Assembly (NCBI GenBank): GCA_018970085.1
Contig: JAGWXD010000005.1
Span: 1 to 64,000 of the forward strand
Reading direction: 5' to 3'
Source of the DNA: Cyanobacteria bacterium REEB459
GTDB lineage: Bacteria; Cyanobacteriota; Cyanobacteriia; Phormidesmidales; Phormidesmidaceae
Length of the DNA: 64,000 nucleotides
Shown here: positions 1 to 64,000 of the stretch, piece by piece
Layout of the letters: each line of letters starts with the position of its first letter
Numbering within the stretch: position 1 is the first letter of the stretch
Translations under genes and position numbers: made by a program
Notes under the pieces: model-generated
Seen by the model: only the letters and a program-made list of their open reading frames with translations
What the model was told of the DNA's origin: nothing
Database searches by the model: none

Positions 1-240
1 CCTTGAACCAGAGGGCTTCGTTGTGGTGTGCCAACTTGCCCCAAAGATCTCAGCCTTCTATGATGGTTCTGTTCGTCGGCTCACAGATTTGCCTCCAGCT
101 TCCTCCGGACATTCTCTCGCGAGTTTGCTCTTGGCTAGTGGTTGTCGTCACTCGGCTCCAATCACTTTCGAGCATTTGGACGCTGGTTCCACCACAGGGG
201 ACTTTCACCCCATGAGTGTACGCCCATGCTGGGCGTACAC
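1..240 (-). mobile_element. 5' end of a group II (probably class C-attC) intron, cut by the window edge
   Basis: Read on the minus strand from base 240, the sequence opens with a hairpin (GTGTACGCCC paired with GGGCGTACAC) followed by GGGGTGAAAGTCCCC, a layout I associate with the 5' end and domain I of bacterial group II introns. No long reading frame is present, as expected for domain I. The reverse transcriptase would lie beyond the left edge. It abuts an attC-like sequence (247-319) and runs opposite to it. That is the known habit of class C-attC introns, which insert into the bottom strand of integron attC sites. The class assignment is inference from position and motif, not from a structural model. 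Confidence 0.5.
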
Positions 241-246
241 ATTTCA

Positions 247-319
247 TTGGTGCGGACGGTACAGAGGTTATCAGTGGGTTTTCAAGGTTATCTGCCGCCG
301 CACAACTTCACCGTTAGAC
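247..319 (+). repeat. attC-like integron recombination site (site A), interrupted by the intron
   Basis: Ends in the core GTTAGAC (313-319), which fits the consensus GTTRRRY. It contains GGTGCGGACGG and GCCGCCGCACAACTTCACC as imperfectly complementary arms. The reverse complement closely resembles the site at 30798-30880: both share the GGTGAAGTTGTGCGG core and a GATAACCTCTGT block. The other core would lie across the intron insertion, outside the window. Orientation is opposite to the sites at 29.7-37.8 kb. Confidence 0.5.
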
Positions 320-343
320 GGAATTATATCCAAGGAATTAAGC

Positions 344-715
344 ATGAAGAATTGTAAGCCAATCGCTTATCTACTCCTTGCAAGCGCAGTTACCACTTTT
401 TCAAACTCTGTCGCAGTAAGGGCTGACACTTTAGACAAAAGCAACCTAATTGCCCAATCTCGTCGCCAATATGAATGTTCAAGAAATGGAGTCCAACCTA
501 GCGTATCAGGTGCTATATTCAGGGATGGATATTGCTTTATCCCTATATCAGCGGGAAAATGTATTGCCTATTCAGATCCTTTTGGCTTTAATAATATTAC
601 TTCAAGTGGACCCTCAGGCATGACCAAGTGCGATAACCCAGAAATTGTTATTGATGAGGCTATAGGGAAAAAGTATTATCGATTTTTTTCTGGCTCTAAA
701 TTTATACTTGGGTAG
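344..715 (+). CDS. small secreted protein of unknown function
   Basis: A 123-residue product starting at ATG 344. The open frame extends further upstream, but that part is attC and intron sequence. Residues 1-30 form a signal peptide (KNCK, then a hydrophobic stretch ending near VAVRADT). The mature part has four cysteines (in YECSRNG, GYCFIP, GKCIAY and TKCDNP), consistent with disulphides in an exported protein. I do not recognise the family. It lies directly after attC-like site A and ahead of the GIY-YIG gene, so it may be a cassette gene. Confidence 0.6.
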   Translation: MKNCKPIAYLLLASAVTTFSNSVAVRADTLDKSNLIAQSRRQYECSRNGVQPSVSGAIFRDGYCFIPISAGKCIAYSDPFGFNNITSSGPSGMTKCDNPEIVIDEAIGKKYYRFFSGSKFILG

Positions 716-724
716 CCATGTGGC

Positions 725-1135
725 ATGATGAATTTGGGAACTTACAATCTGCCTTCCGTGCCAACGAACAACTCTGAAATACAAAACCAAGCAAGAAGTA
801 TCTTGGATACAATTGCCTTTACTCCCTTTGAACAATGCCAACCCTTGAGCCGTGATTTTAGCGACATTCCTCATTGTCCTGGCATTTACGCGGTCAGGCA
901 TAGATCTCAGGGATTGCTTTACATTGGTAAAACTAAAAGCTTACGAGGTCGTTTTAAAGGTGGACACAAAGCTTTTTTGTGGGCTTGGCTGGATCAATAT
1001 AACGGCGAAGATGTACGCATAGCAGTGCAGACAATACCTTACTCGAAAAACCCTGCGCTACTATTAGAACTAGAGGCGATCATTTTGAGAGCCACCGAGC
1101 CACCGTATAATGTTCAAATTCCGATGGAGTCCTAA
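725..1135 (+). CDS. GIY-YIG nuclease-superfamily protein
   Basis: A 136-residue protein with the GIY-YIG signature at about residues 52-70 (PGIYAVRHRS then LLYIGKTKSLRGRF). An acidic/Asn motif (ELEAIILRATEPPYN) near residue 120 supplies the usual metal-binding Glu and the Asn. The family cleaves DNA as homing, repair or restriction nucleases; no extra domain is present to tell which. It follows the secreted-protein gene by 9 bases and is followed 3 bases later by a small ORF, suggesting co-transcription of 725-1345. ATG ATG at the start leaves the exact start open by one codon. Confidence 0.8.
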   Translation: MMNLGTYNLPSVPTNNSEIQNQARSILDTIAFTPFEQCQPLSRDFSDIPHCPGIYAVRHRSQGLLYIGKTKSLRGRFKGGHKAFLWAWLDQYNGEDVRIAVQTIPYSKNPALLLELEAIILRATEPPYNVQIPMES

Positions 1136-1138
1136 CCC

Positions 1139-1345
1139 ATGCCAGCGAAACTTTCAGAGCAAATCTCGTCCACTGATGCAGAAATTATTTTAAGACGCTT
1201 ACCCAATTGGATTCAGGATGCCTTGATTGCTCGTGCTACTGAAATTGATTATCCCGTTGAAGCGATCATTGAGATGGCGATCGCCAGTTTTCTAGACACA
1301 GAGGCATTAAGTTTTGCAGACTGTAAGCCAGGGCGAGGTCAATAA
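1139..1345 (+). CDS. small hypothetical protein next to the GIY-YIG gene
   Basis: A 68-residue, largely helical product (LPNWIQDALIARATEIDYP). The stretch with alternating charged and aliphatic residues resembles small ribbon-helix-helix or antitoxin-like proteins, but I cannot assign a family. The start lies 3 bases after the stop of the GIY-YIG gene, so translational coupling is likely. It may be a partner or regulator of that protein; this rests on context only. Confidence 0.5.
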   Translation: MPAKLSEQISSTDAEIILRRLPNWIQDALIARATEIDYPVEAIIEMAIASFLDTEALSFADCKPGRGQ

Positions 1346-2044
1346 GTCTAATCGGGTAGCCGGGTTTTTTTTTCTCCCCCAGTCCCCACAACACCCCCCA
1401 TGCGGCTCCCCATGGGGCGTTTCCCCAGAACGATTTAGAGTTCAGCTTGAACGCTACAAGAGCGACCTAGATGTTCCCCAGGACTGGCTGCACAATGAAG
1501 CGCCGACTCCATAGCTCCCCCATTCGGGTTCATCCCTCGGTCGAGCTTTGTGACTCCTCCCTGCGTTCCGAAGTTCAGTCCTTCCCCCTGTCCCACCCAT
1601 TACAATGAGCGTTTGGCTACTACCACCTCTGCTGACTTCTGCTCGATCACCCAGAGCGTTTCCGCACCTGTGCGCTGTCTAAAAATCGGTAGGGTTCTGT
1701 GGCTACCTTGCCGTTTCCAAAAGTATCTGCGGTTCTGTTGGTTCTTGGTACTACACTGACGTATGTGGCTCAATTGGAGTAATACACTCTAGTCAAGTCA
1801 GATTTTGAGGAATGTAATAGACTTGTTGCTCCATAACATCAAAAATGGCTGAAACCATTGTCCCAAAAGGCTTATGAGCATTGAGTATTAAAAATGTCTG
1901 AAATCCCCTTGCTATATGAATTTTACGGATTTTTTTATTCTATAAAGCAACAGGTCTAGTATTTTGATGAAGTTAATATTCTCAAAGAGGCAGTTGTTTG
2001 CTGTATGTAACAATAGAGGAAAAGTCTATATCAGGAGTCCCACA
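1346..2044. other. 700-base non-coding stretch, possible degraded group II intron RNA at 1365-1760
   Basis: No credible gene. The part at 1365-1760 is GC-richer than its surroundings, has C-rich tracts on this strand and short hairpins (for example CCCCATGCGG with the following CCCATGGGG). It reads on the minus strand like structured group II intron RNA without its reverse transcriptase. This is a weak impression. The part at 1765-2040 is AT-rich and holds nothing I recognise beyond the ribosome-binding site of the next gene. Confidence 0.25.
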
Positions 2045-2278
2045 GTGATTAAAGAGCTAGACCGTATTACTGTTAATCCACAAATATGCCTTGGACAACC
2101 AACAATTCGGGGAATGCGTATGACTGTGGGATTTGTCTTAAAGCTGTTGGCTAGTCAGTTATCTATTCAGGAAGTTTTAGAGGCTTATCCAGAGTTGGAG
2201 GAAGAAGATATTCGCCAAGCTCTTAATTATGCAGCTTGGGCTGTATCCGACCGTATTGTTAGCTTCACCTCAACATGA
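2045..2278 (+). CDS. DUF433 antitoxin-type protein
   Basis: The core reads ELDRITVNPQICLGQPTIRG, then a helical segment ending in ALNYAAWAVSDR, matching DUF433 proteins (VapB45-like antitoxins of about 75-80 residues). The frame opens earlier (1964), but GTG 2045 is preceded at good distance by AGGAG (2033-2037) and gives the normal 77-residue length, so I choose it. Its stop overlaps the start of the DUF5615 toxin gene (ATGA), the standard arrangement of this toxin-antitoxin type. Confidence 0.8.
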   Translation: MIKELDRITVNPQICLGQPTIRGMRMTVGFVLKLLASQLSIQEVLEAYPELEEEDIRQALNYAAWAVSDRIVSFTST

Positions 2279-2664
2279 GTAGTTTGCGTTTGCTGGCTGA
2301 CGTTCATATCTCTCCTTTGACAGTTGAGGCTTTAAGGTCACAGGGCTACGACATAGTACACACTATAGACGTGTTGCCTGCGACTGCTTCCGATGCGGAG
2401 ATTTTGGAACTTGCCAGAGTCGAAGGTAAAGTCGTTTTAACACAAGACTTAGATTTTTCCATGCTGGTGGCTCTCAGTAATTATGGACTGCCCAGTTTGA
2501 TTACATTACGGTTGTCTTCTGCCAAACCTGATGTGGTTGCTCAAAGACTTCTAGATGTTTTACCTACTATGGAAATCGAACTGACAGAAGGTGCGGCAAT
2601 TACTATTAGCGATGACTCAGTACGTGTTCGTAAACTTCCAATTCGACAAGGAAGAAGGGGTTAG
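2275..2664 (+). CDS. DUF5615 PIN-like toxin
   Basis: 129 residues with the reduced PIN-fold pattern of DUF5615: LLADVHISPLTVEALRSQGY at the N-terminus with the first acidic residue, then ASDAEILELA and VVLTQDLDFS with further conserved Asp residues. These proteins are predicted ribonuclease toxins neutralised by the upstream DUF433 protein. It overlaps that gene by 4 bases. A degraded repeat end overlaps and follows the stop codon. The family assignment is firm; toxin activity is inferred from the pairing. Confidence 0.85.
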   Translation: MSSLRLLADVHISPLTVEALRSQGYDIVHTIDVLPATASDAEILELARVEGKVVLTQDLDFSMLVALSNYGLPSLITLRLSSAKPDVVAQRLLDVLPTMEIELTEGAAITISDDSVRVRKLPIRQGRRG

Positions 2665-2697
2665 GGGATGAGGGTAAACGTGCAAAACTGGGATATG
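2655..2697. repeat. degraded end of the 26.1-kb inverted-repeat element
   Basis: GGGGTTAGGGGATGAGGGT then TGCAAAACTGGGATA resembles the right end of the element at 26126-26252 (TGCAAAATTGGGATA preceded by a TTAGGGGTTGA-type block). Only one end is seen. Confidence 0.3.
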
Positions 2698-2821
2698 CTC
2701 CTTTGAAACCCTCATCTCCTCTTCCTAAGGGGGTGATCGCTAACCGAGCATAGGACAACAGATCTGAACCCAAATTGAGGTAAATGAGATAACTGGTGGG
2801 ACTATACAACCAACCCATTCA

Positions 2822-3559
2822 TCAATGGGTTAATGCCCGGAAAAGGGTCTGTAGCTCTGATAAAAATCCATTTTTCTTCGCCTTCCATGGGGGAATAGAA
2901 GATGGGGTTCCTAGTTGATCCGGGGTAGGAGTGCCACTTAAAATACGGTCTAACTCGTCTCCCATGGGTTTGTTCACTTGTTCGGTCACCAATGCGTAGG
3001 CATTGGAATCAGTTTCCACCCAGACTTGCCACGGGTGTGGATACGCTCGGAGAATGGCTGCTTTTTCAAGGGGACGCAAATAGTATGAACAAATGAAGGT
3101 ACTAAGAAACCGTTCTCGTAATTGACGACCAGCATAGCCAATACCTATGGTGGCAATATCCTCCAGACGGGGATTGAGTAAAACTACAGGGCGATCGCCA
3201 GCTTGATCACATAATTTCTCCACCGTTTCAACCTCTACCGCTGAAGGTTCTATAAATAGAAACAATTGGTCATCAGGGTGGATCATCGCTTTCAGTTCTT
3301 CCATACCCCGAATCTCATAGGGCTTATGCCCCCAATCCCTTCGTGCCAAAGCAGCCGATCCAGCATCAGGAAAAAACACCCGTAATTTCAACTGTAAATT
3401 TTCAAACATGGGCAGAAATCGTTCAGCAATGGGCATTATCTTTAATTCCGGAATGTTCAGTTCGATTTGTAACCGTCGATTTCCTGCTGCTAAAGCCGTT
3501 TGGGTTGCCCCTTGAGCCTGAATAATGGCACTATCAATATCTGTTGGCAACTGAACCAT
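2822..3559 (-). CDS. DUF1995-domain protein (LPA3-like)
   Basis: 245 residues starting MVQLPTDIDSAIIQAQGA. The pattern ELNIPELK, LRVFFPDAGSAALARRDWG and RPVVLLNPRLED fits DUF1995, a family found in cyanobacteria and plastids. Its plant members include LPA3, needed for photosystem II assembly. No signal peptide or membrane segment; probably a soluble cytoplasmic protein. The last 50 residues (LSGTPTPDQLGTPSS onward) look like a flexible tail. Divergent from the YbjN-domain gene, with a 260-base promoter region between them. Function in this organism is inferred from family only. Confidence 0.8.
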   Translation of the reverse strand: MVQLPTDIDSAIIQAQGATQTALAAGNRRLQIELNIPELKIMPIAERFLPMFENLQLKLRVFFPDAGSAALARRDWGHKPYEIRGMEELKAMIHPDDQLFLFIEPSAVEVETVEKLCDQAGDRPVVLLNPRLEDIATIGIGYAGRQLRERFLSTFICSYYLRPLEKAAILRAYPHPWQVWVETDSNAYALVTEQVNKPMGDELDRILSGTPTPDQLGTPSSIPPWKAKKNGFLSELQTLFRALTH

Positions 3560-3819
3560 TCATTGTCCTCTTAAGGGTAATTTTTATCTTATTTTACCGT
3601 GGGTTTGGGTGAACCGTGTCCCCCTCTTATCAACCATTCTAAATTCACATGGTAATCAGCAATACACCGTCAGGCAGTAGGGGTTGAAGACGATAGGACA
3701 TCGGTGGGATACTCCCCCTAGATTGGAATTCTAGTACGCCATAGGTTGCAAGAATGTAGTATTGTGAACAATGAATTAGTGTTTGTCAATCTCCCTCTGT
3801 GAACGAAACAAGAACAATC

Positions 3820-4320
3820 ATGGCAACTACACCATCTGATTTAGAGTCTGTCTTAGCATCTTTTGCCTCCATGGCAAATGTTTTAAGTACCGTCAACCAT
3901 GATTCTAGCGAAACCACCAATTATGTAGAAATAATCCAAACTGTCATTGCCAGCTTAGAACAAACCGAAACGGCGATGGTTAACCATAGGGAGGATCAAT
4001 TTTTATGGAAATTTCAATATGGATCGGTGGAAGTTCTCGTCCAACTAACGGGACAATCCAATGAAGACACCTTCACTGTTTGGGCAACTGTTCTGTCCCT
4101 ACCTGTGAAAGATGAATTGACTTTATTGCGTAGATTACTAGAAATGAACTGGACCAGCACCCTGGAAGCTCGGTTTGGTATCTTGGATAATCAGATCGTT
4201 GCCATCACCCAACGATCGGTGGCAGATTTATCAGCAGGTGAAATTTCCAGAGCAATTACCATTGTTGCCACATTGGCGGACGAACAAGATGATTTATTAA
4301 AAGCAGAATTTGGGCTTTAA
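3820..4320 (+). CDS. YbjN-domain protein
   Basis: 166 residues counted from ATG 3820; a GTG 21 bases upstream is in frame but has no better ribosome site. The segment FLWKFQYGSVEVLVQLTGQ, then FTVWATVLSLPVKDELTLLRRLLEMN and ISRAITIVATLADEQDDLL, follows the YbjN fold, a helical-capped domain related to type III secretion chaperones. Cyanobacteria have several such proteins. Their role is unclear; some have been linked to stress tolerance. Nine bases before the lipoate ligase-like frame, so possibly co-transcribed with it. Confidence 0.7.
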   Translation: MATTPSDLESVLASFASMANVLSTVNHDSSETTNYVEIIQTVIASLEQTETAMVNHREDQFLWKFQYGSVEVLVQLTGQSNEDTFTVWATVLSLPVKDELTLLRRLLEMNWTSTLEARFGILDNQIVAITQRSVADLSAGEISRAITIVATLADEQDDLLKAEFGL

Positions 4321-4359
4321 TGTCCCCATTTGAAAATTTATTGTATTAACCTCTTCTTT

Positions 4360-5127
4360 GTGACGAACGTTTCTCCTCCCGCTGTTTGGCGATTGATTCC
4401 GCCACTCCATGCCCCTGGATCTATCCAGATGGCTATTGATTGGTGGCTGCTGGAGCAACATCGTCAACATTCCCATCCCCCCACCCTTCGATTTTACACC
4501 TGGCTTCCCATCTCCATTTCTTTAGGTTATCATCAACGTCAATGGTCTGCCCATTGGCAACACCTATCCTGGCAAGGGCAACCCATTACCCTGGTACGAC
4601 GACCAACGGGGGGGCGGTCTGTGTTACATCAGGGAGACCTAACCTATATGGTGGTTACTTCGGGGGTGGAGGGGAATCGGACTCAAATGTATCAAACCCT
4701 ATGTAGTTTTTTAATTCAGGGTTGGCAAAATTTAGGGGTTTCTTTATCCTATGGACAACAAGGTCGGGGTAATACCCAAAACCAAAATTGTTTTGGCATC
4801 CCTACTTCTGCGGATTTGGTCATGGAAGATGGTACCAAGCTAATTGGCAGTGCCCGGTTACATCGGGGTCATGCCATCCTGCAACACGGTTCGATACGCT
4901 TACGGTCAGATCCTGATCTTTTCTTTCACGTCTTTCAGGAAAAAACTAGTCTGCCCCACTTTCCCCTGGAATTGAATGGTAAGGAACCCTTGAATGATGT
5001 TATGGAAGCCCTCATCCTAGCTGCTTGCCATCGATTTCATATCACCTTAGATACCCAACCCCTGAGGGAGGAGGAATGGAAGGCAATTGAACAGTTAGCT
5101 CCATCTTTTGTAGTGCCTTATGGCTAA
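4360..5127 (+). CDS. lipoate-protein ligase A family protein
   Basis: About 255 residues. Motifs of the BPL/LplA catalytic domain are present: the substrate-loop RRPTGGRSVLHQGDLTY, NCFGIPTSADLV, and DGTKLIGSARLHRGHAILQHGS carrying the catalytic-type lysine and the HGS strand. The enzyme family transfers lipoyl or octanoyl groups to the E2 subunits of pyruvate dehydrogenase and related complexes. The start is uncertain: TTG 4330 is the longest, and GTG 4360 gives the short N-terminus usual before WRLIP. No C-terminal accessory domain is seen. Confidence 0.8.
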   Translation: MTNVSPPAVWRLIPPLHAPGSIQMAIDWWLLEQHRQHSHPPTLRFYTWLPISISLGYHQRQWSAHWQHLSWQGQPITLVRRPTGGRSVLHQGDLTYMVVTSGVEGNRTQMYQTLCSFLIQGWQNLGVSLSYGQQGRGNTQNQNCFGIPTSADLVMEDGTKLIGSARLHRGHAILQHGSIRLRSDPDLFFHVFQEKTSLPHFPLELNGKEPLNDVMEALILAACHRFHITLDTQPLREEEWKAIEQLAPSFVVPYG

Positions 5128-5204
5128 TATTTTCCATATCAAGACCTACGAATCGTTCTCAGGTGGTTTAAGGGGAGACGTTAACTAGACACAAGAGAGG
5201 AAGG

Positions 5205-6215
5205 ATGTTTCAAGTTTTAACCCGCGTTCTACTATGGTTGGTCATTGGTGGAGTCGCTTGGTACATTTTTCTCCGATTCATACCCTCTAAAATCTATACC
5301 TGGCTGGGTGGGTTGGTGATGATTTTACTGGTAATCATTGGGTTTATAGAGCCCGGAGATGGTCCTATCGGAACATTGATCACTGTCATCAGTATTCCTC
5401 TCAAACCACTGGGAATATGCTTGATCTTGGTGGGAGCTGGTTTAAGAGATTATTACCAGAAAGGTCGTCCCGTTTACACTACTCCCATATTAGTTGGTTT
5501 TTTTATTTTATTTGTTTCTAGCATTCCCATTGTGTCTTATTTTTTAATGCAGCAAGTGGAACAGGAAGTCGTCCAACTAACCAAAGAGGCGACTGGGAGT
5601 GCTCCTGTTTTGGTAATGTTAGGACAAGGAACAACGGAAGCTGGCATTCCGCCCCGTCCTGATGTCCAATTAACGGATACGGGCGATCGTATTCTGTATA
5701 CTGCACGTCTCTATCGTCAGCAGCGGGATCAATCCGGTATTGGTCCCTTGGTTATTGTGTCTGCGGGGCGTCGTCCTGATTTGGAAGGAGCTGCTGAGAA
5801 TGTTCAGGAAGGAAATGATATTCAAAAAATTTTAATTGATCAAGGTGTTACAAGCTCAGATATTATCCTAGAACCAAAGGGTGGGGATATCCGTGTTTCA
5901 GTGTTGGAGGTGAAAAATAAATTAGAGGAGCGGAAAGCCGATCCTCGCATAAAAGAATCCCGAGAAATCATGCTGGTTACTTCGGCGATTCATATCCGTC
6001 GAGCTACCATGACATTTCGCCAAGAGGGATTCAAAGTCATACCTAAGCCTACAGACTTTATCACGATTCAACCAGGAGGTAACTCTAGCAAACGCATTCA
6101 ACTGACCGATCTACTTCCTAGTGCATTAGCATTAGATCACACGACTCGATTTATTGAAGAGTACTTAGTTTCAATTTTTTATTTTTTGCGGGGATGGTTA
6201 TCCCCAGCCATTTAA
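5205..6215 (+). CDS. YdcF/ElyC-type DUF218 membrane protein
   Basis: 336 residues. Three to four hydrophobic segments lie at about residues 5-25, 33-50, 58-80 and 95-120. They are followed by a DUF218 domain with VLVMLGQGTTEAG, a GDRILYTARLYR helix, VIVSAGRR, and the family-typical LVTSAIHIRRATMTFRQEG then VIPKPTDF. The domain faces the periplasm and is linked to envelope homeostasis in the relatives SanA and ElyC. A good AGAGAGGAAGG ribosome site precedes ATG 5205. Stands alone between the lipoate ligase and Tic22 genes. Confidence 0.85.
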   Translation: MFQVLTRVLLWLVIGGVAWYIFLRFIPSKIYTWLGGLVMILLVIIGFIEPGDGPIGTLITVISIPLKPLGICLILVGAGLRDYYQKGRPVYTTPILVGFFILFVSSIPIVSYFLMQQVEQEVVQLTKEATGSAPVLVMLGQGTTEAGIPPRPDVQLTDTGDRILYTARLYRQQRDQSGIGPLVIVSAGRRPDLEGAAENVQEGNDIQKILIDQGVTSSDIILEPKGGDIRVSVLEVKNKLEERKADPRIKESREIMLVTSAIHIRRATMTFRQEGFKVIPKPTDFITIQPGGNSSKRIQLTDLLPSALALDHTTRFIEEYLVSIFYFLRGWLSPAI

Positions 6216-6312
6216 CATGGGATAGTCAGTTGATGAACCTACATACTCACCTGGACAAATCGCTTCCAGGGTTGCTTAAATCATGTCAGTATTCCATTGA
6301 GGTAAAATATTT

Positions 6313-7239
6313 ATGAAAGGATTTGGCCGTATTGGTGCCACCGTTAGTTTAGTGGGTAGTGTCTTAGCGGGAACAATTTGGGCAGGTAGTTTACCCGTAC
6401 TTGGTTTGCCAGTTGCTCAAATTTTAGATCGTCTCCGTCCTATCCCAGTGTTTACAATTACCAACGATCAAGGGGTACCCTTGACAGCCAGTCCTCGCCA
6501 AGGAGAAAACCGCCCCCCTATTTCACCAATTTTCATAGGGCGGGGGGAAGCTCAGACATTTCTGGATCGATTGAAAAGTACCAACCCAGATTTAGCTAAA
6601 AGTGTTAAAGTGACTCCAATTTCCATGGCAGAAGTTTTTGAAATTCGTCAAAAGTCAAAAGGTAAGGCTGATCGGTTAGAGTTTGAATATGTGCCCATGC
6701 AACAACAGGTTACATCTGCCAAAGACTTGATTAAACAAGCAGGGGCAAAACCTGAACAGTTCCAAGGAACACCCTTGTTCTTTGCCTTGGCTGGGGCTGA
6801 AAAAGAGCGGTTTCCTGTTGCCATACGGCAAGGAGATAAATCGGTGATTCCTCTGTTCTTCAAAAAAGAAGATATGCAAACCATTGTTGAACAGTTTAAG
6901 AAACAACAGCCTAATCAAGCGGCTACATTACAAGTTCTGGCATTCCCATTACCTCTTGAAATGGTTTTGTATGGTTGGGAAAATGAAGCAGATGAAAAAT
7001 TCAATAAAGAGGTGCCATTCTTCAAAGAACTTGGTTCTCAGATCGTCTTGGTACCGCCCCAAGAGTCCCTGGAGTTTGTTCGAACCTTATCCAGTGGCAC
7101 CCAGGGGAAGCCAAACCCTCAATCATCTCCTTCCTCCAATGTTAGACCAACTACAACGACTAGTCCTAAACCCAGCCCCTCCCCTACTGTCAAGCCAAGT
7201 CCAACTAGTCCTAAACCCAGCCCTGTTAAACCCAAATAA
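6313..7239 (+). CDS. Tic22-like family protein
   Basis: 308 residues. An N-terminal signal-type segment (VSLVGSVLAGTIWAGSLPVLG) is followed by VFTITNDQGVPL and two halves that each end in an acidic FF/FL segment (GRGEAQTFLDRLK; FFKKEDMQTIVEQFKK). This is the internal duplication of Tic22. Cyanobacterial Tic22 homologues act in the periplasm in outer-membrane biogenesis with Omp85. The last 50 residues are a low-complexity Pro/Ser/Thr/Lys tail (SPKPSPSPTVKPSPTSPKP) that could be a cell-wall spacer. It is longer than I expect for the family. Confidence 0.8.
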   Translation: MKGFGRIGATVSLVGSVLAGTIWAGSLPVLGLPVAQILDRLRPIPVFTITNDQGVPLTASPRQGENRPPISPIFIGRGEAQTFLDRLKSTNPDLAKSVKVTPISMAEVFEIRQKSKGKADRLEFEYVPMQQQVTSAKDLIKQAGAKPEQFQGTPLFFALAGAEKERFPVAIRQGDKSVIPLFFKKEDMQTIVEQFKKQQPNQAATLQVLAFPLPLEMVLYGWENEADEKFNKEVPFFKELGSQIVLVPPQESLEFVRTLSSGTQGKPNPQSSPSSNVRPTTTTSPKPSPSPTVKPSPTSPKPSPVKPK

Positions 7240-7309
7240 TGAATCTCCTTTCCAAGGCAATTTTCTCCCTCTTTTGTCTTGGTAGTGCCAAGGAGATGAT
7301 GGGTTATGG

Positions 7310-7401
7310 TTGACATACTCACCGGGCTAAAGCCACGGTGATTCTTGACGGTTCACAGCAACTAGCCTCCGAAGAGGTCTTACGGTTGCTCCCCGTCGGG
7401 T
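7310..7401 (-). ncRNA. right end / omega (re)RNA scaffold of an IS200/IS605-type tnpB element
   Basis: Immediately downstream of the tnpB stop on the minus strand are two stable hairpins: GCAAC..CCTC..GAGG..GTTGC, and CACCGGGCTAAAGCCACGGTG in the reverse sense. The end reads GTGAGTATGTCAA. In active elements this region forms the 3' scaffold of the guide RNA used by TnpB, with the guide read from the sequence just beyond the end (here bases below 7310). The scaffold looks well preserved although the protein gene beside it is only a stub. Confidence 0.6.
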
Positions 7402-7521
7402 TTAGAGTCTCCCAATGCCTTGCGGACTTTGTTCTATATTCTTTGCTGCATTCACATTTCGGTCGTGTTCAGTGTCACAATTCAGGCATCGAACCGACCG
7501 AATGTTTAGATCCAATGGTTT
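7402..7521 (-). pseudogene. tnpB C-terminal remnant (IS200/IS605 type)
   Basis: About 39 codons remain, containing the second half of the TnpB zinc finger and the terminal RuvC motif: RCLNCDTEHDRNVNAAKNIE, then QSPQGIGRL and the stop. The frame is closed upstream by a stop, and the rest of the roughly 400-residue protein is missing. TnpB is an RNA-guided nuclease, which this stub cannot be. It lies just downstream of dcd on the same strand, with 39 bases between. Confidence 0.75.
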
Positions 7522-7560
7522 TCACGAACAATTTTAGTAGACAACTTGTGTGGAAAGTCT

Positions 7561-8157
7561 TTAAACTTTAGCGATAGTGACCCGTTGCGGTTGATTCTGA
7601 TATTTTCCTGCCCGGTCTGCATAAGTGGTATCACAAGGTTCGCCCTCAAAAAATAACAGTTGACAGACCCCTTCATTTGCATAAATCCTGCAGTCTGCCC
7701 CAGACGAATTACTGACCTCAAGGGTTATGTGCCCAACCCATGAACTTTCCAGCGGGGTAGTGTTTACAATTAAGGAGCATCTGGCATAAGTGCTTTTCCC
7801 CATGCAAATGGCAGTAGCATTAGGGGGCATCTGTATTTTCTCTAATGAGACTCCTAATCCATAGGAATGGGCGGGTATGATGAAAAAATCACCATCTGCA
7901 TCAGATTGCAAAGTAACAGGTTCAAGATTTTGTGGGTTAAACCGCTTGGGGTTAATCACGGTGCCGGGAATATGGCGAAAAATAACAAATTCTGCTGAGG
8001 AAAGCCTTATATCATAGCCATAGCTTGACAAACCGAACGATAATACTTTTTGAATATGGGTATCATCTCTGGATACTTGACGAATGAGCTTTGGTTCAAA
8101 AGGCTGAATCATGCCTTGTTTAGCTTGTTCCATAATCCAGCGATCGTTTTTTAGCAT
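7561..8157 (-). CDS. dcd: dCTP deaminase
   Basis: 198 residues, the normal length. Family motifs are intact: GLSSYGYDIRLS near residue 42, then GKSTYARCSLIVNTTPLESSWVGH, holding the catalytic Arg and Ser and the neighbouring Val/Leu. ITLEVSNSS with the catalytic Glu follows, then IYANEGVCQLLFF. The C-terminal DRAGKYQNQ closes the active site. It deaminates dCTP to dUTP for thymidylate synthesis. Monocistronic by spacing. Downstream lies the tnpB remnant, upstream a short inverted-repeat element. Confidence 0.95.
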   Translation of the reverse strand: MLKNDRWIMEQAKQGMIQPFEPKLIRQVSRDDTHIQKVLSFGLSSYGYDIRLSSAEFVIFRHIPGTVINPKRFNPQNLEPVTLQSDADGDFFIIPAHSYGLGVSLEKIQMPPNATAICMGKSTYARCSLIVNTTPLESSWVGHITLEVSNSSGADCRIYANEGVCQLLFFEGEPCDTTYADRAGKYQNQPQRVTIAKV

Positions 8158-8247
8158 GGCAAGATACTCACTGTGTATTGTTCAACCTTATTGCTTTTTA
8201 ACATGTAAATGGTTCTTTTCAATAGTGAATTAATGCGAAGAACCGAA

Positions 8248-8417
8248 CAGGGCAACCGCACACAAAACTTAATATATCAATAAGAGCCAATTTTCATCAC
8301 CTTATTGCAAAAATTCTCATTAGTTAAGGCTTATTGAGAATAAAGATCTTCTAAACTAGTGTTTTTAATATTGAGGTGTACCATATAGCGCGTTAAGAAA
8401 CGTGTGCGGTTGCCCTG
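8248..8417. mobile_element. 170-bp MITE-like element with 16-bp perfect terminal inverted repeats
   Basis: CAGGGCAACCGCACAC at 8248-8263 is repeated as its exact reverse complement at 8402-8417. The 138 bases between are AT-rich and non-coding. The first 45 bases or so recur almost identically at 13582-13627. Size, perfect terminal repeats and lack of a gene fit a non-autonomous transposable element. The stretch 8158-8487 between dcd and the budA fragment holds nothing else. Confidence 0.7.
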
Positions 8418-8487
8418 TACATCGATACTTGGCAATAGGCTGATGTTTATTATTTTGTTATAATTTGATGGAGGCTTTTTTGATTAA

Positions 8488-8856
8488 GTGAAAGAGACTA
8501 TGAAGCGTAAATATTTTTTCTGGATTATGGCATTATGCATGGCTCTATTGGTAAGTGTATTACCTATCTATTCAGATTTGCCTTATCCCACATTAGGGGA
8601 GGTGTTTAGTAAGCAACAACAGGTTTTTGAGTTGCGAGATGTGCAGGGAACTTTAGTTGGTTTTCGGCTACCACAGTACTTAAAGGAAACTAATGTGGCG
8701 GGTTATCATTTCCATTTCATTACTAGCGATCGCAAGGCTGGCGGGCATTTGTTGGATGGTGAGTTTTTGGACAATGTGGCGGAGATTGACGCGGTGCAAG
8801 ATTGGGAGGTTACTTTGCCGAAGCATAGTTCTTTTGCTAAAGCAAAACTGGAGTAG
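8488..8856 (+). pseudogene. truncated alpha-acetolactate decarboxylase (budA) joined to a signal-like N-terminus
   Basis: 122 residues. From PYPTLGEVF onward it matches the C-terminal 90 residues or so of acetolactate decarboxylase: VFELRDVQGTLVGFRLPQYL, GYHFHFITSDRKAGGHLLDG, the latter with the zinc-binding histidines. The full enzyme is about 240 residues, so the N-terminal half is missing. Residues 1-30 (KYFFWIMALCMALLVSVLP) form a signal peptide or anchor fused ahead of the fragment. The join looks like an in-frame internal deletion of an exported BudA. GTG 8488 follows GGAGG. Loss of over half the fold makes activity unlikely. Confidence 0.65.
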
Positions 8857-8928
8857 GGGGAAAAGGAAAATTTCTTTTTATATTGCTGAATATTAGAAAG
8901 TCTGCATCACCATTTTCTGATCATGTGA

Positions 8929-9312
8929 GTCGAAGGTAATGTTTTTCCGGATCCTCGCACTAAAAAAGCCCTATCGACTATTTTAGAAAGAATTCAAAAA
9001 ACAGGATATTATGCTAACTACTTTGTGATTAACTCATTTGATTATGGCGTACCACAAAATAGAATTCGCATATACATAATTGGCTTTAAAGAAAAAGGGT
9101 ACTTTGAAAGTTTTATACTACCTAAATGTATTGATAAAAAGCTAAAGCTTGGCGACATACTAGGTATTGAGACAAAAAATTCAAATGAGAAATATTACAT
9201 GGTGTCACTTAATGGTATTCCTCACCAGTCTTCCGATTACCATTACCAGCCATGTCCAAAGGGTAACTCAATTTTATGCCCTGCGATGGCGGGTAGAACG
9301 CTTAGTTTTTAA
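8929..9312 (+). pseudogene. C5-cytosine methyltransferase fragment
   Basis: The frame begins just after a TGA, without a start codon of its own. It reads VFPDPRTKKALSTILERIQK then FVINSFDYGVPQNRIRIYIIG, the motif VIII region of M.HhaI-like enzymes, continuing to NGIPHQSSDYH. Motifs I and IV (SAM site and PCQ catalytic loop) and the C-terminal motifs IX-X are absent. This is a relic of another modification gene, distinct from the complete one at 30998. Confidence 0.7.
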
Positions 9313-9319
9313 GCACGCA

Positions 9320-9422
9320 TATAGCGGTTCCTGAAGTATGAAGTACACCCTAAATGAGAGAAGCTTGCGGCTCATGGGATTGGGCAACTGAACTGTACCT
9401 CATCCGAATGAGAACCGCTATA
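9320..9422. mobile_element. about 103-bp MITE-like repeat, copy 1
   Basis: Left end TATAGCGGTTCCTGA and right end TGAGAACCGCTATA are near-perfect inverted repeats. The interior (GTACACCCTAAATGA, CTGTACCTCATCCGAATG) is shared with a second copy at 16341-16444 that differs at a handful of positions. Non-coding. Confidence 0.7.
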
Positions 9423-9499
9423 TAGGGTCTCATCTGGGCTTAGGAAAGGAAACTGTAACTAGTTTGTGTAGACTGAAAAGAAGAGAGTGGAAGGGAAAT

Positions 9500-10306
9500 A
9501 TGGTTTTCAATAATGGAAAAGTTTCAAGCAAGTGGCACCTCATCAAAATAGGTTGTTTTATTGGAGGGATTCTTTTTAGCCTTGGGTTATCCTTAGTGAG
9601 TACAGGAATGCTCGCTCAGCCAACTTCCCAGCCCCCCCCTCTCCCTGTGGCTGCCATCCATTCAATGCCCCCTACCCTAACGCAATGGAAAGGAGTATCC
9701 AATTTATCTAACACTGACAATTATTTTGATCAAATTCAATCAACAGACATTGGTTATTTAGTATGGTCCCAGTTTCCGATTCAGGTTTATCGCCAACCTG
9801 TACCCGGAAAAGAGGCATTACCATTTGATCGGCAGCAAGCTGAACAATGGTGGAATGCAGTGAACCAAGCTGTGGAAGAATGGTCTATGTACCTGCCTTG
9901 TAGAGTGACTGAAAAACCGGAACAGGCTGATATTCTCCTATGGCGATCGCCTCCACCGATGAGACTGGGTTCCAATGGGCAATTACCCCGGTTTCGGACT
10001 GCCGAAACCCATTATGAAGTTTATCTGAGACATTTACCTAATCAATCCCCAACCCTGACCCATCGGATGACCATTCGCATCCGTCCCAATCAATCCCCGG
10101 TTTATTTGTTAGCCACAGCTCGCCATGAACTGGGGCATGCCTTGGGAATTTGGGGGCATAGCCTCTTAGAGACTGACGCTCTCTTTTTCTCCCAAGTTCG
10201 TCATCCTCCCGCCATATCCCAACGGGATATCAACACTCTCATACGGATTTATCAACAACCAACGCGATTGGGTTGGTCTGTTCCATTATCGTCAGCCCCT
10301 CAATAA
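9500..10306 (+). CDS. exported zinc metalloprotease, matrixin/astacin-like
   Basis: 268 residues from ATG 9500, preceded by GGAAGGGA. A signal anchor covers about residues 14-38. The central FDRQQAEQWWNAVNQAVEEW and ADILLWRSPP segments resemble the substrate-side strands of matrixin-like peptidases, and ATARHELGHALGIWGHS supplies the zinc motif HExxHxxGxxH with its Glu. Probably acts in the periplasm or outside the cell. The gene overlaps the following MFS gene by one base (TAATG), so the two are likely co-translated. Confidence 0.8.
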   Translation: MVFNNGKVSSKWHLIKIGCFIGGILFSLGLSLVSTGMLAQPTSQPPPLPVAAIHSMPPTLTQWKGVSNLSNTDNYFDQIQSTDIGYLVWSQFPIQVYRQPVPGKEALPFDRQQAEQWWNAVNQAVEEWSMYLPCRVTEKPEQADILLWRSPPPMRLGSNGQLPRFRTAETHYEVYLRHLPNQSPTLTHRMTIRIRPNQSPVYLLATARHELGHALGIWGHSLLETDALFFSQVRHPPAISQRDINTLIRIYQQPTRLGWSVPLSSAPQ

Positions 10307-11550
10307 TGAATCATCTCAATCAATGGCTTCCCAATTTACCAACCACGGTTTGGATGCTTGCCGTGGGTCGTTTACTATCCCAAGTTGGGACTGGCTTTAC
10401 CCTATTTTATGCGACTATTTTTTTCGTAAATCGGGTGGGATTATCAGCCGCAGCGGTGGGGTTAGCCTTGGGACTAGGGGCAGCAGTAGGAATGGCAGGA
10501 CGAATTGTAGGAGGAACTCTGGCAGACTCCCCTGACTGGGGACGGCGAAAGATATTAATCTTATCTTCAATTATTTCAGCCTTTGGCTCCCTGGTCCTAT
10601 CCATTACTGTCAATTTACCGTTCTTTACAGCAGGCAGTGTCATAATGGGTCTAGGAATCGGACTCTATTGGCCGGCGATGGAAGCATCCATCGCTGACTT
10701 AGCTGGGGAGGATAATCGGAATGAAGCCTATGCCCTTAATCGATTGGCAGACAATTTAGGACTGGGGATGGGGGTAGTTTGTGGGGGTTGGGTGATCACT
10801 ACCACGGGAGCTTTCCGGGTACTATATATGGTGGATGGGTTAAGCTATTTGATATTTGGTGTCATTGTTTATTTCAGTATTCATGAAACTACTCACCCGG
10901 TTAGTCAACCATTTACCCCCCGCGGAAACTGGAGATTTGCATTGGCAGATGGTCAGTTGTTGACATTTGGGTTGGTTAATTGTGTGTTGACTCTCTATAT
11001 TGCCCAAGTTCAAACCGTACTACCCCTCTATTTTACCAATTTTGTTCATACCAATATTCGGGGATTGCCTTCTGGACTTTCTGCCTCTACGATCAGTGGA
11101 TTGATCACAGGACACATCCTCCTATCTTCCCTATTTCAATTACCCGTGGCACGGTGGCTGGGACGATACCCCCACCCCCGGTCATTAATGCTATCAGCTG
11201 GATTGTGGGGGATAGGGTTTGCCTTAGTTGGATTCACGGGGCTTAATTCTCAATTCCCGGTGGTAATTGCAGCCCTTGCTTTAACCACCATTAGCTTTGC
11301 CAGTATCATCTATTTACCCACTGCTTCAGCCTTTGTGGCAGAAATGGCTCCCCAGTCTTTACGGGGTACTTACCTGGCAATTAATTCCCTATGCTGGGCA
11401 GTAGGTTATGTTGTGGGTTCACCTGTTGGTGGATGGGCATTGGATCAACCCCAACCGGTTCCTCACCTATTTTGGTTTACTCTTACTGGTACTGCATTAA
11501 TTATGATGCCCATTCTGAATTATTTAAATCAATTGCCATCACCCCGATAA
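10306..11550 (+). CDS. MFS transporter
   Basis: 414 residues from ATG 10306, with twelve hydrophobic segments. The MFS motif A region between segments 2 and 3 reads GGTLADSPDWGRRK, and GYVVGSPVGGWALDQP near segment 11 is typical of drug-efflux type members. Substrate cannot be told. Start and stop overlap with the upstream protease (TAATG) suggests an operon. The stop lies 87 bases from the convergent lysC. Confidence 0.85.
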   Translation: MNHLNQWLPNLPTTVWMLAVGRLLSQVGTGFTLFYATIFFVNRVGLSAAAVGLALGLGAAVGMAGRIVGGTLADSPDWGRRKILILSSIISAFGSLVLSITVNLPFFTAGSVIMGLGIGLYWPAMEASIADLAGEDNRNEAYALNRLADNLGLGMGVVCGGWVITTTGAFRVLYMVDGLSYLIFGVIVYFSIHETTHPVSQPFTPRGNWRFALADGQLLTFGLVNCVLTLYIAQVQTVLPLYFTNFVHTNIRGLPSGLSASTISGLITGHILLSSLFQLPVARWLGRYPHPRSLMLSAGLWGIGFALVGFTGLNSQFPVVIAALALTTISFASIIYLPTASAFVAEMAPQSLRGTYLAINSLCWAVGYVVGSPVGGWALDQPQPVPHLFWFTLTGTALIMMPILNYLNQLPSPR

Positions 11551-11637
11551 TTCATGGAGGGTTGAATAATATATCCTATAGTGAACGGAGACTCTTTCCC
11601 ATCATTGACCAATTCCCTATCTCACCCTTGCCCCCAA

Positions 11638-13491
11638 TTAACTAGGAATGTGGATGGGATAATTACCGGCTAGGTGAAACGTTTGATGAATTGCCTGTAA
11701 CGCCTCCACCCCCTTAGATTTGTCTACTACACAACTAATCTTAATTTCGGATGTGGCAATCATCTGAATATTAATCTGACGTTCTGACAACGCTGCAAAC
11801 ATGCGAGCGGCGACTCCCGGATGGTTTACCATGCCAGCACCCACAATACTGACCTTGGCGATCGCTGGGTCAATCATGACTGCACCATATCCTAAGTTCG
11901 TCATTGCAGATTCTAAAACAGACCGTGCCATTTCTCCATCAGTCTCAGCAACCGTACAGGCAATATCTCGATAATGGAAAGTATCAGTCTCGCGACAGCG
12001 CTGGGATTGGATGATCATATCCACACTAATCCCATGATCTGCTAGTAGTTGGAATAGTTGGGATGCCATGCCAGGGCGATGGGGCACATCACGAATAGCC
12101 AATCGAACCTGTTTCATATCCAATGCGACGCCACGAACCACTGGATAGGGTTGACTCCCCCCATGCACCCCTATCTTTTCATCTTGCCGAAAAGGGGTTG
12201 GAGAGCTATCTACTTCAAAAACTCTCTGCAGAGCATGTAAAGCTCGATGACATAATTCATCTACTGTGGTTTCAGTGAAAGACTCAATGACACAACTAAC
12301 TTTTACCTCTGAGGTGGAAATCATTTGAATATTGATACCAGCCTGAGCCAGAATGGTAAACATTTGGGCAGCCACTCCGGGACGACCGATCATTCCTGCA
12401 CCCACAATGCTAACCTTGGCGACCTGTGGATTGACCACCACCTCAGGGATAGCATCTGGGTGGGGGGTAAACCCCGCTAAAAGATTGGGCAGAATTGAAG
12501 TGGCTACCGCTTCAGCACAAGCAACTGACCTGCGATTTACCGTAAACGTAATATCATTAGTTTCCCCTTCATGGATGGACTGAATAATCAAATCCACATC
12601 CACTTGTTCTTTTGCAATCTGATCAAACAGGGATGCAGCAATGCCGGGACGGTCGGGGATTCGTAACAAACCAACCCGTGACTGCTGGGTATCAAATTCT
12701 ACCGCATCAACTGATCGAGCAATTTCTAAACCCTCCAAGCTGCGGTTCTGTGGGGTTAAAGACACTACCTTGGTGCCCGGCTCATCGGTCCAACTAGAAC
12801 GAACCACAAGGGTTACCCCATAATTTCGAGCTATTTCCACAGCCCTGGGATGGAGAACCTTCGCACCCAAACTAGCTAATTCCAGCATTTCATCTGATGT
12901 GATTTCTTCCATTAACCGTGCTTCAGGAACCAATCGGGGATCGGTGGTCAAGATGCCAGGGACATCGGTATAAATTTCACATTGATCAGCATGTAGGGCA
13001 GCCGCCAAGGCAACTGCTGAAGTATCTGACCCGCCACGACCCAAGGTGGTAATTTCCCAATCTTCCGTATCGCTGACCCCTTGAAAACCTGCCACCACCA
13101 CCACATATCCTGATTGTAGATGACGTTCAATGCGTTCTGTAGTGATTCGCAGGATACGTGCCCGAGTATGGGCGGTTTCAGTCACAATGCCCACTTGTGC
13201 ACCTGTCATGGAAACGGCTGGTTGCCCTAATTCTTGTAAAGCCATACTCAATAAGGCGATGGTAATTTGTTCACCCGTAGAAAGGAGTACATCCATTTCT
13301 CGACGACTGGGGTTACCCGAAATTTCATGGGCTAATTTAACCAAGCCATCGGTGGTTTTACCCATGGCTGATACCACCACTACTACGGAATTACCAGCTT
13401 TTACGGTTGCTACAATCCGCTGAGCGACTGCTTGAATCCGTTGGGTCGTTCCAACGGAGGTACCCCCATACTTTTGAACAATGAATGCCAT
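11638..13491 (-). CDS. lysC: aspartate kinase, four-ACT cyanobacterial type
   Basis: 617 residues. The kinase domain (about 1-240) has [29 protein letters not shown] and [16 protein letters not shown]. Two tandem regulatory halves follow (about 270-430 and 455-605), each with paired ACT units marked by KVSIVGAGM and the repeated INIQMI.TSE.K.SCV. Phosphorylates aspartate at the entry to Lys, Thr and Met synthesis. The duplicated ACT pair, giving about 600 residues, is characteristic of cyanobacteria and suggests feedback control by Lys and Thr. Monocistronic. Confidence 0.95.
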
Positions 13492-13581
13492 GGTAACAAG
13501 ACTGGAATGGGATTAAATCACGGGCAATTATTAACACTACCACTTACAAGTAGGTTAGGGGAAATACTGACGAGAGTGTCC

Positions 13582-13627
13582 CAGGGCAACCGCACACAAA
13601 ACTTAATATATCAATAAGAACCAATTT
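13582..13627. repeat. isolated left end of the 170-bp MITE-like element
   Basis: CAGGGCAACCGCACAC and about 30 further bases match 8248-8293 with one visible difference. No matching right terminal repeat is found before yacP. It runs directly into a reverse transcriptase fragment. Confidence 0.55.
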
Positions 13628-13640
13628 CTACTTCAGTAGC

Positions 13641-13746
13641 AGCAACGGATTAAACAAAAGAATCCTAGAATTAGACATCGAAAAATGCTTCGATAGAATC
13701 AACCACAACACATTAAGGGAATTAATCATTGCTCCGCCGTTATAAA
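13641..13746 (+). pseudogene. group II intron reverse transcriptase fragment
   Basis: One frame encodes NKRILELDIEKCFDRINHNT and LRELIIAPPL before a stop. This is the palm segment around the first catalytic Asp (LDIEKCFDRINH) of group II intron reverse transcriptases. About 35 codons remain and nothing of the intron RNA is recognisable. The rest of 13492-13921 is AT-rich non-coding sequence upstream of lysC and the YacP-like gene. Confidence 0.7.
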
Positions 13747-13921
13747 TATAAACTACCTAGTTTTTTCCCGTCCCTACCTCTCTAAGCCCTACCAACAGTG
13801 AAGTCCACTGTTATCCCCCAAGTTCTAAATCAGAATGGTTGGAGATGGTAATTTGGAAAAAATCAATCATTTTTTTGTATAATAAACAAATTCTCCATTA
13901 ATTCCGTCCTCTACCTGTCCC

Positions 13922-14464
13922 ATGTCAGCATCAGCGTCCCAAGCATTACTTCTAGTTGATGGCTACAACATAATCGGTAGCTGGCTAGGTCTCCAACAAA
14001 CCCGTGATCAGGTTGGACTGGATGCTGCCCGTGATGAACTGAAAGCCACCCTAGTTGATTATACTGCGGTACAAGGGTATGATACTGAAATCATTTTTGA
14101 CTCCCATTATCAAGAGAGTATTGGCACCTGCGAAGCGGTAACCTCAAACCTTTCTGTGCGATATACCAACTTTGGACAAACTGCGGACACTTATATTGAA
14201 AAAGTATGTGCCCACTTTTATCATGAATGGCTAAAAACCCATCCCCGTTTAATTGTTGCAACTTCAGATAATGCTCAACGATTAACAGTCATTGGCTATG
14301 GAGCCGAATGTATGACTGCGCGTCAACTTGCGGTGGATGTGGAGCTAATGGCAACAAAAACACGACGATTGCAGCAACAAGATGGGAAATCAGGGCGATC
14401 GCGGCTCTTTAACTCCCTATCTCCGTCCGCCAAACAACGATTACAAAATCTTCGATTTCAATAA
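13922..14464 (+). CDS. NYN-domain (YacP/Rae1-like) predicted ribonuclease
   Basis: 180 residues. ALLLVDGYNIIGSW at the N-terminus carries the first conserved Asp and Asn, IIFDSHYQ the second, GQTADTYIEKV the third, and RLIVATSDNAQR the fourth: the PIN-like NYN acidic cluster. Bacillus Rae1 of this family cleaves mRNA on the ribosome. The basic tail (TKTRRLQQQDGKSGRSRLF) may bind RNA. The stop lies 8 bases from the convergent M61 peptidase stop. Confidence 0.85.
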   Translation: MSASASQALLLVDGYNIIGSWLGLQQTRDQVGLDAARDELKATLVDYTAVQGYDTEIIFDSHYQESIGTCEAVTSNLSVRYTNFGQTADTYIEKVCAHFYHEWLKTHPRLIVATSDNAQRLTVIGYGAECMTARQLAVDVELMATKTRRLQQQDGKSGRSRLFNSLSPSAKQRLQNLRFQ

Positions 14465-14472
14465 ATGCTAAA

Positions 14473-16302
14473 TCATGACCACAGAGATTCCCCAAGCCAC
14501 TGTTGACACAAATCAACCTGACCCTCTGAGGGATCAGTCACTGGGACTAGATGATAACTATTTGGTTGGTGTTCTGCCAAAGTCACCCTAAGGGTACACA
14601 AACTATCCTGATGGAAAAGGGAAAGGGTCACCACATCGCCAGGTTTATAGTCCAAGAGGCGATTTGCAAACTGTCTGGCAGTAATTCGTAAACCATCAAC
14701 TGCCACAATTTCATCCTCACTATCAATTCCTGCAACCCAAGCAGGAGAACCATAATCCACAGACTTTACCACTTCTTTCCCCCCATCCATTTCAAAATTA
14801 ACTCCCAAATAGGGGGGGCGATGGGCATCATCACCATTTGACTGAAGGTTAAGTCCAAAAAGGTTCAAGTAAGTTGAGAGTGGTAATTCCTCTGTTGTAA
14901 AAAGGTAGCGATGGAAAAAATCACTTAAATCAGTCCCAGCAACAACCTCAATAACCGATAAAAGTTGGGCATGGGTAAAAGGAGTTTGTGTTACACCATA
15001 CTGACACCACATCTGTCTGAGGACATCATCCATCGAATGACGGTTTTGGTGACGGGAGCGAATGAATAAATCCAGTACTAGGGAGACCATTTCCCCCTTT
15101 AAGTAATAGGAGATTTGACTGTTGGCACTATTGGCATCGGGACGATACAGTTTAATCCAGGCATCAAAACTCGATTCAGTTAAGGGTTGAACCAACCGTC
15201 CTGGTTTGGTTAGGTAGTGGGTAATTTCCTGGCTTAAGTAGGTTAAATAAGTCTTTGCATCATATATCCCAGCCCGTAATGGAATCAATCCATCATAGTA
15301 ACTGGTAGTACCTTCACTAAACCAAAGGCATGGGGTATAGTTCTCTTCAGAGTAGGAGAAATCTAAGGGATTTGGAGGAATTTCGCGGGTTGTAAATTGG
15401 GGACGGATCCGTTTAACATTCCACAAGTGAAAAAATTCATGGGCTACCAGTTGGATAAATCGATGATACTTATGGCGATCGCGGAATCCAAACCGCTGGT
15501 AAATCAAGGAACAACAGTTTTTATGTTCTAACCCCCCGTAGCCACGACTGGTTAAATGGAGGAAAAACAAATAATGATCATAGGGTAATCCACCAAATAA
15601 ATCCGACTCAACCCGGATTATTTTTTGCATATCTTCAATGAGGTGGTCTGCGTTCAAATTTCCCTTACCCCATACTACTAATTGGTGGGGTTTGCCAGTT
15701 GCATAAAAAGAAAAACAGTGGTGCTCTCCAACCTCAACGGGACTATCCACCAAGGTGTTGAAATCAGGAACAAGAAAGGTTTGGGGTTGACCCGGTTCAG
15801 CAGAATGCAAGGATGACAGAGCCGTGGTAATAGACCAATGGGAATAGGGGGGAACTATGGTCAATTCCATGGGGTGGTATTCATAACCCGGCACAAAAAA
15901 AAACATGGCAGCTCCATTGAAGTAGCCATGGGTATTATCCAGGTGGTTAGTGCGTACCGTTAATTCGTTTGCAAAAATACGATATTGAACGATGATGGAA
16001 TGAATATCCTCCGTGCCTACTTGCCAATGGTTTTTAGTCATTTTTTGCCATAGTAGGGGCTGGGTGCCTTCCCCTTTAGCAGAAAAATCTTGTAGATGGC
16101 GTGCATATTCTCGAATTAAATAGGAACCAGGGGTCCAAACAGGCATGATCAAGTCTAGGGTAGGCGATCGCCATCCATCAACCCGCAAGGTTACTTCAAA
16201 CAAGTGGGACTGGGGCGAGAACATGGTCACTTGGTAGGAAATGGAACCAGAAAACCCTTTTTTGTCTGAGTTCGAGAGGTTGGCAGTGGGTTGTTGGATC
16301 AT
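14473..16302 (-). CDS. M61-family peptidase with PDZ domain
   Basis: 609 residues. An N-terminal beta-rich domain (about 15-200) precedes the zinc site VAHEFFHLWNVKRIRP (His288, Glu289, His292). The ENYTPCLWFSEGTTSYYDGL segment supplies the third ligand Glu. A PDZ domain lies at about 500-580 (GSPAWVAGIDSEDEIVAVDG). Members are glycyl aminopeptidase-like. No signal peptide is evident, so a cytoplasmic location is likely. Length and order match the family. Upstream lies a MITE-like repeat. Confidence 0.9.
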   Translation of the reverse strand: MIQQPTANLSNSDKKGFSGSISYQVTMFSPQSHLFEVTLRVDGWRSPTLDLIMPVWTPGSYLIREYARHLQDFSAKGEGTQPLLWQKMTKNHWQVGTEDIHSIIVQYRIFANELTVRTNHLDNTHGYFNGAAMFFFVPGYEYHPMELTIVPPYSHWSITTALSSLHSAEPGQPQTFLVPDFNTLVDSPVEVGEHHCFSFYATGKPHQLVVWGKGNLNADHLIEDMQKIIRVESDLFGGLPYDHYLFFLHLTSRGYGGLEHKNCCSLIYQRFGFRDRHKYHRFIQLVAHEFFHLWNVKRIRPQFTTREIPPNPLDFSYSEENYTPCLWFSEGTTSYYDGLIPLRAGIYDAKTYLTYLSQEITHYLTKPGRLVQPLTESSFDAWIKLYRPDANSANSQISYYLKGEMVSLVLDLFIRSRHQNRHSMDDVLRQMWCQYGVTQTPFTHAQLLSVIEVVAGTDLSDFFHRYLFTTEELPLSTYLNLFGLNLQSNGDDAHRPPYLGVNFEMDGGKEVVKSVDYGSPAWVAGIDSEDEIVAVDGLRITARQFANRLLDYKPGDVVTLSLFHQDSLCTLRVTLAEHQPNSYHLVPVTDPSEGQVDLCQQWLGESLWS

Positions 16303-16340
16303 GCTTCAATTGAGCGAAATAAAGAAATAAATAGACAAAA

Positions 16341-16444
16341 TGTAGCGGTTCCTGAACCTATGAGGTACACCCTAAATGAAAGAAGCCTTGCAGCTCATGG
16401 ACTTGGCAACTGACCTGTACCTCATCCGAATGAGAACCCCTATA
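16341..16444. mobile_element. about 104-bp MITE-like repeat, copy 2
   Basis: Same element as 9320-9422: TGTAGCGGTTCCTGA on the left, TGAGAACCCCTATA on the right, and a shared interior. The right inverted repeat has acquired a change (CCCCTA instead of CCGCTA), so the ends no longer pair perfectly. It fills the gap between the M61 gene and the HpxZ-like gene. Confidence 0.7.
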
Positions 16445-16467
16445 AATTATAGTTTTGGGTGGTTATA

Positions 16468-16860
16468 TTAATTATTAACGATGTCATCTGGAATCATACT
16501 GACATGGGCAGCAACAACGCGCCAACCATGGGGAGTGCGATTCCATACCTGGCTCTGACGACCAATTTTATCGGGTAATGATGACCGACGGAACAGGGTC
16601 CATACTGTGGCTAAATCTTGACCATAGGTGGTGATATGGGTATCTTCCAATGTCCGTTCGGGAATGGGAGGACATGCGGCACGGAAAGCTGCGATTTCAG
16701 CATAGCCATAGTTGTTTTCAGCAATCCCATAGCGAATGGTGTGGGGACTATCCAGAAAAAGACGATTTAATGTTTCAACATCATTATTAACTAATGCGGC
16801 TTCATACTCTGCAAAAACCGCTTCCACCTCCGCTCTCACATTAGGAAGATTGATTTCCAT
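16468..16860 (-). CDS. AtzH/HpxZ-like (DUF3225) protein, NTF2 fold
   Basis: 130 residues starting MEINLPNVRAEV; a longer frame exists but this start matches the family's usual N-terminus. FAEYEAALVNNDVETLNRLF, SPHTIRYGIAENNYGY, DTHITTYGQDLATVWTLF and VWNRTPHGWRVVAAHVS run in the family order. HpxZ relatives act in oxalurate catabolism and AtzH hydrolyses 1,3-dicarboxyurea. The physiological substrate here is unknown. It is divergent from the ABC permease by about 100 bases. Confidence 0.8.
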   Translation of the reverse strand: MEINLPNVRAEVEAVFAEYEAALVNNDVETLNRLFLDSPHTIRYGIAENNYGYAEIAAFRAACPPIPERTLEDTHITTYGQDLATVWTLFRRSSLPDKIGRQSQVWNRTPHGWRVVAAHVSMIPDDIVNN

Positions 16861-16958
16861 GCCGACTACCCAGCTCCCCATCAACACTATAAACAGAAAA
16901 AAGACCGAAAGAATTTTCGCTTTTATTGTATCGTAAAGTGAAACATTGCATCAGATCC

Positions 16959-17987
16959 ATGGGCATCCCTATCCGTTCAACTTTCAGTGCTGTTGCCAAT
17001 AATGAAACGTTTGTTTATGTCACCAAACGTTTATTGCAAGGGCTTTTAACCCTCCTACTTGCTTCCATTCTTTGTTTTTTGATCATTGAACTTGCTCCGG
17101 GGAATTATTTGGATACATTGAAACAAAATCCAGTCATTTCCCCGGAACGGATTGAAGAACTACGTCAGCAATTTGGACTGGATCGACCGTGGTATGAGCA
17201 ATATGGTCGGTGGTTGTTCCAAGTGGTAACCCAGGGGAATTTTGGACAAAGTTTTGCTTATCAGCGTTCAGTTTCGTCTTTATTATGGGAACGAATGGGA
17301 AATACATTACTCATCTCCCTGTCCTCCCTGATGGTGACTTGGGCGATCGCCATCCCCTTGGGAATCGTTGGAGCAGTGCACCAAAATCAATGGATAGATC
17401 GGATCTTACGGATACTCAGTTACATTGGTCAGGGCTTTCCCAGTTTTATCACTGCTTTAATCCTCCTCATTGGGGCACAGAATCTTTCCCCATGGTTGCC
17501 GGTGGGAGGAATGACCAGTGTTCACCACAGTGACTTAAATCCATTAGGTCAATGTTTAGATGTTCTATGGCACATGATTTTACCTACCATTGCCCTCAGT
17601 ATCACAAGTTTTGCCGGGCTACAACGTATTACTAGGGGAGAATTACTAGATGTTTTACGACAGGACTACATCCAAACCGCACGGGCAAAAGGATTATCAG
17701 AAAACCGGGTCATTTACATCCATGCCTTGCGTAATGCTGTCAACCCCCTCATAACCCTCTTGGGATTTGAATTTGCTGGATTACTGAGCGGTGCTTTTAT
17801 TGCCGAATTTTTCTTCAATTGGCCGGGGTTGGGACGATTGATTTACAGTGCTGTCCTTGCCAAGGATATTTACTTAGTCATGGCCAGCTTAATGATGGGG
17901 GCTACCTTGCTAATTGTGGGTAATTTAATGGCGGATTTACTCCTGAAGGTAGTTGATCCCCGAATTAAGTTGGAAAACATCAACTAA
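16959..17987 (+). CDS. DppB/OppB-type ABC transporter permease
   Basis: 342 residues from ATG 16959 (a TTG at 16926 is in frame). Six membrane spans. FVTKRLLQGLLTLLLAS-like first span, APGNYLDTL loop, and the EAA loop RAKGLSENRVIYIHALRNAV before the final GLLSGAFIAEFFFNWPGLGR. This is the inner-membrane channel half of a peptide or nickel importer. It stands alone: no DppC, ATPase or binding protein is adjacent, so partners must be encoded elsewhere. Confidence 0.85.
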   Translation: MGIPIRSTFSAVANNETFVYVTKRLLQGLLTLLLASILCFLIIELAPGNYLDTLKQNPVISPERIEELRQQFGLDRPWYEQYGRWLFQVVTQGNFGQSFAYQRSVSSLLWERMGNTLLISLSSLMVTWAIAIPLGIVGAVHQNQWIDRILRILSYIGQGFPSFITALILLIGAQNLSPWLPVGGMTSVHHSDLNPLGQCLDVLWHMILPTIALSITSFAGLQRITRGELLDVLRQDYIQTARAKGLSENRVIYIHALRNAVNPLITLLGFEFAGLLSGAFIAEFFFNWPGLGRLIYSAVLAKDIYLVMASLMMGATLLIVGNLMADLLLKVVDPRIKLENIN

Positions 17988-18031
17988 CAGCCTTATAACC
18001 CTTATTAGCTATGGCATAATAGTAATAAAAA

Positions 18032-18520
18032 ATGGAGACAGAAATGACTTGGCGTGGTTCTACAACAATTTGGCATCGCATCCTAGCTTGCTTACCCTAC
18101 ATACTACCCCTCGTGGAGAGCATAGGCTTTGGGTATTATTTGTTTCGGGACTTTCCACCCCTTCAGCTTTTATTGTACCCCTTAAGCCCTTTTCTAACCT
18201 TAATCAGTTTACCATTCGCCGGGCTGATCATTTTTTTCGTATTATTTCTACTGGTGGTTCGCAACGAACGTATCCCCCACTTTATTCGTTTCAATACCAT
18301 GCAGGCAATCCTAATAGATATTTTAGTGATTTTATGTCAGGTGGTTGCAACTTATGTTCTCAAACCAGTTATCCAGATTGATTTTATTTTACAAACTTTG
18401 TTTACAACCGTTTTTTTAGGGGTGGTCGCAACCATTTCCTATTCCATTTTTCAGAGTGTGCGGGGTAATTATGCCGAAATTCCCACCCTTTCCGATGCGG
18501 TTCATATGCAGGTTCGTTAA
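18032..18520 (+). CDS. Tic20-family protein (Ycf60-like)
   Basis: 162 residues with four membrane spans. RILACLPYILPLVESIGFG in span 1, NERIPHFIRFNTMQAILIDI joining spans 2 and 3, and a C-terminal VRGNYAEIPTLSDAVHMQ are hallmarks of the cyanobacterial relatives of the chloroplast import channel Tic20. The bacterial role is not established. Either ATG 18032 or ATG 18044 could be the start. Followed after 172 bases by rpsP. Confidence 0.85.
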   Translation: METEMTWRGSTTIWHRILACLPYILPLVESIGFGYYLFRDFPPLQLLLYPLSPFLTLISLPFAGLIIFFVLFLLVVRNERIPHFIRFNTMQAILIDILVILCQVVATYVLKPVIQIDFILQTLFTTVFLGVVATISYSIFQSVRGNYAEIPTLSDAVHMQVR

Positions 18521-18692
18521 AACCCATGGATTTCCATGAAAGAGTATGATATTATTTAAGTTTGTGAAGTATTGACAGGAACTGGAAAGGCCATAACCAA
18601 TTTCTGGGATACCCCCAGAGATTAATTCAAAAAGCCTCCTTTCTTCCTCCTTCAAGCAACACACGGAAACTACCCCTTCATTTTTACTCAAC

Positions 18693-18974
18693 ATGATTAA
18701 GTTACGACTGAAACGATTTGGAAAAAAACGGGCAGCCAGCTATCGAATTGTAGCAATGCAAAGTACAACCCGTCGTGATGGACGACCATTAGAAGAATTG
18801 GGCTACTATAACCCATGTACAGAGCAAATCCACCTAGAGGTGGAAGCGATTTTAAAACGACTGCGGGAGGGTGCCCAACCAACCGATACGGTTCGTCGTA
18901 TTCTGGAAAAAGCAAATGTTTTTGAACAACTCCGGTTGAGTAAAGTTCCTGCCGCTGTTACCACGACCACTTGA
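18693..18974 (+). CDS. rpsP: 30S ribosomal protein S16
   Basis: 93 residues, [20 protein letters not shown] then [14 protein letters not shown] and a [13 protein letters not shown] helix, as in all S16 proteins. The C-terminus ends in a short Thr tail. Part of the small subunit body. It is 40 bases upstream of khpA and then phoH; this order recurs in cyanobacteria, so a transcription unit is likely. Confidence 0.95.
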
Positions 18975-19014
18975 ACCTCATCAGTCTATTCGTTGTTCTG
19001 ACTTTGGAGTTACT

Positions 19015-19371
19015 GTGCCGGATTATCCAGCTTTGGTACGTTTTCTTTTGAGTCCTTTTTTAGAAAATCCAGGGGGTTTGCGCATCGATTGCGAATCTTC
19101 CGTAGGGCGATCGCGGGTATTAATTCGAGTTGCCTTTGATGCCCATGATAAAAACCGGGTATCTGGTCGGAATGGTCGAAATATTCAAGCCATTCTCACG
19201 GTTCTTCAGGCAGTGGCACAAACCGTGGATCAAGTTGTCCATCTGGATATTTACATGCCACCACCGGAGGATACCAATATACCTTCGGGGACATCTAAGG
19301 TTGACGGTTCAGAAGACTCTCAACCCCGTCAATCTAATCCAGAAAAACCTTTACTTCGTAAACGGTCTTAA
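19015..19371 (+). CDS. khpA: KH-domain RNA-binding protein
   Basis: 118 residues from GTG 19015. YPALVRFLLSPFLENPGGLR opens the single KH domain, and the RNA-contact loop GRNGRNIQAIL fits GxxGxxIk. This is the KhpA family of small RNA chaperones, near rpsP in many genomes. Residues 80-118 are a polar tail of unknown role. Lies between rpsP and phoH, with a 30-base gap to the phoH start. Confidence 0.9.
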   Translation: MPDYPALVRFLLSPFLENPGGLRIDCESSVGRSRVLIRVAFDAHDKNRVSGRNGRNIQAILTVLQAVAQTVDQVVHLDIYMPPPEDTNIPSGTSKVDGSEDSQPRQSNPEKPLLRKRS

Positions 19372-19401
19372 GTTTTAGTTTTTCAACCGTTGAACCCTTG
19401 C

Positions 19402-20373
19402 ATGGCTTGGACAACCACCACCATTGAATTTCCCAACCCTGCAAGTGCCCTCGCCCTAACAGGGGATCATGAACAAAATCTGAAAAACCTATCCCAAAAA
19501 ACTGGAGCCGAGGTGGTTTTACAGGGACAGGCACTACGGATTTCAGGTACTCACCATCAGGTGGATCGATGTATTGGATTAGTGCGTTCCTTAGAGGAAC
19601 TTTGGATAAAGGGAGTCCCCATTGCTGAAGTAGATATATTCACCGCTCATCAAGCAATGGATACTGATCGGCAAGGGGATCTAACCCAACTTAGACGGGA
19701 TATCTTAGCCCGTACCCGGCGCGGAGACGAGATCCGGGCTAAAACTTTTCATCAGCAACAATTCATCCAAGCCATCCGCGCCCATGACCTTACCTTTTGC
19801 ATTGGACCGGCGGGGACTGGAAAAACCTTCTTAGCAACTGTTTTTGCCATCCAATCCCTACTGGCGAATCAATATGAACGCCTGATTCTTACCCGTCCAG
19901 CCGTTGAAGCAGGGGAAAAGTTAGGGTTCTTACCCGGTGACTTGCAACAAAAAATAAATCCCTACCTCCGTCCCCTTTATGATGCCCTCTATGAATTCGT
20001 TGATCCGGAAAAAATTGCCAACCTTATGGAACGGGGAGTGATTGAGGTAGCACCCTTAGCCTATATGCGAGGCCGTACCCTGAACCATGCGTTTATTATT
20101 TTGGATGAAGCCCAAAATACCACCCCTGCCCAGATGAAAATGGTACTCACCCGTCTGGGGTTCCGTTCCCGTATGGTAGTCACTGGTGACCTCACCCAGA
20201 CTGACTTACCCGCCAGTCAACCCTCAGGGCTTTCGGTGGCTGAAAAATGTTTACAATCCGTTGAAGGAATTGCATTTTGCAAGTTATCAAAAGCTGATGT
20301 GGTACGTCATCCGTTGGTTCAACGCATCGTAGCAGCCTATGAAGAATTTGAAAAACCCCGCCACTCTCCATAA
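19402..20373 (+). CDS. PhoH-family ATPase
   Basis: 323 residues from ATG 19402 (TTG 19390 is in frame). An N-terminal KH-like region precedes the PhoH ATPase: Walker A FCIGPAGTGKTFLATVFA, an RPAVEAGEKLGFLPGDL block, Walker B FIILDEAQNTTPAQMKMVLT, and VVTGDLTQTDLP. PhoH proteins are predicted to be linked with RNA metabolism, which suits the KH-protein neighbour. The 215 bases after the stop are non-coding with no clear terminator. Confidence 0.9.
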   Translation: MAWTTTTIEFPNPASALALTGDHEQNLKNLSQKTGAEVVLQGQALRISGTHHQVDRCIGLVRSLEELWIKGVPIAEVDIFTAHQAMDTDRQGDLTQLRRDILARTRRGDEIRAKTFHQQQFIQAIRAHDLTFCIGPAGTGKTFLATVFAIQSLLANQYERLILTRPAVEAGEKLGFLPGDLQQKINPYLRPLYDALYEFVDPEKIANLMERGVIEVAPLAYMRGRTLNHAFIILDEAQNTTPAQMKMVLTRLGFRSRMVVTGDLTQTDLPASQPSGLSVAEKCLQSVEGIAFCKLSKADVVRHPLVQRIVAAYEEFEKPRHSP

Positions 20374-20588
20374 TTAGGTGGAATCCCCAGTACATTTCCC
20401 CATCCTCTCCATCGGGAAATTCGTCAGCAAACAAGGCAACAGAAATACTAACAACCCATGAAATTTGACTGTTTTGAACAAACTTAGAGCAAAAAGCCAA
20501 ATGATTAAGAAAGGGGGAAATACCATCTCAGCCAATGATTTAATAGTAAGATTTTTAGCTAATCGTAAAATTTATCACATGAATACCT

Positions 20589-20963
20589 ATGAACTTTAAT
20601 TCATGGCGATCGCCCCTTTTCCTAACCCTCACATCCCTCCTCCTGTTTACCCCTCACCTTGGAAACGCCCAACAGTCTATAGAAGGACTAGCAGCGTGGT
20701 ATGGTCCTGGGTTTGTGGGCAATCGAACCGCCAATGGTGAAATTTTCAACCCTAATGAACTCACCGCTGCCCATCGGTCTTTACCCTTTAATACCCAACT
20801 TCGGGTAACCCATATTACCAACGGAAAGTCAGTCATTGTACGAATTAACGACAGACTTGGTGATCCAACCGTTATTATCGACTTATCAATGGGTGCGGCA
20901 AAAGTAATTGGATTATCGGGAAAAGCCCGGGTTCGGTTAGAAATTTTAAAACAATCACCCTAA
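20589..20963 (+). CDS. RlpA-like double-psi beta-barrel protein
   Basis: 124 residues: signal peptide at 1-27 (LFLTLTSLLLFTPHLGNAQ) then the RlpA barrel with GLAAWYGPGFVGNRTANGE, AAHRSLPFNTQLRVT, and IVRINDRL..PTVIIDLSMGAAKVIG. RlpA proteins are lytic transglycosylases acting on denuded glycan at the septum. No SPOR domain is present, so septal targeting by SPOR is not expected. The minimal length suggests a secreted, single-domain form. Confidence 0.9.
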   Translation: MNFNSWRSPLFLTLTSLLLFTPHLGNAQQSIEGLAAWYGPGFVGNRTANGEIFNPNELTAAHRSLPFNTQLRVTHITNGKSVIVRINDRLGDPTVIIDLSMGAAKVIGLSGKARVRLEILKQSP

Positions 20964-20987
20964 CCCACCAATGGAGTGGAAAGGAGC

Positions 20988-22046
20988 TTACTTGTAATCG
21001 GGATGGGGACACACCTTGACCCGAATTGCGATGACCGAAATATTATCATGTCCATTATAGTTATTGGCTAGAGCAACAAATTGGGATACAGTGTGTTGCA
21101 AATCCGTGTCCCAATCCATGAAAGATTCACAGTAGTCAGCCCAGTGACTATCCACAAAATCATTATCTGACAACCCATCAGAACACAATAGTATAATGGT
21201 ATCTTCAGTAATATCCCAAAATGCCACATCAGGATTGACGAAACGATTATCTCGGGGACCCAATGCTTGGGTAAGCTGATAGGCATCCCCACGAGCATAG
21301 GCTGTTATGGGATCAACGCCACGGGAAATTTCTTGCTGACCAACTTCATGATCAACGGTCATTTGTTCCAACCCACCACTGGCAGTAAAGCGATACAACC
21401 GACTATCTCCCACATGGGCAACCGCAATAGAGGTATTTTCAATCAAGACAGCAACCAGGGTGGTTCCCATCCGTCCACTACCAGTGCGGGAATTAACCTG
21501 ATTAATCTCATAAATCCGTGAATTTACCGCAAAGATAGCATCACAAATGGTCTCTTCATCAGGAAGTAAATTTTGATGTCTAAAATTCAGGTTCCATTCC
21601 CCAGAAAGAGGTTGATTAAACCAACTTGCCTCCAATTGCTCCCAAAGAGTTTCTTCAGCCAACCGACTCGCTTCAGCCCCACCGGCATGTCCACCCATCC
21701 CATCACAGAGAATATAAAGCCCCCGTACTGGACCCTGGGAGGTCACGGACGGTGGATTAGTTCGTGTACTACAATAATCCTCATTATGATCCCGTTGTCT
21801 TCCCACATCAGTTTGACAAGCAACCTCCAATTGACTAAGCAGGACAGGAACCACGAGGGGAGAATCTTCATCCATCAAACTACCGTTATCTGATGGTTGT
21901 TCATCCCCATGACTAGGGTTGACTGGCAAAACGGGAGAATAAGGAACCTGTTCACCATCAGAGGATACCTCCAAGGATGAACCACATTGTTCGCAAAATT
22001 TATTGTTAGCTGGGTTGTCAAACCCGCATATAGGGCACGTTATCAT
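20988..22046 (-). CDS. PP2C-type Ser/Thr phosphatase with N-terminal zinc ribbon
   Basis: 352 residues from ATG 22046. Residues 1-25 form a zinc ribbon (CPICGFDNPANNKFCEQCG). An acidic linker follows, then the PP2C domain with QTDVGRQRDHNEDYC, LYILCDGMGGHAGG, GRMGTTLVAVLI, AHVGDSRLYRF and GHDNISVIAIRV: all metal-binding Asp residues are present. It reverses Ser/Thr kinase phosphorylation. The zinc ribbon may recruit a partner. It lies 22 bases after dnaN on the same strand and could be co-transcribed with it. Confidence 0.9.
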   Translation of the reverse strand: MITCPICGFDNPANNKFCEQCGSSLEVSSDGEQVPYSPVLPVNPSHGDEQPSDNGSLMDEDSPLVVPVLLSQLEVACQTDVGRQRDHNEDYCSTRTNPPSVTSQGPVRGLYILCDGMGGHAGGAEASRLAEETLWEQLEASWFNQPLSGEWNLNFRHQNLLPDEETICDAIFAVNSRIYEINQVNSRTGSGRMGTTLVAVLIENTSIAVAHVGDSRLYRFTASGGLEQMTVDHEVGQQEISRGVDPITAYARGDAYQLTQALGPRDNRFVNPDVAFWDITEDTIILLCSDGLSDNDFVDSHWADYCESFMDWDTDLQHTVSQFVALANNYNGHDNISVIAIRVKVCPHPDYK

Positions 22047-22068
22047 ACACTTCTTTACCAACTTCGTT

Positions 22069-23211
22069 TCAAGATCTGATTTGTACTGGCATGACCAAAT
22101 AGGTCATCTTAGTTCCACCCAACGGATGTAATATGACGGGACTGGTGGCGGTATTCAACTGCAATTGCACTTCGGTGGTGGAAAAAGACTTTAGTCCATC
22201 TAATAAATATTTCACATTAAACGCCACATCCAACGGTTCCCCTGAAATCTGAGCAGGGAGTGACTCCCGCCCTGAACCAACTTCTTGGGCATCAACCTGA
22301 AGTACAACCACTTGATTAACCGGATCTAACGTTAACTTTACAATATTATTTTTACGGTCTGCGATCACGGCAATTCGCTCTAAAGCAGCGGTAAATAGCC
22401 GTCGTTCAGCCGTCATTTGTCGTGAAAATTGACGGGGGAGTAACTGACGATAATTAGGGAAAGAACCTTCCAATAAACGACTGGTCAACCGTTGATCCCC
22501 CCATTCAAAAATGACCTGTCCCGGTTCAGACCATACATCTACCGTTGAAACCTCTTGTTGGGAGGCTAACATTCGTTCTAATTCCCGTAAGGTTTTAGCA
22601 GGAATGGTCACATCTAGGGAATGGCGGGGGTGATCGGTGGTGACGGATTCCCCATCTGTAAGCATAGGAACAACCACAGACAACCGATGTCCATCGGTAG
22701 CTGCAAATTCCAGTGCATCGGATTCAGTCACTAAATGAACTCCGGTTAATATTTGCTTGGTTTCATCCGTACTAGCAGCATACAAAGACCCTTGCAACCC
22801 AGACAAAAGACCTTCAATGGGCAACTGCATCACTTCTCCCTGTTGAATGACAGGCAATTCAGGAAATTCATCAGCCGACATACCCCGAACCTCATACTGT
22901 CCATAAATTGAAGTTAAACTAATGGTATCCTCTACCAATTCCAGGGTTAAATCCCCATCTGGCAGACGTACCACAATATCCGTCAACAATTTTGCAGGTA
23001 CTGTAATCCGTCCCTCCTGTAAAACTTGGGCTGAAAAACTGGTTTTAATGCCTAAACTTAAATCAAAACCAACCAAGGTTACCCTATGTGCCGATAGATC
23101 AGCATGAATAAAAATATTTGCTAACACTGGATGGGTTGGACGACTGGGTACGGCACGACTGACAAAGGAAAGGTGGGTACTCAAGTCCTTTTGGGTACAA
23201 ATAAATTTCAT
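22069..23211 (-). CDS. dnaN: DNA polymerase III sliding clamp (beta subunit)
   Basis: 380 residues from MKFICTQKDL. Three clamp folds in tandem: PTHPVLANIFI in the first, LPIEGLLSGLQGSLYAASTDETKQILTGVH in the second, and FNVKYLLDGLKSF near the third; the C-terminal YLVMPVQIRS closes it. It encircles DNA and tethers polymerase III. It reads away from an 850-base region dense in DnaA boxes, the standard oriC-dnaN arrangement of cyanobacteria. dnaA itself is not adjacent. Confidence 0.95.
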   Translation of the reverse strand: MKFICTQKDLSTHLSFVSRAVPSRPTHPVLANIFIHADLSAHRVTLVGFDLSLGIKTSFSAQVLQEGRITVPAKLLTDIVVRLPDGDLTLELVEDTISLTSIYGQYEVRGMSADEFPELPVIQQGEVMQLPIEGLLSGLQGSLYAASTDETKQILTGVHLVTESDALEFAATDGHRLSVVVPMLTDGESVTTDHPRHSLDVTIPAKTLRELERMLASQQEVSTVDVWSEPGQVIFEWGDQRLTSRLLEGSFPNYRQLLPRQFSRQMTAERRLFTAALERIAVIADRKNNIVKLTLDPVNQVVVLQVDAQEVGSGRESLPAQISGEPLDVAFNVKYLLDGLKSFSTTEVQLQLNTATSPVILHPLGGTKMTYLVMPVQIRS

Positions 23212-23244
23212 TGGTAACAACCTCCAGATGAACTACATAAATCG

Positions 23245-23945
23245 TGGGAGTTTTCCACAGAAATTAAAAATTGTGGAAAAGTCAATCAAATAATGCTTAA
23301 TTTAATAATTGTTTAAGCAATGCTTAAAATGAATTAAAACTAAAAAACTAAAATTCGTTTTTTTAGGTCCTTAGTCTCACATAATCTGGAGATCAGAATC
23401 CATATATAGTAATTAAGCCTAGTTCTAAACCCTACCTATAGTGTTTATAGGATTATTCTAGTTTATTTTCAATGTAGTTGTTTATATTAACATACCCCCT
23501 TAAATCCCATATTCCCCACCCCAAATCCATTTCTAAAAGACTCCTACATTCAATTAAAGTTTAAATAGTAGTAGTAGAGGGTGTGGAAATTGTGGAAAAA
23601 CCTCAAAAACCACTCTTTTTCAGACCTTAAAGGGTATTTTGCCTGTGGAAAACATGGGGAAAAGAGGGGCAAGTTTCCCACAGGTTTAAATGTACTAATA
23701 CTGTTTTCCCGATCCTTCTCCAACTTATCCCCTTTTTTTCCGCTCAATTGAGGGTTTTTTCCACAGGAATGACGGCAAAGGTCTTTCTGAAGGATGGGGT
23801 TTTCCACAGATTTTTCCTGTTTCCCACGGGTTGTAACCTTAAAAAGTTATAAAAAGTTACATTTCACAGCGTCCACACTAAGCAGTTGGTTTCCCATCCA
23901 ACAGAAGTATTTCCTCTGGTAATGTCCACAGTTCGGTAAACCGTA
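23245..23945. other. chromosomal replication origin (oriC)
   Basis: The 855 bases between dnaN and groES contain six exact copies of the cyanobacterial DnaA box TTTTCCACA: plus strand at 23251, 23757 and 23800; minus strand at 23272, 23591 and 23644 (leftmost base). Near-matches occur at 23582, 23674 and 23932. An AT-rich tract at 23280-23500 is suited to duplex unwinding. A cluster of this density next to dnaN matches the mapped origin of Synechococcus elongatus. No gene fits in this interval. Confidence 0.85.
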
Positions 23946-23985
23946 CTACAAAATCAGTTGCCATGGTACCCCAAATTTCGTTACA

Positions 23986-24012
23986 TTAGCACTCATGGGA
24001 TGAGAGTGCTAA
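23986..24012 (+). promoter_or_regulatory. CIRCE operator (HrcA binding site)
   Basis: Perfect TTAGCACTC-N9-GAGTGCTAA inverted repeat, 54 bases before groES. It is the target of the heat-shock repressor HrcA, so groESL here should be induced by heat through HrcA loss of function. Confidence 0.95.
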
Positions 24013-24066
24013 TTCTAGGGAATAGATTAGTTTCAGTCCTCGTATTTTATTGATAGGAGAGCGTAT

Positions 24067-24378
24067 ATGGCAGCTATAACGCTGAGTGTTTCTACTGTTA
24101 AACCTTTAGCTGATCGAGTTTTCGTAAAAGTGAGTGCATCCGAAGAAAAGACTGCGGGTGGCATTTTACTTCCCGACACTGCTAAGGAAAAACCTCAAAT
24201 TGGTGAAGTGATTCAGGTTGGTCCTGGCAAACGGAATGATGACGGAACCCGCCAAGCCCCTGAAGTGAAGGTTGGCGACAAGGTGCTTTACTCCAAGTAT
24301 GCCGGAACCGATGTGAAATTGTCTAATGATGAGTATGTACTGCTATCTGAGAAAGATATTTTGGCAGTAGTCTCTTAG
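24067..24378 (+). CDS. groES: co-chaperonin GroES
   Basis: 103 residues. [20 protein letters not shown] opens the fold. The mobile loop [18 protein letters not shown] binds GroEL, and [20 protein letters not shown] closes it. First gene of the groES-groEL operon behind CIRCE, with a GATAGGAGAG ribosome site. groEL follows after 68 bases. Confidence 0.95.
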
Positions 24379-24440
24379 TTAATTTGAATAGACAATCCTA
24401 TTACCATTCATTATTCTTGCAAAACCCTATCGAGACTTGA

Positions 24441-26084
<1,644 letters not shown>

Positions 26085-26125
26085 TTGCCTCTTCCACTAA
26101 TTGGGTAATGGTATCATTGGGTGCG

Positions 26126-26252
26126 TCCCAATTTTGCAGACTTCACCCTAAGTTTCTCTCCCATTTTGGGAGAGAAACTTAGTGGCCGATTCCCTTTCTC
26201 CCAAAAAGGGAGATAAAGATTAGGGGTTGAAGGCATACTTGCAAAATTGGGA
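26126..26252. repeat. 127-bp inverted-repeat element between groEL and mtnA
   Basis: TCCCAATTTTGCA at 26126-26138 is mirrored exactly by TGCAAAATTGGGA at 26240-26252. Inside is a 15-bp perfect hairpin, CTAAGTTTCTCTCCC with its complement (26148-26182, ATTTT-type loop), and a second smaller one in the CCCTTTCTCCCAAAAAGGGAG stretch. Probably a MITE-like repeat that may also act as a transcript-end structure. A partial copy lies near 2655. Confidence 0.6.
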
Positions 26253-26296
26253 TACTCTCGTTATGATTTGCATTTGAAACTATAAATTATCATTGT

Positions 26297-26328
26297 AAAA
26301 AGGTGCTTCATTGAAGCACCTTTTTATT
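26297..26328 (+). terminator. rho-independent terminator after groEL
   Basis: GGTGCTTCATTGAAGCACC is a tight hairpin followed by TTTTTATTATTT and preceded by AAAA. It lies 213 bases after groEL and 57 before mtnA, so it should isolate mtnA from groESL; the A-tract also allows use from the other strand. Confidence 0.85.
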
Positions 26329-26384
26329 ATTTAACCCCTGATACCTATGGAATCGACTTATTCTCCAGAGAGGAACAATAGTAA

Positions 26385-27437
26385 ATGTCAGTCAATGAAG
26401 TTTATCCCATAATTTGGATTGATGATCACGTCCGGTTAATTGATCAAAATCGCTTACCCGAAACCTATACATTGGTTGACATTCGATATGTTCATGATAT
26501 GGCTGAAGCCATCCGTACCATGATTGTTCGGGGTGCCCCCGCCATCGGGGTGGCCGCAGCTTATGGGATGTATTTGGGAGCAAGGGATATTCAAACCACT
26601 GATCCTGCAACATTTTTACAACAACTGGAAGCGATCGCCCAACTTCTGAAGGGAACTCGTCCAACGGCTGTTAATTTATTTTGGGCGGTCGCTAGGATGC
26701 TAAAAACGGCCCATGAAACCCCAGGTTCAGTCCCAGAGCGGAAGCTTGCATTATTAGAAGCAGCCAAGGTCATTAATACTGAAGATATTCAAACCTGTAA
26801 GGCAATTGGAGACCATGGACTGAATGCTCTATTGAACTATTCTTCCCCATTGAGAATTTTGACTCATTGTAATGCGGGAGCCCTGGCTACTGCCGGATAT
26901 GGGACTTCTCTTGGTGTTGTCCGTTCTGTTTGGCGGGCTGGGCGACTAGCCATGCTTTATGCCGATGAAACCCGTCCCCGTTTTCAAGGTGCAAAACTGA
27001 CCACATGGGAATGTATTCAGGAAGGAATACCTGTCACCTTAATTACCGATAGTATGGCTGCCCATTGTATGCAAAGGGGGTTAATTGATGTGGTCATTGT
27101 TGGGGCAGACCGTATTGCTGCCAATGGCGATACGGCTAACAAAATTGGAACCTATGGTTTGGCATTGGTTGCCAAAGCCCATGACATCCCATTTTATGTC
27201 GCTGCCCCCCTTTCCACCATTGACTTTAACCTGGTTGATGGTAGTCAAATCCCAATTGAAGAAAGACAAGCTTCAGAAGTTTATCAATTGGGTAATATAA
27301 CCCTATGTCCTCAAGGGGTCAATTTCTATAACCCTGCCTTTGATGTCACCCCCGCTCCTTGGATCACTGGCATTATCACTGAATATGGAGTTTATCAGCC
27401 TGATGGATTAAAAAGCCTCTCCGGACAACAGCAATAA
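26385..27437 (+). CDS. mtnA: S-methyl-5-thioribose-1-phosphate isomerase
   Basis: 350 residues. [55 protein letters not shown] (catalytic Cys), [20 protein letters not shown] (catalytic Asp) and FNPAFDVTP-like [20 protein letters not shown] are in the expected order. It converts methylthioribose-1-phosphate to the ribulose form in the methionine salvage pathway. No other salvage genes are adjacent. Confidence 0.95.
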
Positions 27438-27454
27438 GCCAAAAACTTCAATCG

Positions 27455-29053
27455 TTAGTTATTATTCCAATTCATAAGGCTAGAGTTTAAGGGTTGGAGA
27501 GTGGTACCTGGATAATAAAAATTCAGAATACGACTGGGAGTCCAGCCTAAGTCGGCAAGTCGATAGGAACCCGTTTGACTCAGCCCCACACCATGACCCA
27601 AACCGCCGCCAACAAAGGAATATCCATTTAAACCACCAGTTCCATAAATTGGATCTAGATAAAATAGGGTACTTCTTGGGGGTTCAAAAGCTCTGAGAAT
27701 TTCATCTTTGATGAGTTCCATAGAACCAATGTCAGTGATTACCTCTAGTTTTAACACTCGACCAGATGGGGAACGGTCGGCGACAGTTAGTCGTTGAATA
27801 GAGCGAAATTTTGACAGGGGACTTTGTTTAGATTGTAGGTACTTTCTCAAATCAGAATTGAGTTTAGATAAATTGACCGAAATTTGCCAACGAAAGGTTC
27901 GCCAACCTACTTCATTAAATCCCTGACGCTTTTCAATGAAGGCACGGAAATTGTTTGCGTTGGCAAGACTGCGTTTAGATAAATCCCATACATTATTCAC
28001 CGAATCCACTATGGCTTTTAAGTAGGGACGTTCTTCTCCATTCCAAACATCATGGAAGGGTGCTGTAATTCCACCGGTTGTGGAGGAATAGACCGCATCA
28101 ATTAATTGGTTGTTATAGGTTAATACTAAACCGTTGGTGCTGGCGATCGCCCGGTTCACCCGATTATTATTATCATTCAGTCCCCAGTACACCTGGCATT
28201 GGGTGTCTGCACATAATTGATACTGATCAATGGCAAACCGTCTCAGGTTACGCAAAGCATAGGTACGAGCCAATATCGCCTGGGTTTCTACCGCTGACTG
28301 GGGTGCACCTGGTCCAATTTCATGGGGAACAACTCCCCGTAAATAGGTTTCAATAGGAACTTGATTGACTAGAGTAAATGTTCCATAGGCATTGGGTTGA
28401 AGTCGCATTTCTCCTGCATACCACCGATCGGGACGACCGTCACTCACAGAACGAACCTGTATTAATTTTTTCTGACTCGTAATGGATAGCTGGGGTTGAC
28501 TGTAGTCTTGTCCATTTAATGTCCAGGTTATTTGAGGGATCTGATGAATTACCTCAGTTTTTAAAGTGGGCATGGAGGTTTGAGTACTTGGAAAGCTGCC
28601 TATCAATAACCGGCGCAGCAAGGGGGTATGGTAAGTCTCACGATCTGCCCATACCTCCCAGTTTCCTGGTTGTCCAACATCAGTTAAAATGCCACGGGAT
28701 TGCCATGCCGTGGCACTGGCTTCAGCACTCTCAAAACTTCGATGGGAACTTAATACAACCCGTTCCACAATTTGTGGTGATGATAGATTCTGGAGTCGAG
28801 TTGTTAATTGAATGGTGGGAACCTGAAAAGATAGATCTCCCGATTCTCCCTTAAATCTTACTGTTAGGCGATCGCCAGAGGTTGCAGCTAGGGTCAACTG
28901 GGTTAGTTTGGGATTCCCGAAACGTTGTACTATTCCCACTGCCAGTTCTGGGTTATTCACTGCCCTTGCCGTTGAAATAGGGGTTAGGATAACCGTTCCT
29001 AGAAGGAAGGATAAGATGGGTTGAAAATATTGTTGAGGAATGTAAAACATCAT
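27455..29053 (-). CDS. SpoIID/LytB-domain protein
   Basis: About 532 residues. ATG 29053 is chosen because GGAG lies 8 bases before it; an in-frame ATG at 29080 is also possible. A signal segment lies at 1-30. The SpoIID domain spans about 255-515: VPIETYLRGVVPHEIGPGAP, VETQAILARTYALRNLRRF, YSSTTGGIT.PFHDVWNGEERPYL, and GGGLGHGVGLSQTGSYRLAD near the end. SpoIID members cleave denuded glycan strands or enhance amidases; here probably cell-wall remodelling. It lies against the tnpB remnant. Confidence 0.9.
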   Translation of the reverse strand: MMFYIPQQYFQPILSFLLGTVILTPISTARAVNNPELAVGIVQRFGNPKLTQLTLAATSGDRLTVRFKGESGDLSFQVPTIQLTTRLQNLSSPQIVERVVLSSHRSFESAEASATAWQSRGILTDVGQPGNWEVWADRETYHTPLLRRLLIGSFPSTQTSMPTLKTEVIHQIPQITWTLNGQDYSQPQLSITSQKKLIQVRSVSDGRPDRWYAGEMRLQPNAYGTFTLVNQVPIETYLRGVVPHEIGPGAPQSAVETQAILARTYALRNLRRFAIDQYQLCADTQCQVYWGLNDNNNRVNRAIASTNGLVLTYNNQLIDAVYSSTTGGITAPFHDVWNGEERPYLKAIVDSVNNVWDLSKRSLANANNFRAFIEKRQGFNEVGWRTFRWQISVNLSKLNSDLRKYLQSKQSPLSKFRSIQRLTVADRSPSGRVLKLEVITDIGSMELIKDEILRAFEPPRSTLFYLDPIYGTGGLNGYSFVGGGLGHGVGLSQTGSYRLADLGWTPSRILNFYYPGTTLQPLNSSLMNWNNN

Positions 29054-29079
29054 TGTGACAACTCCCACTGTCAACTGCA

Positions 29080-29739
29080 TTACTGGTAATTAGAAATTTC
29101 TAGCCCAACATCAACTCCCACCCCAGATTTGATTTCATCCATAGGCAAGGGGTCTGGAACAGTGTCATCTTCAATTGCAAAACTGACATACCAACCGTCC
29201 GTCTTACTGACAATGGTTGCTTGTTTAATGGCAAACCCGTCAGGGATTGGACGGTGGAGGACAACTGGAATCTCATCAATTCTTGACAGCTTTAATATAC
29301 CATCTCCTAAATGCACTCCAGCCTTGGGGCTATTGACTCTAGGAAAGGTGAAAGAACAAATATCGCCCTGTTTCTTAAATCTAGGCTTACCTCCTCTCTT
29401 ACCAGTTTTATCAGGAATTAGCCACTGCTTCCAGGATTTATCCAACCCCATTACATGCTGTTGTTGGCAGTCACCATCAATCTCCTTGTACTCAGGAACT
29501 AATCCTTTTGTTTCTTTCAGGTCAGCCGCTTGAGATTAGTAATCTATTTTGCTTGGAATATCCCCAATTAGCTCACTTGTCACACTGCAACGGTCGAACT
29601 GAGACCTGGTACGACGTAACCAGTCTAATCTCTGCCCTGGAGCATAATTCCAGTGACGACGCACCAATGCTCCCCAGTGGCTCAATGTCGCCACCTGTAG
29701 GAGTGTTTGTTGCGATCGGTACTGATCAGTTAGTAGCAT
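29080..29739 (-). pseudogene. tnpB (IS200/IS605 type), 3'-truncated with a premature stop
   Basis: The N-terminal helix-turn-helix region is recognisable (RRHWNYAPGQRLDWLRRTRS). It is followed in the same frame by a TAA at 29536-29538 after IPSKIDY, then SQAADLKETKGLVPEYKEID and the central FPRVNSPKAGVHLGDGILKL. The frame ends at GVGVDVGLEISNYQ, just after the first RuvC Asp, so the rest of RuvC and the zinc finger are lost. Two independent inactivating changes. It marks the left boundary of the integron island. Confidence 0.85.
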
Positions 29740-29774
29740 GAAACTGTTATATCATACTTAATGCCATGAGCTAT

Positions 29775-29863
29775 AAATCTGAAGTGCATCACCCGCCGCA
29801 GATAACCTTTGCCTCATAACCGATTAACTCTTGGCGGTCGGTGTGCATGGGCGTTGTTATGCC
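29775..29863 (-). repeat. attC-like site B
   Basis: The arms GTGCATCACCCGCCGC and GGCGGTCGGTGTGCATGGGC pair imperfectly, with unpaired bases on one side, as attC bottom-strand hairpins do. The outer core on the minus strand is GCATAAC (29856-29862), one mismatch from RYYYAAC. About 85% identical by eye to site E at 36071-36158. It lies just downstream of the ORF at 29893-30162, as attC does in a cassette. The opposite core is degraded. Confidence 0.6.
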
Positions 29864-29892
29864 ACTCCACGCGACAAGCTTCAAGTACTCTC

Positions 29893-30162
29893 CTAAACTG
29901 CGGAGCTAGATAGTCGTCCTTCAAGTGGCTCGTATTCATCCTCCAAAAGCCAGAGTTGGGCTTCTTCGTAGTCCTGAAAAGCTTTTACAAAACCATAATG
30001 CTTCGCAGGGTCGAAAACATAACAAACTTTCGTCTTGTCACCCAGGAGCAACAGTATATAGGGAGGTGATTGCATTGGATCTATCCAAACTTCTAAGAAG
30101 TTCCAGTTATCCTTCACTAGGTCGGGTGCGGGGGATTGCGTGGTATCGGTCGTTTGCATCAA
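29893..30162 (-). CDS. small cassette-encoded protein of unknown function
   Basis: 89 residues, acidic, soluble: LVKDNWNFLEVWIDPMQSPP, LLLGDKTKVCYVFDP, FVKAFQDYEEAQLWLLEDEY. The look is that of small alpha/beta proteins common in integron cassettes, but I recognise no family. Starts MMQTTDT. A second, unrelated open frame overlaps its start on the same strand (30107-30261, with MTPLFYGEVKIDANDRYHA) and also reads protein-like. One of the two is probably decayed or they overlap as a gene pair. Confidence 0.55.
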   Translation of the reverse strand: MMQTTDTTQSPAPDLVKDNWNFLEVWIDPMQSPPYILLLLGDKTKVCYVFDPAKHYGFVKAFQDYEEAQLWLLEDEYEPLEGRLSSSAV

Positions 30163-30261
30163 TTTTCACCTCACCGTAGAACAAAGGGGTCATCGAGCCG
30201 TCTAGACTAAGCCGATAACCGATCGCTTCAGCAAAAAACAGCCCATATTGAACGCCCTTTT
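30107..30261 (-). pseudogene. overlapping open frame, probably a truncated gene 3' end
   Basis: After a stop near 30262 the frame reads GVQYGLFFAEAIGYRLSLDG, SMTPLFYGEVKIDANDRYHA and IPRTRPSEG before TAA at 30107. The residue usage is protein-like, but no start lies at its beginning; ATG 30193 would give 28 residues. It overlaps the 89-residue gene in another frame. Not identified. Bases 30262-30537 hold no other gene I can support. Confidence 0.3.
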
Positions 30262-30537
30262 AGCAGCAATCTCTGCGATTGAGGGGTGTTGGGCAAGTGC
30301 TTGGGGCTGTGTTTAGGGTCAAGAAAAATTTTACGGTCAATTCCGCTCATAATGCTCAAACTATTGCACCTTCTGAGCATATCACGAGTTTCTTTCAGTC
30401 GAATTTGAAGCAACTTCTGACTAGGTTTGCCAATCTCATTGAATGTAAATAACACTCATAACTTATGCTCCTAAGCATTTGGGAATATTATTCTAATTTA
30501 CTTACTTTTGTATAGAAGAAGCCATATAAACCACTAA

Positions 30538-30796
30538 TTGATTTGGGACGAGTCAGACCATAAAAAGGCACCATAAGGGTAGCAGACCCCCGCCAGGAGG
30601 GGCAACCTAAAAGCTTCGCCGATCGACCGTCTGGCATTATCCCCCCTCACACAGAACTGGATGCGATCGATGTGGTTACACGCCTCCTCGATCGCAACGG
30701 CTTGGAAGACAACCAATTGGATGTAGAGATATGGGTTCCCGGTATGGGTAGGACTAGTTTCTAGTTTTCCAATCCTCCTTCAGGGATCACTCACCA
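30538..30796. repeat. island repeat R, copy 1 (fullest version of its 3' part)
   Basis: Begins GATTTGGGACGAGTCAGACC, equal to the end of the integrase remnants at 33708 and 35879. It continues through GACCGTCTGGCATTATC, CTCACACAGAACTGGATG, GTGGTTACACGCCTCCTCGAT and TTCCCGGTATGGGTAGGA. This copy keeps about 30 bases (CGCAACGGCTTGGAAGACA and following) that the other three lack at one common point. It is followed directly by attC-like site C. Confidence 0.75.
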
Positions 30797-30797
30797 C

Positions 30798-30880
30798 AGA
30801 TAAGGTGAAGTTGTGCGGTGGCCGACAAGCTTGAATTTTCACCGATAACCTCTGTGCCCTCCGCATCAACGCAGTGTTCG
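30798..30880 (-). repeat. attC-like site C
   Basis: TAAGGTGAAGTTGTGCGGTGG, then GATAACCTCTGTGCCCTCCGCA. It matches the reverse complement of site A closely and site D more loosely. The core near TAAGG has lost a base relative to TAACGG, so this site may be inactive. It separates repeat R1 from the restriction-modification genes. Confidence 0.5.
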
Positions 30881-30997
30881 GCGGCTGACGCTACCTTTAG
30901 ACAAAACGCTGAGACAAGAACATTTGTTCACAATACTTGCAAGCAGGCTGCTTTGGCAGTAGCATGGGTACCTGGTTTTGGTTTCGTGTCCGAAAGT

Positions 30998-32428
30998 ATG
31001 GCTACCCAATACATCTCTGTAAAAGAGACATCTGAAATCTTAAACTGCTCGGAGCAATATGTTCGTCAGCTACTCCGGTATGGCGAAATCAGCGGTGAGA
31101 GGATCAGCAGTCGGTGGATTGTAGCATCAGAGTCTGTTCAGAACTACCGTATCAAGGGAGAAGATACAAGCTTAAGCATTCCCGATCATGGGCGGCGTGC
31201 GTTCGACAAACCTGGTCTAAAAGCTTTGAGTTTTTTTTCTGGTTGTATGGGTTTGGACTTGGGACTAGAAAAGGAAGGTATCCAGGTGTTACTTGCGTGT
31301 GAAATCGATGCAGCCGCCCGGAAAACTATTGAAATCAATCGACCAGATATGGCGTTGATCGGGGATATTCGGGATTACTCAGCAGCAGAAATTCGAAAGA
31401 AAGCAGGACTGAGTTCGACTGATGAGATTGATGTAATGGTTGGTGGTCCGCCCTGCCAAGCTTTTAGCAGTGCAGGAAAGCGACAAGGCTTCAATGATGA
31501 GCGAGGCAATGTCTTTTTAACATTCATCGATTTAATCATTGAACTTAAACCTAGATTTGCAGTAATTGAAAACGTTCGAGGATTGTTGTCTGCTCCATTA
31601 AAACATAGACCTCATGAAATGAGAGGAAAGAATTTTCCACCATTATCTCAAGATGAACAAAGAGGAGGTGCATTACTTTTCATTACACAACGGTTAAAAG
31701 ATGCAGGATATAGTGTTTCTTTTAACCTGTACAATGCTGCTAATTTTGGGTCTCCGCAACAACGAGAAAGGGTTGTCATTGCTTGTAGTCGTGATGGAGA
31801 AAAACTTCCCCATCTCAGACCCACCCATTCAGAGAAAGGTTTATATGGACTGCCAACATGGAAAAGTTTACGAGAGGCTTTAGAAGGTCTTCCTGAAGAT
31901 GGACATCATTTTGTCAAGTTTCCTGAAAAACGACTCAAGTATTACAGTCTGCTCAAGGCTGGACAATACTGGCGAGATTTACCAGAAGAGTTCCATCAAG
32001 AGGCATTAGGAGCTTCTTATCATGCGGGAGGCGGAAAAACTGGTTTTTACCGCAGGTTAGCTTGGGATAAGCCTTCCCCGACGTTAGTCACTCATCCGGC
32101 TATGCCTGCAACTGACTTAGCACATCCAGAAGAAGATAGACCTCTCAGTATTGAAGAATATAAGCGGATTCAAGAATTCCCAGACGATTGGATTATCTCA
32201 GGTACTTTACTCGATCAATATCGGCAAGTTGGTAATGCCGTACCTTGCTCTCTAGGAAGAGCGATCGCTAGGATGTTGCTATCTCACTTGAGGGGTGAGC
32301 CGCCCGTTACTTACCCAGATTTTCCGTATTCTCGCTACCATAAAACGGATGATGTCAGTTGGATGAGTGATATGGGTTGTTTTGAGAAATCTTCAGCAAA
32401 ACAACTATCTCTTAACTTAGTTGGATGA
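30998..32428 (+). CDS. DNA (cytosine-5) methyltransferase with N-terminal HTH
   Basis: 476 residues from ATG 30998. An upstream extension of the frame to 30818 runs through the attC site and is not likely coding. Residues 1-50 are a MerR/excisionase-like helix-turn-helix (YISVKETSEILNCSEQYVRQ). The C5-MTase motifs follow: I (LSFFSGCMGLDLGLEKEG), IV (GGPPCQAFSSAGKRQGF, catalytic Cys), VI (IENVRGLL), VIII (SPQQRERVV), X (QVGNAVPCSLGRAIA). The HTH may autoregulate the gene, as in several type II systems. Tail-to-tail with the restriction gene, overlapping 12 bases. Confidence 0.92.
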   Translation: MATQYISVKETSEILNCSEQYVRQLLRYGEISGERISSRWIVASESVQNYRIKGEDTSLSIPDHGRRAFDKPGLKALSFFSGCMGLDLGLEKEGIQVLLACEIDAAARKTIEINRPDMALIGDIRDYSAAEIRKKAGLSSTDEIDVMVGGPPCQAFSSAGKRQGFNDERGNVFLTFIDLIIELKPRFAVIENVRGLLSAPLKHRPHEMRGKNFPPLSQDEQRGGALLFITQRLKDAGYSVSFNLYNAANFGSPQQRERVVIACSRDGEKLPHLRPTHSEKGLYGLPTWKSLREALEGLPEDGHHFVKFPEKRLKYYSLLKAGQYWRDLPEEFHQEALGASYHAGGGKTGFYRRLAWDKPSPTLVTHPAMPATDLAHPEEDRPLSIEEYKRIQEFPDDWIISGTLLDQYRQVGNAVPCSLGRAIARMLLSHLRGEPPVTYPDFPYSRYHKTDDVSWMSDMGCFEKSSAKQLSLNLVG

Positions 32429-33169
32429 ATCCGATAAATCCTTCCAAGGATTATCCACTTCAATGGCTAAGGCATCTGGATTGACAATTAGAACTTGTTG
32501 AACAAAGGCAACGAAGTTTTCTTCCGAAAAGCGATCTGTATCATACTTATCATTGAAATAAAACCATCGATAGGAACCTGTTCTAGCATCAACTCGATAC
32601 CACTTTTCAATGGGCTGATTAATTCTTACTCTGGATGATGAACTGTTTTCCGAGTTGCTGCGGTTTTTGACCTGTAAGAGAGAACCATCAACATTGCAAA
32701 AATCTACATGCCGAACAGATTCTCCCCAACAACAATACCAACTATAATCAGCAAGTTGCTCAGCTAGAAACTCCTCTAGTAGTAATCCTTGAATATTTTC
32801 GGCGGACATCGATAGCCTATGGGCATATTTGATTTGCTCAAGATGCTCTATTGTTAGCCCAGTCAGTCGAGCGTTGATGATTATACTGACGATTGGATCG
32901 GCAACTGTGCTTGGGAGTTGTGAGATTCGCCTTGAAATTCGATTTTCATAGCTGTCGTTATACTTCTTTAACCAAGCCTTGGCTAGCATTTCAGGGGTTC
33001 TGGCTTTTAGAGTTGGAGAAAGTCCTGGATTTCTGTAGCAGGCTGAGAGAATAGTTTGGTGTGCTTCAAGCAATAGCTGATCTTGTTCAAAGAACGCATC
33101 TTCAAAAATCTTTAAAAATTTTTCTTCAGAACTTGAAGTGCTAATAATGTTATTGAAGTTAACAGACAT
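32417..33169 (-). CDS. SinI-family type II restriction endonuclease
   Basis: 250 residues. The region LLLEEFLAEQLADYSWYCCW, ESVRHVDFCNVDGSLLQVKNRSNSENSSSSRVR carries the D..Q/E-x-K-type nuclease core (VDFCN.. LQVKNR) and the signature found in SinI/AvaII-like enzymes that cut GGWCC. The methyltransferase partner overlaps at the 3' end. Cleaves unmethylated DNA. The family name is from memory of the motif, and the exact recognition site is an inference. Confidence 0.7.
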   Translation of the reverse strand: MSVNFNNIISTSSSEEKFLKIFEDAFFEQDQLLLEAHQTILSACYRNPGLSPTLKARTPEMLAKAWLKKYNDSYENRISRRISQLPSTVADPIVSIIINARLTGLTIEHLEQIKYAHRLSMSAENIQGLLLEEFLAEQLADYSWYCCWGESVRHVDFCNVDGSLLQVKNRSNSENSSSSRVRINQPIEKWYRVDARTGSYRWFYFNDKYDTDRFSEENFVAFVQQVLIVNPDALAIEVDNPWKDLSDSSN

Positions 33170-33429
33170 CTGATGTTTTCCCTCTGAACGTACAAATCAT
33201 GGGACAGAGATGTCCACAATTGTACGCCACAGTAATTTTCCTAGATTTGCTCCTCAAAGCTTAAACAGTTGTCCTCAAACAGGCAAGGTATCAGCTACTG
33301 CCTCAGCCCAGACTTGAAGCGGTCAAACTATTAATGAATGGAATCTTTCCGCCTATTTTTAGATTCCTTACGGAGACGAGCAAGAGTACTATTAAATGCA
33401 CGGACAGATGTTTATTCTTTATCCAGCCA

Positions 33430-33708
33430 CCGCCTAAAAAGTTGCTGGTCCCGGTGCGGGATGCCATTCGTCTCAAATACTACGCCTACCGTACAGAAGA
33501 AACCTACGCCCAATCGATCGGGCGATACATCCTGTTGCATGACAAGTGCCACCCCAGAGAGATGGGCATTGCTGAGGTGGAAGCGTTTTTGACCTATTTG
33601 GCTGTCGAAGGACAGGACGTCAAAACCACCCTGATCTATACCTATCTGCTCAATCCAGGCGATCGGGGGGTGCGGAACCCCTTTGATTTGGGGCGAGTCA
33701 GACCATAA
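33430..33708 (+). pseudogene. internally deleted integron integrase remnant 1
   Basis: RDAIRLKYYAYRTEETYAQS and [17 protein letters not shown] match residues about 6-62 of the intact IntI at 39595. They continue without a break into DVKTTLIYTYLLNPGDRGV, which matches residues 296-321, including the active-site Tyr. The 233 residues between are gone. The frame is open and ends a few residues after the family C-terminus. The same junction is found in the second remnant at 35625. Confidence 0.85.
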
Positions 33709-33860
33709 AAATCACCATAAGGGCAGCAGACCTCCACTAGGAGGGGCTTCCCCGATCGACCGTCTGGCATTATCACCCCTCACACAGAACTGGATGCCTT
33801 TAATGTGGTTACACGCCTCCTCGATAGAGATATGAATTCCCGGTATGGGTAGGATGATTG
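33690..33860. repeat. island repeat R, copy 2
   Basis: Continues from the end of the integrase remnant: GGGGCGAGTCAGACCATAAA, GACCGTCTGGCATTATC, GTGGTTACACGCCTCCTCGAT, then directly AGAGATATGAATTCCCGGTA. It is followed by a possible attC core remnant (TTGTTATGCTG) rather than a whole site, then vapC. Bases 33170-33429 hold no gene. Confidence 0.7.
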
Positions 33861-33877
33861 TTATGCTGCGAACTTAC

Positions 33878-34267
33878 TCACCAATTCACCGTTTGTAAAT
33901 TTTCTACTTCTTGAAAATGGGTATCCCGTGTTACCAAAATCAGATTGTGCTGTAGGGCGAGGGCTGTAATCCAGACATCATTTTCCGGTAATGGACGACC
34001 TTTGAGCCTCAATCTATTCTTAACTCCGCCATATTGCCGAGCCGTTTCAGCGTCACACACCAATATTGTGCTGCCAGCAACCAATTCATCAACTCTTGCT
34101 AGGTTTGCTTCTATCCGTCCTGATCTCCTGGCTCCGTAATACAATTCACCAATGACAATGCTTGGAATGAAAACTTCGCTAGTTTGAGCAAGATTGTCTT
34201 TGATGATTGCCTCATCTGCGAAAAGGGCAATAACAATGTTGGTATCAAGCAAAACCCTACCAATCAT
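33878..34267 (-). CDS. VapC-type PIN toxin (copy 1)
   Basis: 129 residues with the PIN acidic quartet: VLLDTNIVIALF, VIGELYYGA, LPENDVWITALALQ and LVTRDTHF. A site-specific endoribonuclease toxin, typically cleaving tRNA or rRNA. Its start overlaps the upstream antitoxin gene by 11 bases. Both lie on the minus strand like the other cassette genes. Confidence 0.9.
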   Translation of the reverse strand: MIGRVLLDTNIVIALFADEAIIKDNLAQTSEVFIPSIVIGELYYGARRSGRIEANLARVDELVAGSTILVCDAETARQYGGVKNRLRLKGRPLPENDVWITALALQHNLILVTRDTHFQEVENLQTVNW

Positions 34268-34484
34268 TGATATCTACCCGTTCACAATCTTGCTCGATCG
34301 CTTCACTCATTAACTGAAGGTCATCAGAAGGAATTGAACCAGCAAAACGCAATAATTGCTGCCCTGGTGTACCTCGGACTTCCGATTTTACCAAGGCTCG
34401 AACAAATTCAAGCACCTGCCATTGCAAATGCTGAGGCATGACCTTCAATTGTTCAACAACTTCTTCGATGATAGGAATATTCAT
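34257..34484 (-). CDS. VapB-like antitoxin
   Basis: 75 residues. IIEEVVEQLKVMPQHLQWQV and LEFVRALVKSEV form the helical region seen in DUF2281-type antitoxins. The acidic C-terminus (LMSEAIEQDCERVDIND) would wrap the toxin active site. Overlap with vapC ensures coupled translation. The DNA-binding part is not obvious from sequence. Confidence 0.75.
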   Translation of the reverse strand: MNIPIIEEVVEQLKVMPQHLQWQVLEFVRALVKSEVRGTPGQQLLRFAGSIPSDDLQLMSEAIEQDCERVDINDW

Positions 34485-34659
34485 ATTACTCTCCCTGCTA
34501 CCATCCTACATCGTCTGCCCAGAGAGCAGTAGAAGAGTAGTCTTTAATACTGTCATGCAGGGCAGGGGTTGCCTTTACCGAAAACTCTAGCCGCATAACT
34601 TGTTATTCAACCGCTGGAATCAGTCTAATATATCTATTATCTATAAAGTGTATTAGGTT

Positions 34660-34753
34660 GTGGTTACACGCCTCCTCGATAGAGATATGAATTCCCGGTA
34701 TGGCTAAGACTCGATCCCAGTTCTCCCATTCTCCTTCGGAGATCACGCACCAG
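34660..34753. repeat. island repeat R, copy 3 (3' part only)
   Basis: Starts at GGTTGTGGTTACACGCCTCC and carries CTCGATAGAGATATGAATTC, TTCCCGGTATGGCTA and GATCCCAGTTCTCCCATTC, leading straight into attC-like site D. The 5' part and the integrase end are absent. Bases 34485-34659 are AT-rich and non-coding; a TAACTTGTTATTCAACCG stretch could be a ruined attC. Confidence 0.65.
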
Positions 34754-34836
34754 GGGTAACGGTGAAGTGCAGCGGCGGCAAATAGTCTTGAAAACTACAC
34801 CAGTAGCTCTCGTCCGGCTCAGAGGCTATGTTAGCT
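34754..34836 (-). repeat. attC-like site D
   Basis: GGTAACGGTGAAGTGCAGCG with GGCGGC on one arm, CGTCCGGCTCAGAGGC on the other. The outer cores on the minus strand are AGCTAAC and GTTACCC, each near the RYYYAAC/GTTRRRY consensus. It lies 8 bases after the stop of the second PIN toxin, exactly where the attC of that cassette should be. The right arm is nearly identical to site F. Confidence 0.6.
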
Positions 34837-34843
34837 GGCTCCG

Positions 34844-35239
34844 CTACTCCAGGCACTGAAATCCCCGTTCACCTTTCAATTTGCCATCGAAACTCCAGGT
34901 TTCTGTGCAGCCCGCTTGCCGAGAGGTCGCCCCAATCAGGTAATCAGAAAAATCAGCCTTGCCCCGCTTATACCGCTGTAGAGCCTGGTCAACAGTTGAT
35001 CGGTTTTCAAATTCAAAGGCTGCACTATGCAACATCGCCTCTAGCACATTGATGATCTCGTCTTTGCGAAAGCCATAGTTTGCTCCCTTCAGCACCCAAA
35101 CCAGCTCGCACAGAACGATATGGGTGATAAAGCAAGGCTGATTCTGCTGAATAACAGCAACAGCCTGTTGCCATTGCTGCTCATCATCACGGGTGAGGTA
35201 TCGAACGAGGATGTTGGTATCAAGTCCAATCATTCGCAC
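34844..35239 (-). CDS. VapC-type PIN toxin (copy 2)
   Basis: 131 residues: GLDTNILVRYLTRDD, VLCELVWVLKG, DFSDYLIGATSRQAGC and TWSFDGKLKG carry the PIN acidic residues. A predicted ribonuclease toxin of a different subgroup from copy 1. Its start overlaps the AbrB-type antitoxin by 20 bases. attC site D follows it directly. Confidence 0.9.
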   Translation of the reverse strand: MRMIGLDTNILVRYLTRDDEQQWQQAVAVIQQNQPCFITHIVLCELVWVLKGANYGFRKDEIINVLEAMLHSAAFEFENRSTVDQALQRYKRGKADFSDYLIGATSRQAGCTETWSFDGKLKGERGFQCLE

Positions 35240-35465
35240 CCTCGGAGATGGCTGTTTCCATATCCTCCAGGGAAGTTCGTTGCATACCGGGTCGATGGAG
35301 GATGCCGGATAGATCTTCTACGGCGACATTAAGTGGAAAGATTTTGACTTGACCGTCTTCGTCGATCACAAACTCGACTCGGCTGCCGCTCACCAGCTTG
35401 AGATGCTGTCGAATTTCTTCAGGTACGGTAATTTGTCCGGTATCGGTCACGGTGGTACTGAGCAT
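35220..35465 (-). CDS. AbrB/MazE-type antitoxin
   Basis: 81 residues beginning MLSTTVTDTGQITVPEEIRQ, the SpoVT-AbrB swapped-hairpin DNA-binding motif, with VEFVIDEDGQVKIFPLN as its second half. The C-terminal LEDMETAISEGAND would bind the toxin. A longer frame to 35942 exists but is antisense to an integrase remnant and not credible. Paired with the downstream PIN toxin; likely represses its own operon. Confidence 0.88.
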   Translation of the reverse strand: MLSTTVTDTGQITVPEEIRQHLKLVSGSRVEFVIDEDGQVKIFPLNVAVEDLSGILHRPGMQRTSLEDMETAISEGANDWT

Positions 35466-35624
35466 CGCTGAAATGGCTGCAAGTGAGCTTAATACCCAAA
35501 TTTTAACTTGAAGCGATATGATGCCGCATAACTCCCCAAAACAGGTCATGCCGAAAAATTTTAACACAACCCTCTCAACCAGGGATGTTATACCGATCGG
35601 GAGCAGGATAATACTCCTTTGCCC

Positions 35625-35879
35625 TCTATGGAATCCCGTCCGACAAAACTCCTTGACCCAGTGCGGGATGCCATTCGTCTCAAACACTACGCCCAATCGA
35701 TCGGGCAATACATCCTGTTGCATGACAAGCGCCACCCCAAAGACATGGGCATTGCTGAGGTGGAAGCGTTTCTGACCTATTTGGCTGTGGAAGGACAGGA
35801 TGTCAAAACCACCCTGATCTATACCTATCTGCTCAATCGATGCGATCGGGGGGTGCGGAACCCCTTTGATTTGGGGTGA
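35625..35879 (+). pseudogene. internally deleted integron integrase remnant 2
   Basis: [37 protein letters not shown] then DVKTTLIYTYLLNRCDRGV and NPFDLG with a stop at the family C-terminus. Same internal deletion as remnant 1 (join at VEGQ/DVKTT). In addition it has lost about 8 residues (the AYRTEETY part). Together the two show one deletion event followed by duplication and further decay. Confidence 0.85.
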
Positions 35880-36070
35880 GTCAGACCATAAAAAGGCCCC
35901 ATAAGGGCACCCTAAAAACTTCCCCGATCGACCGTCTGGCATTATCCCCCCTCACACAGAACTGGATGCGATCGATGTGGTTACACGCTTTCTCGATAGA
36001 GATATGGCTTCCCGGTATGGGTAGGACTCGATCCCAGTTCTCCAATTCTCCTTCGGAAATCACTCGCCAC
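35865..36070. repeat. island repeat R, copy 4
   Basis: Continues from remnant 2: GGGGTGAGTCAGACCATAAA, GACCGTCTGGCATTATCC, GTGGTTACACGCTTTCTCGAT, AGAGATATGGCTTCCCGGTA, GATCCCAGTTCTCCAATTC. It lacks the same internal segment as copies 2 and 3. attC-like site E follows at once. Confidence 0.75.
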
Positions 36071-36158
36071 GGATAACGTTTCCCATCACCCGCCGCAGAC
36101 AACCTCTGCATCATAACCGAGTAACTATTGGCGGTCGGTGTGCATGGGCGTTTATGGG
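36071..36158 (-). repeat. attC-like site E
   Basis: GGATAACGTTTCCCATCACC, CGCCGCAGACAACC, then TTGGCGGTCGGTGTGCATGG and GCGTTTATGG. It shares both arms and most of the loop with site B. The arm CATCACCCGCC pairs with GGCGGTCGGTGTG leaving bulged bases. Cores are degenerate. Confidence 0.55.
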
Positions 36159-36189
36159 GGGACGGGAGTGAAGATGATGCCCAGAGACG

Positions 36190-37807
36190 ACTATGCAGCG
36201 AGCGTCAGTGGGTGACTACTAACATATCGTATCGCTCCTCCAATTGGTCTAGCAGACTTACAACGAATACTCAGGGAATTGGGTCGTGACCCACTCCATA
36301 ATCTTTTCGCCCAGGCTGCTAGCGGCAGACTCTCCGCCATATCAAAAAATACCTCCAACTTAACACAATGAAACTGCACCAAATCACCACTCCATTTGCC
36401 GTCTACATTGGTATAGACTGGGCAGATCGCAAACATGACATCTGTCTGTACGACCCAGCAGCCAAGACTTGGACGCATACGACGATCGCCGCCACCCCGC
36501 AAGCGATCGCCGATTGGGCCAACCAACTGCGAAAGCAATACGGGGAAAGACAATTCCTGGTTGGATTAGAGCAAAAACGGGGACTATTGCTCTATGCACT
36601 GTGTCAATACGAGCATCTGGTCTTGGTTCCAATCAACCCCAGAACGGTCGCCAACTATCGCAAAGCCTTTCAACCGTCTCGTGCCAAGTCCGACCTGATC
36701 GATGCCAAACTAATTGTCGAGCTGATGCAACGGCATGGCGACAAGCTCGACATCTGGCAGGCAGGCTGCGCGAAGCATCGGGAGTTGCGCCAATGGGTGG
36801 AGTCGCGCCGCATGTTAGTGGGTGAAAAAGTGCGCCTGACGAATCGGATCACAGCAGCGCTCAAATCCTACTACCCCCAAGTGTTGGATTGGTTTGCAGA
36901 TAAACATACCATTGCCTTTTGTGAATTCCTTGAACAATTTCCCAACCTAGAATCGGCACAGGCAGGGACTCCTGAGTTATTGAAGCAGTTCTTTCGCAAT
37001 CATCACATCATCCGTAACGCAACCATTCAACGTCGAACGCAACAAATTCAGGAAGCGGGACCACCGTTGACTCAAGATACCGCGATTATCCAACCTGCTC
37101 AAGCCTTGGTGCAAGGATTGGTCGCGTTGCTCAAAGTCGTCTTGCAGCAACTGATTGAGTTTGAAACCCAAATTGAAAAACTATTTTCCTCGCTGCCGGA
37201 TGCTGAACTGTTTCAAGCCTTACCAGGAGCAGGTCCGCATTTAGCACCCCGACTTCTCGCCGCTTTTGGTGAAGATCGAAGCCGATTCAACTCCGCCCAA
37301 TCGTTCATGAGTTATATCGGAATTGCGCCAGTCAAGGAGGAGAGTGGCAAAAAGCATTGGGTACATTGGCGTTGGTCTTGTCCGATTTTCTTACGACAAA
37401 CTTTTGTGGAATGGGTAGATCACGCGAGACCGCATTCGGCTTGGTCGCAGGCTTTTTACCAGCAGCAACGCACGGCAGGTAAATCCCATCAAAAGGCGAT
37501 TCGAGCTTTAGCCTATAAATGGGGACGGATTCTGTGGCGGTGTTGGCAAGACAAAACTGCTTATGATGAGGAGAAATATGTAGCGGCATTGAAGCGCCAA
37601 AAATCACCTCTTGTAGCATCCCTGACAGATTAGTTGCCAAATCAGCAACAAAAAAGAAACTACGTTAAGCAAATTAGTAGAAACAATCAATCAGCCTGAC
37701 ATTTTGACTGATACTTGAAATCAGATGTTCAACGTCAGGCCGATTTGTCTTGGGTAAAAATCCCTGAAAACTACTCAGGAAAGATAGTCTAGAATTCTCT
37801 GTTGACA
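36190..37807 (+). mobile_element. IS110-family insertion sequence (ends approximate)
   Basis: One transposase gene flanked by about 178 bases upstream and 170 bases downstream of non-coding DNA. The upstream flank has a tight hairpin TGGGTCGTGACCCA and could be the source of a bridge RNA, as in the IS110 group. No inverted terminal repeats are seen, as usual for the family. The right flank runs into half of an attC-like site, so the element probably split that site. Exact ends cannot be set without an empty-site comparison. Confidence 0.7.
36368..37633 (+). CDS. IS110-family transposase/recombinase
   Basis: 421 residues. The N-terminal DEDD RuvC-like domain has VYIGIDWADRKHDICLYD, the Glu in VGLEQKRGLLLYAL, and KSDLIDAKLIVELM. 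The C-terminal Tnp20 domain has LFQALPGAGPHLAPRLLAAF and AQSFMSYIGIAPVKEESGK with the conserved serine. Length and motifs are complete, so it should be functional. The family uses a structured bridge RNA to choose its target. Confidence 0.92.
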   Translation: MKLHQITTPFAVYIGIDWADRKHDICLYDPAAKTWTHTTIAATPQAIADWANQLRKQYGERQFLVGLEQKRGLLLYALCQYEHLVLVPINPRTVANYRKAFQPSRAKSDLIDAKLIVELMQRHGDKLDIWQAGCAKHRELRQWVESRRMLVGEKVRLTNRITAALKSYYPQVLDWFADKHTIAFCEFLEQFPNLESAQAGTPELLKQFFRNHHIIRNATIQRRTQQIQEAGPPLTQDTAIIQPAQALVQGLVALLKVVLQQLIEFETQIEKLFSSLPDAELFQALPGAGPHLAPRLLAAFGEDRSRFNSAQSFMSYIGIAPVKEESGKKHWVHWRWSCPIFLRQTFVEWVDHARPHSAWSQAFYQQQRTAGKSHQKAIRALAYKWGRILWRCWQDKTAYDEEKYVAALKRQKSPLVASLTD

Positions 37808-37834
37808 CCGTCCGGCTCGGGGCCTATGTTAGAC
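37808..37834 (-). repeat. half attC-like site F
   Basis: CCGTCCGGCTCGGGGCCTAT then GTTAGAC, a perfect minus-strand R'' core (GTCTAAC). The arm matches site D. The other half is missing here, presumably on the far side of the IS110 element. It lies 22 bases past the stop of the 37857-38234 gene, as the attC of that cassette would. Confidence 0.6.
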
Positions 37835-37856
37835 CGCGGCGATTATCTTTCAGAAT

Positions 37857-38234
37857 CTAGCGAGCAATTTTCTGTTTTCCAGGGCACCATATATTCATAT
37901 CTACTAGGTCAGAATCAGAACGAATTTTGGTTTGTGCCTCAGATAGTAGTTGAACCGCCTGCCGCCTACTGCTAGATACAAAAACTCCCCTATACCAGTT
38001 ATTACACTTGAAAATTGAAGGGCTATACTGAACAAGCTTTTTAACTCTGCTTGATTCATTCTGTGCAGAAGATAGCGTTGTAGCAGCATGAAAAACAACG
38101 CCCCAAGACTGTACTTTTTGAGAAATTTGAGTAGGGCATTGGAAGTCTTGACAAAACTCATTATTATCTTTTATTGAAACACCATTTATTGATAGAGAAG
38201 AAATTAGAACAGCTATTCCTATAAATTTACTCAT
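37857..38234 (-). CDS. small exported cassette protein, unknown
   Basis: 125 residues with a signal peptide at 1-20 (MSKFIGIAVLISSLSINGVS). Mature part: DNNEFCQDFQCPTQISQKVQ, SWGVVFHAATTLSSAQNESS, FKCNNWYRGVFVSSSRRQAV. Four cysteines suggest two disulphides. I recognise no family. It lies 51 bases after the membrane-protein gene with no attC between them, so the two form a two-gene cassette. Confidence 0.6.
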   Translation of the reverse strand: MSKFIGIAVLISSLSINGVSIKDNNEFCQDFQCPTQISQKVQSWGVVFHAATTLSSAQNESSRVKKLVQYSPSIFKCNNWYRGVFVSSSRRQAVQLLSEAQTKIRSDSDLVDMNIWCPGKQKIAR

Positions 38235-38285
38235 GGGCGATACATCAATTGTGGAATCAGGGTAAAAATTATATTCAATGGTTTC

Positions 38286-39239
38286 TCAAGGTGGGGAGGT
38301 TGCAGCGTGCATTTCTCTTTTATCTTTCTTTTCTACAGATTCTTTATTCCAAGCCTCTAGATCATCAGGATGAATAAGAACTATTACTCTTTGCCCTTCT
38401 CTAATACACATAGGAAATCTCTCCTTTACGGAAACACGAGCAACTTTAAATTCCTTAAAATCACTCAGTGGACTATCTTTGGAAGGAGCAATATACAACA
38501 AAGGGATTTTAGAAAATTCATCTTTTATTTGTAGATCAGAAACACAAACATTTAACTCTCCTTTTTTAGCATTGCTGTTAACTTTTACTAAAACTGGAAA
38601 ACCTGCTAGAGAATTGGGGCAAATTTGTCCTTCACAAATAGCTTTTCTTAAATCAATAAGAGTTGGGTTAAAATAGTCATTCTGTGATGTCTCAATAATA
38701 AATTTTGTCAAAGGAGATGGTTGATTAGGATCAGGGTCATCAATATTACCAAGAATGAAATTTTGTTTGTTACTTCCAGACGGTTGCACAAAGAGTCGCC
38801 CATCGATATAGCGAATTGAAAGGTTGAGGTTTCTTAAGTCACCTTTATAAAAGTCAATCTTTTCTGGCAGCCCTGACCCTCTTCTGAATTTTACTTGGAC
38901 AGATTCCCCTTTTTGATTGAGAACAACCAAGGCTTGGGAATCAGGTTCAAGCACTAATGAATTATTCTGTTTCCATTTTTCTAAATAAAAGTTAACTCCA
39001 TAACTTGAGGCGAGTAGGATAACCGATGCGCCTCCAATTTGGATCGCGGCTTTCTGACCTACACTCCAATTTATTCGATTATCTTTATCTATTCCTCCTA
39101 AAAAGTGGTACACCAGCAATGCCGTGCCACTACCAAGTAGCAGAGAGGACACTGGAGTTGGAACAAACGGCACTACAGCAGATGCAACTCCGAACAAATA
39201 AAATATTCCTACTGCTAGTGCTTTCTTAAGATCTTCCAT
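38286..39239 (-). CDS. membrane-anchored cassette protein, unknown
   Basis: 317 residues. Two or three hydrophobic segments within residues 8-80 (GIFYLFGVASAVVPFVPTPV; AAIQIGGASVILLASSYGV). A soluble domain of about 230 residues follows, rich in beta-strand patterns (LSIRYIDGRLFVQPSGSNKQ) and with a two-cysteine CEGQICPNS element. The C-terminus is charged (KKDKREMHAATSPP). Family not recognised. As the first gene after attI it would be the newest cassette and the best expressed if a promoter lies in the intI/attI region. Confidence 0.6.
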   Translation of the reverse strand: MEDLKKALAVGIFYLFGVASAVVPFVPTPVSSLLLGSGTALLVYHFLGGIDKDNRINWSVGQKAAIQIGGASVILLASSYGVNFYLEKWKQNNSLVLEPDSQALVVLNQKGESVQVKFRRGSGLPEKIDFYKGDLRNLNLSIRYIDGRLFVQPSGSNKQNFILGNIDDPDPNQPSPLTKFIIETSQNDYFNPTLIDLRKAICEGQICPNSLAGFPVLVKVNSNAKKGELNVCVSDLQIKDEFSKIPLLYIAPSKDSPLSDFKEFKVARVSVKERFPMCIREGQRVIVLIHPDDLEAWNKESVEKKDKREMHAATSPP

Positions 39240-39367
39240 ACGCCAAACTCACACACTATTACGAGGGGCAAAACATTTTCTTGGATTTAGTGAACTTAAG
39301 TTCTACTAACTTTAGCAACAGCAGAAACTTCTTTCAGCCTCAACATATCTTAACTAAAGGATTAGCG

Positions 39368-39520
39368 GTCTAACAACTTATTATACTGACACTTTCCGCG
39401 TAACTGCCCTCTACAAGGTATTTATACCGACTGTATCGATATAAATACCCCTAGGCGGGGAGTTATACCGACAGTTTCCGCATAATACGCCTGAGCTGGG
39501 CAATTATGCGGAAATCTTCC
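39368..39520 (-). other. candidate attI site
   Basis: The core GTCTAAC at 39368-39374 reads GTTAGAC toward the cassettes, as attI should. Between it and intI are short repeats: TATACTGACACTTTCCGCG, TATACCGACTGTATCG, TATACCGACAGTTTCCGCAT, and the inverted pair TTTCCGCATAAT / ATTATGCGGAAA. attI sites carry such extra integrase-binding repeats. Position (between intI and the first cassette) is right. The rest of 39240-39594 is AT-rich without a gene. Confidence 0.5.
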
Positions 39521-39577
39521 GAGAAAATTTAGAATCTGACTGCGTAAGGATGTACTATGAATAACATCGCTGATCTC

Positions 39578-39591
39578 AGTACATCAGTCCT
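39578..39591 (+). promoter_or_regulatory. LexA-box-like sequence before intI
   Basis: AGTACATCAGTCCT matches the cyanobacterial LexA consensus RGTACNNNDGTWCB at all but one fixed position, 4 bases before the intI start. SOS control of integrases is known in other bacteria. With one mismatch this is only suggestive. Confidence 0.3.
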
Positions 39592-39594
39592 AGC

Positions 39595-40560
39595 ATGATT
39601 CCCTCTCCTAAGTTGTTTGATCAAGTCCGTCAGGTGCTTCGGGTCAGGCATTACTCCTACGAAACCGAGAAAAGCTACATCCACTGGATTAAGCGCTTTA
39701 TTGCTTTCCACCAGATGAAGCCACCAAGGGAGATGGGTGCTGCCGAGGTAGAAGCGTTCTTAACCTATCTTGCCGTTGAGTTAAAGGTAGCACCCTCCAC
39801 GCAAAATCAGGCTCTTAGTGCCCTCATCTTTTTGTATCGAGAGGTTTATGGGCAGGATACAGATTGGGGCTTAAATGCTGTGAGGGCAAGGCCAACGCGC
39901 TACTTACCAACGGTGCTCTCCCCGGAGGAGGTGCAAGCCGTACTCAGGCATTTATCTGGTGTTTACTTGCTGGTAGCGAAACTGCTTTACGGTAGCGGGT
40001 TGCGGCTAACAGAAGGGCTAAAGCTCAGGGTCAAAGATGTAGATTTTAGCCAGCATCAACTGATGATTCGAGATGCCAAAGGTCGCGAAAGTCGGGTAAC
40101 GGTACTGCCCAGCTCGTTGATGGATACATTAGCGCACCATTTACAGGGCGTGCGGCAGCTTCATCAACAGGATTTGGCGCAAGGCTATGGATCGGTTTAT
40201 TTGCCCTTTGCCCTAGAGCGGAAATATCCTCGGGCTGAGCGAGAGTGGATCTGGCAGTATGTCTTTCCGGCAGATCGCCGATCCATTGACCCTCGTACAG
40301 GCATTTGTCGTCGTCACCATCTCCATGAGAGCGGATTGCAAAAAGCGGTGAAACAGGCGGTGCGCGACGCTGGAATTCAGCGACGGGTATCCTGCCATAC
40401 CTTCCGCCACAGCTTTGCTACTCATCTGCTGCAAAATGGCTACGACATTCGCACGGTGCAGGAATTACTGGGCCACAAGGATGTGAAGACCACGATGATT
40501 TACACCCATGTACTCAATCGAGGAGGGCGCGGGGTACAGAGTCCCCTGGATGTGGGGTAA
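39595..40560 (+). CDS. intI: integron integrase (IntI-type tyrosine recombinase)
   Basis: 321 residues, full length. The catalytic set is complete: Arg137 ([13 protein letters not shown]), Lys162 (RDAKGRESR), His268 and Arg271 ([14 protein letters not shown]), His294 ([10 protein letters not shown]) and Tyr303 (MIYTHV). The IntI-specific extra helix that separates integron integrases from XerC/D is present ([20 protein letters not shown]). It recombines attI with folded attC hairpins to insert or excise cassettes. Transcribed away from the cassette array, the normal integron layout. Two deleted paralogues lie within the array. Confidence 0.95.
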
Positions 40561-40738
40561 GCTGGAGGGCGATCGCCACGGCATGACGGAGACCCTACCG
40601 ATGGTAAATAGGGGGCGGATGCGGGCCAGCCATAGTACGGTTTCGCCCTTCTAGAGCCCCCCAGATGATTCTTCGGATACCGCCTAAAGGTGATTGGGCT
40701 TGCTATGCTGTAAGCTAAGTTGCCTGGTGGCCTTGGCG

Positions 40739-40864
40739 ATGTTCGATCACCTCCTCCCCCTCCATAACCCCAATCTCCCCGGCACCATTCACCCCATTCT
40801 GGTGAACTTCCCTATCCCTATGGCCCTGGTGGGTCCCCTCACCCCCCCCACTATCTTGAGGTGA
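40739..40864 (+). pseudogene. truncated DUF2231 gene ahead of ctaD
   Basis: A 41-codon frame, MFDHLLPLHNPNLPGTIHP then ILVNFPIPMALVG, matches the N-terminus of DUF2231 membrane proteins that stand upstream of cyanobacterial cox operons. It ends early at TGA after an unrelated Pro/Thr stretch. Only 55 bases separate it from ctaD, so the rest of DUF2231 and the expected subunit II gene are absent. The remainder of 40561-40919 is GC-rich non-coding sequence. Confidence 0.55.
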
Positions 40865-40919
40865 GCTGGTGAAATAGGGCCTTTGCCACGGTGTCAATTT
40901 TCCTCTCTCCCCACCTGCT

Positions 40920-42587
40920 ATGACCAACACCTACCTACAAACCCTTGCCCCCAACTGGATCGAACCCCAGCCGGGGGAGCCTGAATCCTGGCGTCGTTTT
41001 TTTAGCTTTAGCACCGACCACAAGGTGATTGGCATTCAGTATATTGTCACGGCCTTTATTTTCTTTTTAATTGGAGGCTTCTTGGCCATGGTGATGCGGG
41101 GGGAACTGATTACCCCCGAGGCCGACTTGGTGGATCGCACTGTGTACAATGCCATGTTCACCATGCATGGCACGGTGATGTTATTTTTGTGGACCTTTCC
41201 CGTCTTAAATGGTCTGGCCAACTACCTGGTGCCTTTGATGATTGGGGCGCGGGACATGGCCTTTCCCCGCCTGAACGCCGTGGCCTTCTGGCTAGTGCCG
41301 GTGTTTGGGGTGATTCTGATGGTCAGCTTTTGGGTGCCCGGTGGCCCTTCCCAGTCGGGTTGGTGGGCCTACCCGCCGGTCAGTCTGCAAAACCCAACGG
41401 GCAATTTAATTAATGGCCAATCCCTCTGGTTGGTAGCGGTGGCCCTGTCAGGGGTGTCCTCAATTATGGGGGCGGTGAATATTGTCACCACCATTGTCCG
41501 CCTGCGGGCCCCCGGCATGACCTTCTTTCGCATGCCGGTGTTCTGTTGGACGGTGATGGCGGCCCAAATTATTCAGTTGTTTGGCCTCCCCGCCTTAACC
41601 GCTGGCGCCGTCATGCTGCTGTTTGATCTGACCGTTGGCACCAGTTTTTTTAATCCGGCTAAGGGGGGTGACCCAGTCCTTTATCAACATTTCTTCTGGT
41701 TCTATTCCCACCCGGCAGTCTACGTGATTATTCTGCCGATTTTTGGAGTGTTTTCTGAGGTTTTTCCGGTCTATGCCCGCAAGCCCCTATTTGGCTATAA
41801 AGTGGTGGCTATTTCTTCCTTTATTATTACTGGCTTAAGTGGCATCGTCTGGGTTCACCACATGTTTGCCAGTGGCACCCCCGGTTGGATGCGGATGATC
41901 TTTATGGCCACTACCATGCTGATTTCGGTGCCCACCGGCATCAAGATCTTTGCCTGGGTGGCGACGGTGTGGGGGGGCAAGATTCGCCTCACCACCCCCA
42001 TGCTTTTCGCCCTGGGGGGCTTGGTGATGTTTCTGTTTGCAGGCATCACGGGTATTATGCTGGCGGCGGTACCCTTCGATATCCACGTCAACAATACCTA
42101 CTTTGTGGTGGGTCATTTTCACTATGTGATCTACGGGGCTGTGGTGATGGGGGTCTACGCCGCCATCTACCATTGGTTTCCCAAAATGACCGGGCGTATG
42201 TATTACGAGGGTTTGGGTAAGTTGCACTTTATCCTGACCCTGATTGGGGCCAACCTTAATTTTTTCCCCATGCATCCCGCGGGGCTGATGGGCATGCCCC
42301 GCCGGGTAGCCTCCTATGACCCTGAATTTGCCTTCTGGAATGTGCTGGCCAGTTTGGGGGCCTTTTTACTGGGGGTCTCCACCCTGCCCTTTTTACTGAA
42401 TATGATCAGCGCCTGGATTCAGGGGGAAAAGGCCCCGGCTAACCCCTGGCGGGCGATCGGTTTGGAGTGGCTGGTGGCCTCTCCTCCTGCCCACGAAAAT
42501 TTTGAAGTGATTCCCACCGTTGTGGCAGAACCCTACGGCTACGGTAAAAACGAACCCCTGATAGCCCCCTACCCCCTTAACCCATGA
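40920..42587 (+). CDS. ctaD: cytochrome c oxidase subunit I
   Basis: 555 residues with twelve spans. Haem and copper ligands are present: MFTMHGTVMLFLWTF (low-spin haem His), YSHPAVYVIILP (CuB His and the cross-linked Tyr), VWVHHMFASG (two CuB His), and VGHFHYVIYG (both haem His). Divergence from A-type sequences around the YSHPAVY loop and the DUF2231 neighbour suggest the alternative thylakoid/plasma-membrane oxidase (ARTO) type; this is an inference. Overlaps ctaE by 4 bases (ATGA). Confidence 0.93.
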   Translation: MTNTYLQTLAPNWIEPQPGEPESWRRFFSFSTDHKVIGIQYIVTAFIFFLIGGFLAMVMRGELITPEADLVDRTVYNAMFTMHGTVMLFLWTFPVLNGLANYLVPLMIGARDMAFPRLNAVAFWLVPVFGVILMVSFWVPGGPSQSGWWAYPPVSLQNPTGNLINGQSLWLVAVALSGVSSIMGAVNIVTTIVRLRAPGMTFFRMPVFCWTVMAAQIIQLFGLPALTAGAVMLLFDLTVGTSFFNPAKGGDPVLYQHFFWFYSHPAVYVIILPIFGVFSEVFPVYARKPLFGYKVVAISSFIITGLSGIVWVHHMFASGTPGWMRMIFMATTMLISVPTGIKIFAWVATVWGGKIRLTTPMLFALGGLVMFLFAGITGIMLAAVPFDIHVNNTYFVVGHFHYVIYGAVVMGVYAAIYHWFPKMTGRMYYEGLGKLHFILTLIGANLNFFPMHPAGLMGMPRRVASYDPEFAFWNVLASLGAFLLGVSTLPFLLNMISAWIQGEKAPANPWRAIGLEWLVASPPAHENFEVIPTVVAEPYGYGKNEPLIAPYPLNP

Positions 42588-43183
42588 GCTCAGTTAACTT
42601 TGATTCCCAGGCGGACATTGCGACTCACCATGACCATGGGGAAGCCGATCATAGCCTCTTCGGCTTTATCGTCTTTTTGCTGTCGGAGAGCGTGATCTTT
42701 CTCAGTTTCTTCGTTGGTTACATTGTCTATAAAACCACTGCCCTGGACTGGCTACCGCCTGGGGTGGAGGGGCTGGAGGTGCGGGAGCCCCTGATTAATA
42801 CCATTGTCCTGGTCTCCAGTAGCTTTGTGATTTATCTGGCGGAGCGGTTTCTGCAGGCCAAAAATCTCTGGGGCTTTCGAACCTTTTGGTTGATCACCAT
42901 GGCCATGGGGAGCTTTTTTATCTACGGCCAGGCGGTGGAGTGGCGGGGGCTCACCTTTGGCTTTACCGATGGATTGTTTGGCGGTACTTTCTACCTGCTC
43001 ACGGGCTTTCATGGTCTGCACGTCATCACCGGCGTGCTCCTGCAGGGGATTATGCTGGTCAAGTCCTTTATCCCGGGTAACTATGACAATGGCGAGGTGG
43101 GGGTGGTCGCCACTTCGCTGTTCTGGCATTTTGTCGATGTGATCTGGATTATTTTGTTTGCCTTGATTTATTTGTGGCAGTAG
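42584..43183 (+). CDS. ctaE: cytochrome c oxidase subunit III
   Basis: 199 residues with five spans. A His-rich N-terminus (THHDHGEADHS) precedes FGFIVFLLSESVIFLSFFVG; GGTFYLLTGFHGLHVITGVL and SLFWHFVDVIWIILFALIYL are the conserved helices of subunit III. Translationally coupled to ctaD. Subunit II (ctaC), normally the first gene of the set, is not found in this window. Confidence 0.93.
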   Translation: MSSVNFDSQADIATHHDHGEADHSLFGFIVFLLSESVIFLSFFVGYIVYKTTALDWLPPGVEGLEVREPLINTIVLVSSSFVIYLAERFLQAKNLWGFRTFWLITMAMGSFFIYGQAVEWRGLTFGFTDGLFGGTFYLLTGFHGLHVITGVLLQGIMLVKSFIPGNYDNGEVGVVATSLFWHFVDVIWIILFALIYLWQ

Positions 43184-43284
43184 ATATAGGCTTTAGTCAG
43201 AATCCGGAGGATCCGGAGGTGCTGTTCTCTGCGATCGCTGCACCCTAGTTACCCAATTCCCTGGAAGGTATCCATAACTGGCCC

Positions 43285-44796
43285 ATGATTATTGATGACC
43301 AGCACTACGATGTAATTATTGTCGGCACCGGGGCAGGAGGGGGCACCCTGGCCCAGAAACTGGCCCCCTCTGGCAAGCGCATCCTGGTGCTGGAACGGGG
43401 AGAGGCCATGCCCCTGGGGGATCAAAATATTAATACCGTCGATATTTTCCAAAAGCAGCGCTACCATGCCCCCGAAAACTGGTACGACGAAGCGGGTGAA
43501 CCCTTTACTCCCCAGACGAAATATACCCTGGGCGGTAATACCAAAATCTATGGGGCGGTGCTCCAGCGGCTGCGGGAAAGGGATTTTGAGGCGGTTACCC
43601 TGCAGACTGGGGTTTCTCCCGAGTGGTGTGTTAAGTACGCCGATTTTGAACCCTACTACACCCAGGCTGAAGCCCTCTACCAGGTTCACGGTCAGGCTGG
43701 TAGCGATCCTACCGATCCCCCCCGCAGTGCCCCTTACCCTTACCCGGCAGCCGATCATCCGGGGATTATGGCACCTATTCTGGCGGATCTAGTGCGCCAG
43801 GGCTGCCATCCCTATGCCTTGCCCCTGTCCCAGTCCCTCCGCCCCGAGGATCCCACCGGCGACGCGGAAATATTTGGGGTGGAACCAGCCCTGAAATGTG
43901 CCAACCTTACCCTCAAGACCTCGGCTTTGGTGACTCTGGTGTTAACCAATCCTGCTGGAACAGCAGCCCGGGGAGTACAGGCGACGATCCACGGTCAGGT
44001 CTATATCTTTACGGCTGATTTAATTGTCTTGGCTGGTGGTGCTGTTAACTCTCCTGTTCTACTGCTGAAATCCGCCAACGAAAGGCATCCCCAGGGCCTG
44101 GCGAATGGCTCAGGGCAGGTAGGACGCAATCTGATGAAACTACAGATGACCTCTATCGTGCAGGTCACAACCGAAGCTAATCCACCGGCTTTTTCCCGAT
44201 CGCTAGGCATCAATGACTACTACTGGGGCGATCGCCAGTTCGCCTATCCCATGGGTCACATTGAGAACATGGGAGGAGTGTTACAGGATGCAATTTTTGC
44301 CGAGTCACCCCCGGTGCTCTCCCTGGTGACTCGACTCATGCCGAACGCGGGTCTACAACAACTGGCCACCCATTCCATTGCCTGGTGGGTGATGAGTGAG
44401 GTGCTGCCTGACCCCGCCAACCGGGTGGAGATCAAGAAGGACAAAATCCAGCTCTACTTCACCCCCAATAACACCGAAGCCCACGATCGCCTGGTCTACC
44501 GCTGGTTAGATAGCCTTAAGGAGATGGAGAAGCACGGTTCCCGCTTTACCCGGTCCCAGATCCATCCCCGTGGGCAGACGCCCCTGCCGGTGGTGGCTAA
44601 CCAGTGTGGAACTTGCCGAATGGGCACCGATCCTCGTACGTCTGTCCTCGATCCCCACTGCCGTACCCACGAACTGGATAACCTTTACGTGGTGGATAGT
44701 AGTTTCTTTCCCTCCAGTTCCAGTCTGGGACCTGCCCTTACCGTCATTGCCAATGCCCTGCGAGTGGGGGATCATCTGCTTCAAAGACTGGGCTAG
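43285..44796 (+). CDS. GMC-family FAD oxidoreductase
   Basis: 503 residues. The FAD dinucleotide fold YDVIIVGTGAGGGTLAQKLA is at residues 8-27, GGNTKIYGAVLQRLRERDF in the FAD-attachment region, LIVLAGGAVNSPVLLLKS in the second FAD contact, and NQCGTCRMGTDP with DSSFFPSSSSLGPALTVIA at the C-terminus with the active-site pair region. Members oxidise alcohols, choline or sugars. Substrate cannot be predicted. No partner gene is nearby; 100 bases downstream of ctaE. Confidence 0.9.
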   Translation: MIIDDQHYDVIIVGTGAGGGTLAQKLAPSGKRILVLERGEAMPLGDQNINTVDIFQKQRYHAPENWYDEAGEPFTPQTKYTLGGNTKIYGAVLQRLRERDFEAVTLQTGVSPEWCVKYADFEPYYTQAEALYQVHGQAGSDPTDPPRSAPYPYPAADHPGIMAPILADLVRQGCHPYALPLSQSLRPEDPTGDAEIFGVEPALKCANLTLKTSALVTLVLTNPAGTAARGVQATIHGQVYIFTADLIVLAGGAVNSPVLLLKSANERHPQGLANGSGQVGRNLMKLQMTSIVQVTTEANPPAFSRSLGINDYYWGDRQFAYPMGHIENMGGVLQDAIFAESPPVLSLVTRLMPNAGLQQLATHSIAWWVMSEVLPDPANRVEIKKDKIQLYFTPNNTEAHDRLVYRWLDSLKEMEKHGSRFTRSQIHPRGQTPLPVVANQCGTCRMGTDPRTSVLDPHCRTHELDNLYVVDSSFFPSSSSLGPALTVIANALRVGDHLLQRLG

Positions 44797-44806
44797 ACCG
44801 CCCTAG

Positions 44807-45577
44807 TTAGTCTGGGGAGTTTAACCGCCGCCAGCCCTGTCTCAGCAGTTGTAAACCAAATAACACCATAAACTGGGGGTTGTTAATCAGGTAGCGCCTC
44901 CACAACCGCCCGGGCTCCTGGCTGAGGCGATAGACCCACTCCAGCCCCAACGCCATCATCCAGCGAGGGGCCTGGGAAACTTCGCCACTAAAAAAGTCAA
45001 AGGCTGCCCCTACTCCGATCATGACGGCCTCTATCTGGTTTACCTGCCGATACATCCACTGCTCCTGCTTGGGGCACCCTAAACCCACGAGTACTACCCG
45101 AGCCCCCGATTGCCGAATTCGTTGGACATCTATGGCTTCTTCCTCAGGGCTGAGGGTTCTGAAGGGTGGTGCCTGACTACCGCTAATCACCAGGGCCGGG
45201 AAACGCTGCTGTAGATAGGCCTTGAGCCGAACCAGGCGGTCTGCTGTGCCGCCGTAAAGATAAATCGGTAGGCCTAAATCCGCAGCTCGCTGGCACCAGG
45301 CCAGCATCAGGTCGGGGCCATAAACCCGAGGTTGATCCCTGACCCCTAACCAGCGTAATCCCCAGACCAGAGGCATGCCATCAGGGGTGACCAGGGCGGC
45401 GTGGTTGAGTATGTTTCGATAGACCAGGTCTCGATAGGCGGTCATCACCACATGGACGTTAGCGGCTACTACATAACAGGACCTACCCGCCATAGCCCAA
45501 GCTTGAATACGATCGCAGGTATCAGCGTAACTGGTGCAATCAACCCAAGTCTTAAGAATGCATCGATTTTGAGCCAA
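44807..45577 (-). CDS. WecG/TagA/CpsF-family glycosyltransferase
   Basis: 256 residues from TTG 45577; no ATG is available in the frame before a stop. YVVAANVHVVMTAYRD, LVTPDGMPLVWGLRWLG, PRVYGPDLMLAWC, YLYGGTADRL and VLVGLGCPKQEQWMYR are the family motifs. Such enzymes add N-acetylmannosamine(uronic acid) to lipid-linked intermediates in surface polysaccharide synthesis. It pairs with the sugar-phosphate transferase 18 bases upstream on the same strand. Confidence 0.9.
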   Translation of the reverse strand: MAQNRCILKTWVDCTSYADTCDRIQAWAMAGRSCYVVAANVHVVMTAYRDLVYRNILNHAALVTPDGMPLVWGLRWLGVRDQPRVYGPDLMLAWCQRAADLGLPIYLYGGTADRLVRLKAYLQQRFPALVISGSQAPPFRTLSPEEEAIDVQRIRQSGARVVLVGLGCPKQEQWMYRQVNQIEAVMIGVGAAFDFFSGEVSQAPRWMMALGLEWVYRLSQEPGRLWRRYLINNPQFMVLFGLQLLRQGWRRLNSPD

Positions 45578-45595
45578 GGCAAATAGGCCGTAATG

Positions 45596-46273
45596 CTAGT
45601 AAGCGCCCTTATTGTCAAAGATTACTAAAAACGTCCTGGCAATGATTTTAATATCGTGCCAGGGAGACCACAAGCGCTGATAACTCAGATCTAGCTTAAC
45701 AATTTCTTCAAAATCCTTCACCGCCGATCTGCCACTCACCTGCCATTGGCCCGTCAACCCTGGCTTAACATCCAGCCGACGCCAATGATACTCACTGTAG
45801 CGTGCCACCTCGTCACCCGTTGGCGGACGAGTTCCCACCAGACTCATTTCTCCCTTTAGCACGTTAAAAAACTGGGGAAATTCATCCAGGCTGGTTTTGC
45901 GCAGTAGCTTACCAATGCGAGTCACCCGGGGATCACTTTCGTTTTTAAAAATGATGCCCTGAGCCTGATTAGGTACGGAAGCCTTGAGGGCATCGGCATT
46001 GACAACCATAGACCGAAACTTACGGATTCTAAAGGGCTTACCCTTAAGACCGTAGCGGACCTGAGAATAGAAAATTGGCCCGGGGCTATCTAGCTTAATC
46101 AAGGCGGCCACAGGGACTAAAATAATGGCTAAAATAGAAAGCCCCACCAGGGACCCCGCAATATCGGTAATACGCTTAAAGGAAGAATGAACGGAGGGAT
46201 GGTTATCGGCCATAGAAGGTATAACCTGCTCACTCGAGTTAAAACATTGATTATTGCGAGAGGAAAGCATCAT
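45596..46273 (-). CDS. undecaprenyl-phosphate sugar transferase (WcaJ/exopolysaccharide type)
   Basis: About 225 residues from ATG 46273 (an ATG at 46318 is in frame). One membrane segment (DIAGSLVGLSILAIILVPVA), then the catalytic KLDSPGPIFYSQVRYGLKGK, FRIRKFRSMVVNAD, LLRKTSLDEFPQFFNVLKGE, SLVGTRPPTGDEV and KPGLTGQWQVSGRS. It starts polysaccharide repeat-unit synthesis by moving a sugar phosphate to the lipid carrier. Co-transcribed with the WecG-family gene. Confidence 0.92.
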   Translation of the reverse strand: MMLSSRNNQCFNSSEQVIPSMADNHPSVHSSFKRITDIAGSLVGLSILAIILVPVAALIKLDSPGPIFYSQVRYGLKGKPFRIRKFRSMVVNADALKASVPNQAQGIIFKNESDPRVTRIGKLLRKTSLDEFPQFFNVLKGEMSLVGTRPPTGDEVARYSEYHWRRLDVKPGLTGQWQVSGRSAVKDFEEIVKLDLSYQRLWSPWHDIKIIARTFLVIFDNKGAY

Positions 46274-46709
46274 AGCAGCTCTAAGAAGGGAGAAATGACG
46301 GGGATGCCTAGAGATCAAATCCGGAACAATTCTGCAGTGAACTAACGTAACGACAAACTAACAGCCGGGGGCAGAATGGATGAGGGCGAGCTAAACTCGG
46401 GTAGATCTTCTAATTCACTTCTATCAGACCAGCTCTAGGAGCCAATCTGGGGACTTCATAAAAGCTAATAAATAATAATTAAATAAGGCCATGAACGTAA
46501 GTAATCTAACCCTGCTTCAAAAGTCTAGAGGCCTGCTGCCCCTGCTGTCTCCTTCAGACGGGGAAATACTCTAAAACTTTGGCTAAGTTCCAACTAGTAT
46601 GAATTTTCTGTAAAGCCAGGGGTTTGCCCGTTCCTGGTGGGTGAGTCTGATCTTTTTTTTAGGGTTAGACGCCTTGCCCCCAGATGATTTGACCAAGGGT
46701 TGGACTGCC
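46274..46709. other. 435-base non-coding interval
   Basis: Between the sugar transferase start and the M20 hydrolase stop. An AT-rich patch at about 46460-46490 may contain the promoter of the polysaccharide genes. No ORF, RNA gene or repeat is seen. Confidence 0.4.
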
Positions 46710-47891
46710 CTAGGCGGAGGTATGCCAATAGCGATAAGCACTGTAGGCCATGGTCATGACCCCAGTGGCGATCGCGGCTTCATTGACTTCAAACTTGGGA
46801 TGGTGCAGGGGATAGTTGGTAGCCCGGTCGGTAAACCCGACCCCCAGGCGAAACATGGTTCCCGGAGCATGCTCTAGATAGAGGGAAAAATCCTCTGAGC
46901 CCAGAGACGGTTCATCGATCAGCTGGAGATGGGTTTCCCCCAGAGCTTCCCTAGCGCAGCGGCTGGTGAGTTCGGTCAAGGCTAGATCATTTACGACCGA
47001 GGGAACCCCCCGGCGGTAACGGATTTCGCAGCGGGCTCCGTAGGGTTGACAAACCGCCGCCACAATTTTTTCAATCCACTCCGGCAGGTGTTTGCGACTG
47101 TCGGGGTGGAGCGATCTCACCGTTCCCGATAACGTTACCCGCTCGGCAATCACGTTGGCAGCCCGACCGCCGCCGATCTGCCCAATGGTCAGGACAACTG
47201 GATGGAGGGGGTTTTGGGTACGACTGATGGCCTGTTGCAGGGTTGTTACCACCTGAGCCGCAATCCAGATGGCATCAATCGCCTCATGGGGCCGGGCCCC
47301 GTGACCCGCTTCGCCAATGATGGTGATATCCAGGTCATCGGCTGCCGCCGTCAGCACACCGTAGCGGATACCAATGGCTCCAGCAGCCAAATTGGGGTAA
47401 ACATGTAATCCCAGCATGGCGGAAACTCCTGCCATTGCCCCGGCTTCAATCATCCAGCGAGCCCCCTGGGCGGTTTCTTCGGCGGGCTGGAATAAAAATC
47501 GAGTTGTACCTGGTAGGGGGCTGGCTAGTTGCGCCAGTACCATGGCTGTGCCCATGGCCACGGTGGTGTGGACATCGTGGCCACAGGCGTGCATCAGCCC
47601 CGGCTGGGTAGAGGCAAAGGCCAGGTTGACTCGCTCAGTCAGGGGTAGGCCGTCCATATCGGCCCGGATCCCGAGAATGCGGGTATCATGGCTGCCGCGT
47701 AATTCCCCGATCACCCCGGTTTTACCCACCAGTTCTTGCACCTCTAGTCCGCAGGACGATAACACTCCAGACACATAGGCTGCGGTTTTATATTCCTGAC
47801 CGCTGAGTTCGGGATGGCTGTGGAGGTGGCGGCGAATGTCTAGGAGCCGGGGGGTGAGGTCCTCGACCAGGGCATGGATCTGACGGAGCAT
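46710..47891 (-). CDS. M20-family amidohydrolase (hippurate/IAA-amino acid hydrolase type)
   Basis: 393 residues. DIRRHLHSHPELSGQEYKTA, GIRADMDGLPL, LMHACGHDVHTTVAMGTA (metal-binding Cys/His/Asp), FLFQPAEETAQGARWMIEAG (catalytic Glu pair) and LGSEDFSLYLEHAPG are in order. The dimerisation lid lies at about 185-300. Removes acyl groups from N-acyl amino acids; substrate unknown. Single gene. Confidence 0.92.
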   Translation of the reverse strand: MLRQIHALVEDLTPRLLDIRRHLHSHPELSGQEYKTAAYVSGVLSSCGLEVQELVGKTGVIGELRGSHDTRILGIRADMDGLPLTERVNLAFASTQPGLMHACGHDVHTTVAMGTAMVLAQLASPLPGTTRFLFQPAEETAQGARWMIEAGAMAGVSAMLGLHVYPNLAAGAIGIRYGVLTAAADDLDITIIGEAGHGARPHEAIDAIWIAAQVVTTLQQAISRTQNPLHPVVLTIGQIGGGRAANVIAERVTLSGTVRSLHPDSRKHLPEWIEKIVAAVCQPYGARCEIRYRRGVPSVVNDLALTELTSRCAREALGETHLQLIDEPSLGSEDFSLYLEHAPGTMFRLGVGFTDRATNYPLHHPKFEVNEAAIATGVMTMAYSAYRYWHTSA

Positions 47892-47997
47892 AGCAGCAAT
47901 TGGTAGGGATCGGCAAAGCGGCCAGGGGTATAGCTTGGGCCAGGGTGTTTAAGGGGTTGGTCAGCCTGGGGTCAGTTAACGCTGGGTAGGTATCTGG

Positions 47998-49614
47998 CTA
48001 ACCATCCTGTAGGGGCAAAAACACCGTCAATACTTCCCCAGCCTGGGGTCGTTGGCGAACAATTAGCTTACCCCCCAGGGCCTGGAAGAGATTTTTGGTC
48101 GCCTTTAAATTCAAGCTCACCCCACCGGTTTCAGGCTGAAAGATTAACAGTTGTCCCAGGGCCTTAAAGGGGGAGGCTAGCAGCCCATCTAATTCTCCTG
48201 GCTGCTGACAGGGATGCTGATCGAAGGGATGGGATTGAAACTGTAATTTTAACTGATGTCCGGCCAGGCTAACGGTAAGTTGAATGTGACTGTAGGGGGG
48301 GAGGCTGTGGGTAAATCGCTCTACTAGCCCAGTTAATACCTGATTTAGCATGATCGGATCGCTGGCTACCCGGGGTAAGTGGGGAGGGATATTGACCGTC
48401 AGGGTGAGGTTACGCCGATTCACCTGTTGCTGCCAGAGGGGAATCGACTGCTGAAATAATTGATGTAGGGAAATGGCCGCTAGGGGTGACTGGATCGGGT
48501 AAGAAGATTCTGTTTCTAACTCAACAGCGGTAAAAATCAGATTAAAGCGGTCGATCTGCTGGGTGCATTCCCGATCGATGGAACCCAATCGTTTGGCGAC
48601 GTCATCCCCTAGGTCCTGGCGCTTCAGCAGCGATCGCACCAGGGTTCGAATCGTGGTCAGGGGGGTACGAATTTCGTGGGCCATGGCCTTGAGAAATTCC
48701 GTGTCGGTGTTTGGGGGATGGGCCTCTGGCGGTGGGCTGGAGGATTGCCGTCGAGCCTTGTAGGCCTGAGAGACCGAGGGTCTCAGGGTTGCCCAGTGGC
48801 TCTGGTTGGGCTCAGGCTGAGCGGGGTTTGCCTGGGCGGTCTGAGCCACCGGCGTCAAGCCCTGGGTTGACAGCGACAAGGTCTGGCCGCTCAGGTGTTG
48901 CAACATCAGGTGACTGTAATCAGTGACCAGGCGGTAATCGGGGCACTGGGGGGGGAACCATCCCACCACCTGATCTACCCCTGCCACCAGGTGGGGCCGC
49001 ACCGCCTCGATGCGATGGCGCAGCTGCTGCCAAACCTGATTAATTCGGTCAGGATCAAAGGAAAACTGAAACCGCAGCTGGCCCGAGTCTACCTCCCCTA
49101 ATAGCAGCAATAGACTAAAGCCTTTGGTTAATACCAGACAAAATCGTTCCTGGGTGATAGGGTCGCTGAGGCTGATGGGAACCAGGGTTAGATCGGCGGC
49201 CAGGGCGACCTCCTCGGGTTGGCCTTGACCAGGTAAAAGGGGTTGGCTACTAATAACCATCTGAGCCAGGGGCTCAGGCACCAGCAACCATTGGCTCAGG
49301 GAGTGACCCAGCAATTGCTTGGGCAACACTGGCAAGGGGCCAGATAGGACCACCCCCAGGGGGGGGGCAGGACCACACTGAATTGGGTTTACCTCTGGAT
49401 GCTGGCCCAATAGTAAGGTAGTCAGCGCTGCGATTGCCGCCAACCACTCCTGTTCAGCCTGGTGCTGGGTCTGCCCCCAAGGCAGCCAGGCCGAAACCCC
49501 TCCAGGCCCATTTTGAGGCTGTTCAATACTTTCCCCCAGACCCCTTTGCCTGACGCTGCTACCCCCAGGCTGCTGTTCTAAAAGTTGACTGAGCGAGACG
49601 ATCGACTGTTTCAA
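47998..49614 (-). CDS. sensor histidine kinase with a degenerate ATP-binding domain
   Basis: 538 residues from TTG 49614. A long N-terminal region contains no clear membrane span. The HisKA helix holds the phospho-acceptor: FLKAMAHEIRTPLTTIRTLV. In the C-terminal domain the usual N box is replaced by MLNQVLTGLVERFTHSLPPY, and no DxGxG box is visible; only the last block GGVSLNLKATKNLFQALGGK and GEVLTVFLPL is conserved. It may be a receiver-binding scaffold rather than a working kinase. No response regulator is adjacent. Confidence 0.8.
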   Translation of the reverse strand: MKQSIVSLSQLLEQQPGGSSVRQRGLGESIEQPQNGPGGVSAWLPWGQTQHQAEQEWLAAIAALTTLLLGQHPEVNPIQCGPAPPLGVVLSGPLPVLPKQLLGHSLSQWLLVPEPLAQMVISSQPLLPGQGQPEEVALAADLTLVPISLSDPITQERFCLVLTKGFSLLLLLGEVDSGQLRFQFSFDPDRINQVWQQLRHRIEAVRPHLVAGVDQVVGWFPPQCPDYRLVTDYSHLMLQHLSGQTLSLSTQGLTPVAQTAQANPAQPEPNQSHWATLRPSVSQAYKARRQSSSPPPEAHPPNTDTEFLKAMAHEIRTPLTTIRTLVRSLLKRQDLGDDVAKRLGSIDRECTQQIDRFNLIFTAVELETESSYPIQSPLAAISLHQLFQQSIPLWQQQVNRRNLTLTVNIPPHLPRVASDPIMLNQVLTGLVERFTHSLPPYSHIQLTVSLAGHQLKLQFQSHPFDQHPCQQPGELDGLLASPFKALGQLLIFQPETGGVSLNLKATKNLFQALGGKLIVRQRPQAGEVLTVFLPLQDG

Positions 49615-49842
49615 CGTTCTACCTGCCTGGCGGCTGCCCTACTCGTACCCGATGGGATCATCAGTTCATGCCGATAACCATGGATACTCCCCTGGCTATT
49701 CACCTATTAAGAGCCTACGCTCTCTGGGCAGATTGGCCTATGGGTAGAACCGAACTTACTCAGGTCGAAATAGCTGTCCTGCCCAGATTATGACCTGGGT
49801 TGCAGCTTTTAAATCATCTCCCCCTGGTTTTGTCAAATGCCC

Positions 49843-50202
49843 TTAACCAAACCAGCTAGAGGCAGTTTCGCTGGGGTCTAGGGCCTCAACTACCGTAGCC
49901 ATCTCCCCAAGGACAGGGTCTAGCAGTAGAGCTTGTAGTCCCTGATCAATTAGCTGGTCTATGTGGGCCTGCTGTTCTGCTGAATAACACTTGGTGGCAC
50001 AACTATTTACAGAGCTAGCTGCTGCCGGTTCCATGGTGACGTACACCACCGGCAAGCGCCGAATTACGTAGGCCACCAGTTTTTCCTGGAGCTCAGTGGC
50101 GAGGGCAGTACCCTCTTCGGAGGGTAGGGCCAGAGCGTTTAAAGCTCGATTAATTTTAGCTGTGACCACTGGTAGGGTTAAATTGACAATAATTTGAGTC
50201 AT
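49843..50202 (-). CDS. ComFB-like small protein
   Basis: 119 residues from ATG 50202, which has GAGG 8 bases upstream. The segment ALATELQEKLVAYVIRRLPVVYVTMEP resembles the xVxAYxLNxLPxxY core of late-competence ComFB proteins. Two cysteines in NSCATKC are also in keeping. Cyanobacterial ComFB relatives bind c-di-GMP. The match is partial, so treat the family as tentative. It is divergent from the 50727 gene. Confidence 0.5.
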   Translation of the reverse strand: MTQIIVNLTLPVVTAKINRALNALALPSEEGTALATELQEKLVAYVIRRLPVVYVTMEPAAASSVNSCATKCYSAEQQAHIDQLIDQGLQALLLDPVLGEMATVVEALDPSETASSWFG

Positions 50203-50726
50203 ATTGCTCACCTCGATCTAGTATCTACAGGCAACCGCTTGAATCTCAGTCCTTTGTTGACATCCCCTGGTTGATGCCAAGGTGTTTAAGTATTGACCCT
50301 TAATTGACCCTTAGGGGTTAGTCCCATCGTCAGCACTCGACCCTCAGGGAATTAGGCCCGGGCTTTTGTGGGTGCCACGGCAAGCGGCTGAGCCAACCCT
50401 TTAGAGGGGTTGAGGTGCCCCGGCCCAGTCCATCAGCCCTGAAGGGCCTGTAAGTCTGTCTGTCTGTAAGTCAGTCTATTGTCGGGGTTAGGGCCAAAAC
50501 TATAAATATCCCCCCAGACCTAATCCGAAGGATTTCCCAGCGAGTTATCCCCTAGCCAGTTCGAAGCCAGATAGCTGTCATCCTATTTAGTATTAATTTT
50601 ACTAAAACTTAAAGGAAATCCCCCTGAATCTGAATAAATCGTTAGGAACCTACTGGAAATGATTCACCTCTCAATCACTCATCCCCCGTTCAGGCCCAGG
50701 CGATCGGCCAGTCGGAGAGCCCTCCT
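50203..50726. other. 524-base intergenic region with hairpin potential
   Basis: Contains several G/C-rich inverted segments (AACCCTTTAGAGGGGTTGAG; GCCCGGGC), a GTCTGTCTGTCTGTAAGTCAGTCT-type microrepeat around 50455 and an AT-rich stretch at 50590-50640 that could be a promoter for 50727. I see no ORF, and no known RNA could be named. A small RNA is possible. Confidence 0.3.
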
Positions 50727-51344
50727 ATGGTAATCCCGGAAATGCTGCTGGTGGTGTGCGGGGGCATGCAACATCCCCAGGACACTCAGGCCATAGTCAG
50801 GCTGATTAGAGCTGATCCAGGCCTGAATCAGCTGCCCCTACGGGTGTTTACCCCTGAATCCTGGGCGGCTGTGCTGTCTGGATCATCCCTGCGGGGGTGG
50901 CTAACCAGTGGTCCGGCTCCCCCACGGCTGATGATTTGGGCCTTTAGTGCGGGGTGTATGGGGGCCGCGGCCCTGGCCAACTACTGGCAGTGCCATGGTG
51001 GCGAGGTACTGGCTCTATTTATGGTAGACGGCTGGGGTGTGCCCTGGAGCCAGGTGGCGCCCCTGCACCGGCTCAGCCATGACGCCTTTACCCACACCAC
51101 TAGTAATTACTTGGGGGAGGGGGTGATTAACTTTGTTGCCAATCCGGCGGTAGATCACCGTCACCTCTGGCAATCGCCCCAGTTGGTAACAGGTCAGCAA
51201 ATCCTAACTCGACAATCCTATCTGTTCCAGCGGTGGTTGCCCGGTCTCCAGGGTTTGCCGCCCTCCTCTGATGCCACCGCGGCTAATTTTCTCTGTACCT
51301 GGTCTAATTACCATCTGAGCCGAGCAGTTAGTGAGTCCTGCTAG
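50727..51344 (+). CDS. conserved hypothetical protein, possibly alpha/beta-hydrolase fold
   Basis: 205 residues. [20 protein letters not shown] begins with a strand-turn typical of alpha/beta folds. [20 protein letters not shown] could be a nucleophile elbow-like turn (FSAGC), and [13 protein letters not shown] a following strand. No full catalytic triad can be assigned. I do not recognise the family. Its stop is about 50 bases before ilvB on the same strand. Confidence 0.55.
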
Positions 51345-51394
51345 AATTGAATCAGCAAAAATGTTATCTAATTAACAGCTTTCCTACCTTTGCC

Positions 51395-53242
51395 ATGACC
51401 ACCCCTGTTGCCACCCAACCTGATTTACTGATTCGTCGGGCCTCTGGGGCCTTCGCCTTGATCGATAGTCTGAAGCGTCACGGAGTCAAGCACATTTTTG
51501 GTTACCCAGGGGGAGCGATTCTACCTATTTATGACGAGCTCTACCGGGCCGAAGCGGCGGGCGACCTTACCCATATTCTGGTGCGCCACGAGCAGGGGGC
51601 TGCCCATGCCGCTGATGGCTATGCCCGGGCTACGGGACAGGTGGGAGTGTGCTTTGGCACCTCGGGTCCAGGGGCCACCAATCTGGTGACGGGCATTGCG
51701 ACAGCCCAAATGGACTCCATTCCTTTGGTGGTGATTACCGGTCAGGTGCCCAGCCATGCGATCGGCACCGATGCTTTTCAGGAAACAGACATCTTTGGGA
51801 TTACTCTGCCGATCGTTAAACATTCCTATGTCGCCCGATCTCCGCAGCAAATCGCTCGCATTGTGGCTGAAGCCTTTTACATCGCTCAGACCGGTCGGCC
51901 CGGTCCGGTTCTGGTGGATATTCCTAAGGATATCGGTCTGCAGGAATTTGATTATCTGCCCGTAGAGCCTAACCAGGTTAACCTACCGGGCTACAAACCC
52001 ACCGTTAAGGGTAATCCCCGGCAGATTAGCCATGCTATTCAACTGATTCGTCAGAGTGAGCGACCTCTCCTGTACGTAGGAGGTGGAGCCATTACGGCCG
52101 GATCCCATCGAGAAATCTACCGACTGGCGGAATACTTTCAAATTCCAGTGACCACCACGTTGATGGGTAAGGGGATTTTTGACGAGCACCATCCCCTTGC
52201 TCTGGGCATGCTGGGTATGCACGGTACAGCCTACGCCAACTTTGCCGTGAGTGAATGCGATCTGCTGATTGCCGTAGGAGCCCGGTTTGATGACCGGGTT
52301 ACCGGTAAATTAGATGAGTTTGCTGCCCGCGCCCAGGTGATTCACATTGATATAGATCCGGCAGAGGTCGGTAAAAACAGGGCACCCCAGGTGCCCATTG
52401 TGGGAGATGTACGGCAGGTGTTAGTTAACCTGCTCAACCGCCTGGAAGAAGAGTCCCAACTACCCCCGCCTAACCAAACCCTGGCCTGGCGAGACCGCAT
52501 TGACCGATGGAAGCGAGACTATCCCCTGGTGGTACCGACCTACGAGGAGGTACTGGCTCCCCAGGAGGTCATTACTGAACTGGGTCGCCAGGCTCCCCAG
52601 GCCTACTACACCACCGATGTGGGACAGCACCAGATGTGGGCTGCTCAGTTCCTTAAGAATGGCCCGCGCCACTGGGTCTCTAGTGCGGGCCTGGGAACTA
52701 TGGGCTTTGGTATGCCCGCGGCTATGGGGGTGCAGGTGGCCTTACCCGATCAAACGGTTATTTGTATCAGCGGTGATGCCAGTTTTCAAATGAATTTGCA
52801 AGAATTGGGAACCCTGGCCCAGTACGGTATTCCGGTTAAAACCGTGATTATTAATAACGGTTGGCAGGGGATGGTGCGGCAATGGCAGCAGGCTTTCCAT
52901 GGGGAACGTTATTCTTCCTCTAATATGGAGGTAGGTATGCCTGACTTTGAATTACTGGCTCAGGCCTATGGCCTTAAGGGCATGGTGGTGCGAGATCGCT
53001 CCCACCTGGCTGAGGCGGTGGCGACCATGCTGGCCCACAATGGACCGGTGTTGATGGATGTGCGGGTGCGCCGAGATGAAAACTGCTATCCCATGGTGGC
53101 CCCTGGCAAGAGCAATCATCAAATGCTGGGTCTGCCGGTGGTGAACTCCAGCGATAGCCCTCACCGGGCTAATTGTCTAAGCTGTGGTCACGATAACTCT
53201 GGGGATAGCAATTTCTGTTCCCACTGTGGCACTAAACTTTAG
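51395..53242 (+). CDS. ilvB: acetolactate synthase large subunit with C-terminal zinc ribbon
   Basis: 615 residues from ATG 51395. [39 protein letters not shown] (catalytic Glu), [19 protein letters not shown], the FAD-binding middle domain with [13 protein letters not shown], and the thiamine diphosphate motif [19 protein letters not shown] with [15 protein letters not shown]. First step of Val, Leu and Ile synthesis. After the normal end the protein carries [20 protein letters not shown], a zinc ribbon not standard for the enzyme. The small subunit gene ilvN is not adjacent. Confidence 0.95.
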
Positions 53243-53309
53243 GCAAATAGCTCATTTTTTAAAGAATAGAGTATCCTAACCAGAGTTATATCTGTGACTT
53301 AGGCTGTTT

Positions 53310-53831
53310 ATGTCTGCTGCCCTGAAATCCTATGTTCCCCGGCCACTTCCTGCTGGCCGAGGTAACTCTGCAGCCGCTCCTCGGGTGGTGCCTTTCCCCC
53401 CTTCCCAGCCAGGGGCAAGCAGCCAGAGCAGACCCCACCAGCCTGTGGCGCTGCCGCCCCCAGCCCCTAGCCCCGCTCTTACCCTGCTACAGCGATTGCA
53501 GGGGCTTGCGACTGTAGTCACCACCAGTCTGGTTGCCCTCTCTCTGATTAGTTACGGGGCTTCTGTCTATCTAGATCAGCAGCTTAACCAGGCCACCAAA
53601 CACCTGGGCCGACTACAACGAAGCGAGCAACAAATAGCCACCTTTAGCGCGGTGCTGAAAAGCCATACTGTCGACCAGGCAACCTCTGACACTACCGCCT
53701 TACAGCCACCTAAACCCGACCAGGTGATTTTTCTAAAACCTGCTCCTGTGCGGTCACAGGCTGACCTTGTCCGCTCCTCCCAGGGGGTTCCAGTGACCCT
53801 GGGATGGAGTCGATCGCCGCTGGGGTACTAA
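53310..53831 (+). CDS. FtsL-like cell-division membrane protein
   Basis: 173 residues. A Pro/Ser-rich cytoplasmic tail (about 1-60) precedes one membrane span (ATVVTTSLVALSLISYGASV) and a periplasmic coiled coil (DQQLNQATKHLGRLQRSEQQ). This plan and the position 142 bases ahead of ftsI match FtsL, the divisome bitopic protein. FtsL sequences are too short to be sure from homology. Pro-rich C-terminus. Confidence 0.7.
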   Translation: MSAALKSYVPRPLPAGRGNSAAAPRVVPFPPSQPGASSQSRPHQPVALPPPAPSPALTLLQRLQGLATVVTTSLVALSLISYGASVYLDQQLNQATKHLGRLQRSEQQIATFSAVLKSHTVDQATSDTTALQPPKPDQVIFLKPAPVRSQADLVRSSQGVPVTLGWSRSPLGY

Positions 53832-53973
53832 CTGCTTAAGGCCGGTAACCAGAGGGATGGGTTCTCTGGCTCGGGCTACCTCCGGGGCCATGGCTGTGAA
53901 CTCTGCCCAGTTGAGCCCTAGGCCCCCTTAAATAGCGTAAAAAGACCCTCTGGCATTGTTATCCAGGTGCTTT

Positions 53974-55749
53974 ATGGCTAGCCTTCCCTCTGTCTTTACC
54001 CGCAACCGATCTCGCCCCAGGGTTAGACCCAAAAGCCTACCCTGGCAGCGTCGGGTAATTTTGGTCTGGAGCTTGCTAATGCTGGCTATGGTGGTTCTGG
54101 TTATCCGCCTACTCTGGCTCCAGTTAGTTCAGGGTAGCCACCTGCAAACCCTGGCTCAAGCCCAACGACTGGTGCCCAGTCAGCCCTATCCGATTCGCTA
54201 TCCCATTAGCGATCGCCAGGGCAACCTGCTGGCCATGGATCGCACCGTCTACACCGTTTATGCCCATCCCCGGCTGTTTCGTCAGTCGGTTGGCCAAATG
54301 GCGATCGCCCTCAGTCCGATTTTAGAGACCGCCGAAGCAGAATTGGTAAGCCAGTTAAGTCGGCAACCCACGGGCATTCGACTGGCCGATCGGGTCACCG
54401 CCGAGGTGGCCGATCGGCTGCGCAAGCTGAAACTTGACGGCCTAGAGTTGATCCCCAGTCAGGAGCGATTTTATCCCGAAGCGGAGTTATTTGCCCCCGT
54501 ACTTGGCTTTATCAACCGTGATGGCCAGCCCCAGGCTGGCCTGGAAATGGCCCAGCAAGCCGAATTGCAAATTCCGGAGATCGATCAAACCAACCGTTCC
54601 CAGAGCATGGCAGACTTTGAGGCGGCTAAGGCGACTCTACGCCTGAGCTTAGATAGTCGCCTGCAACGCCTCGCCCAGCAGAGTTTAGCTGCTGTGGTGG
54701 CTAAGCACGGCGCCAAACGGGGCACTGTGATGGTCATGGAGGTCAATAGTGGGGCCCTGCTGGCTTTGGCCACGGTTCCTACCTACGACCCTAATGCTTA
54801 CTACAAAGCCGATATGGCGGCCTTTAAGAACTGGGCCGTGAGCGACCTCTACGAGCCCGGATCAACCTTTAAGCCAGTCAACGTGGCGATCGCCCTGGAA
54901 AATCGAGCCATTACCGCCCATGACCGGGTGAACGACAGCGGTCAGATGCGCTTTGGCAAGTGGACGATTAAAAATCACGACTATGCTGCCGTGGGAGCCC
55001 GGGGTCCGATCTCCATCACTGACGTACTGCGCTACTCCAGCAACGTGGGGATGGTGCGGATTATGCAAAAGCTGACTCCGGCCACCTACCGGGCCTGGTT
55101 AGACAAACTAGGCCTGGAAAAACCAGCAGGTATTGACCTACCCAATGAGGCCCCTGGCCACGGCAAAAGCCGGGAAGACTTTCTCAAGAGTCCGGTGGAA
55201 CCCGCCACCACCGCCTTTGGTCAGGGTTTTTCTCTGACCCCGGTCAAACTACTACAGTTGCATGCCGCTTTGGCCAATGGCGGTAAGCTCATCACTCCCC
55301 ATGTGATTGATGGGTTGGTGGCCGAAGATGGCAAAACCCTCTGGCATCGGGCCCTGGCGACACCGACCAGGGTATTTTCCAGTCAAACCAGCCAAACGGT
55401 AATGACGATGATGGAAGCGGTGGTGCAGGACGGAACCGGTAGTCCCGCCCAGATCACCGGATATCGCATCGGGGGTAAAACCGGGACAGCCCAAAAAGCC
55501 CTGGCCACCGGCGGCTACGGTCGGGGACGCATCACCAGTTTTGTTGGCATCTTACCGATAGACTCTCCTCGTTATGCGATTTTAGCCGTCATCGATGAAC
55601 CCCAGGGTGATAATGCCTATGGCTCTACGGTGGCTGCTCCGCTGGTCAAGGAGGTGATGGAGGCTCTGGTGGTGCTAGAAGGTCTTGCCCCCGCCAGTAT
55701 GGATAAAAATCCATCAATCAAGACGATTCAGCAAAATTCCGTCAGGTAA
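53974..55749 (+). CDS. ftsI: septal peptidoglycan transpeptidase FtsI (PBP3)
   Basis: 591 residues from ATG 53974. A membrane anchor lies at about 25-45, the PBP dimer region with YPISDRQGNLLAMDR at about 70-220, then the transpeptidase: DLYEPGSTFKPVNVAIALE (SxxK Ser), DVLRYSSNVGMVRIM (SxN), and IGGKTGTAQKA (KTG). Cross-links septal wall with FtsW and the FtsL-like neighbour. All catalytic motifs are intact. Confidence 0.93.
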   Translation: MASLPSVFTRNRSRPRVRPKSLPWQRRVILVWSLLMLAMVVLVIRLLWLQLVQGSHLQTLAQAQRLVPSQPYPIRYPISDRQGNLLAMDRTVYTVYAHPRLFRQSVGQMAIALSPILETAEAELVSQLSRQPTGIRLADRVTAEVADRLRKLKLDGLELIPSQERFYPEAELFAPVLGFINRDGQPQAGLEMAQQAELQIPEIDQTNRSQSMADFEAAKATLRLSLDSRLQRLAQQSLAAVVAKHGAKRGTVMVMEVNSGALLALATVPTYDPNAYYKADMAAFKNWAVSDLYEPGSTFKPVNVAIALENRAITAHDRVNDSGQMRFGKWTIKNHDYAAVGARGPISITDVLRYSSNVGMVRIMQKLTPATYRAWLDKLGLEKPAGIDLPNEAPGHGKSREDFLKSPVEPATTAFGQGFSLTPVKLLQLHAALANGGKLITPHVIDGLVAEDGKTLWHRALATPTRVFSSQTSQTVMTMMEAVVQDGTGSPAQITGYRIGGKTGTAQKALATGGYGRGRITSFVGILPIDSPRYAILAVIDEPQGDNAYGSTVAAPLVKEVMEALVVLEGLAPASMDKNPSIKTIQQNSVR

Positions 55750-55901
55750 CGCGGTAATTTAAAGATTTGTTCAGATGGTGTGCCTCCCTATCTCCGACCG
55801 TAACCTAAGGGCTGGCCTGATGGCCGTGGTGGAGCCCAGTCTAATGCTCTGTTGAGACCACTACCCTACCTGTTTTCCTTTTCCTTATATCCCCAATTGT
55901 C

Positions 55902-57218
55902 GTGGCCTACGTTGCAATCGAAAATCTCTACAAAACCTTTCCAAAATCCCGCTCCGCCAAAGCCACAGAACCGCTGGCTCCGGCTGACCCGATCGGGTCA
56001 GCCGGAGCCGTTCTCAAACGTATCAACCTCACCATTGAAGATGGAGAGTTTATGGTGCTGGTGGGGCCATCGGGCTGTGGTAAGAGTACTCTGCTGCGGT
56101 TGATTGCGGGGCTAGAGTCGATCACGGCGGGTACTATCTGGGTGGGCGATCGCAAGGTCAATGACCTACCCCCCAAGCAACGGGACACCGCCATGGTGTT
56201 TCAGAGCTACGCCCTCTATCCCCACCTCAGGGTCTACGACAATCTAGCCTTTGGGCTGCGGCGGATGGGGGCAGACCTGAGGCAGGTGCTCCCCCTCTCC
56301 GCCGGGGAGCAGGGGGCAGCATTACCCCCAACTCCAGGCCCCGATTCTAACCAAGAGTTAGAGCAGATGCTGGCCCAGACAAACCGCTGGCAAACCCTGC
56401 TAGCAGCTCTGACCCGGCCCTTGCCAGTGGCCCTGCGCTATCAATCGCAGGCGGAGCAATTAATTGATCAGCGGGTACAGGCCGTGGCTCGTATGTTGCA
56501 GATCGATAGCTTGCTGGACCGCTATCCCCGCCAGTTATCAGGGGGACAGAAGCAGCGGGTAGCCCTGGGGCGGGCCATGGCCCGCAACCCCCAGGTATTT
56601 TTGATGGATGAACCCCTATCTAACCTGGATGCTAAACTCCGCTTGGAAACTCGAGCCCAAATCGTTAATCTACAGCGACAGTTGGGAATTACCACCATCT
56701 ATGTCACCCACGACCAGATTGAGGCTATGACCATGGGCCATCGGATTGCGGTCATGAACCAGGGTCAGATTCAACAGGTAGCGGCTCCCTTGGATCTCTA
56801 TAACACCCCTGCCAATCGATTTGTGGCCGAATTTATTGGTTCTCCGGCCATGAACTTTATCCCGGTGCAGGTGCAGGCTCCCTATCTGGTGGTCCACGAA
56901 GAGTTTCGACTGACCTTGCCCAGTCCCTGGGAAGACCGCCTGCGGCCCTACGATCGCCACTCCCTCTGGTTAGGCATTCGACCAGAACACCTGAGTTTGG
57001 CCCTACCGGCCCCTAAGAATATTTGTGCTCAGGTGGTTCATCAAGAAGCCCTAGGGAGTGAAACCTACCTGACGGTCAAAACCCCCAGCCTCACGCTGCA
57101 GGCCAGGGTGCCCCCAGACCAGGCTGTGGCCCTGGGAACCGAGGTGTGGCTGGCGATCGCCCCTGATAAGCTGCATCTCTTTGACCCGGCCACCGATCGC
57201 TCTCTGCTTCAATCCTAG
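55902..57218 (+). CDS. MalK/UgpC-type ABC transporter ATP-binding protein with insertions
   Basis: 438 residues from GTG 55902. Walker A VGPSGCGKSTLLRLIAGLE, Q-loop MVFQSYALYPHLRVYDNL, signature LSGGQKQRVALGRAM, Walker B QVFLMDEPLSNLD, and H-loop VTHDQ. A TOBE-type regulatory domain follows. Two additions are unusual: about 20 residues near the N-terminus containing a DNA palindrome, and about 55-60 residues between FGLRRMG and the signature helix, rich in Pro, Gln and Leu. No permease or binding-protein gene is adjacent. Overlaps hemW by 4 bases at the 3' ends. Confidence 0.9.
   Translation: MAYVAIENLYKTFPKSRSAKATEPLAPADPIGSAGAVLKRINLTIEDGEFMVLVGPSGCGKSTLLRLIAGLESITAGTIWVGDRKVNDLPPKQRDTAMVFQSYALYPHLRVYDNLAFGLRRMGADLRQVLPLSAGEQGAALPPTPGPDSNQELEQMLAQTNRWQTLLAALTRPLPVALRYQSQAEQLIDQRVQAVARMLQIDSLLDRYPRQLSGGQKQRVALGRAMARNPQVFLMDEPLSNLDAKLRLETRAQIVNLQRQLGITTIYVTHDQIEAMTMGHRIAVMNQGQIQQVAAPLDLYNTPANRFVAEFIGSPAMNFIPVQVQAPYLVVHEEFRLTLPSPWEDRLRPYDRHSLWLGIRPEHLSLALPAPKNICAQVVHQEALGSETYLTVKTPSLTLQARVPPDQAVALGTEVWLAIAPDKLHLFDPATDRSLLQS
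55976..56009. repeat. 34-bp perfect palindrome inside a coding region
   Basis: GGCTCCGGCTGACCC-GATC-GGGTCAGCCGGAGCC: the two arms are exact reverse complements with a self-complementary GATC centre. It encodes roughly LAPADPIGSAGA in an N-terminal insertion of the ABC ATPase. A palindrome of this length is unlikely by chance. Confidence 0.9.
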
Positions 57219-58423
57219 GCTGGCCTGGGCAGATCCTCCAGGGCAAAGCAGGAGGCCAGCACCTGATTAGAAAACAAAAAGCCCTCGGGCACACTCAGGC
57301 GCAAAACCTCTAATTCGGCCCAGGATGGCCCCTGCATCACCACCCATCCGCGCTGAATATGGGGTTGCAGGATTTCATAGAGGCTACGCCAGGTGGCAGG
57401 ATGGCACAGCGATCGCAACTCAGACCCCGCAATCCCCTGGTGCAGTCGCAGGCCCAACATCAGGGTTTCCAGCAAGGGATCGAGGTCTGAGGCGACAGCC
57501 TGGGGGTGGCGGCCTCCCCGCTGCTGAAAGTGTTCGACCCAGTCCCTGTAGCTAGCCTGGGTGCGAGGCCGGCTCACCCGCTGCCGCTGGGTGTAGCTGG
57601 TGGCTCCCAGACCAAAGCCGTAGTAAGGTTGGTTATGCCAGTAGGTGAGATTGTGGCGGCACTCATGGCCAGGCTGGGCATAGTTGGAGACCTCGTAGTG
57701 GTGGTAGCCGCGATCGCCCAGGTAGGTATGGGCGATTCGATACATGGCAGCGGTCTGGTCCTCTGTGGGCAGGGGGGTGAGACCAGGACGGTAGCGCTTG
57801 GCAAAGACCGTCTGGGGTTCCAGGCTGAGGTCGTACAGGGAGAGATGGTGGCAACCCAGGTCTACCGCTCGCTCCAGTCCTAACCGCCAGCCTTCTAGGG
57901 TCTGGTGGGGTAGGCCAGAGATTAAATCCAGACTCCAGTTGTCCATACCCACATGGTGTAGCCACTCTACGGCTTCGTACACCTGCGCTACCCGATGGTA
58001 ACGACCGCAGCTTTCCAGCAGGGTGTCATCCAGAGCTTGCACCCCCAGGCTGATGCGGTTAACCCCCGCCCCCAGGTAGCCCTGCAGGTGGGCTAGATCA
58101 AAGGTGCCAGGATCCATCTCCATAGAAATTTCCACCCGGGGAGCCAGACCAAAGCGCTGCTCCAGTTGGGCTAGAATCCTTTCCACCTGGTCTACCGCCA
58201 GCAGAGAAGGGGTGCCGCCACCGAAGAAAATCGTTTCCAAGGGTTGGGTCCCGGCGGGGGTGGCAGCGATCTCTGTCGCCAGCAGGGCGAGGTAGCGATC
58301 TACGGTGCCAGAGGTTTCTCCCCGGTTCTGATGGCCCAAAACGGTGATGGGAAAATCGCAATAAAAGCAACGACGGCGACAGAAGGGAATATGCACATAG
58401 GCGGAAGTGGGATCACCAGTCAT
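57215..58423 (-). CDS. hemW: radical SAM haem chaperone HemW
   Basis: 402 residues from ATG 58423. The 4Fe-4S motif YVHIPFCRRRCFYCDFPI has the CxxxCxxC of the family. IFFGGGTPSLL, VEISMEMDPGTFDL, NRISLGVQALDD and LDLISGLPHQTLEGW are the SAM-binding steps. HNLTYWHNQPYYGFGLGATSY supports HemW rather than HemN. It delivers haem to respiratory enzymes. Tail-to-tail with the ABC ATPase, 4 bases overlapping. Confidence 0.92.
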   Translation of the reverse strand: MTGDPTSAYVHIPFCRRRCFYCDFPITVLGHQNRGETSGTVDRYLALLATEIAATPAGTQPLETIFFGGGTPSLLAVDQVERILAQLEQRFGLAPRVEISMEMDPGTFDLAHLQGYLGAGVNRISLGVQALDDTLLESCGRYHRVAQVYEAVEWLHHVGMDNWSLDLISGLPHQTLEGWRLGLERAVDLGCHHLSLYDLSLEPQTVFAKRYRPGLTPLPTEDQTAAMYRIAHTYLGDRGYHHYEVSNYAQPGHECRHNLTYWHNQPYYGFGLGATSYTQRQRVSRPRTQASYRDWVEHFQQRGGRHPQAVASDLDPLLETLMLGLRLHQGIAGSELRSLCHPATWRSLYEILQPHIQRGWVVMQGPSWAELEVLRLSVPEGFLFSNQVLASCFALEDLPRPA

Positions 58424-58587
58424 AGCCAACCTGCCGGGTAAGAATGTTAAACTTCTCTAGCCTGCCCCGGCTAAGCTTACGGAAACCCGATCCGTTAGGG
58501 GACAGAACCTGGTCTGATAGCCGCCGGAAATTAGCGGTATACTTTTGCCAGTTTAGCCTTACACCATGCGTCCAAGGGCAGACCACC

Positions 58588-59670
58588 ATGCTAGATACTC
58601 TGATTGTAGTTTCATGCATCCTGGCAGGGGCGGGGATCGGTTTCTATAGCGTTGATTTACTACCTAACTCCATTCTTTCCCAGGTCACTAACCTGGAGGG
58701 GCTGGGAACCGTAACCGCTGTCTTTGGTGGCCTGCTAGGTACTGGATTAGGCCTGGTCATGCAAACCAGTTACCGACGGCTGGAGCGGCAAATTAAAGAA
58801 TTACCCCCCGATCGCCTGCTTACCCGGGCGGTGGGGTTAGTGCTGGGGCTACTGATTGCCAATTTAATGCTGGCTCCCCTATTTCTCCTACCCATTCCGA
58901 CTGAGTTTGGGTTTATTAAACCCTTAACCGCAGTCATGGGCAGTGTACTATTTGCGGTGTCGGGTATGACTCTAGCCGATACCCATGGCCGCTCCCTGCT
59001 GCGGCTGATTAGCCCCAGCACCCTGGAGTCGACCCTGGTGGCGGAGGGCACCCTGAAGCCATCAAAAACTAAAATTCTAGATACCAGTTGTATTATTGAT
59101 GGCCGCATTGAAGGGCTTTTAGAAACGGGCTTTTTAGAGGGGCAAATGCTGGTGCCCCAGTTTATTTTGCAAGAGTTACAGCAGGTAGCCGATGCCTCTA
59201 ACGATCAAAAGCGGGGGCGGGGTCGACGCGGTCTAGACGTGCTCAATCGGATTCGCACTGCCCACCCGAACCGGGTCTTAATTAACTCCGAGGATTACGA
59301 AGAGATTGCCACCGTTGACGCCAAACTGGTAAAGCTAGCCCAGGAACTTAACGCCGCCCTGCTGACCAATGACTACAACCTGAATAAGGTCGCTAGTTTT
59401 CAAAGTGTTGAGGTTCTCAATATCAACGATCTGGCCCAGGCAATTCGCCCCACCTACCTGCCGGGCGATACCATGGACCTGAAGATTCTCAAGGAGGGTA
59501 AGGAAGCCTCCCAGGGCATCGGCTACCTGAACGATGGCACTATGGTGGTGGTGGAAGACGCCCGTGAATACATCGGTGAAGACCTAGAGGTGGTGGTCAC
59601 CGGGGCCCTACAAACCTCTGCTGGGCGCATGATCTTCGCCCGCCCCAAAACCTCTGTGGTCACCTCCTAG
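58588..59670 (+). CDS. PIN-TRAM domain membrane protein (YacL-like)
   Basis: 360 residues from ATG 58588, the likely start; an open frame extends 48 codons further up. Four membrane spans lie in residues 1-150. The PIN domain has KTKILDTSCIIDGRIEGLLE, VPQFILQELQQVAD, GRRGLDVLNRI and ALLTNDYNLNKVA with the acidic residues. A TRAM domain (about 300-355: GIGYLNDGTMVVVEDAREYI) should bind RNA. This is the YacL family, a predicted membrane-bound ribonuclease. Its end overlaps the convergent DUF429 gene by 63 bases. Confidence 0.9.
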   Translation: MLDTLIVVSCILAGAGIGFYSVDLLPNSILSQVTNLEGLGTVTAVFGGLLGTGLGLVMQTSYRRLERQIKELPPDRLLTRAVGLVLGLLIANLMLAPLFLLPIPTEFGFIKPLTAVMGSVLFAVSGMTLADTHGRSLLRLISPSTLESTLVAEGTLKPSKTKILDTSCIIDGRIEGLLETGFLEGQMLVPQFILQELQQVADASNDQKRGRGRRGLDVLNRIRTAHPNRVLINSEDYEEIATVDAKLVKLAQELNAALLTNDYNLNKVASFQSVEVLNINDLAQAIRPTYLPGDTMDLKILKEGKEASQGIGYLNDGTMVVVEDAREYIGEDLEVVVTGALQTSAGRMIFARPKTSVVTS

Positions 59671-60420
59671 GGCAGAAACCGGTGCCGGCACCACGATGTA
59701 ACCGCTTTCCCGGTTCCCCAGTACCCAATTGCGGCTTTCTCCCCAGTACCACCAGTGGGCTCCCACATAGGCACAGATCAGGCTGTCTAACTGATCTTCT
59801 ACTGCCTTCATGGCTGCCCCAGCGGTGGGGATAGGGGGTAGATCCTCGGGGGCGATCGCTAAAGCTGGGGTCAACTGGGGTAAGACCGTGAGTTGATAAT
59901 GGCGTAATTTCTCCAATTCAGGGCGACGGTCTGCCAATCGTCCCTTTTTATATTTGAGAATGCGCTGCAAGTTGAACAGGTGTACCGTGGCTGGATGGGG
60001 AAATACCTCTAGTTGAAATCGTCCCTGGAGCTGGGCCGGACTTTGGGGAGAGTGGATAAAACCCTGGGCTTCCAGGGCTAAGCCAAAGCCCACCAATCTA
60101 GCGGCGAAGGGACGGCCCTGGTTAGCCGGATAGCAGCCTGCATCGTATTGACCAAAGTATCGGTGGGCCAAGCGATCGGCCAGCCGCATACCAGTCTGAT
60201 TGGGAATCAGGGTGGGGGCATCTACCGCCACCACAGCGGTTGGGCAGCCCCGGGTGCACGCCTCCACCCAGGCCAGGATTGCGTCTAGGGATTGTAGCCG
60301 GGTGAGGCATGTCAACTCCAGGCGATCGCCCTGCAAACTCAGGCAGCACAGCCCCGACGCGCCAGACTGCCAACCCAAATCAATGCCAAGAAACTGAGGC
60401 GTTGGGGAAACCATGGTCAT
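59608..60420 (-). CDS. DUF429 protein (predicted RNase H-like nuclease)
   Basis: 270 residues from ATG 60420. FLGIDLGWQSGASGLCCLSL opens an RNase H-like fold (Asp in IDLGW), VVAVDAPTLIPNQTGMRLAD and RFQLEVFPHPATVHLFNL follow, then ALIC-type DSLICAYVGAHWWYWG. DUF429 members are conserved but uncharacterised. The last 20 residues are encoded antisense to the PIN-TRAM gene and may be a recent extension after loss of an earlier stop. Confidence 0.85.
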   Translation of the reverse strand: MTMVSPTPQFLGIDLGWQSGASGLCCLSLQGDRLELTCLTRLQSLDAILAWVEACTRGCPTAVVAVDAPTLIPNQTGMRLADRLAHRYFGQYDAGCYPANQGRPFAARLVGFGLALEAQGFIHSPQSPAQLQGRFQLEVFPHPATVHLFNLQRILKYKKGRLADRRPELEKLRHYQLTVLPQLTPALAIAPEDLPPIPTAGAAMKAVEDQLDSLICAYVGAHWWYWGESRNWVLGNRESGYIVVPAPVSALGGDHRGFGAGEDHAPSRGL

Positions 60421-60497
60421 CACTGGGTCGGCAACAATGGGGTTGACAGGGTAAAATCCTACCGGCACCATAGACGGATATAGCTTTCCTTGCCTCT

Positions 60498-61727
60498 ATG
60501 ACCGCTGCTCCCCTCGCCTGGGAAGACCTGGCCAGCCTGGATATCTACACCCTTGATCGGATCAATGGTGTTACCAATGCCCAGGCCAACCTGCGGCTAT
60601 TCGGCCAACCGGCATCGGCGGTGCAGGTGATTCTCTACCGCGATCGCCATGGCTGGTGCCCCTACTGTCAGAAGGTTTGGCTCTGGCTGGAGGAAAAACA
60701 GATTCCCTACCAGATTCATAAGGTTAGCATGTTTTGCTACGGCGACAAGGAAACCTGGTATAAACGCAAAGTGCCCTCGGGGATGCTGCCAGCCCTAGAA
60801 CTAGATGGCCAGTTGATCACCGAGAGCGATGATATTTTAAGGGCCCTAGAGCAGCGCTTTGGCCCCCTCACCCTGGCTATGACCGATGCCCAGGTCCTGC
60901 CCCTGCGGCAACTGGAGCGACTGCTGTTTCGGGCCTGGTGTCTGTGGCTGTGCCAACCCCATGCCTCAGATCGGCAGGACCGCCACGCCCAGGAGCAGTT
61001 TATCGGCGTGGTCAGTCGGGTAGAGGCCGCCCTGGCGGCTACCCCCGGCCCCTATTTTTTAACAGAATTTAGCACCGCCGATCTGGTGTTCATCCCCTAC
61101 GTTGAACGCATGAATGCCAGCCTGTATTACTACAAAGGGTATTCCCTCCGGGAGGCCAACCCAGGACTGGCAGCCTGGTTTACCGCCCTAGAAAGCCGAT
61201 CTACCTACCGGGGTACCCAGAGCGACTTCCACACCCATGTCCACGACCTGCCTCCCCAGATGGGGGGCTGCTATGGCAATGGCCTGCCCCAAACCGCCCT
61301 CTACCAGCAGCGGGTCGACCAGGGTCCCTGGCAGGATCTACCCGAGGTGGGCTACCCCGAACCAGAAACGGCCCCCTGGGAAGCCCTGCATCGGGTTCTC
61401 AAGCACCGCCATAATATCGTTCGGGTGAATCCGGCGGACTCCGCCCTGGTGGATCTAGCCCTGCGTTGTGCCCTCACCCATCTGGTGACAGGAGACCTCT
61501 GCTCGCCCCCCGAGGGAGCTGACCTGGCCCTGCGCTATTTGCGCGATCGCATCAGTGTGCCCCGGGATATGTCTCTCTATGCGGCTCGCCGTCTGCGAAC
61601 CAGCCTGGAAGCCATCGCCGCCCTGGCGGGTTCAGGCCAGCCCCCGGCCCTACCTACCCAGCACCGCCGGGATCAAAATCCGGCTAATTTTCTGACCCTA
61701 GACGCCCTCAGCAAGCCTGACTCCTAG
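60498..61727 (+). CDS. glutathione S-transferase family protein
   Basis: 409 residues. The thioredoxin-like N-domain (about 40-125) has the active-site [20 protein letters not shown] and [20 protein letters not shown]. The helical C-domain runs to about 240 ([20 protein letters not shown]). About 170 extra C-terminal residues follow, longer than ordinary GSTs; this long form with a CPYC site is known from cyanobacteria and plant plastids. Redox or dehydroascorbate-type activity is possible. The cupin gene follows after 4 bases. Confidence 0.88.
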
Positions 61728-61731
61728 CCCT

Positions 61732-62094
61732 ATGACGTCATCTTTTGCACCTCTGGTCGTCAAAAATTTCTTGAATGGGGACTTCATTGCCGATCACCTG
61801 CCCTGGCAACCGCTGCGATCGGGAGTAGAGATTTACTCCCTCCATCAAGAGGGCGAGACTGGCTGCCATTGGGCCTTGCTACGCTACCAGCCCGGGGCCA
61901 CTGTCCCCCTCCATTGGCATCCAGGTTATGAGCAAATTTTGGTACTATCGGGGCAGCAATCCGATCACCGGGGTACCTACGGCCCTGGTAGCTTGATCAT
62001 TAACCCGCCTGGCAGTCAACATCAGGTCACCAGTGCAGAGGGATGTGTGGTATTTATTTACTGGCAAAAACCAGTGGTATTCTGCCCTCTATAG
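61732..62094 (+). CDS. cupin-domain protein (ChrR-like)
   Basis: 120 residues. The metal motif is GATVPLHWHPGYEQILVLSG (His, His, Glu) and a later His in PPGSQHQVTSAEG. Short ChrR-type cupins bind zinc or other metals and often sense or handle oxidised compounds. Only 4 bases after the GST-family gene, so probably one operon; the thioredoxin-like gene follows 35 bases on. Confidence 0.85.
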   Translation: MTSSFAPLVVKNFLNGDFIADHLPWQPLRSGVEIYSLHQEGETGCHWALLRYQPGATVPLHWHPGYEQILVLSGQQSDHRGTYGPGSLIINPPGSQHQVTSAEGCVVFIYWQKPVVFCPL

Positions 62095-62129
62095 GCCATT
62101 TATCGATTCCATCCTGGACCTTCATTCCC

Positions 62130-62561
62130 ATGACCCATTCATCCAAACATCCGGGTTTCTATGGTTTTACTGGTGGTTTAGGGCGCAGAGTGGCCTTGCA
62201 AGGCATGGGGGCTTTTCTGGTGGTAGGGCTGGTCAATACCTGTAGCCCCGATCAACCCCAGGCTAGTTCTACCCTTAGTTATGAAGCCCAATTAGCCCAA
62301 CACCTGACGGCAACCGGTAGCCTCATGTACGGGGCTTACTGGTGCCCCCATTGCGCCGATCAAAAGGCCCTTTTTGGCGATGCCGCTAATCAGATACCCT
62401 ACGTCGAGTGTGCCGTTGATGGCGAAAATGCCCAATCCCAGCGGTGTCGACAACGGGGTATTAAGGGCTACCCTACCTGGGACATTGGCGGCCAGCTTTA
62501 CCCTGGGGTGGCCTCTCTGGATCAGCTGGCAACCCTGTCAGGCTACCAACTGCCCCGCTAA
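62130..62561 (+). CDS. thioredoxin-like protein with CPHC active site
   Basis: 143 residues from ATG 62130. A hydrophobic, lipoprotein-like segment ends in VVGLVNTCSPDQ, so the protein is probably anchored outside the membrane. YGAYWCPHCADQKALFGDAA carries the redox motif, and YPTWDIGGQLYPGVASLDQL is the cis-Pro side. It resembles the thioredoxin domain of VKOR fusion proteins, which oxidise disulphides in the periplasm or lumen. The likely membrane partner is not adjacent. Confidence 0.85.
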   Translation: MTHSSKHPGFYGFTGGLGRRVALQGMGAFLVVGLVNTCSPDQPQASSTLSYEAQLAQHLTATGSLMYGAYWCPHCADQKALFGDAANQIPYVECAVDGENAQSQRCRQRGIKGYPTWDIGGQLYPGVASLDQLATLSGYQLPR

Positions 62562-62670
62562 GCGCTATGATCACACTGAAACTACCGGTCCGGTTGCGAT
62601 TTTGGGCCGGTGGAGTGGAAGCCACCGCCGATCACGTTGAAGTATTGCCCTTTTCCTTGCCATTTTTCCA

Positions 62671-63003
62671 TTGCACAACTCCGACGCCCACTGCCAAGCC
62701 CACGACCACACCGCCAGGGATGACCATGGCCATATCCATGACCCTGAGTCCCTGCAACAGATCATCAATCGCCTGGCCCGGATTGAGGGGCATATTCGGG
62801 GCATCAAAACCATGGTGCAGGAAAGTCGCTCCTGTCCGGATGTCCTGGTACAGATTGCCGCTGTGCGGGGAGCCCTGGACCGGGTAGCTCGGATTATTCT
62901 AGATGATCATTTGACCCAATGTATTAGTCGGGCCGCCCTAGCGGGCAATATTGATCGAGAAATGGCCGAACTCAAGGCAGCCCTGGACCGGTTTTTAAGC
63001 TGA
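62671..63003 (+). CDS. CsoR/RcnR-family metal-sensing repressor
   Basis: 110 residues from TTG 62671. A His-rich N-terminus (HCQAHDHTARDDHGHIHD) leads to the helical core: INRLARIEGHIRGIKTMVQE, SRSCPDVLVQIAAVRGALD, and DDHLTQCI. The Cys, His and Cys metal ligands are conserved. The His-rich head resembles the nickel sensor InrS of Synechocystis. It should repress a metal exporter; none is seen in the window. Likely target operators: the 100 bases before its start. Confidence 0.88.
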   Translation: MHNSDAHCQAHDHTARDDHGHIHDPESLQQIINRLARIEGHIRGIKTMVQESRSCPDVLVQIAAVRGALDRVARIILDDHLTQCISRAALAGNIDREMAELKAALDRFLS

Positions 63004-63031
63004 GTATTGTTTACGTGGGTAGTTGGACGTG

Positions 63032-64000
63032 ATGACTGAAACGGTTAACCCTGGCACCACCTCCAGCCCTGGATTGGCGGCAATCGACGTAGAACTAAAA
63101 CAGGTGGTTAAGATCTTTAACCAGGAGCCAGCGGTCTCCGACTTGAACTTGCAGGTGCGCCAGGGAGAGTTTTTCAGTATTTTGGGTCCCTCTGGTTGCG
63201 GCAAAACCACCACTCTCAGGCTAATCGCAGGTTTTGAGCGGCCCAGCTCTGGTCAGATCCTGATTCAGGGCATTAATATGGTCTCTCGACCAGCCTATCG
63301 CCGGCCTGTCAATACCGTATTTCAAAGCTATGCTCTGTTTGATCACCTGACGGTGGCCGATAATATTGCCTTTGGGTTGAACATTCAACGATTGCCCCGT
63401 AGCCAGGTGCGTGATCGGGTGTCTGAGGCGCTGCGCCTGGTCAGAATGGAAGGCTTGAGCGATCGCCGTCCAGCCCAACTGTCGGGGGGGCAGCAGCAGC
63501 GGGTAGCTCTGGCCAGGGCGCTAGTCAACCGGCCAGCGGTGATGTTGCTAGATGAGCCCTTGGGAGCCCTTGATTTAAAGCTACGGAAACAAATGCAGCT
63601 AGAGCTGGCTAACCTGCACAGGCAACTGGGCATAACCTTTATTATGGTTACCCACGATCAAGAAGAGGCTCTCTGCCTGTCCGATCGCATTGCCGTCATG
63701 AACCGGGGACACCTGGAACAGGTAGGCACCCCCCAGCAGATCTATGACCATCCTGCCAGCGCCTTTGTAGCCGATTTTATCGGCGACACCAACTTGCTCT
63801 CAGGATCCATTGACAGTCGGCAGGGTGCCTATGTGCAGGTGGTTACGGCGGCCGGTTTGAAGATTTGGGTAGCGGCTAACGACGGGGCCGGTCTGGTTGG
63901 ACCAACGGCGATCGCCGTCAGCATTCGACCGGAGAAAATCCACCTGAGCCTGGTTCCCTTTGACCAGAGCGATAACCTTTGCAGCGGCCATATCCGTCGG
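63032..64000 (+). CDS. PotA-type ABC transporter ATPase (cut by window end)
   Basis: From ATG 63032 (GTG 63029 also possible) the frame is open to the end of the window. Walker A SILGPSGCGKTTTLRLIAGF, Q-loop NTVFQSYALFDHLTV, signature AQLSGGQQQRVALARALV, Walker B VMLLDEPLGALDLKLR, H-loop VTHDQEEAL, and the start of a TOBE domain. The pattern matches PotA, the spermidine/putrescine importer ATPase. The stop and any pot permease genes lie beyond the edge. Confidence 0.9.
   Translation, partial: MTETVNPGTTSSPGLAAIDVELKQVVKIFNQEPAVSDLNLQVRQGEFFSILGPSGCGKTTTLRLIAGFERPSSGQILIQGINMVSRPAYRRPVNTVFQSYALFDHLTVADNIAFGLNIQRLPRSQVRDRVSEALRLVRMEGLSDRRPAQLSGGQQQRVALARALVNRPAVMLLDEPLGALDLKLRKQMQLELANLHRQLGITFIMVTHDQEEALCLSDRIAVMNRGHLEQVGTPQQIYDHPASAFVADFIGDTNLLSGSIDSRQGAYVQVVTAAGLKIWVAANDGAGLVGPTAIAVSIRPEKIHLSLVPFDQSDNLCSGHIRR

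Follow-up and report, generated by a model that had tools for sequence, protein, structure and literature searches.

A probable dnaN-linked replication origin beside groESL in a probably chimeric cyanobacterial contig

The whole stretch of DNA analysed here, referred to as the window, comprises 64,000 nucleotides, and the locus under study is the gap of 855 bp between dnaN and groES (window 23212-24066). The genes on both sides of the gap are the following.

22069 to 23211, minus strand: dnaN, DNA polymerase III sliding clamp, with ATG at 23211 (TIGR00663, 343.8 bits, cut-off 137.65)
24067 to 24378, plus strand: groES (NF001530, 165.9 bits; PF00166)
24447 to 26084, plus strand: groEL (TIGR02348, 835.3 bits)

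In the list of open reading frames dnaN is prolonged to a TTG at 23220 (22069-23220). The gene order PhoH-PP2C-dnaN-oriC-groES-groEL-mtnA was found to be identical, within one contig, in an independent assembly, that of the closest relative G053 (the MAG LaPlata-b_bin-0123, 97-98% DNA identity), whose locus L009 is in place identical to G053:C21. A complete DnaA gene is present in this relative (TIGR00362, 537.6 bits), and its product carries the DHTT motif of domain IV. An Rfam scan gave no RNA in the origin; its sole matches in the window were two to group II intron D1-D4 on the minus strand, near the window start (1-126 and 1578-1672). A tRNA search found none.

Across all 64 kb of the window there are six exact copies of the DnaA box TTTTCCACA, every one of them in the dnaN-groES gap, between 23251 and 23808. 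The exact boxes, together with three near-matches to which we return below, are listed here.

23251 to 23259, plus strand: DnaA box 1, exact, by motif search
23272 to 23280, minus strand: DnaA box 2, exact, by motif search
23591 to 23599, minus strand: DnaA box 3, exact, by motif search; first box of the unwinding element (BUS) described below
23644 to 23652, minus strand: DnaA box 4, exact, by motif search
23757 to 23765, plus strand: DnaA box 5, exact, by motif search
23800 to 23808, plus strand: DnaA box 6, exact, by motif search
23655 to 23663, minus strand: near-match TTTTCCCCA, 1 mismatch, same in the relative
23674 to 23682, plus strand: near-match TTTCCCACA, 1 mismatch, same in the relative
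23922 to 23930, plus strand: near-match ATGTCCACA, 2 mismatches, the DnaA-like site closest to CIRCE, 2 bases altered in the relative

The chance expectation for TTTTCCACA is 0.90 per whole window, and none of 100 shuffles reached six, the maximum being four. The looser pattern TTWTNCACA returned the same six sites and none extra; with 5.4 expected and 40 of 100 shuffles reaching six, it is not enriched by count, so the signal comes from the exact motif and from the way its copies cluster. Over the assembly (102 contigs, 3.24 Mb), 30 copies of TTTTCCACA were counted versus 22 for the reversed-pattern control, with no further cluster of more than two. An earlier note on this DNA had reported six exact boxes in both orientations, and several near-matches, between dnaN and CIRCE-groES. 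The six exact boxes were confirmed; the near-matches, counted over both strands, comprise three that deviate from the motif at one base and six that deviate at two. The near-match at 23922 is probably not a site, since it is altered at two bases in the relative. Boxes 1 and 2 form a convergent pair, TTTTCCACA-N12-TGTGGAAAA, with a 12-bp gap, immediately upstream of dnaN.

The earlier note overlooked a module at 23566-23599, the DnaA-trio unwinding element or BUS. Read towards dnaN (23599 to 23566), it runs TTTTCCACA-ATTTCCACA-CCCT-CTACTACTACTA and is followed by an AT-rich stretch. Apart from box 3, its parts and that stretch are as follows.

23582 to 23590, minus strand: second BUS DnaA box ATTTCCACA, 1 mismatch, same in the relative
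23578 to 23581, minus strand: CCCT, GC-rich spacer from box to trios, read from the sequence
23566 to 23577, minus strand: four DnaA-trios, CTACTACTACTA (3'-GAT-5' four times on the plus strand), by pattern match
23281 to 23565, no strand assigned: AT-rich stretch, putative duplex-unwinding region, GC 0.20-0.35 per 100-bp window versus 0.38-0.46 on both flanks

The box-plus-trios pattern has this single match in the window. The four GAT trios are separated from the second box by 4 bp and from the first by 13 bp, in agreement with the BUS rule of a DnaA box at most 16 bp from at least three trios, with 3'-GAT-5' preferred (PMC8287927). The same paper reports that DnaA of Synechococcus elongatus unwinds its own BUS element in vitro.

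The generality of this layout was examined over cyanobacterial dnaN loci gathered from 27 named contigs, further genomes and genome stretches (n = 178); of 34 named-contig loci, seven from Firmicutes (L035, L037-L042) had been excluded before counting. Three of the 178 were dropped as identical or too short upstream, which gave 175 distinct loci with at least 250 bp upstream; at least 1200 bp were available in 170 of these regions and at least 2900 bp in 120. A dnaN match was found in 142 genomes, from which six with dnaN at the record start and some with partial or divergent matches were left out. A BUS pattern aimed at dnaN was observed in 98 of the 175 distinct upstream regions; over the same loci the controls gave 0 on the opposite strand, 0 in the mirrored sequence and an expectation of 0.00 from dinucleotide shuffles. 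At 108 of 175 loci the exact boxes within 1200 bp numbered three or more. Leftward boxes, rightward boxes and dnaN follow one another in that order in 14 of 15 layouts compared, a hand-picked, non-random set, the fifteenth being contig C63 of the assembly, which has no exact boxes. In the window the boxes run < < > >, and of the rightward units the BUS comes last, ahead of the AT-rich stretch; relatives are arranged likewise. Of the 175 loci only one, that of the close relative, has a convergent pair no more than 250 bp from dnaN.

A DnaA-trio element in fixed orientation upstream of dnaN is found, as these counts indicate, in more than half of a broad cyanobacterial sample, and the presence or decay of the BUS might be tested as a predictor of which cyanobacteria still need DnaA and oriC. 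The 77 of 175 regions in which no BUS was found make a possible comparison set against the known DnaA-independent cyanobacteria. Upstream of the second dnaN of the assembly (L078, G000:C63) exact DnaA boxes are absent and the BUS, TTTTCCTCA-AATTCCTCA-GGCT-CTACTAATA, is degenerate, which might reflect a relaxed dependence on DnaA.

Comparison of the region with that of the closest relative (L009) revealed 53 differences over 846 positions. None of the 79 core bases, which make up the BUS and the six exact boxes, differs, and elsewhere 53 of 767 positions (6.9%) do (one-sided Fisher p 0.005), in a test that uses one relative genome, the only one of its order in the collection searched. These data bear on the possibility that the clustered boxes are a fossil, or that they bind DnaA for regulation (titration, or the control of dnaN and groESL), with replication starting elsewhere or independently of DnaA. 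DnaA and oriC are dispensable in some cyanobacteria, so that even a well-formed oriC may be out of use, and Synechocystis 6803 and Synechococcus 7002 replicate DnaA-independently with dnaA present (PMC7198777). A fossil or purely regulatory cluster is nonetheless very unlikely in our estimation, given a core that has stayed unchanged at 79 of 79 bases next to the divergence of the remaining positions, and a BUS that is intact here and degenerate at the C63 dnaN.

The origin reading, which we retain, was also compared with the GC skew. Within 1-39000 the cumulative GC-skew minimum falls at 23994. The skew to the left and right is -0.087 and +0.081 at 5 kb and -0.037 and +0.003 at 15 kb; the sign change fades past 5-10 kb, in a contig that looks chimeric. 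According to the earlier note, a skew minimum mapping elsewhere would speak against an origin at this place. The minimum of the whole window does lie elsewhere, at 62779, but that point is in the DNA of another organism (see below), and the objection does not extend to 1-39000. Skew is described as unreliable for cyanobacteria in PMC5987646; the local skew weakly backs the oriC reading. Taken together, the clustered exact boxes, the BUS, the AT-rich stretch, the local skew minimum at 23994 and the core bases unchanged in the relative uphold the proposal of an oriC between dnaN and groESL. The locus is very probably the replication origin of a freshwater cyanobacterium and follows the usual plan of the phylum.

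From this arrangement a course of initiation may be sketched. DnaA would load on the divergent array of exact and near-exact boxes, with boxes 5 and 6 on one side and boxes 4 and 3 on the other, and from the tandem pair at 23582-23599 it would spread onto the trios at 23566-23577. Strand opening would proceed from the trios into the AT-rich stretch at 23281-23565, where the helicases would be loaded, and two forks would depart, one through dnaN and one through groESL. The pair formed by boxes 1 and 2 could perhaps close off the AT-rich stretch at its far end or, alternatively, repress dnaN.

The window as a whole appears to be composite. Composition and sequence comparison suggest that it probably consists of two cyanobacteria misjoined by an assembly error, with the following segments.

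1 to 34300, no strand assigned: segment probably derived from a cyanobacterium like LaPlata-b_bin-0123, whose right edge may fall anywhere from 31.6 to 39.4 kb; compared with G053 from 6101 onwards
31627 to 39370, no strand assigned: zone of the probable false join, with restriction-modification genes, a PIN plus MazE-like toxin-antitoxin, an IS110 transposase and AT-rich ORFs

The GC content is 44.6% over 1-38500 versus 55.8% over 40501-64000, and 15 sampled stretches of the assembly all fall at 0.53-0.58. GC3 of the listed genes is 0.34-0.44 (about 0.38) before 34.3 kb and 0.51-0.70 after 35.2 kb, an AT-rich ORF at 38286-39239 being the exception to the rise. Most of 6101-29078 is shared with G053 (97-98% DNA identity), as a small number of blocks spread over two contigs; between 8248 and 9303 these are interrupted, and only short repeats match there. 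G053 is placed in an order and family of the class other than those of the assembly. Over 44001-64000 the best matches come from the assembly's own genus, mostly at ~68-79%. The second dnaN, on C63, shares 70-73% identity with 16 loci of that genus, versus 57% with the dnaN of the window. Three further groEL genes were found in the assembly, as was an hrcA gene on contig C23, which probably belongs to the other organism. As a guess, the exact join may be put at ~34.3-34.8 kb. Two further features were noted: a C5 cytosine methylase beside a SinI-type restriction endonuclease (30818-33169), which make up a type II restriction-modification pair, and a repeat at 29201-29776 with many copies in G053 at 80-91% identity, beside which contig C21 of G053 ends.

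Were the contig genuine, the organism of the assembly would have recently taken up a foreign block of ~35-39 kb with dnaN, oriC and groESL and would carry two origin-like regions. The contig is indeed continuous in the assembly, the join zone has an IS110 transposase and toxin-antitoxin genes with a phage integrase at 39.6 kb, and the other dnaN region (C63) is without an exact box and has a degenerate BUS, all of which would suit such an uptake. What it demands is the transfer of a housekeeping block between orders at 97-98% identity, into a recipient in which native homologues of dnaN, groESL and aspartate kinase would persist, and the block shows no drift to the GC or GC3 of the host. Misjoining in metagenome assembly is far commoner than a transfer of this kind, and we regard a genuine contig as very unlikely. 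Since a chimera is probable, the origin is probably not that of the genome under which the assembly is filed, and gene neighbourhoods across 31.6-39.4 kb are not to be trusted. For the first organism, even so, both the origin and the groESL beside it are real, because the independent assembly shows this order within a single contig. We hold with high confidence, on the basis of sequence, that the gap would serve as oriC in a member of the Synechococcales, either conspecific with LaPlata-b_bin-0123 or of a sister species, and that DnaA would open it at the BUS, with groESL as a neighbour and in a window that is probably misjoined.

The remaining question concerns the neighbour. Upstream of groES two promoter elements were located.

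23931 to 23946, plus strand: GTTCGGTAAACCGTAC, K-box of the groESL promoter, by its consensus letters
23986 to 24012, plus strand: CIRCE, the HrcA operator, TTAGCACTC-N9-GAGTGCTAA, both 9-bp arms perfect, from the sequence and the relative

The K-box lies ~55 bp before CIRCE, a spacing equal to that in many groESL operons elsewhere, including ones not at oriC. In a set of 33 groE loci, which includes the window and its relative (L095, L100) and was counted raw, the K-box was present in 30 and CIRCE, with at most three mismatches, in 26. K-box and CIRCE are stated to govern cyanobacterial groESL in PMC5381637. The conservation of dnaN-oriC-groES in relatives, a check proposed in the earlier note, was looked at and did not hold: of the 175 distinct regions upstream of dnaN, a single one contains GroES, that of the near-identical relative L009. 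In a class-wide search groES was found in 142 of 145 genomes and dnaN likewise in 142 of 145; the two lie within a few kb of each other in G053 only, as judged by eye among the matches listed. Within the sample, the order dnaN-oriC-groES is confined to a single lineage. The literature was judged by title, and no paper title was found on groES or groESL beside oriC or dnaN with CIRCE or heat shock. At a further locus, L226 (G101:C2), there is a groEL (65% identical) at a distance of 1.4 kb upstream of dnaN, accompanied by a CIRCE-like site. It was rejected as a second case of dnaN-oriC-groES, having no exact DnaA box, no BUS and a different intervening sequence.

The distance from CIRCE to the last exact DnaA box was measured as 177 bp, which agrees with the earlier figure of about 200 bases. 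The accompanying idea that DnaA and HrcA sites almost touch is not borne out, and contact between the two proteins was rejected, given this distance, the alteration of the near-box at 23922 in the relative and an ordinary promoter with the usual K-box/CIRCE spacing. A looser functional coupling of oriC and groESL may be imagined, in which DnaA and HrcA, or heat-shock transcription, interact across the 177 bp. The closeness is kept in both available genomes and groES transcription is directed away from oriC, both of which would favour coupling, but the one near-box that separates the conserved array from CIRCE is itself altered in the relative, the K-box/CIRCE spacing is the same in cyanobacteria without this arrangement, and the arrangement is missing from the other 174 upstream regions. 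We find such coupling highly improbable. Bolder still is the view that the oriC of a little-sampled order gained groESL as outer neighbour and a convergent pair closing an AT-rich stretch of ~285 bp, so that initiation would be bracketed by two DnaA assemblies, and initiation and heat-shock transcription would be sensitive to each other; to this we assign a low likelihood. The groESL operon looks self-contained and its position lineage-specific, since the K-box/CIRCE spacing is usual elsewhere and the position recurs in 1 of 175 regions. It would be a neighbour of the origin and not a part of it, with its own K-box/CIRCE promoter. The origin itself is an ordinary cyanobacterial dnaN-linked oriC; the groESL neighbour is unusual and lineage-specific.

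Three known systems may be set beside this locus. The oriC of the circular chromosome of Cyanothece ATCC 51142 (PMC4674748) likewise has TTTTCCACA boxes in the gap at the dnaN start, an AT-rich stretch and dnaA elsewhere; it has three boxes versus six exact ones here, and its neighbour on the other side is the ORF cce_1862, whereas here it is groESL. The BUS of Bacillus subtilis shares two tandem boxes, a short GC-rich spacer, at least three 3'-GAT-5' trios and a box-trio distance of at most 16 bp (PMC8287927); its architecture is no different from that of the putative BUS described here. With the cyanobacterial groESL1 operons under CIRCE and K-box control (PMC5381637), the operon has in common a K-box ~55 bp ahead of CIRCE and CIRCE before groES, and it differs from them in that here it adjoins oriC.
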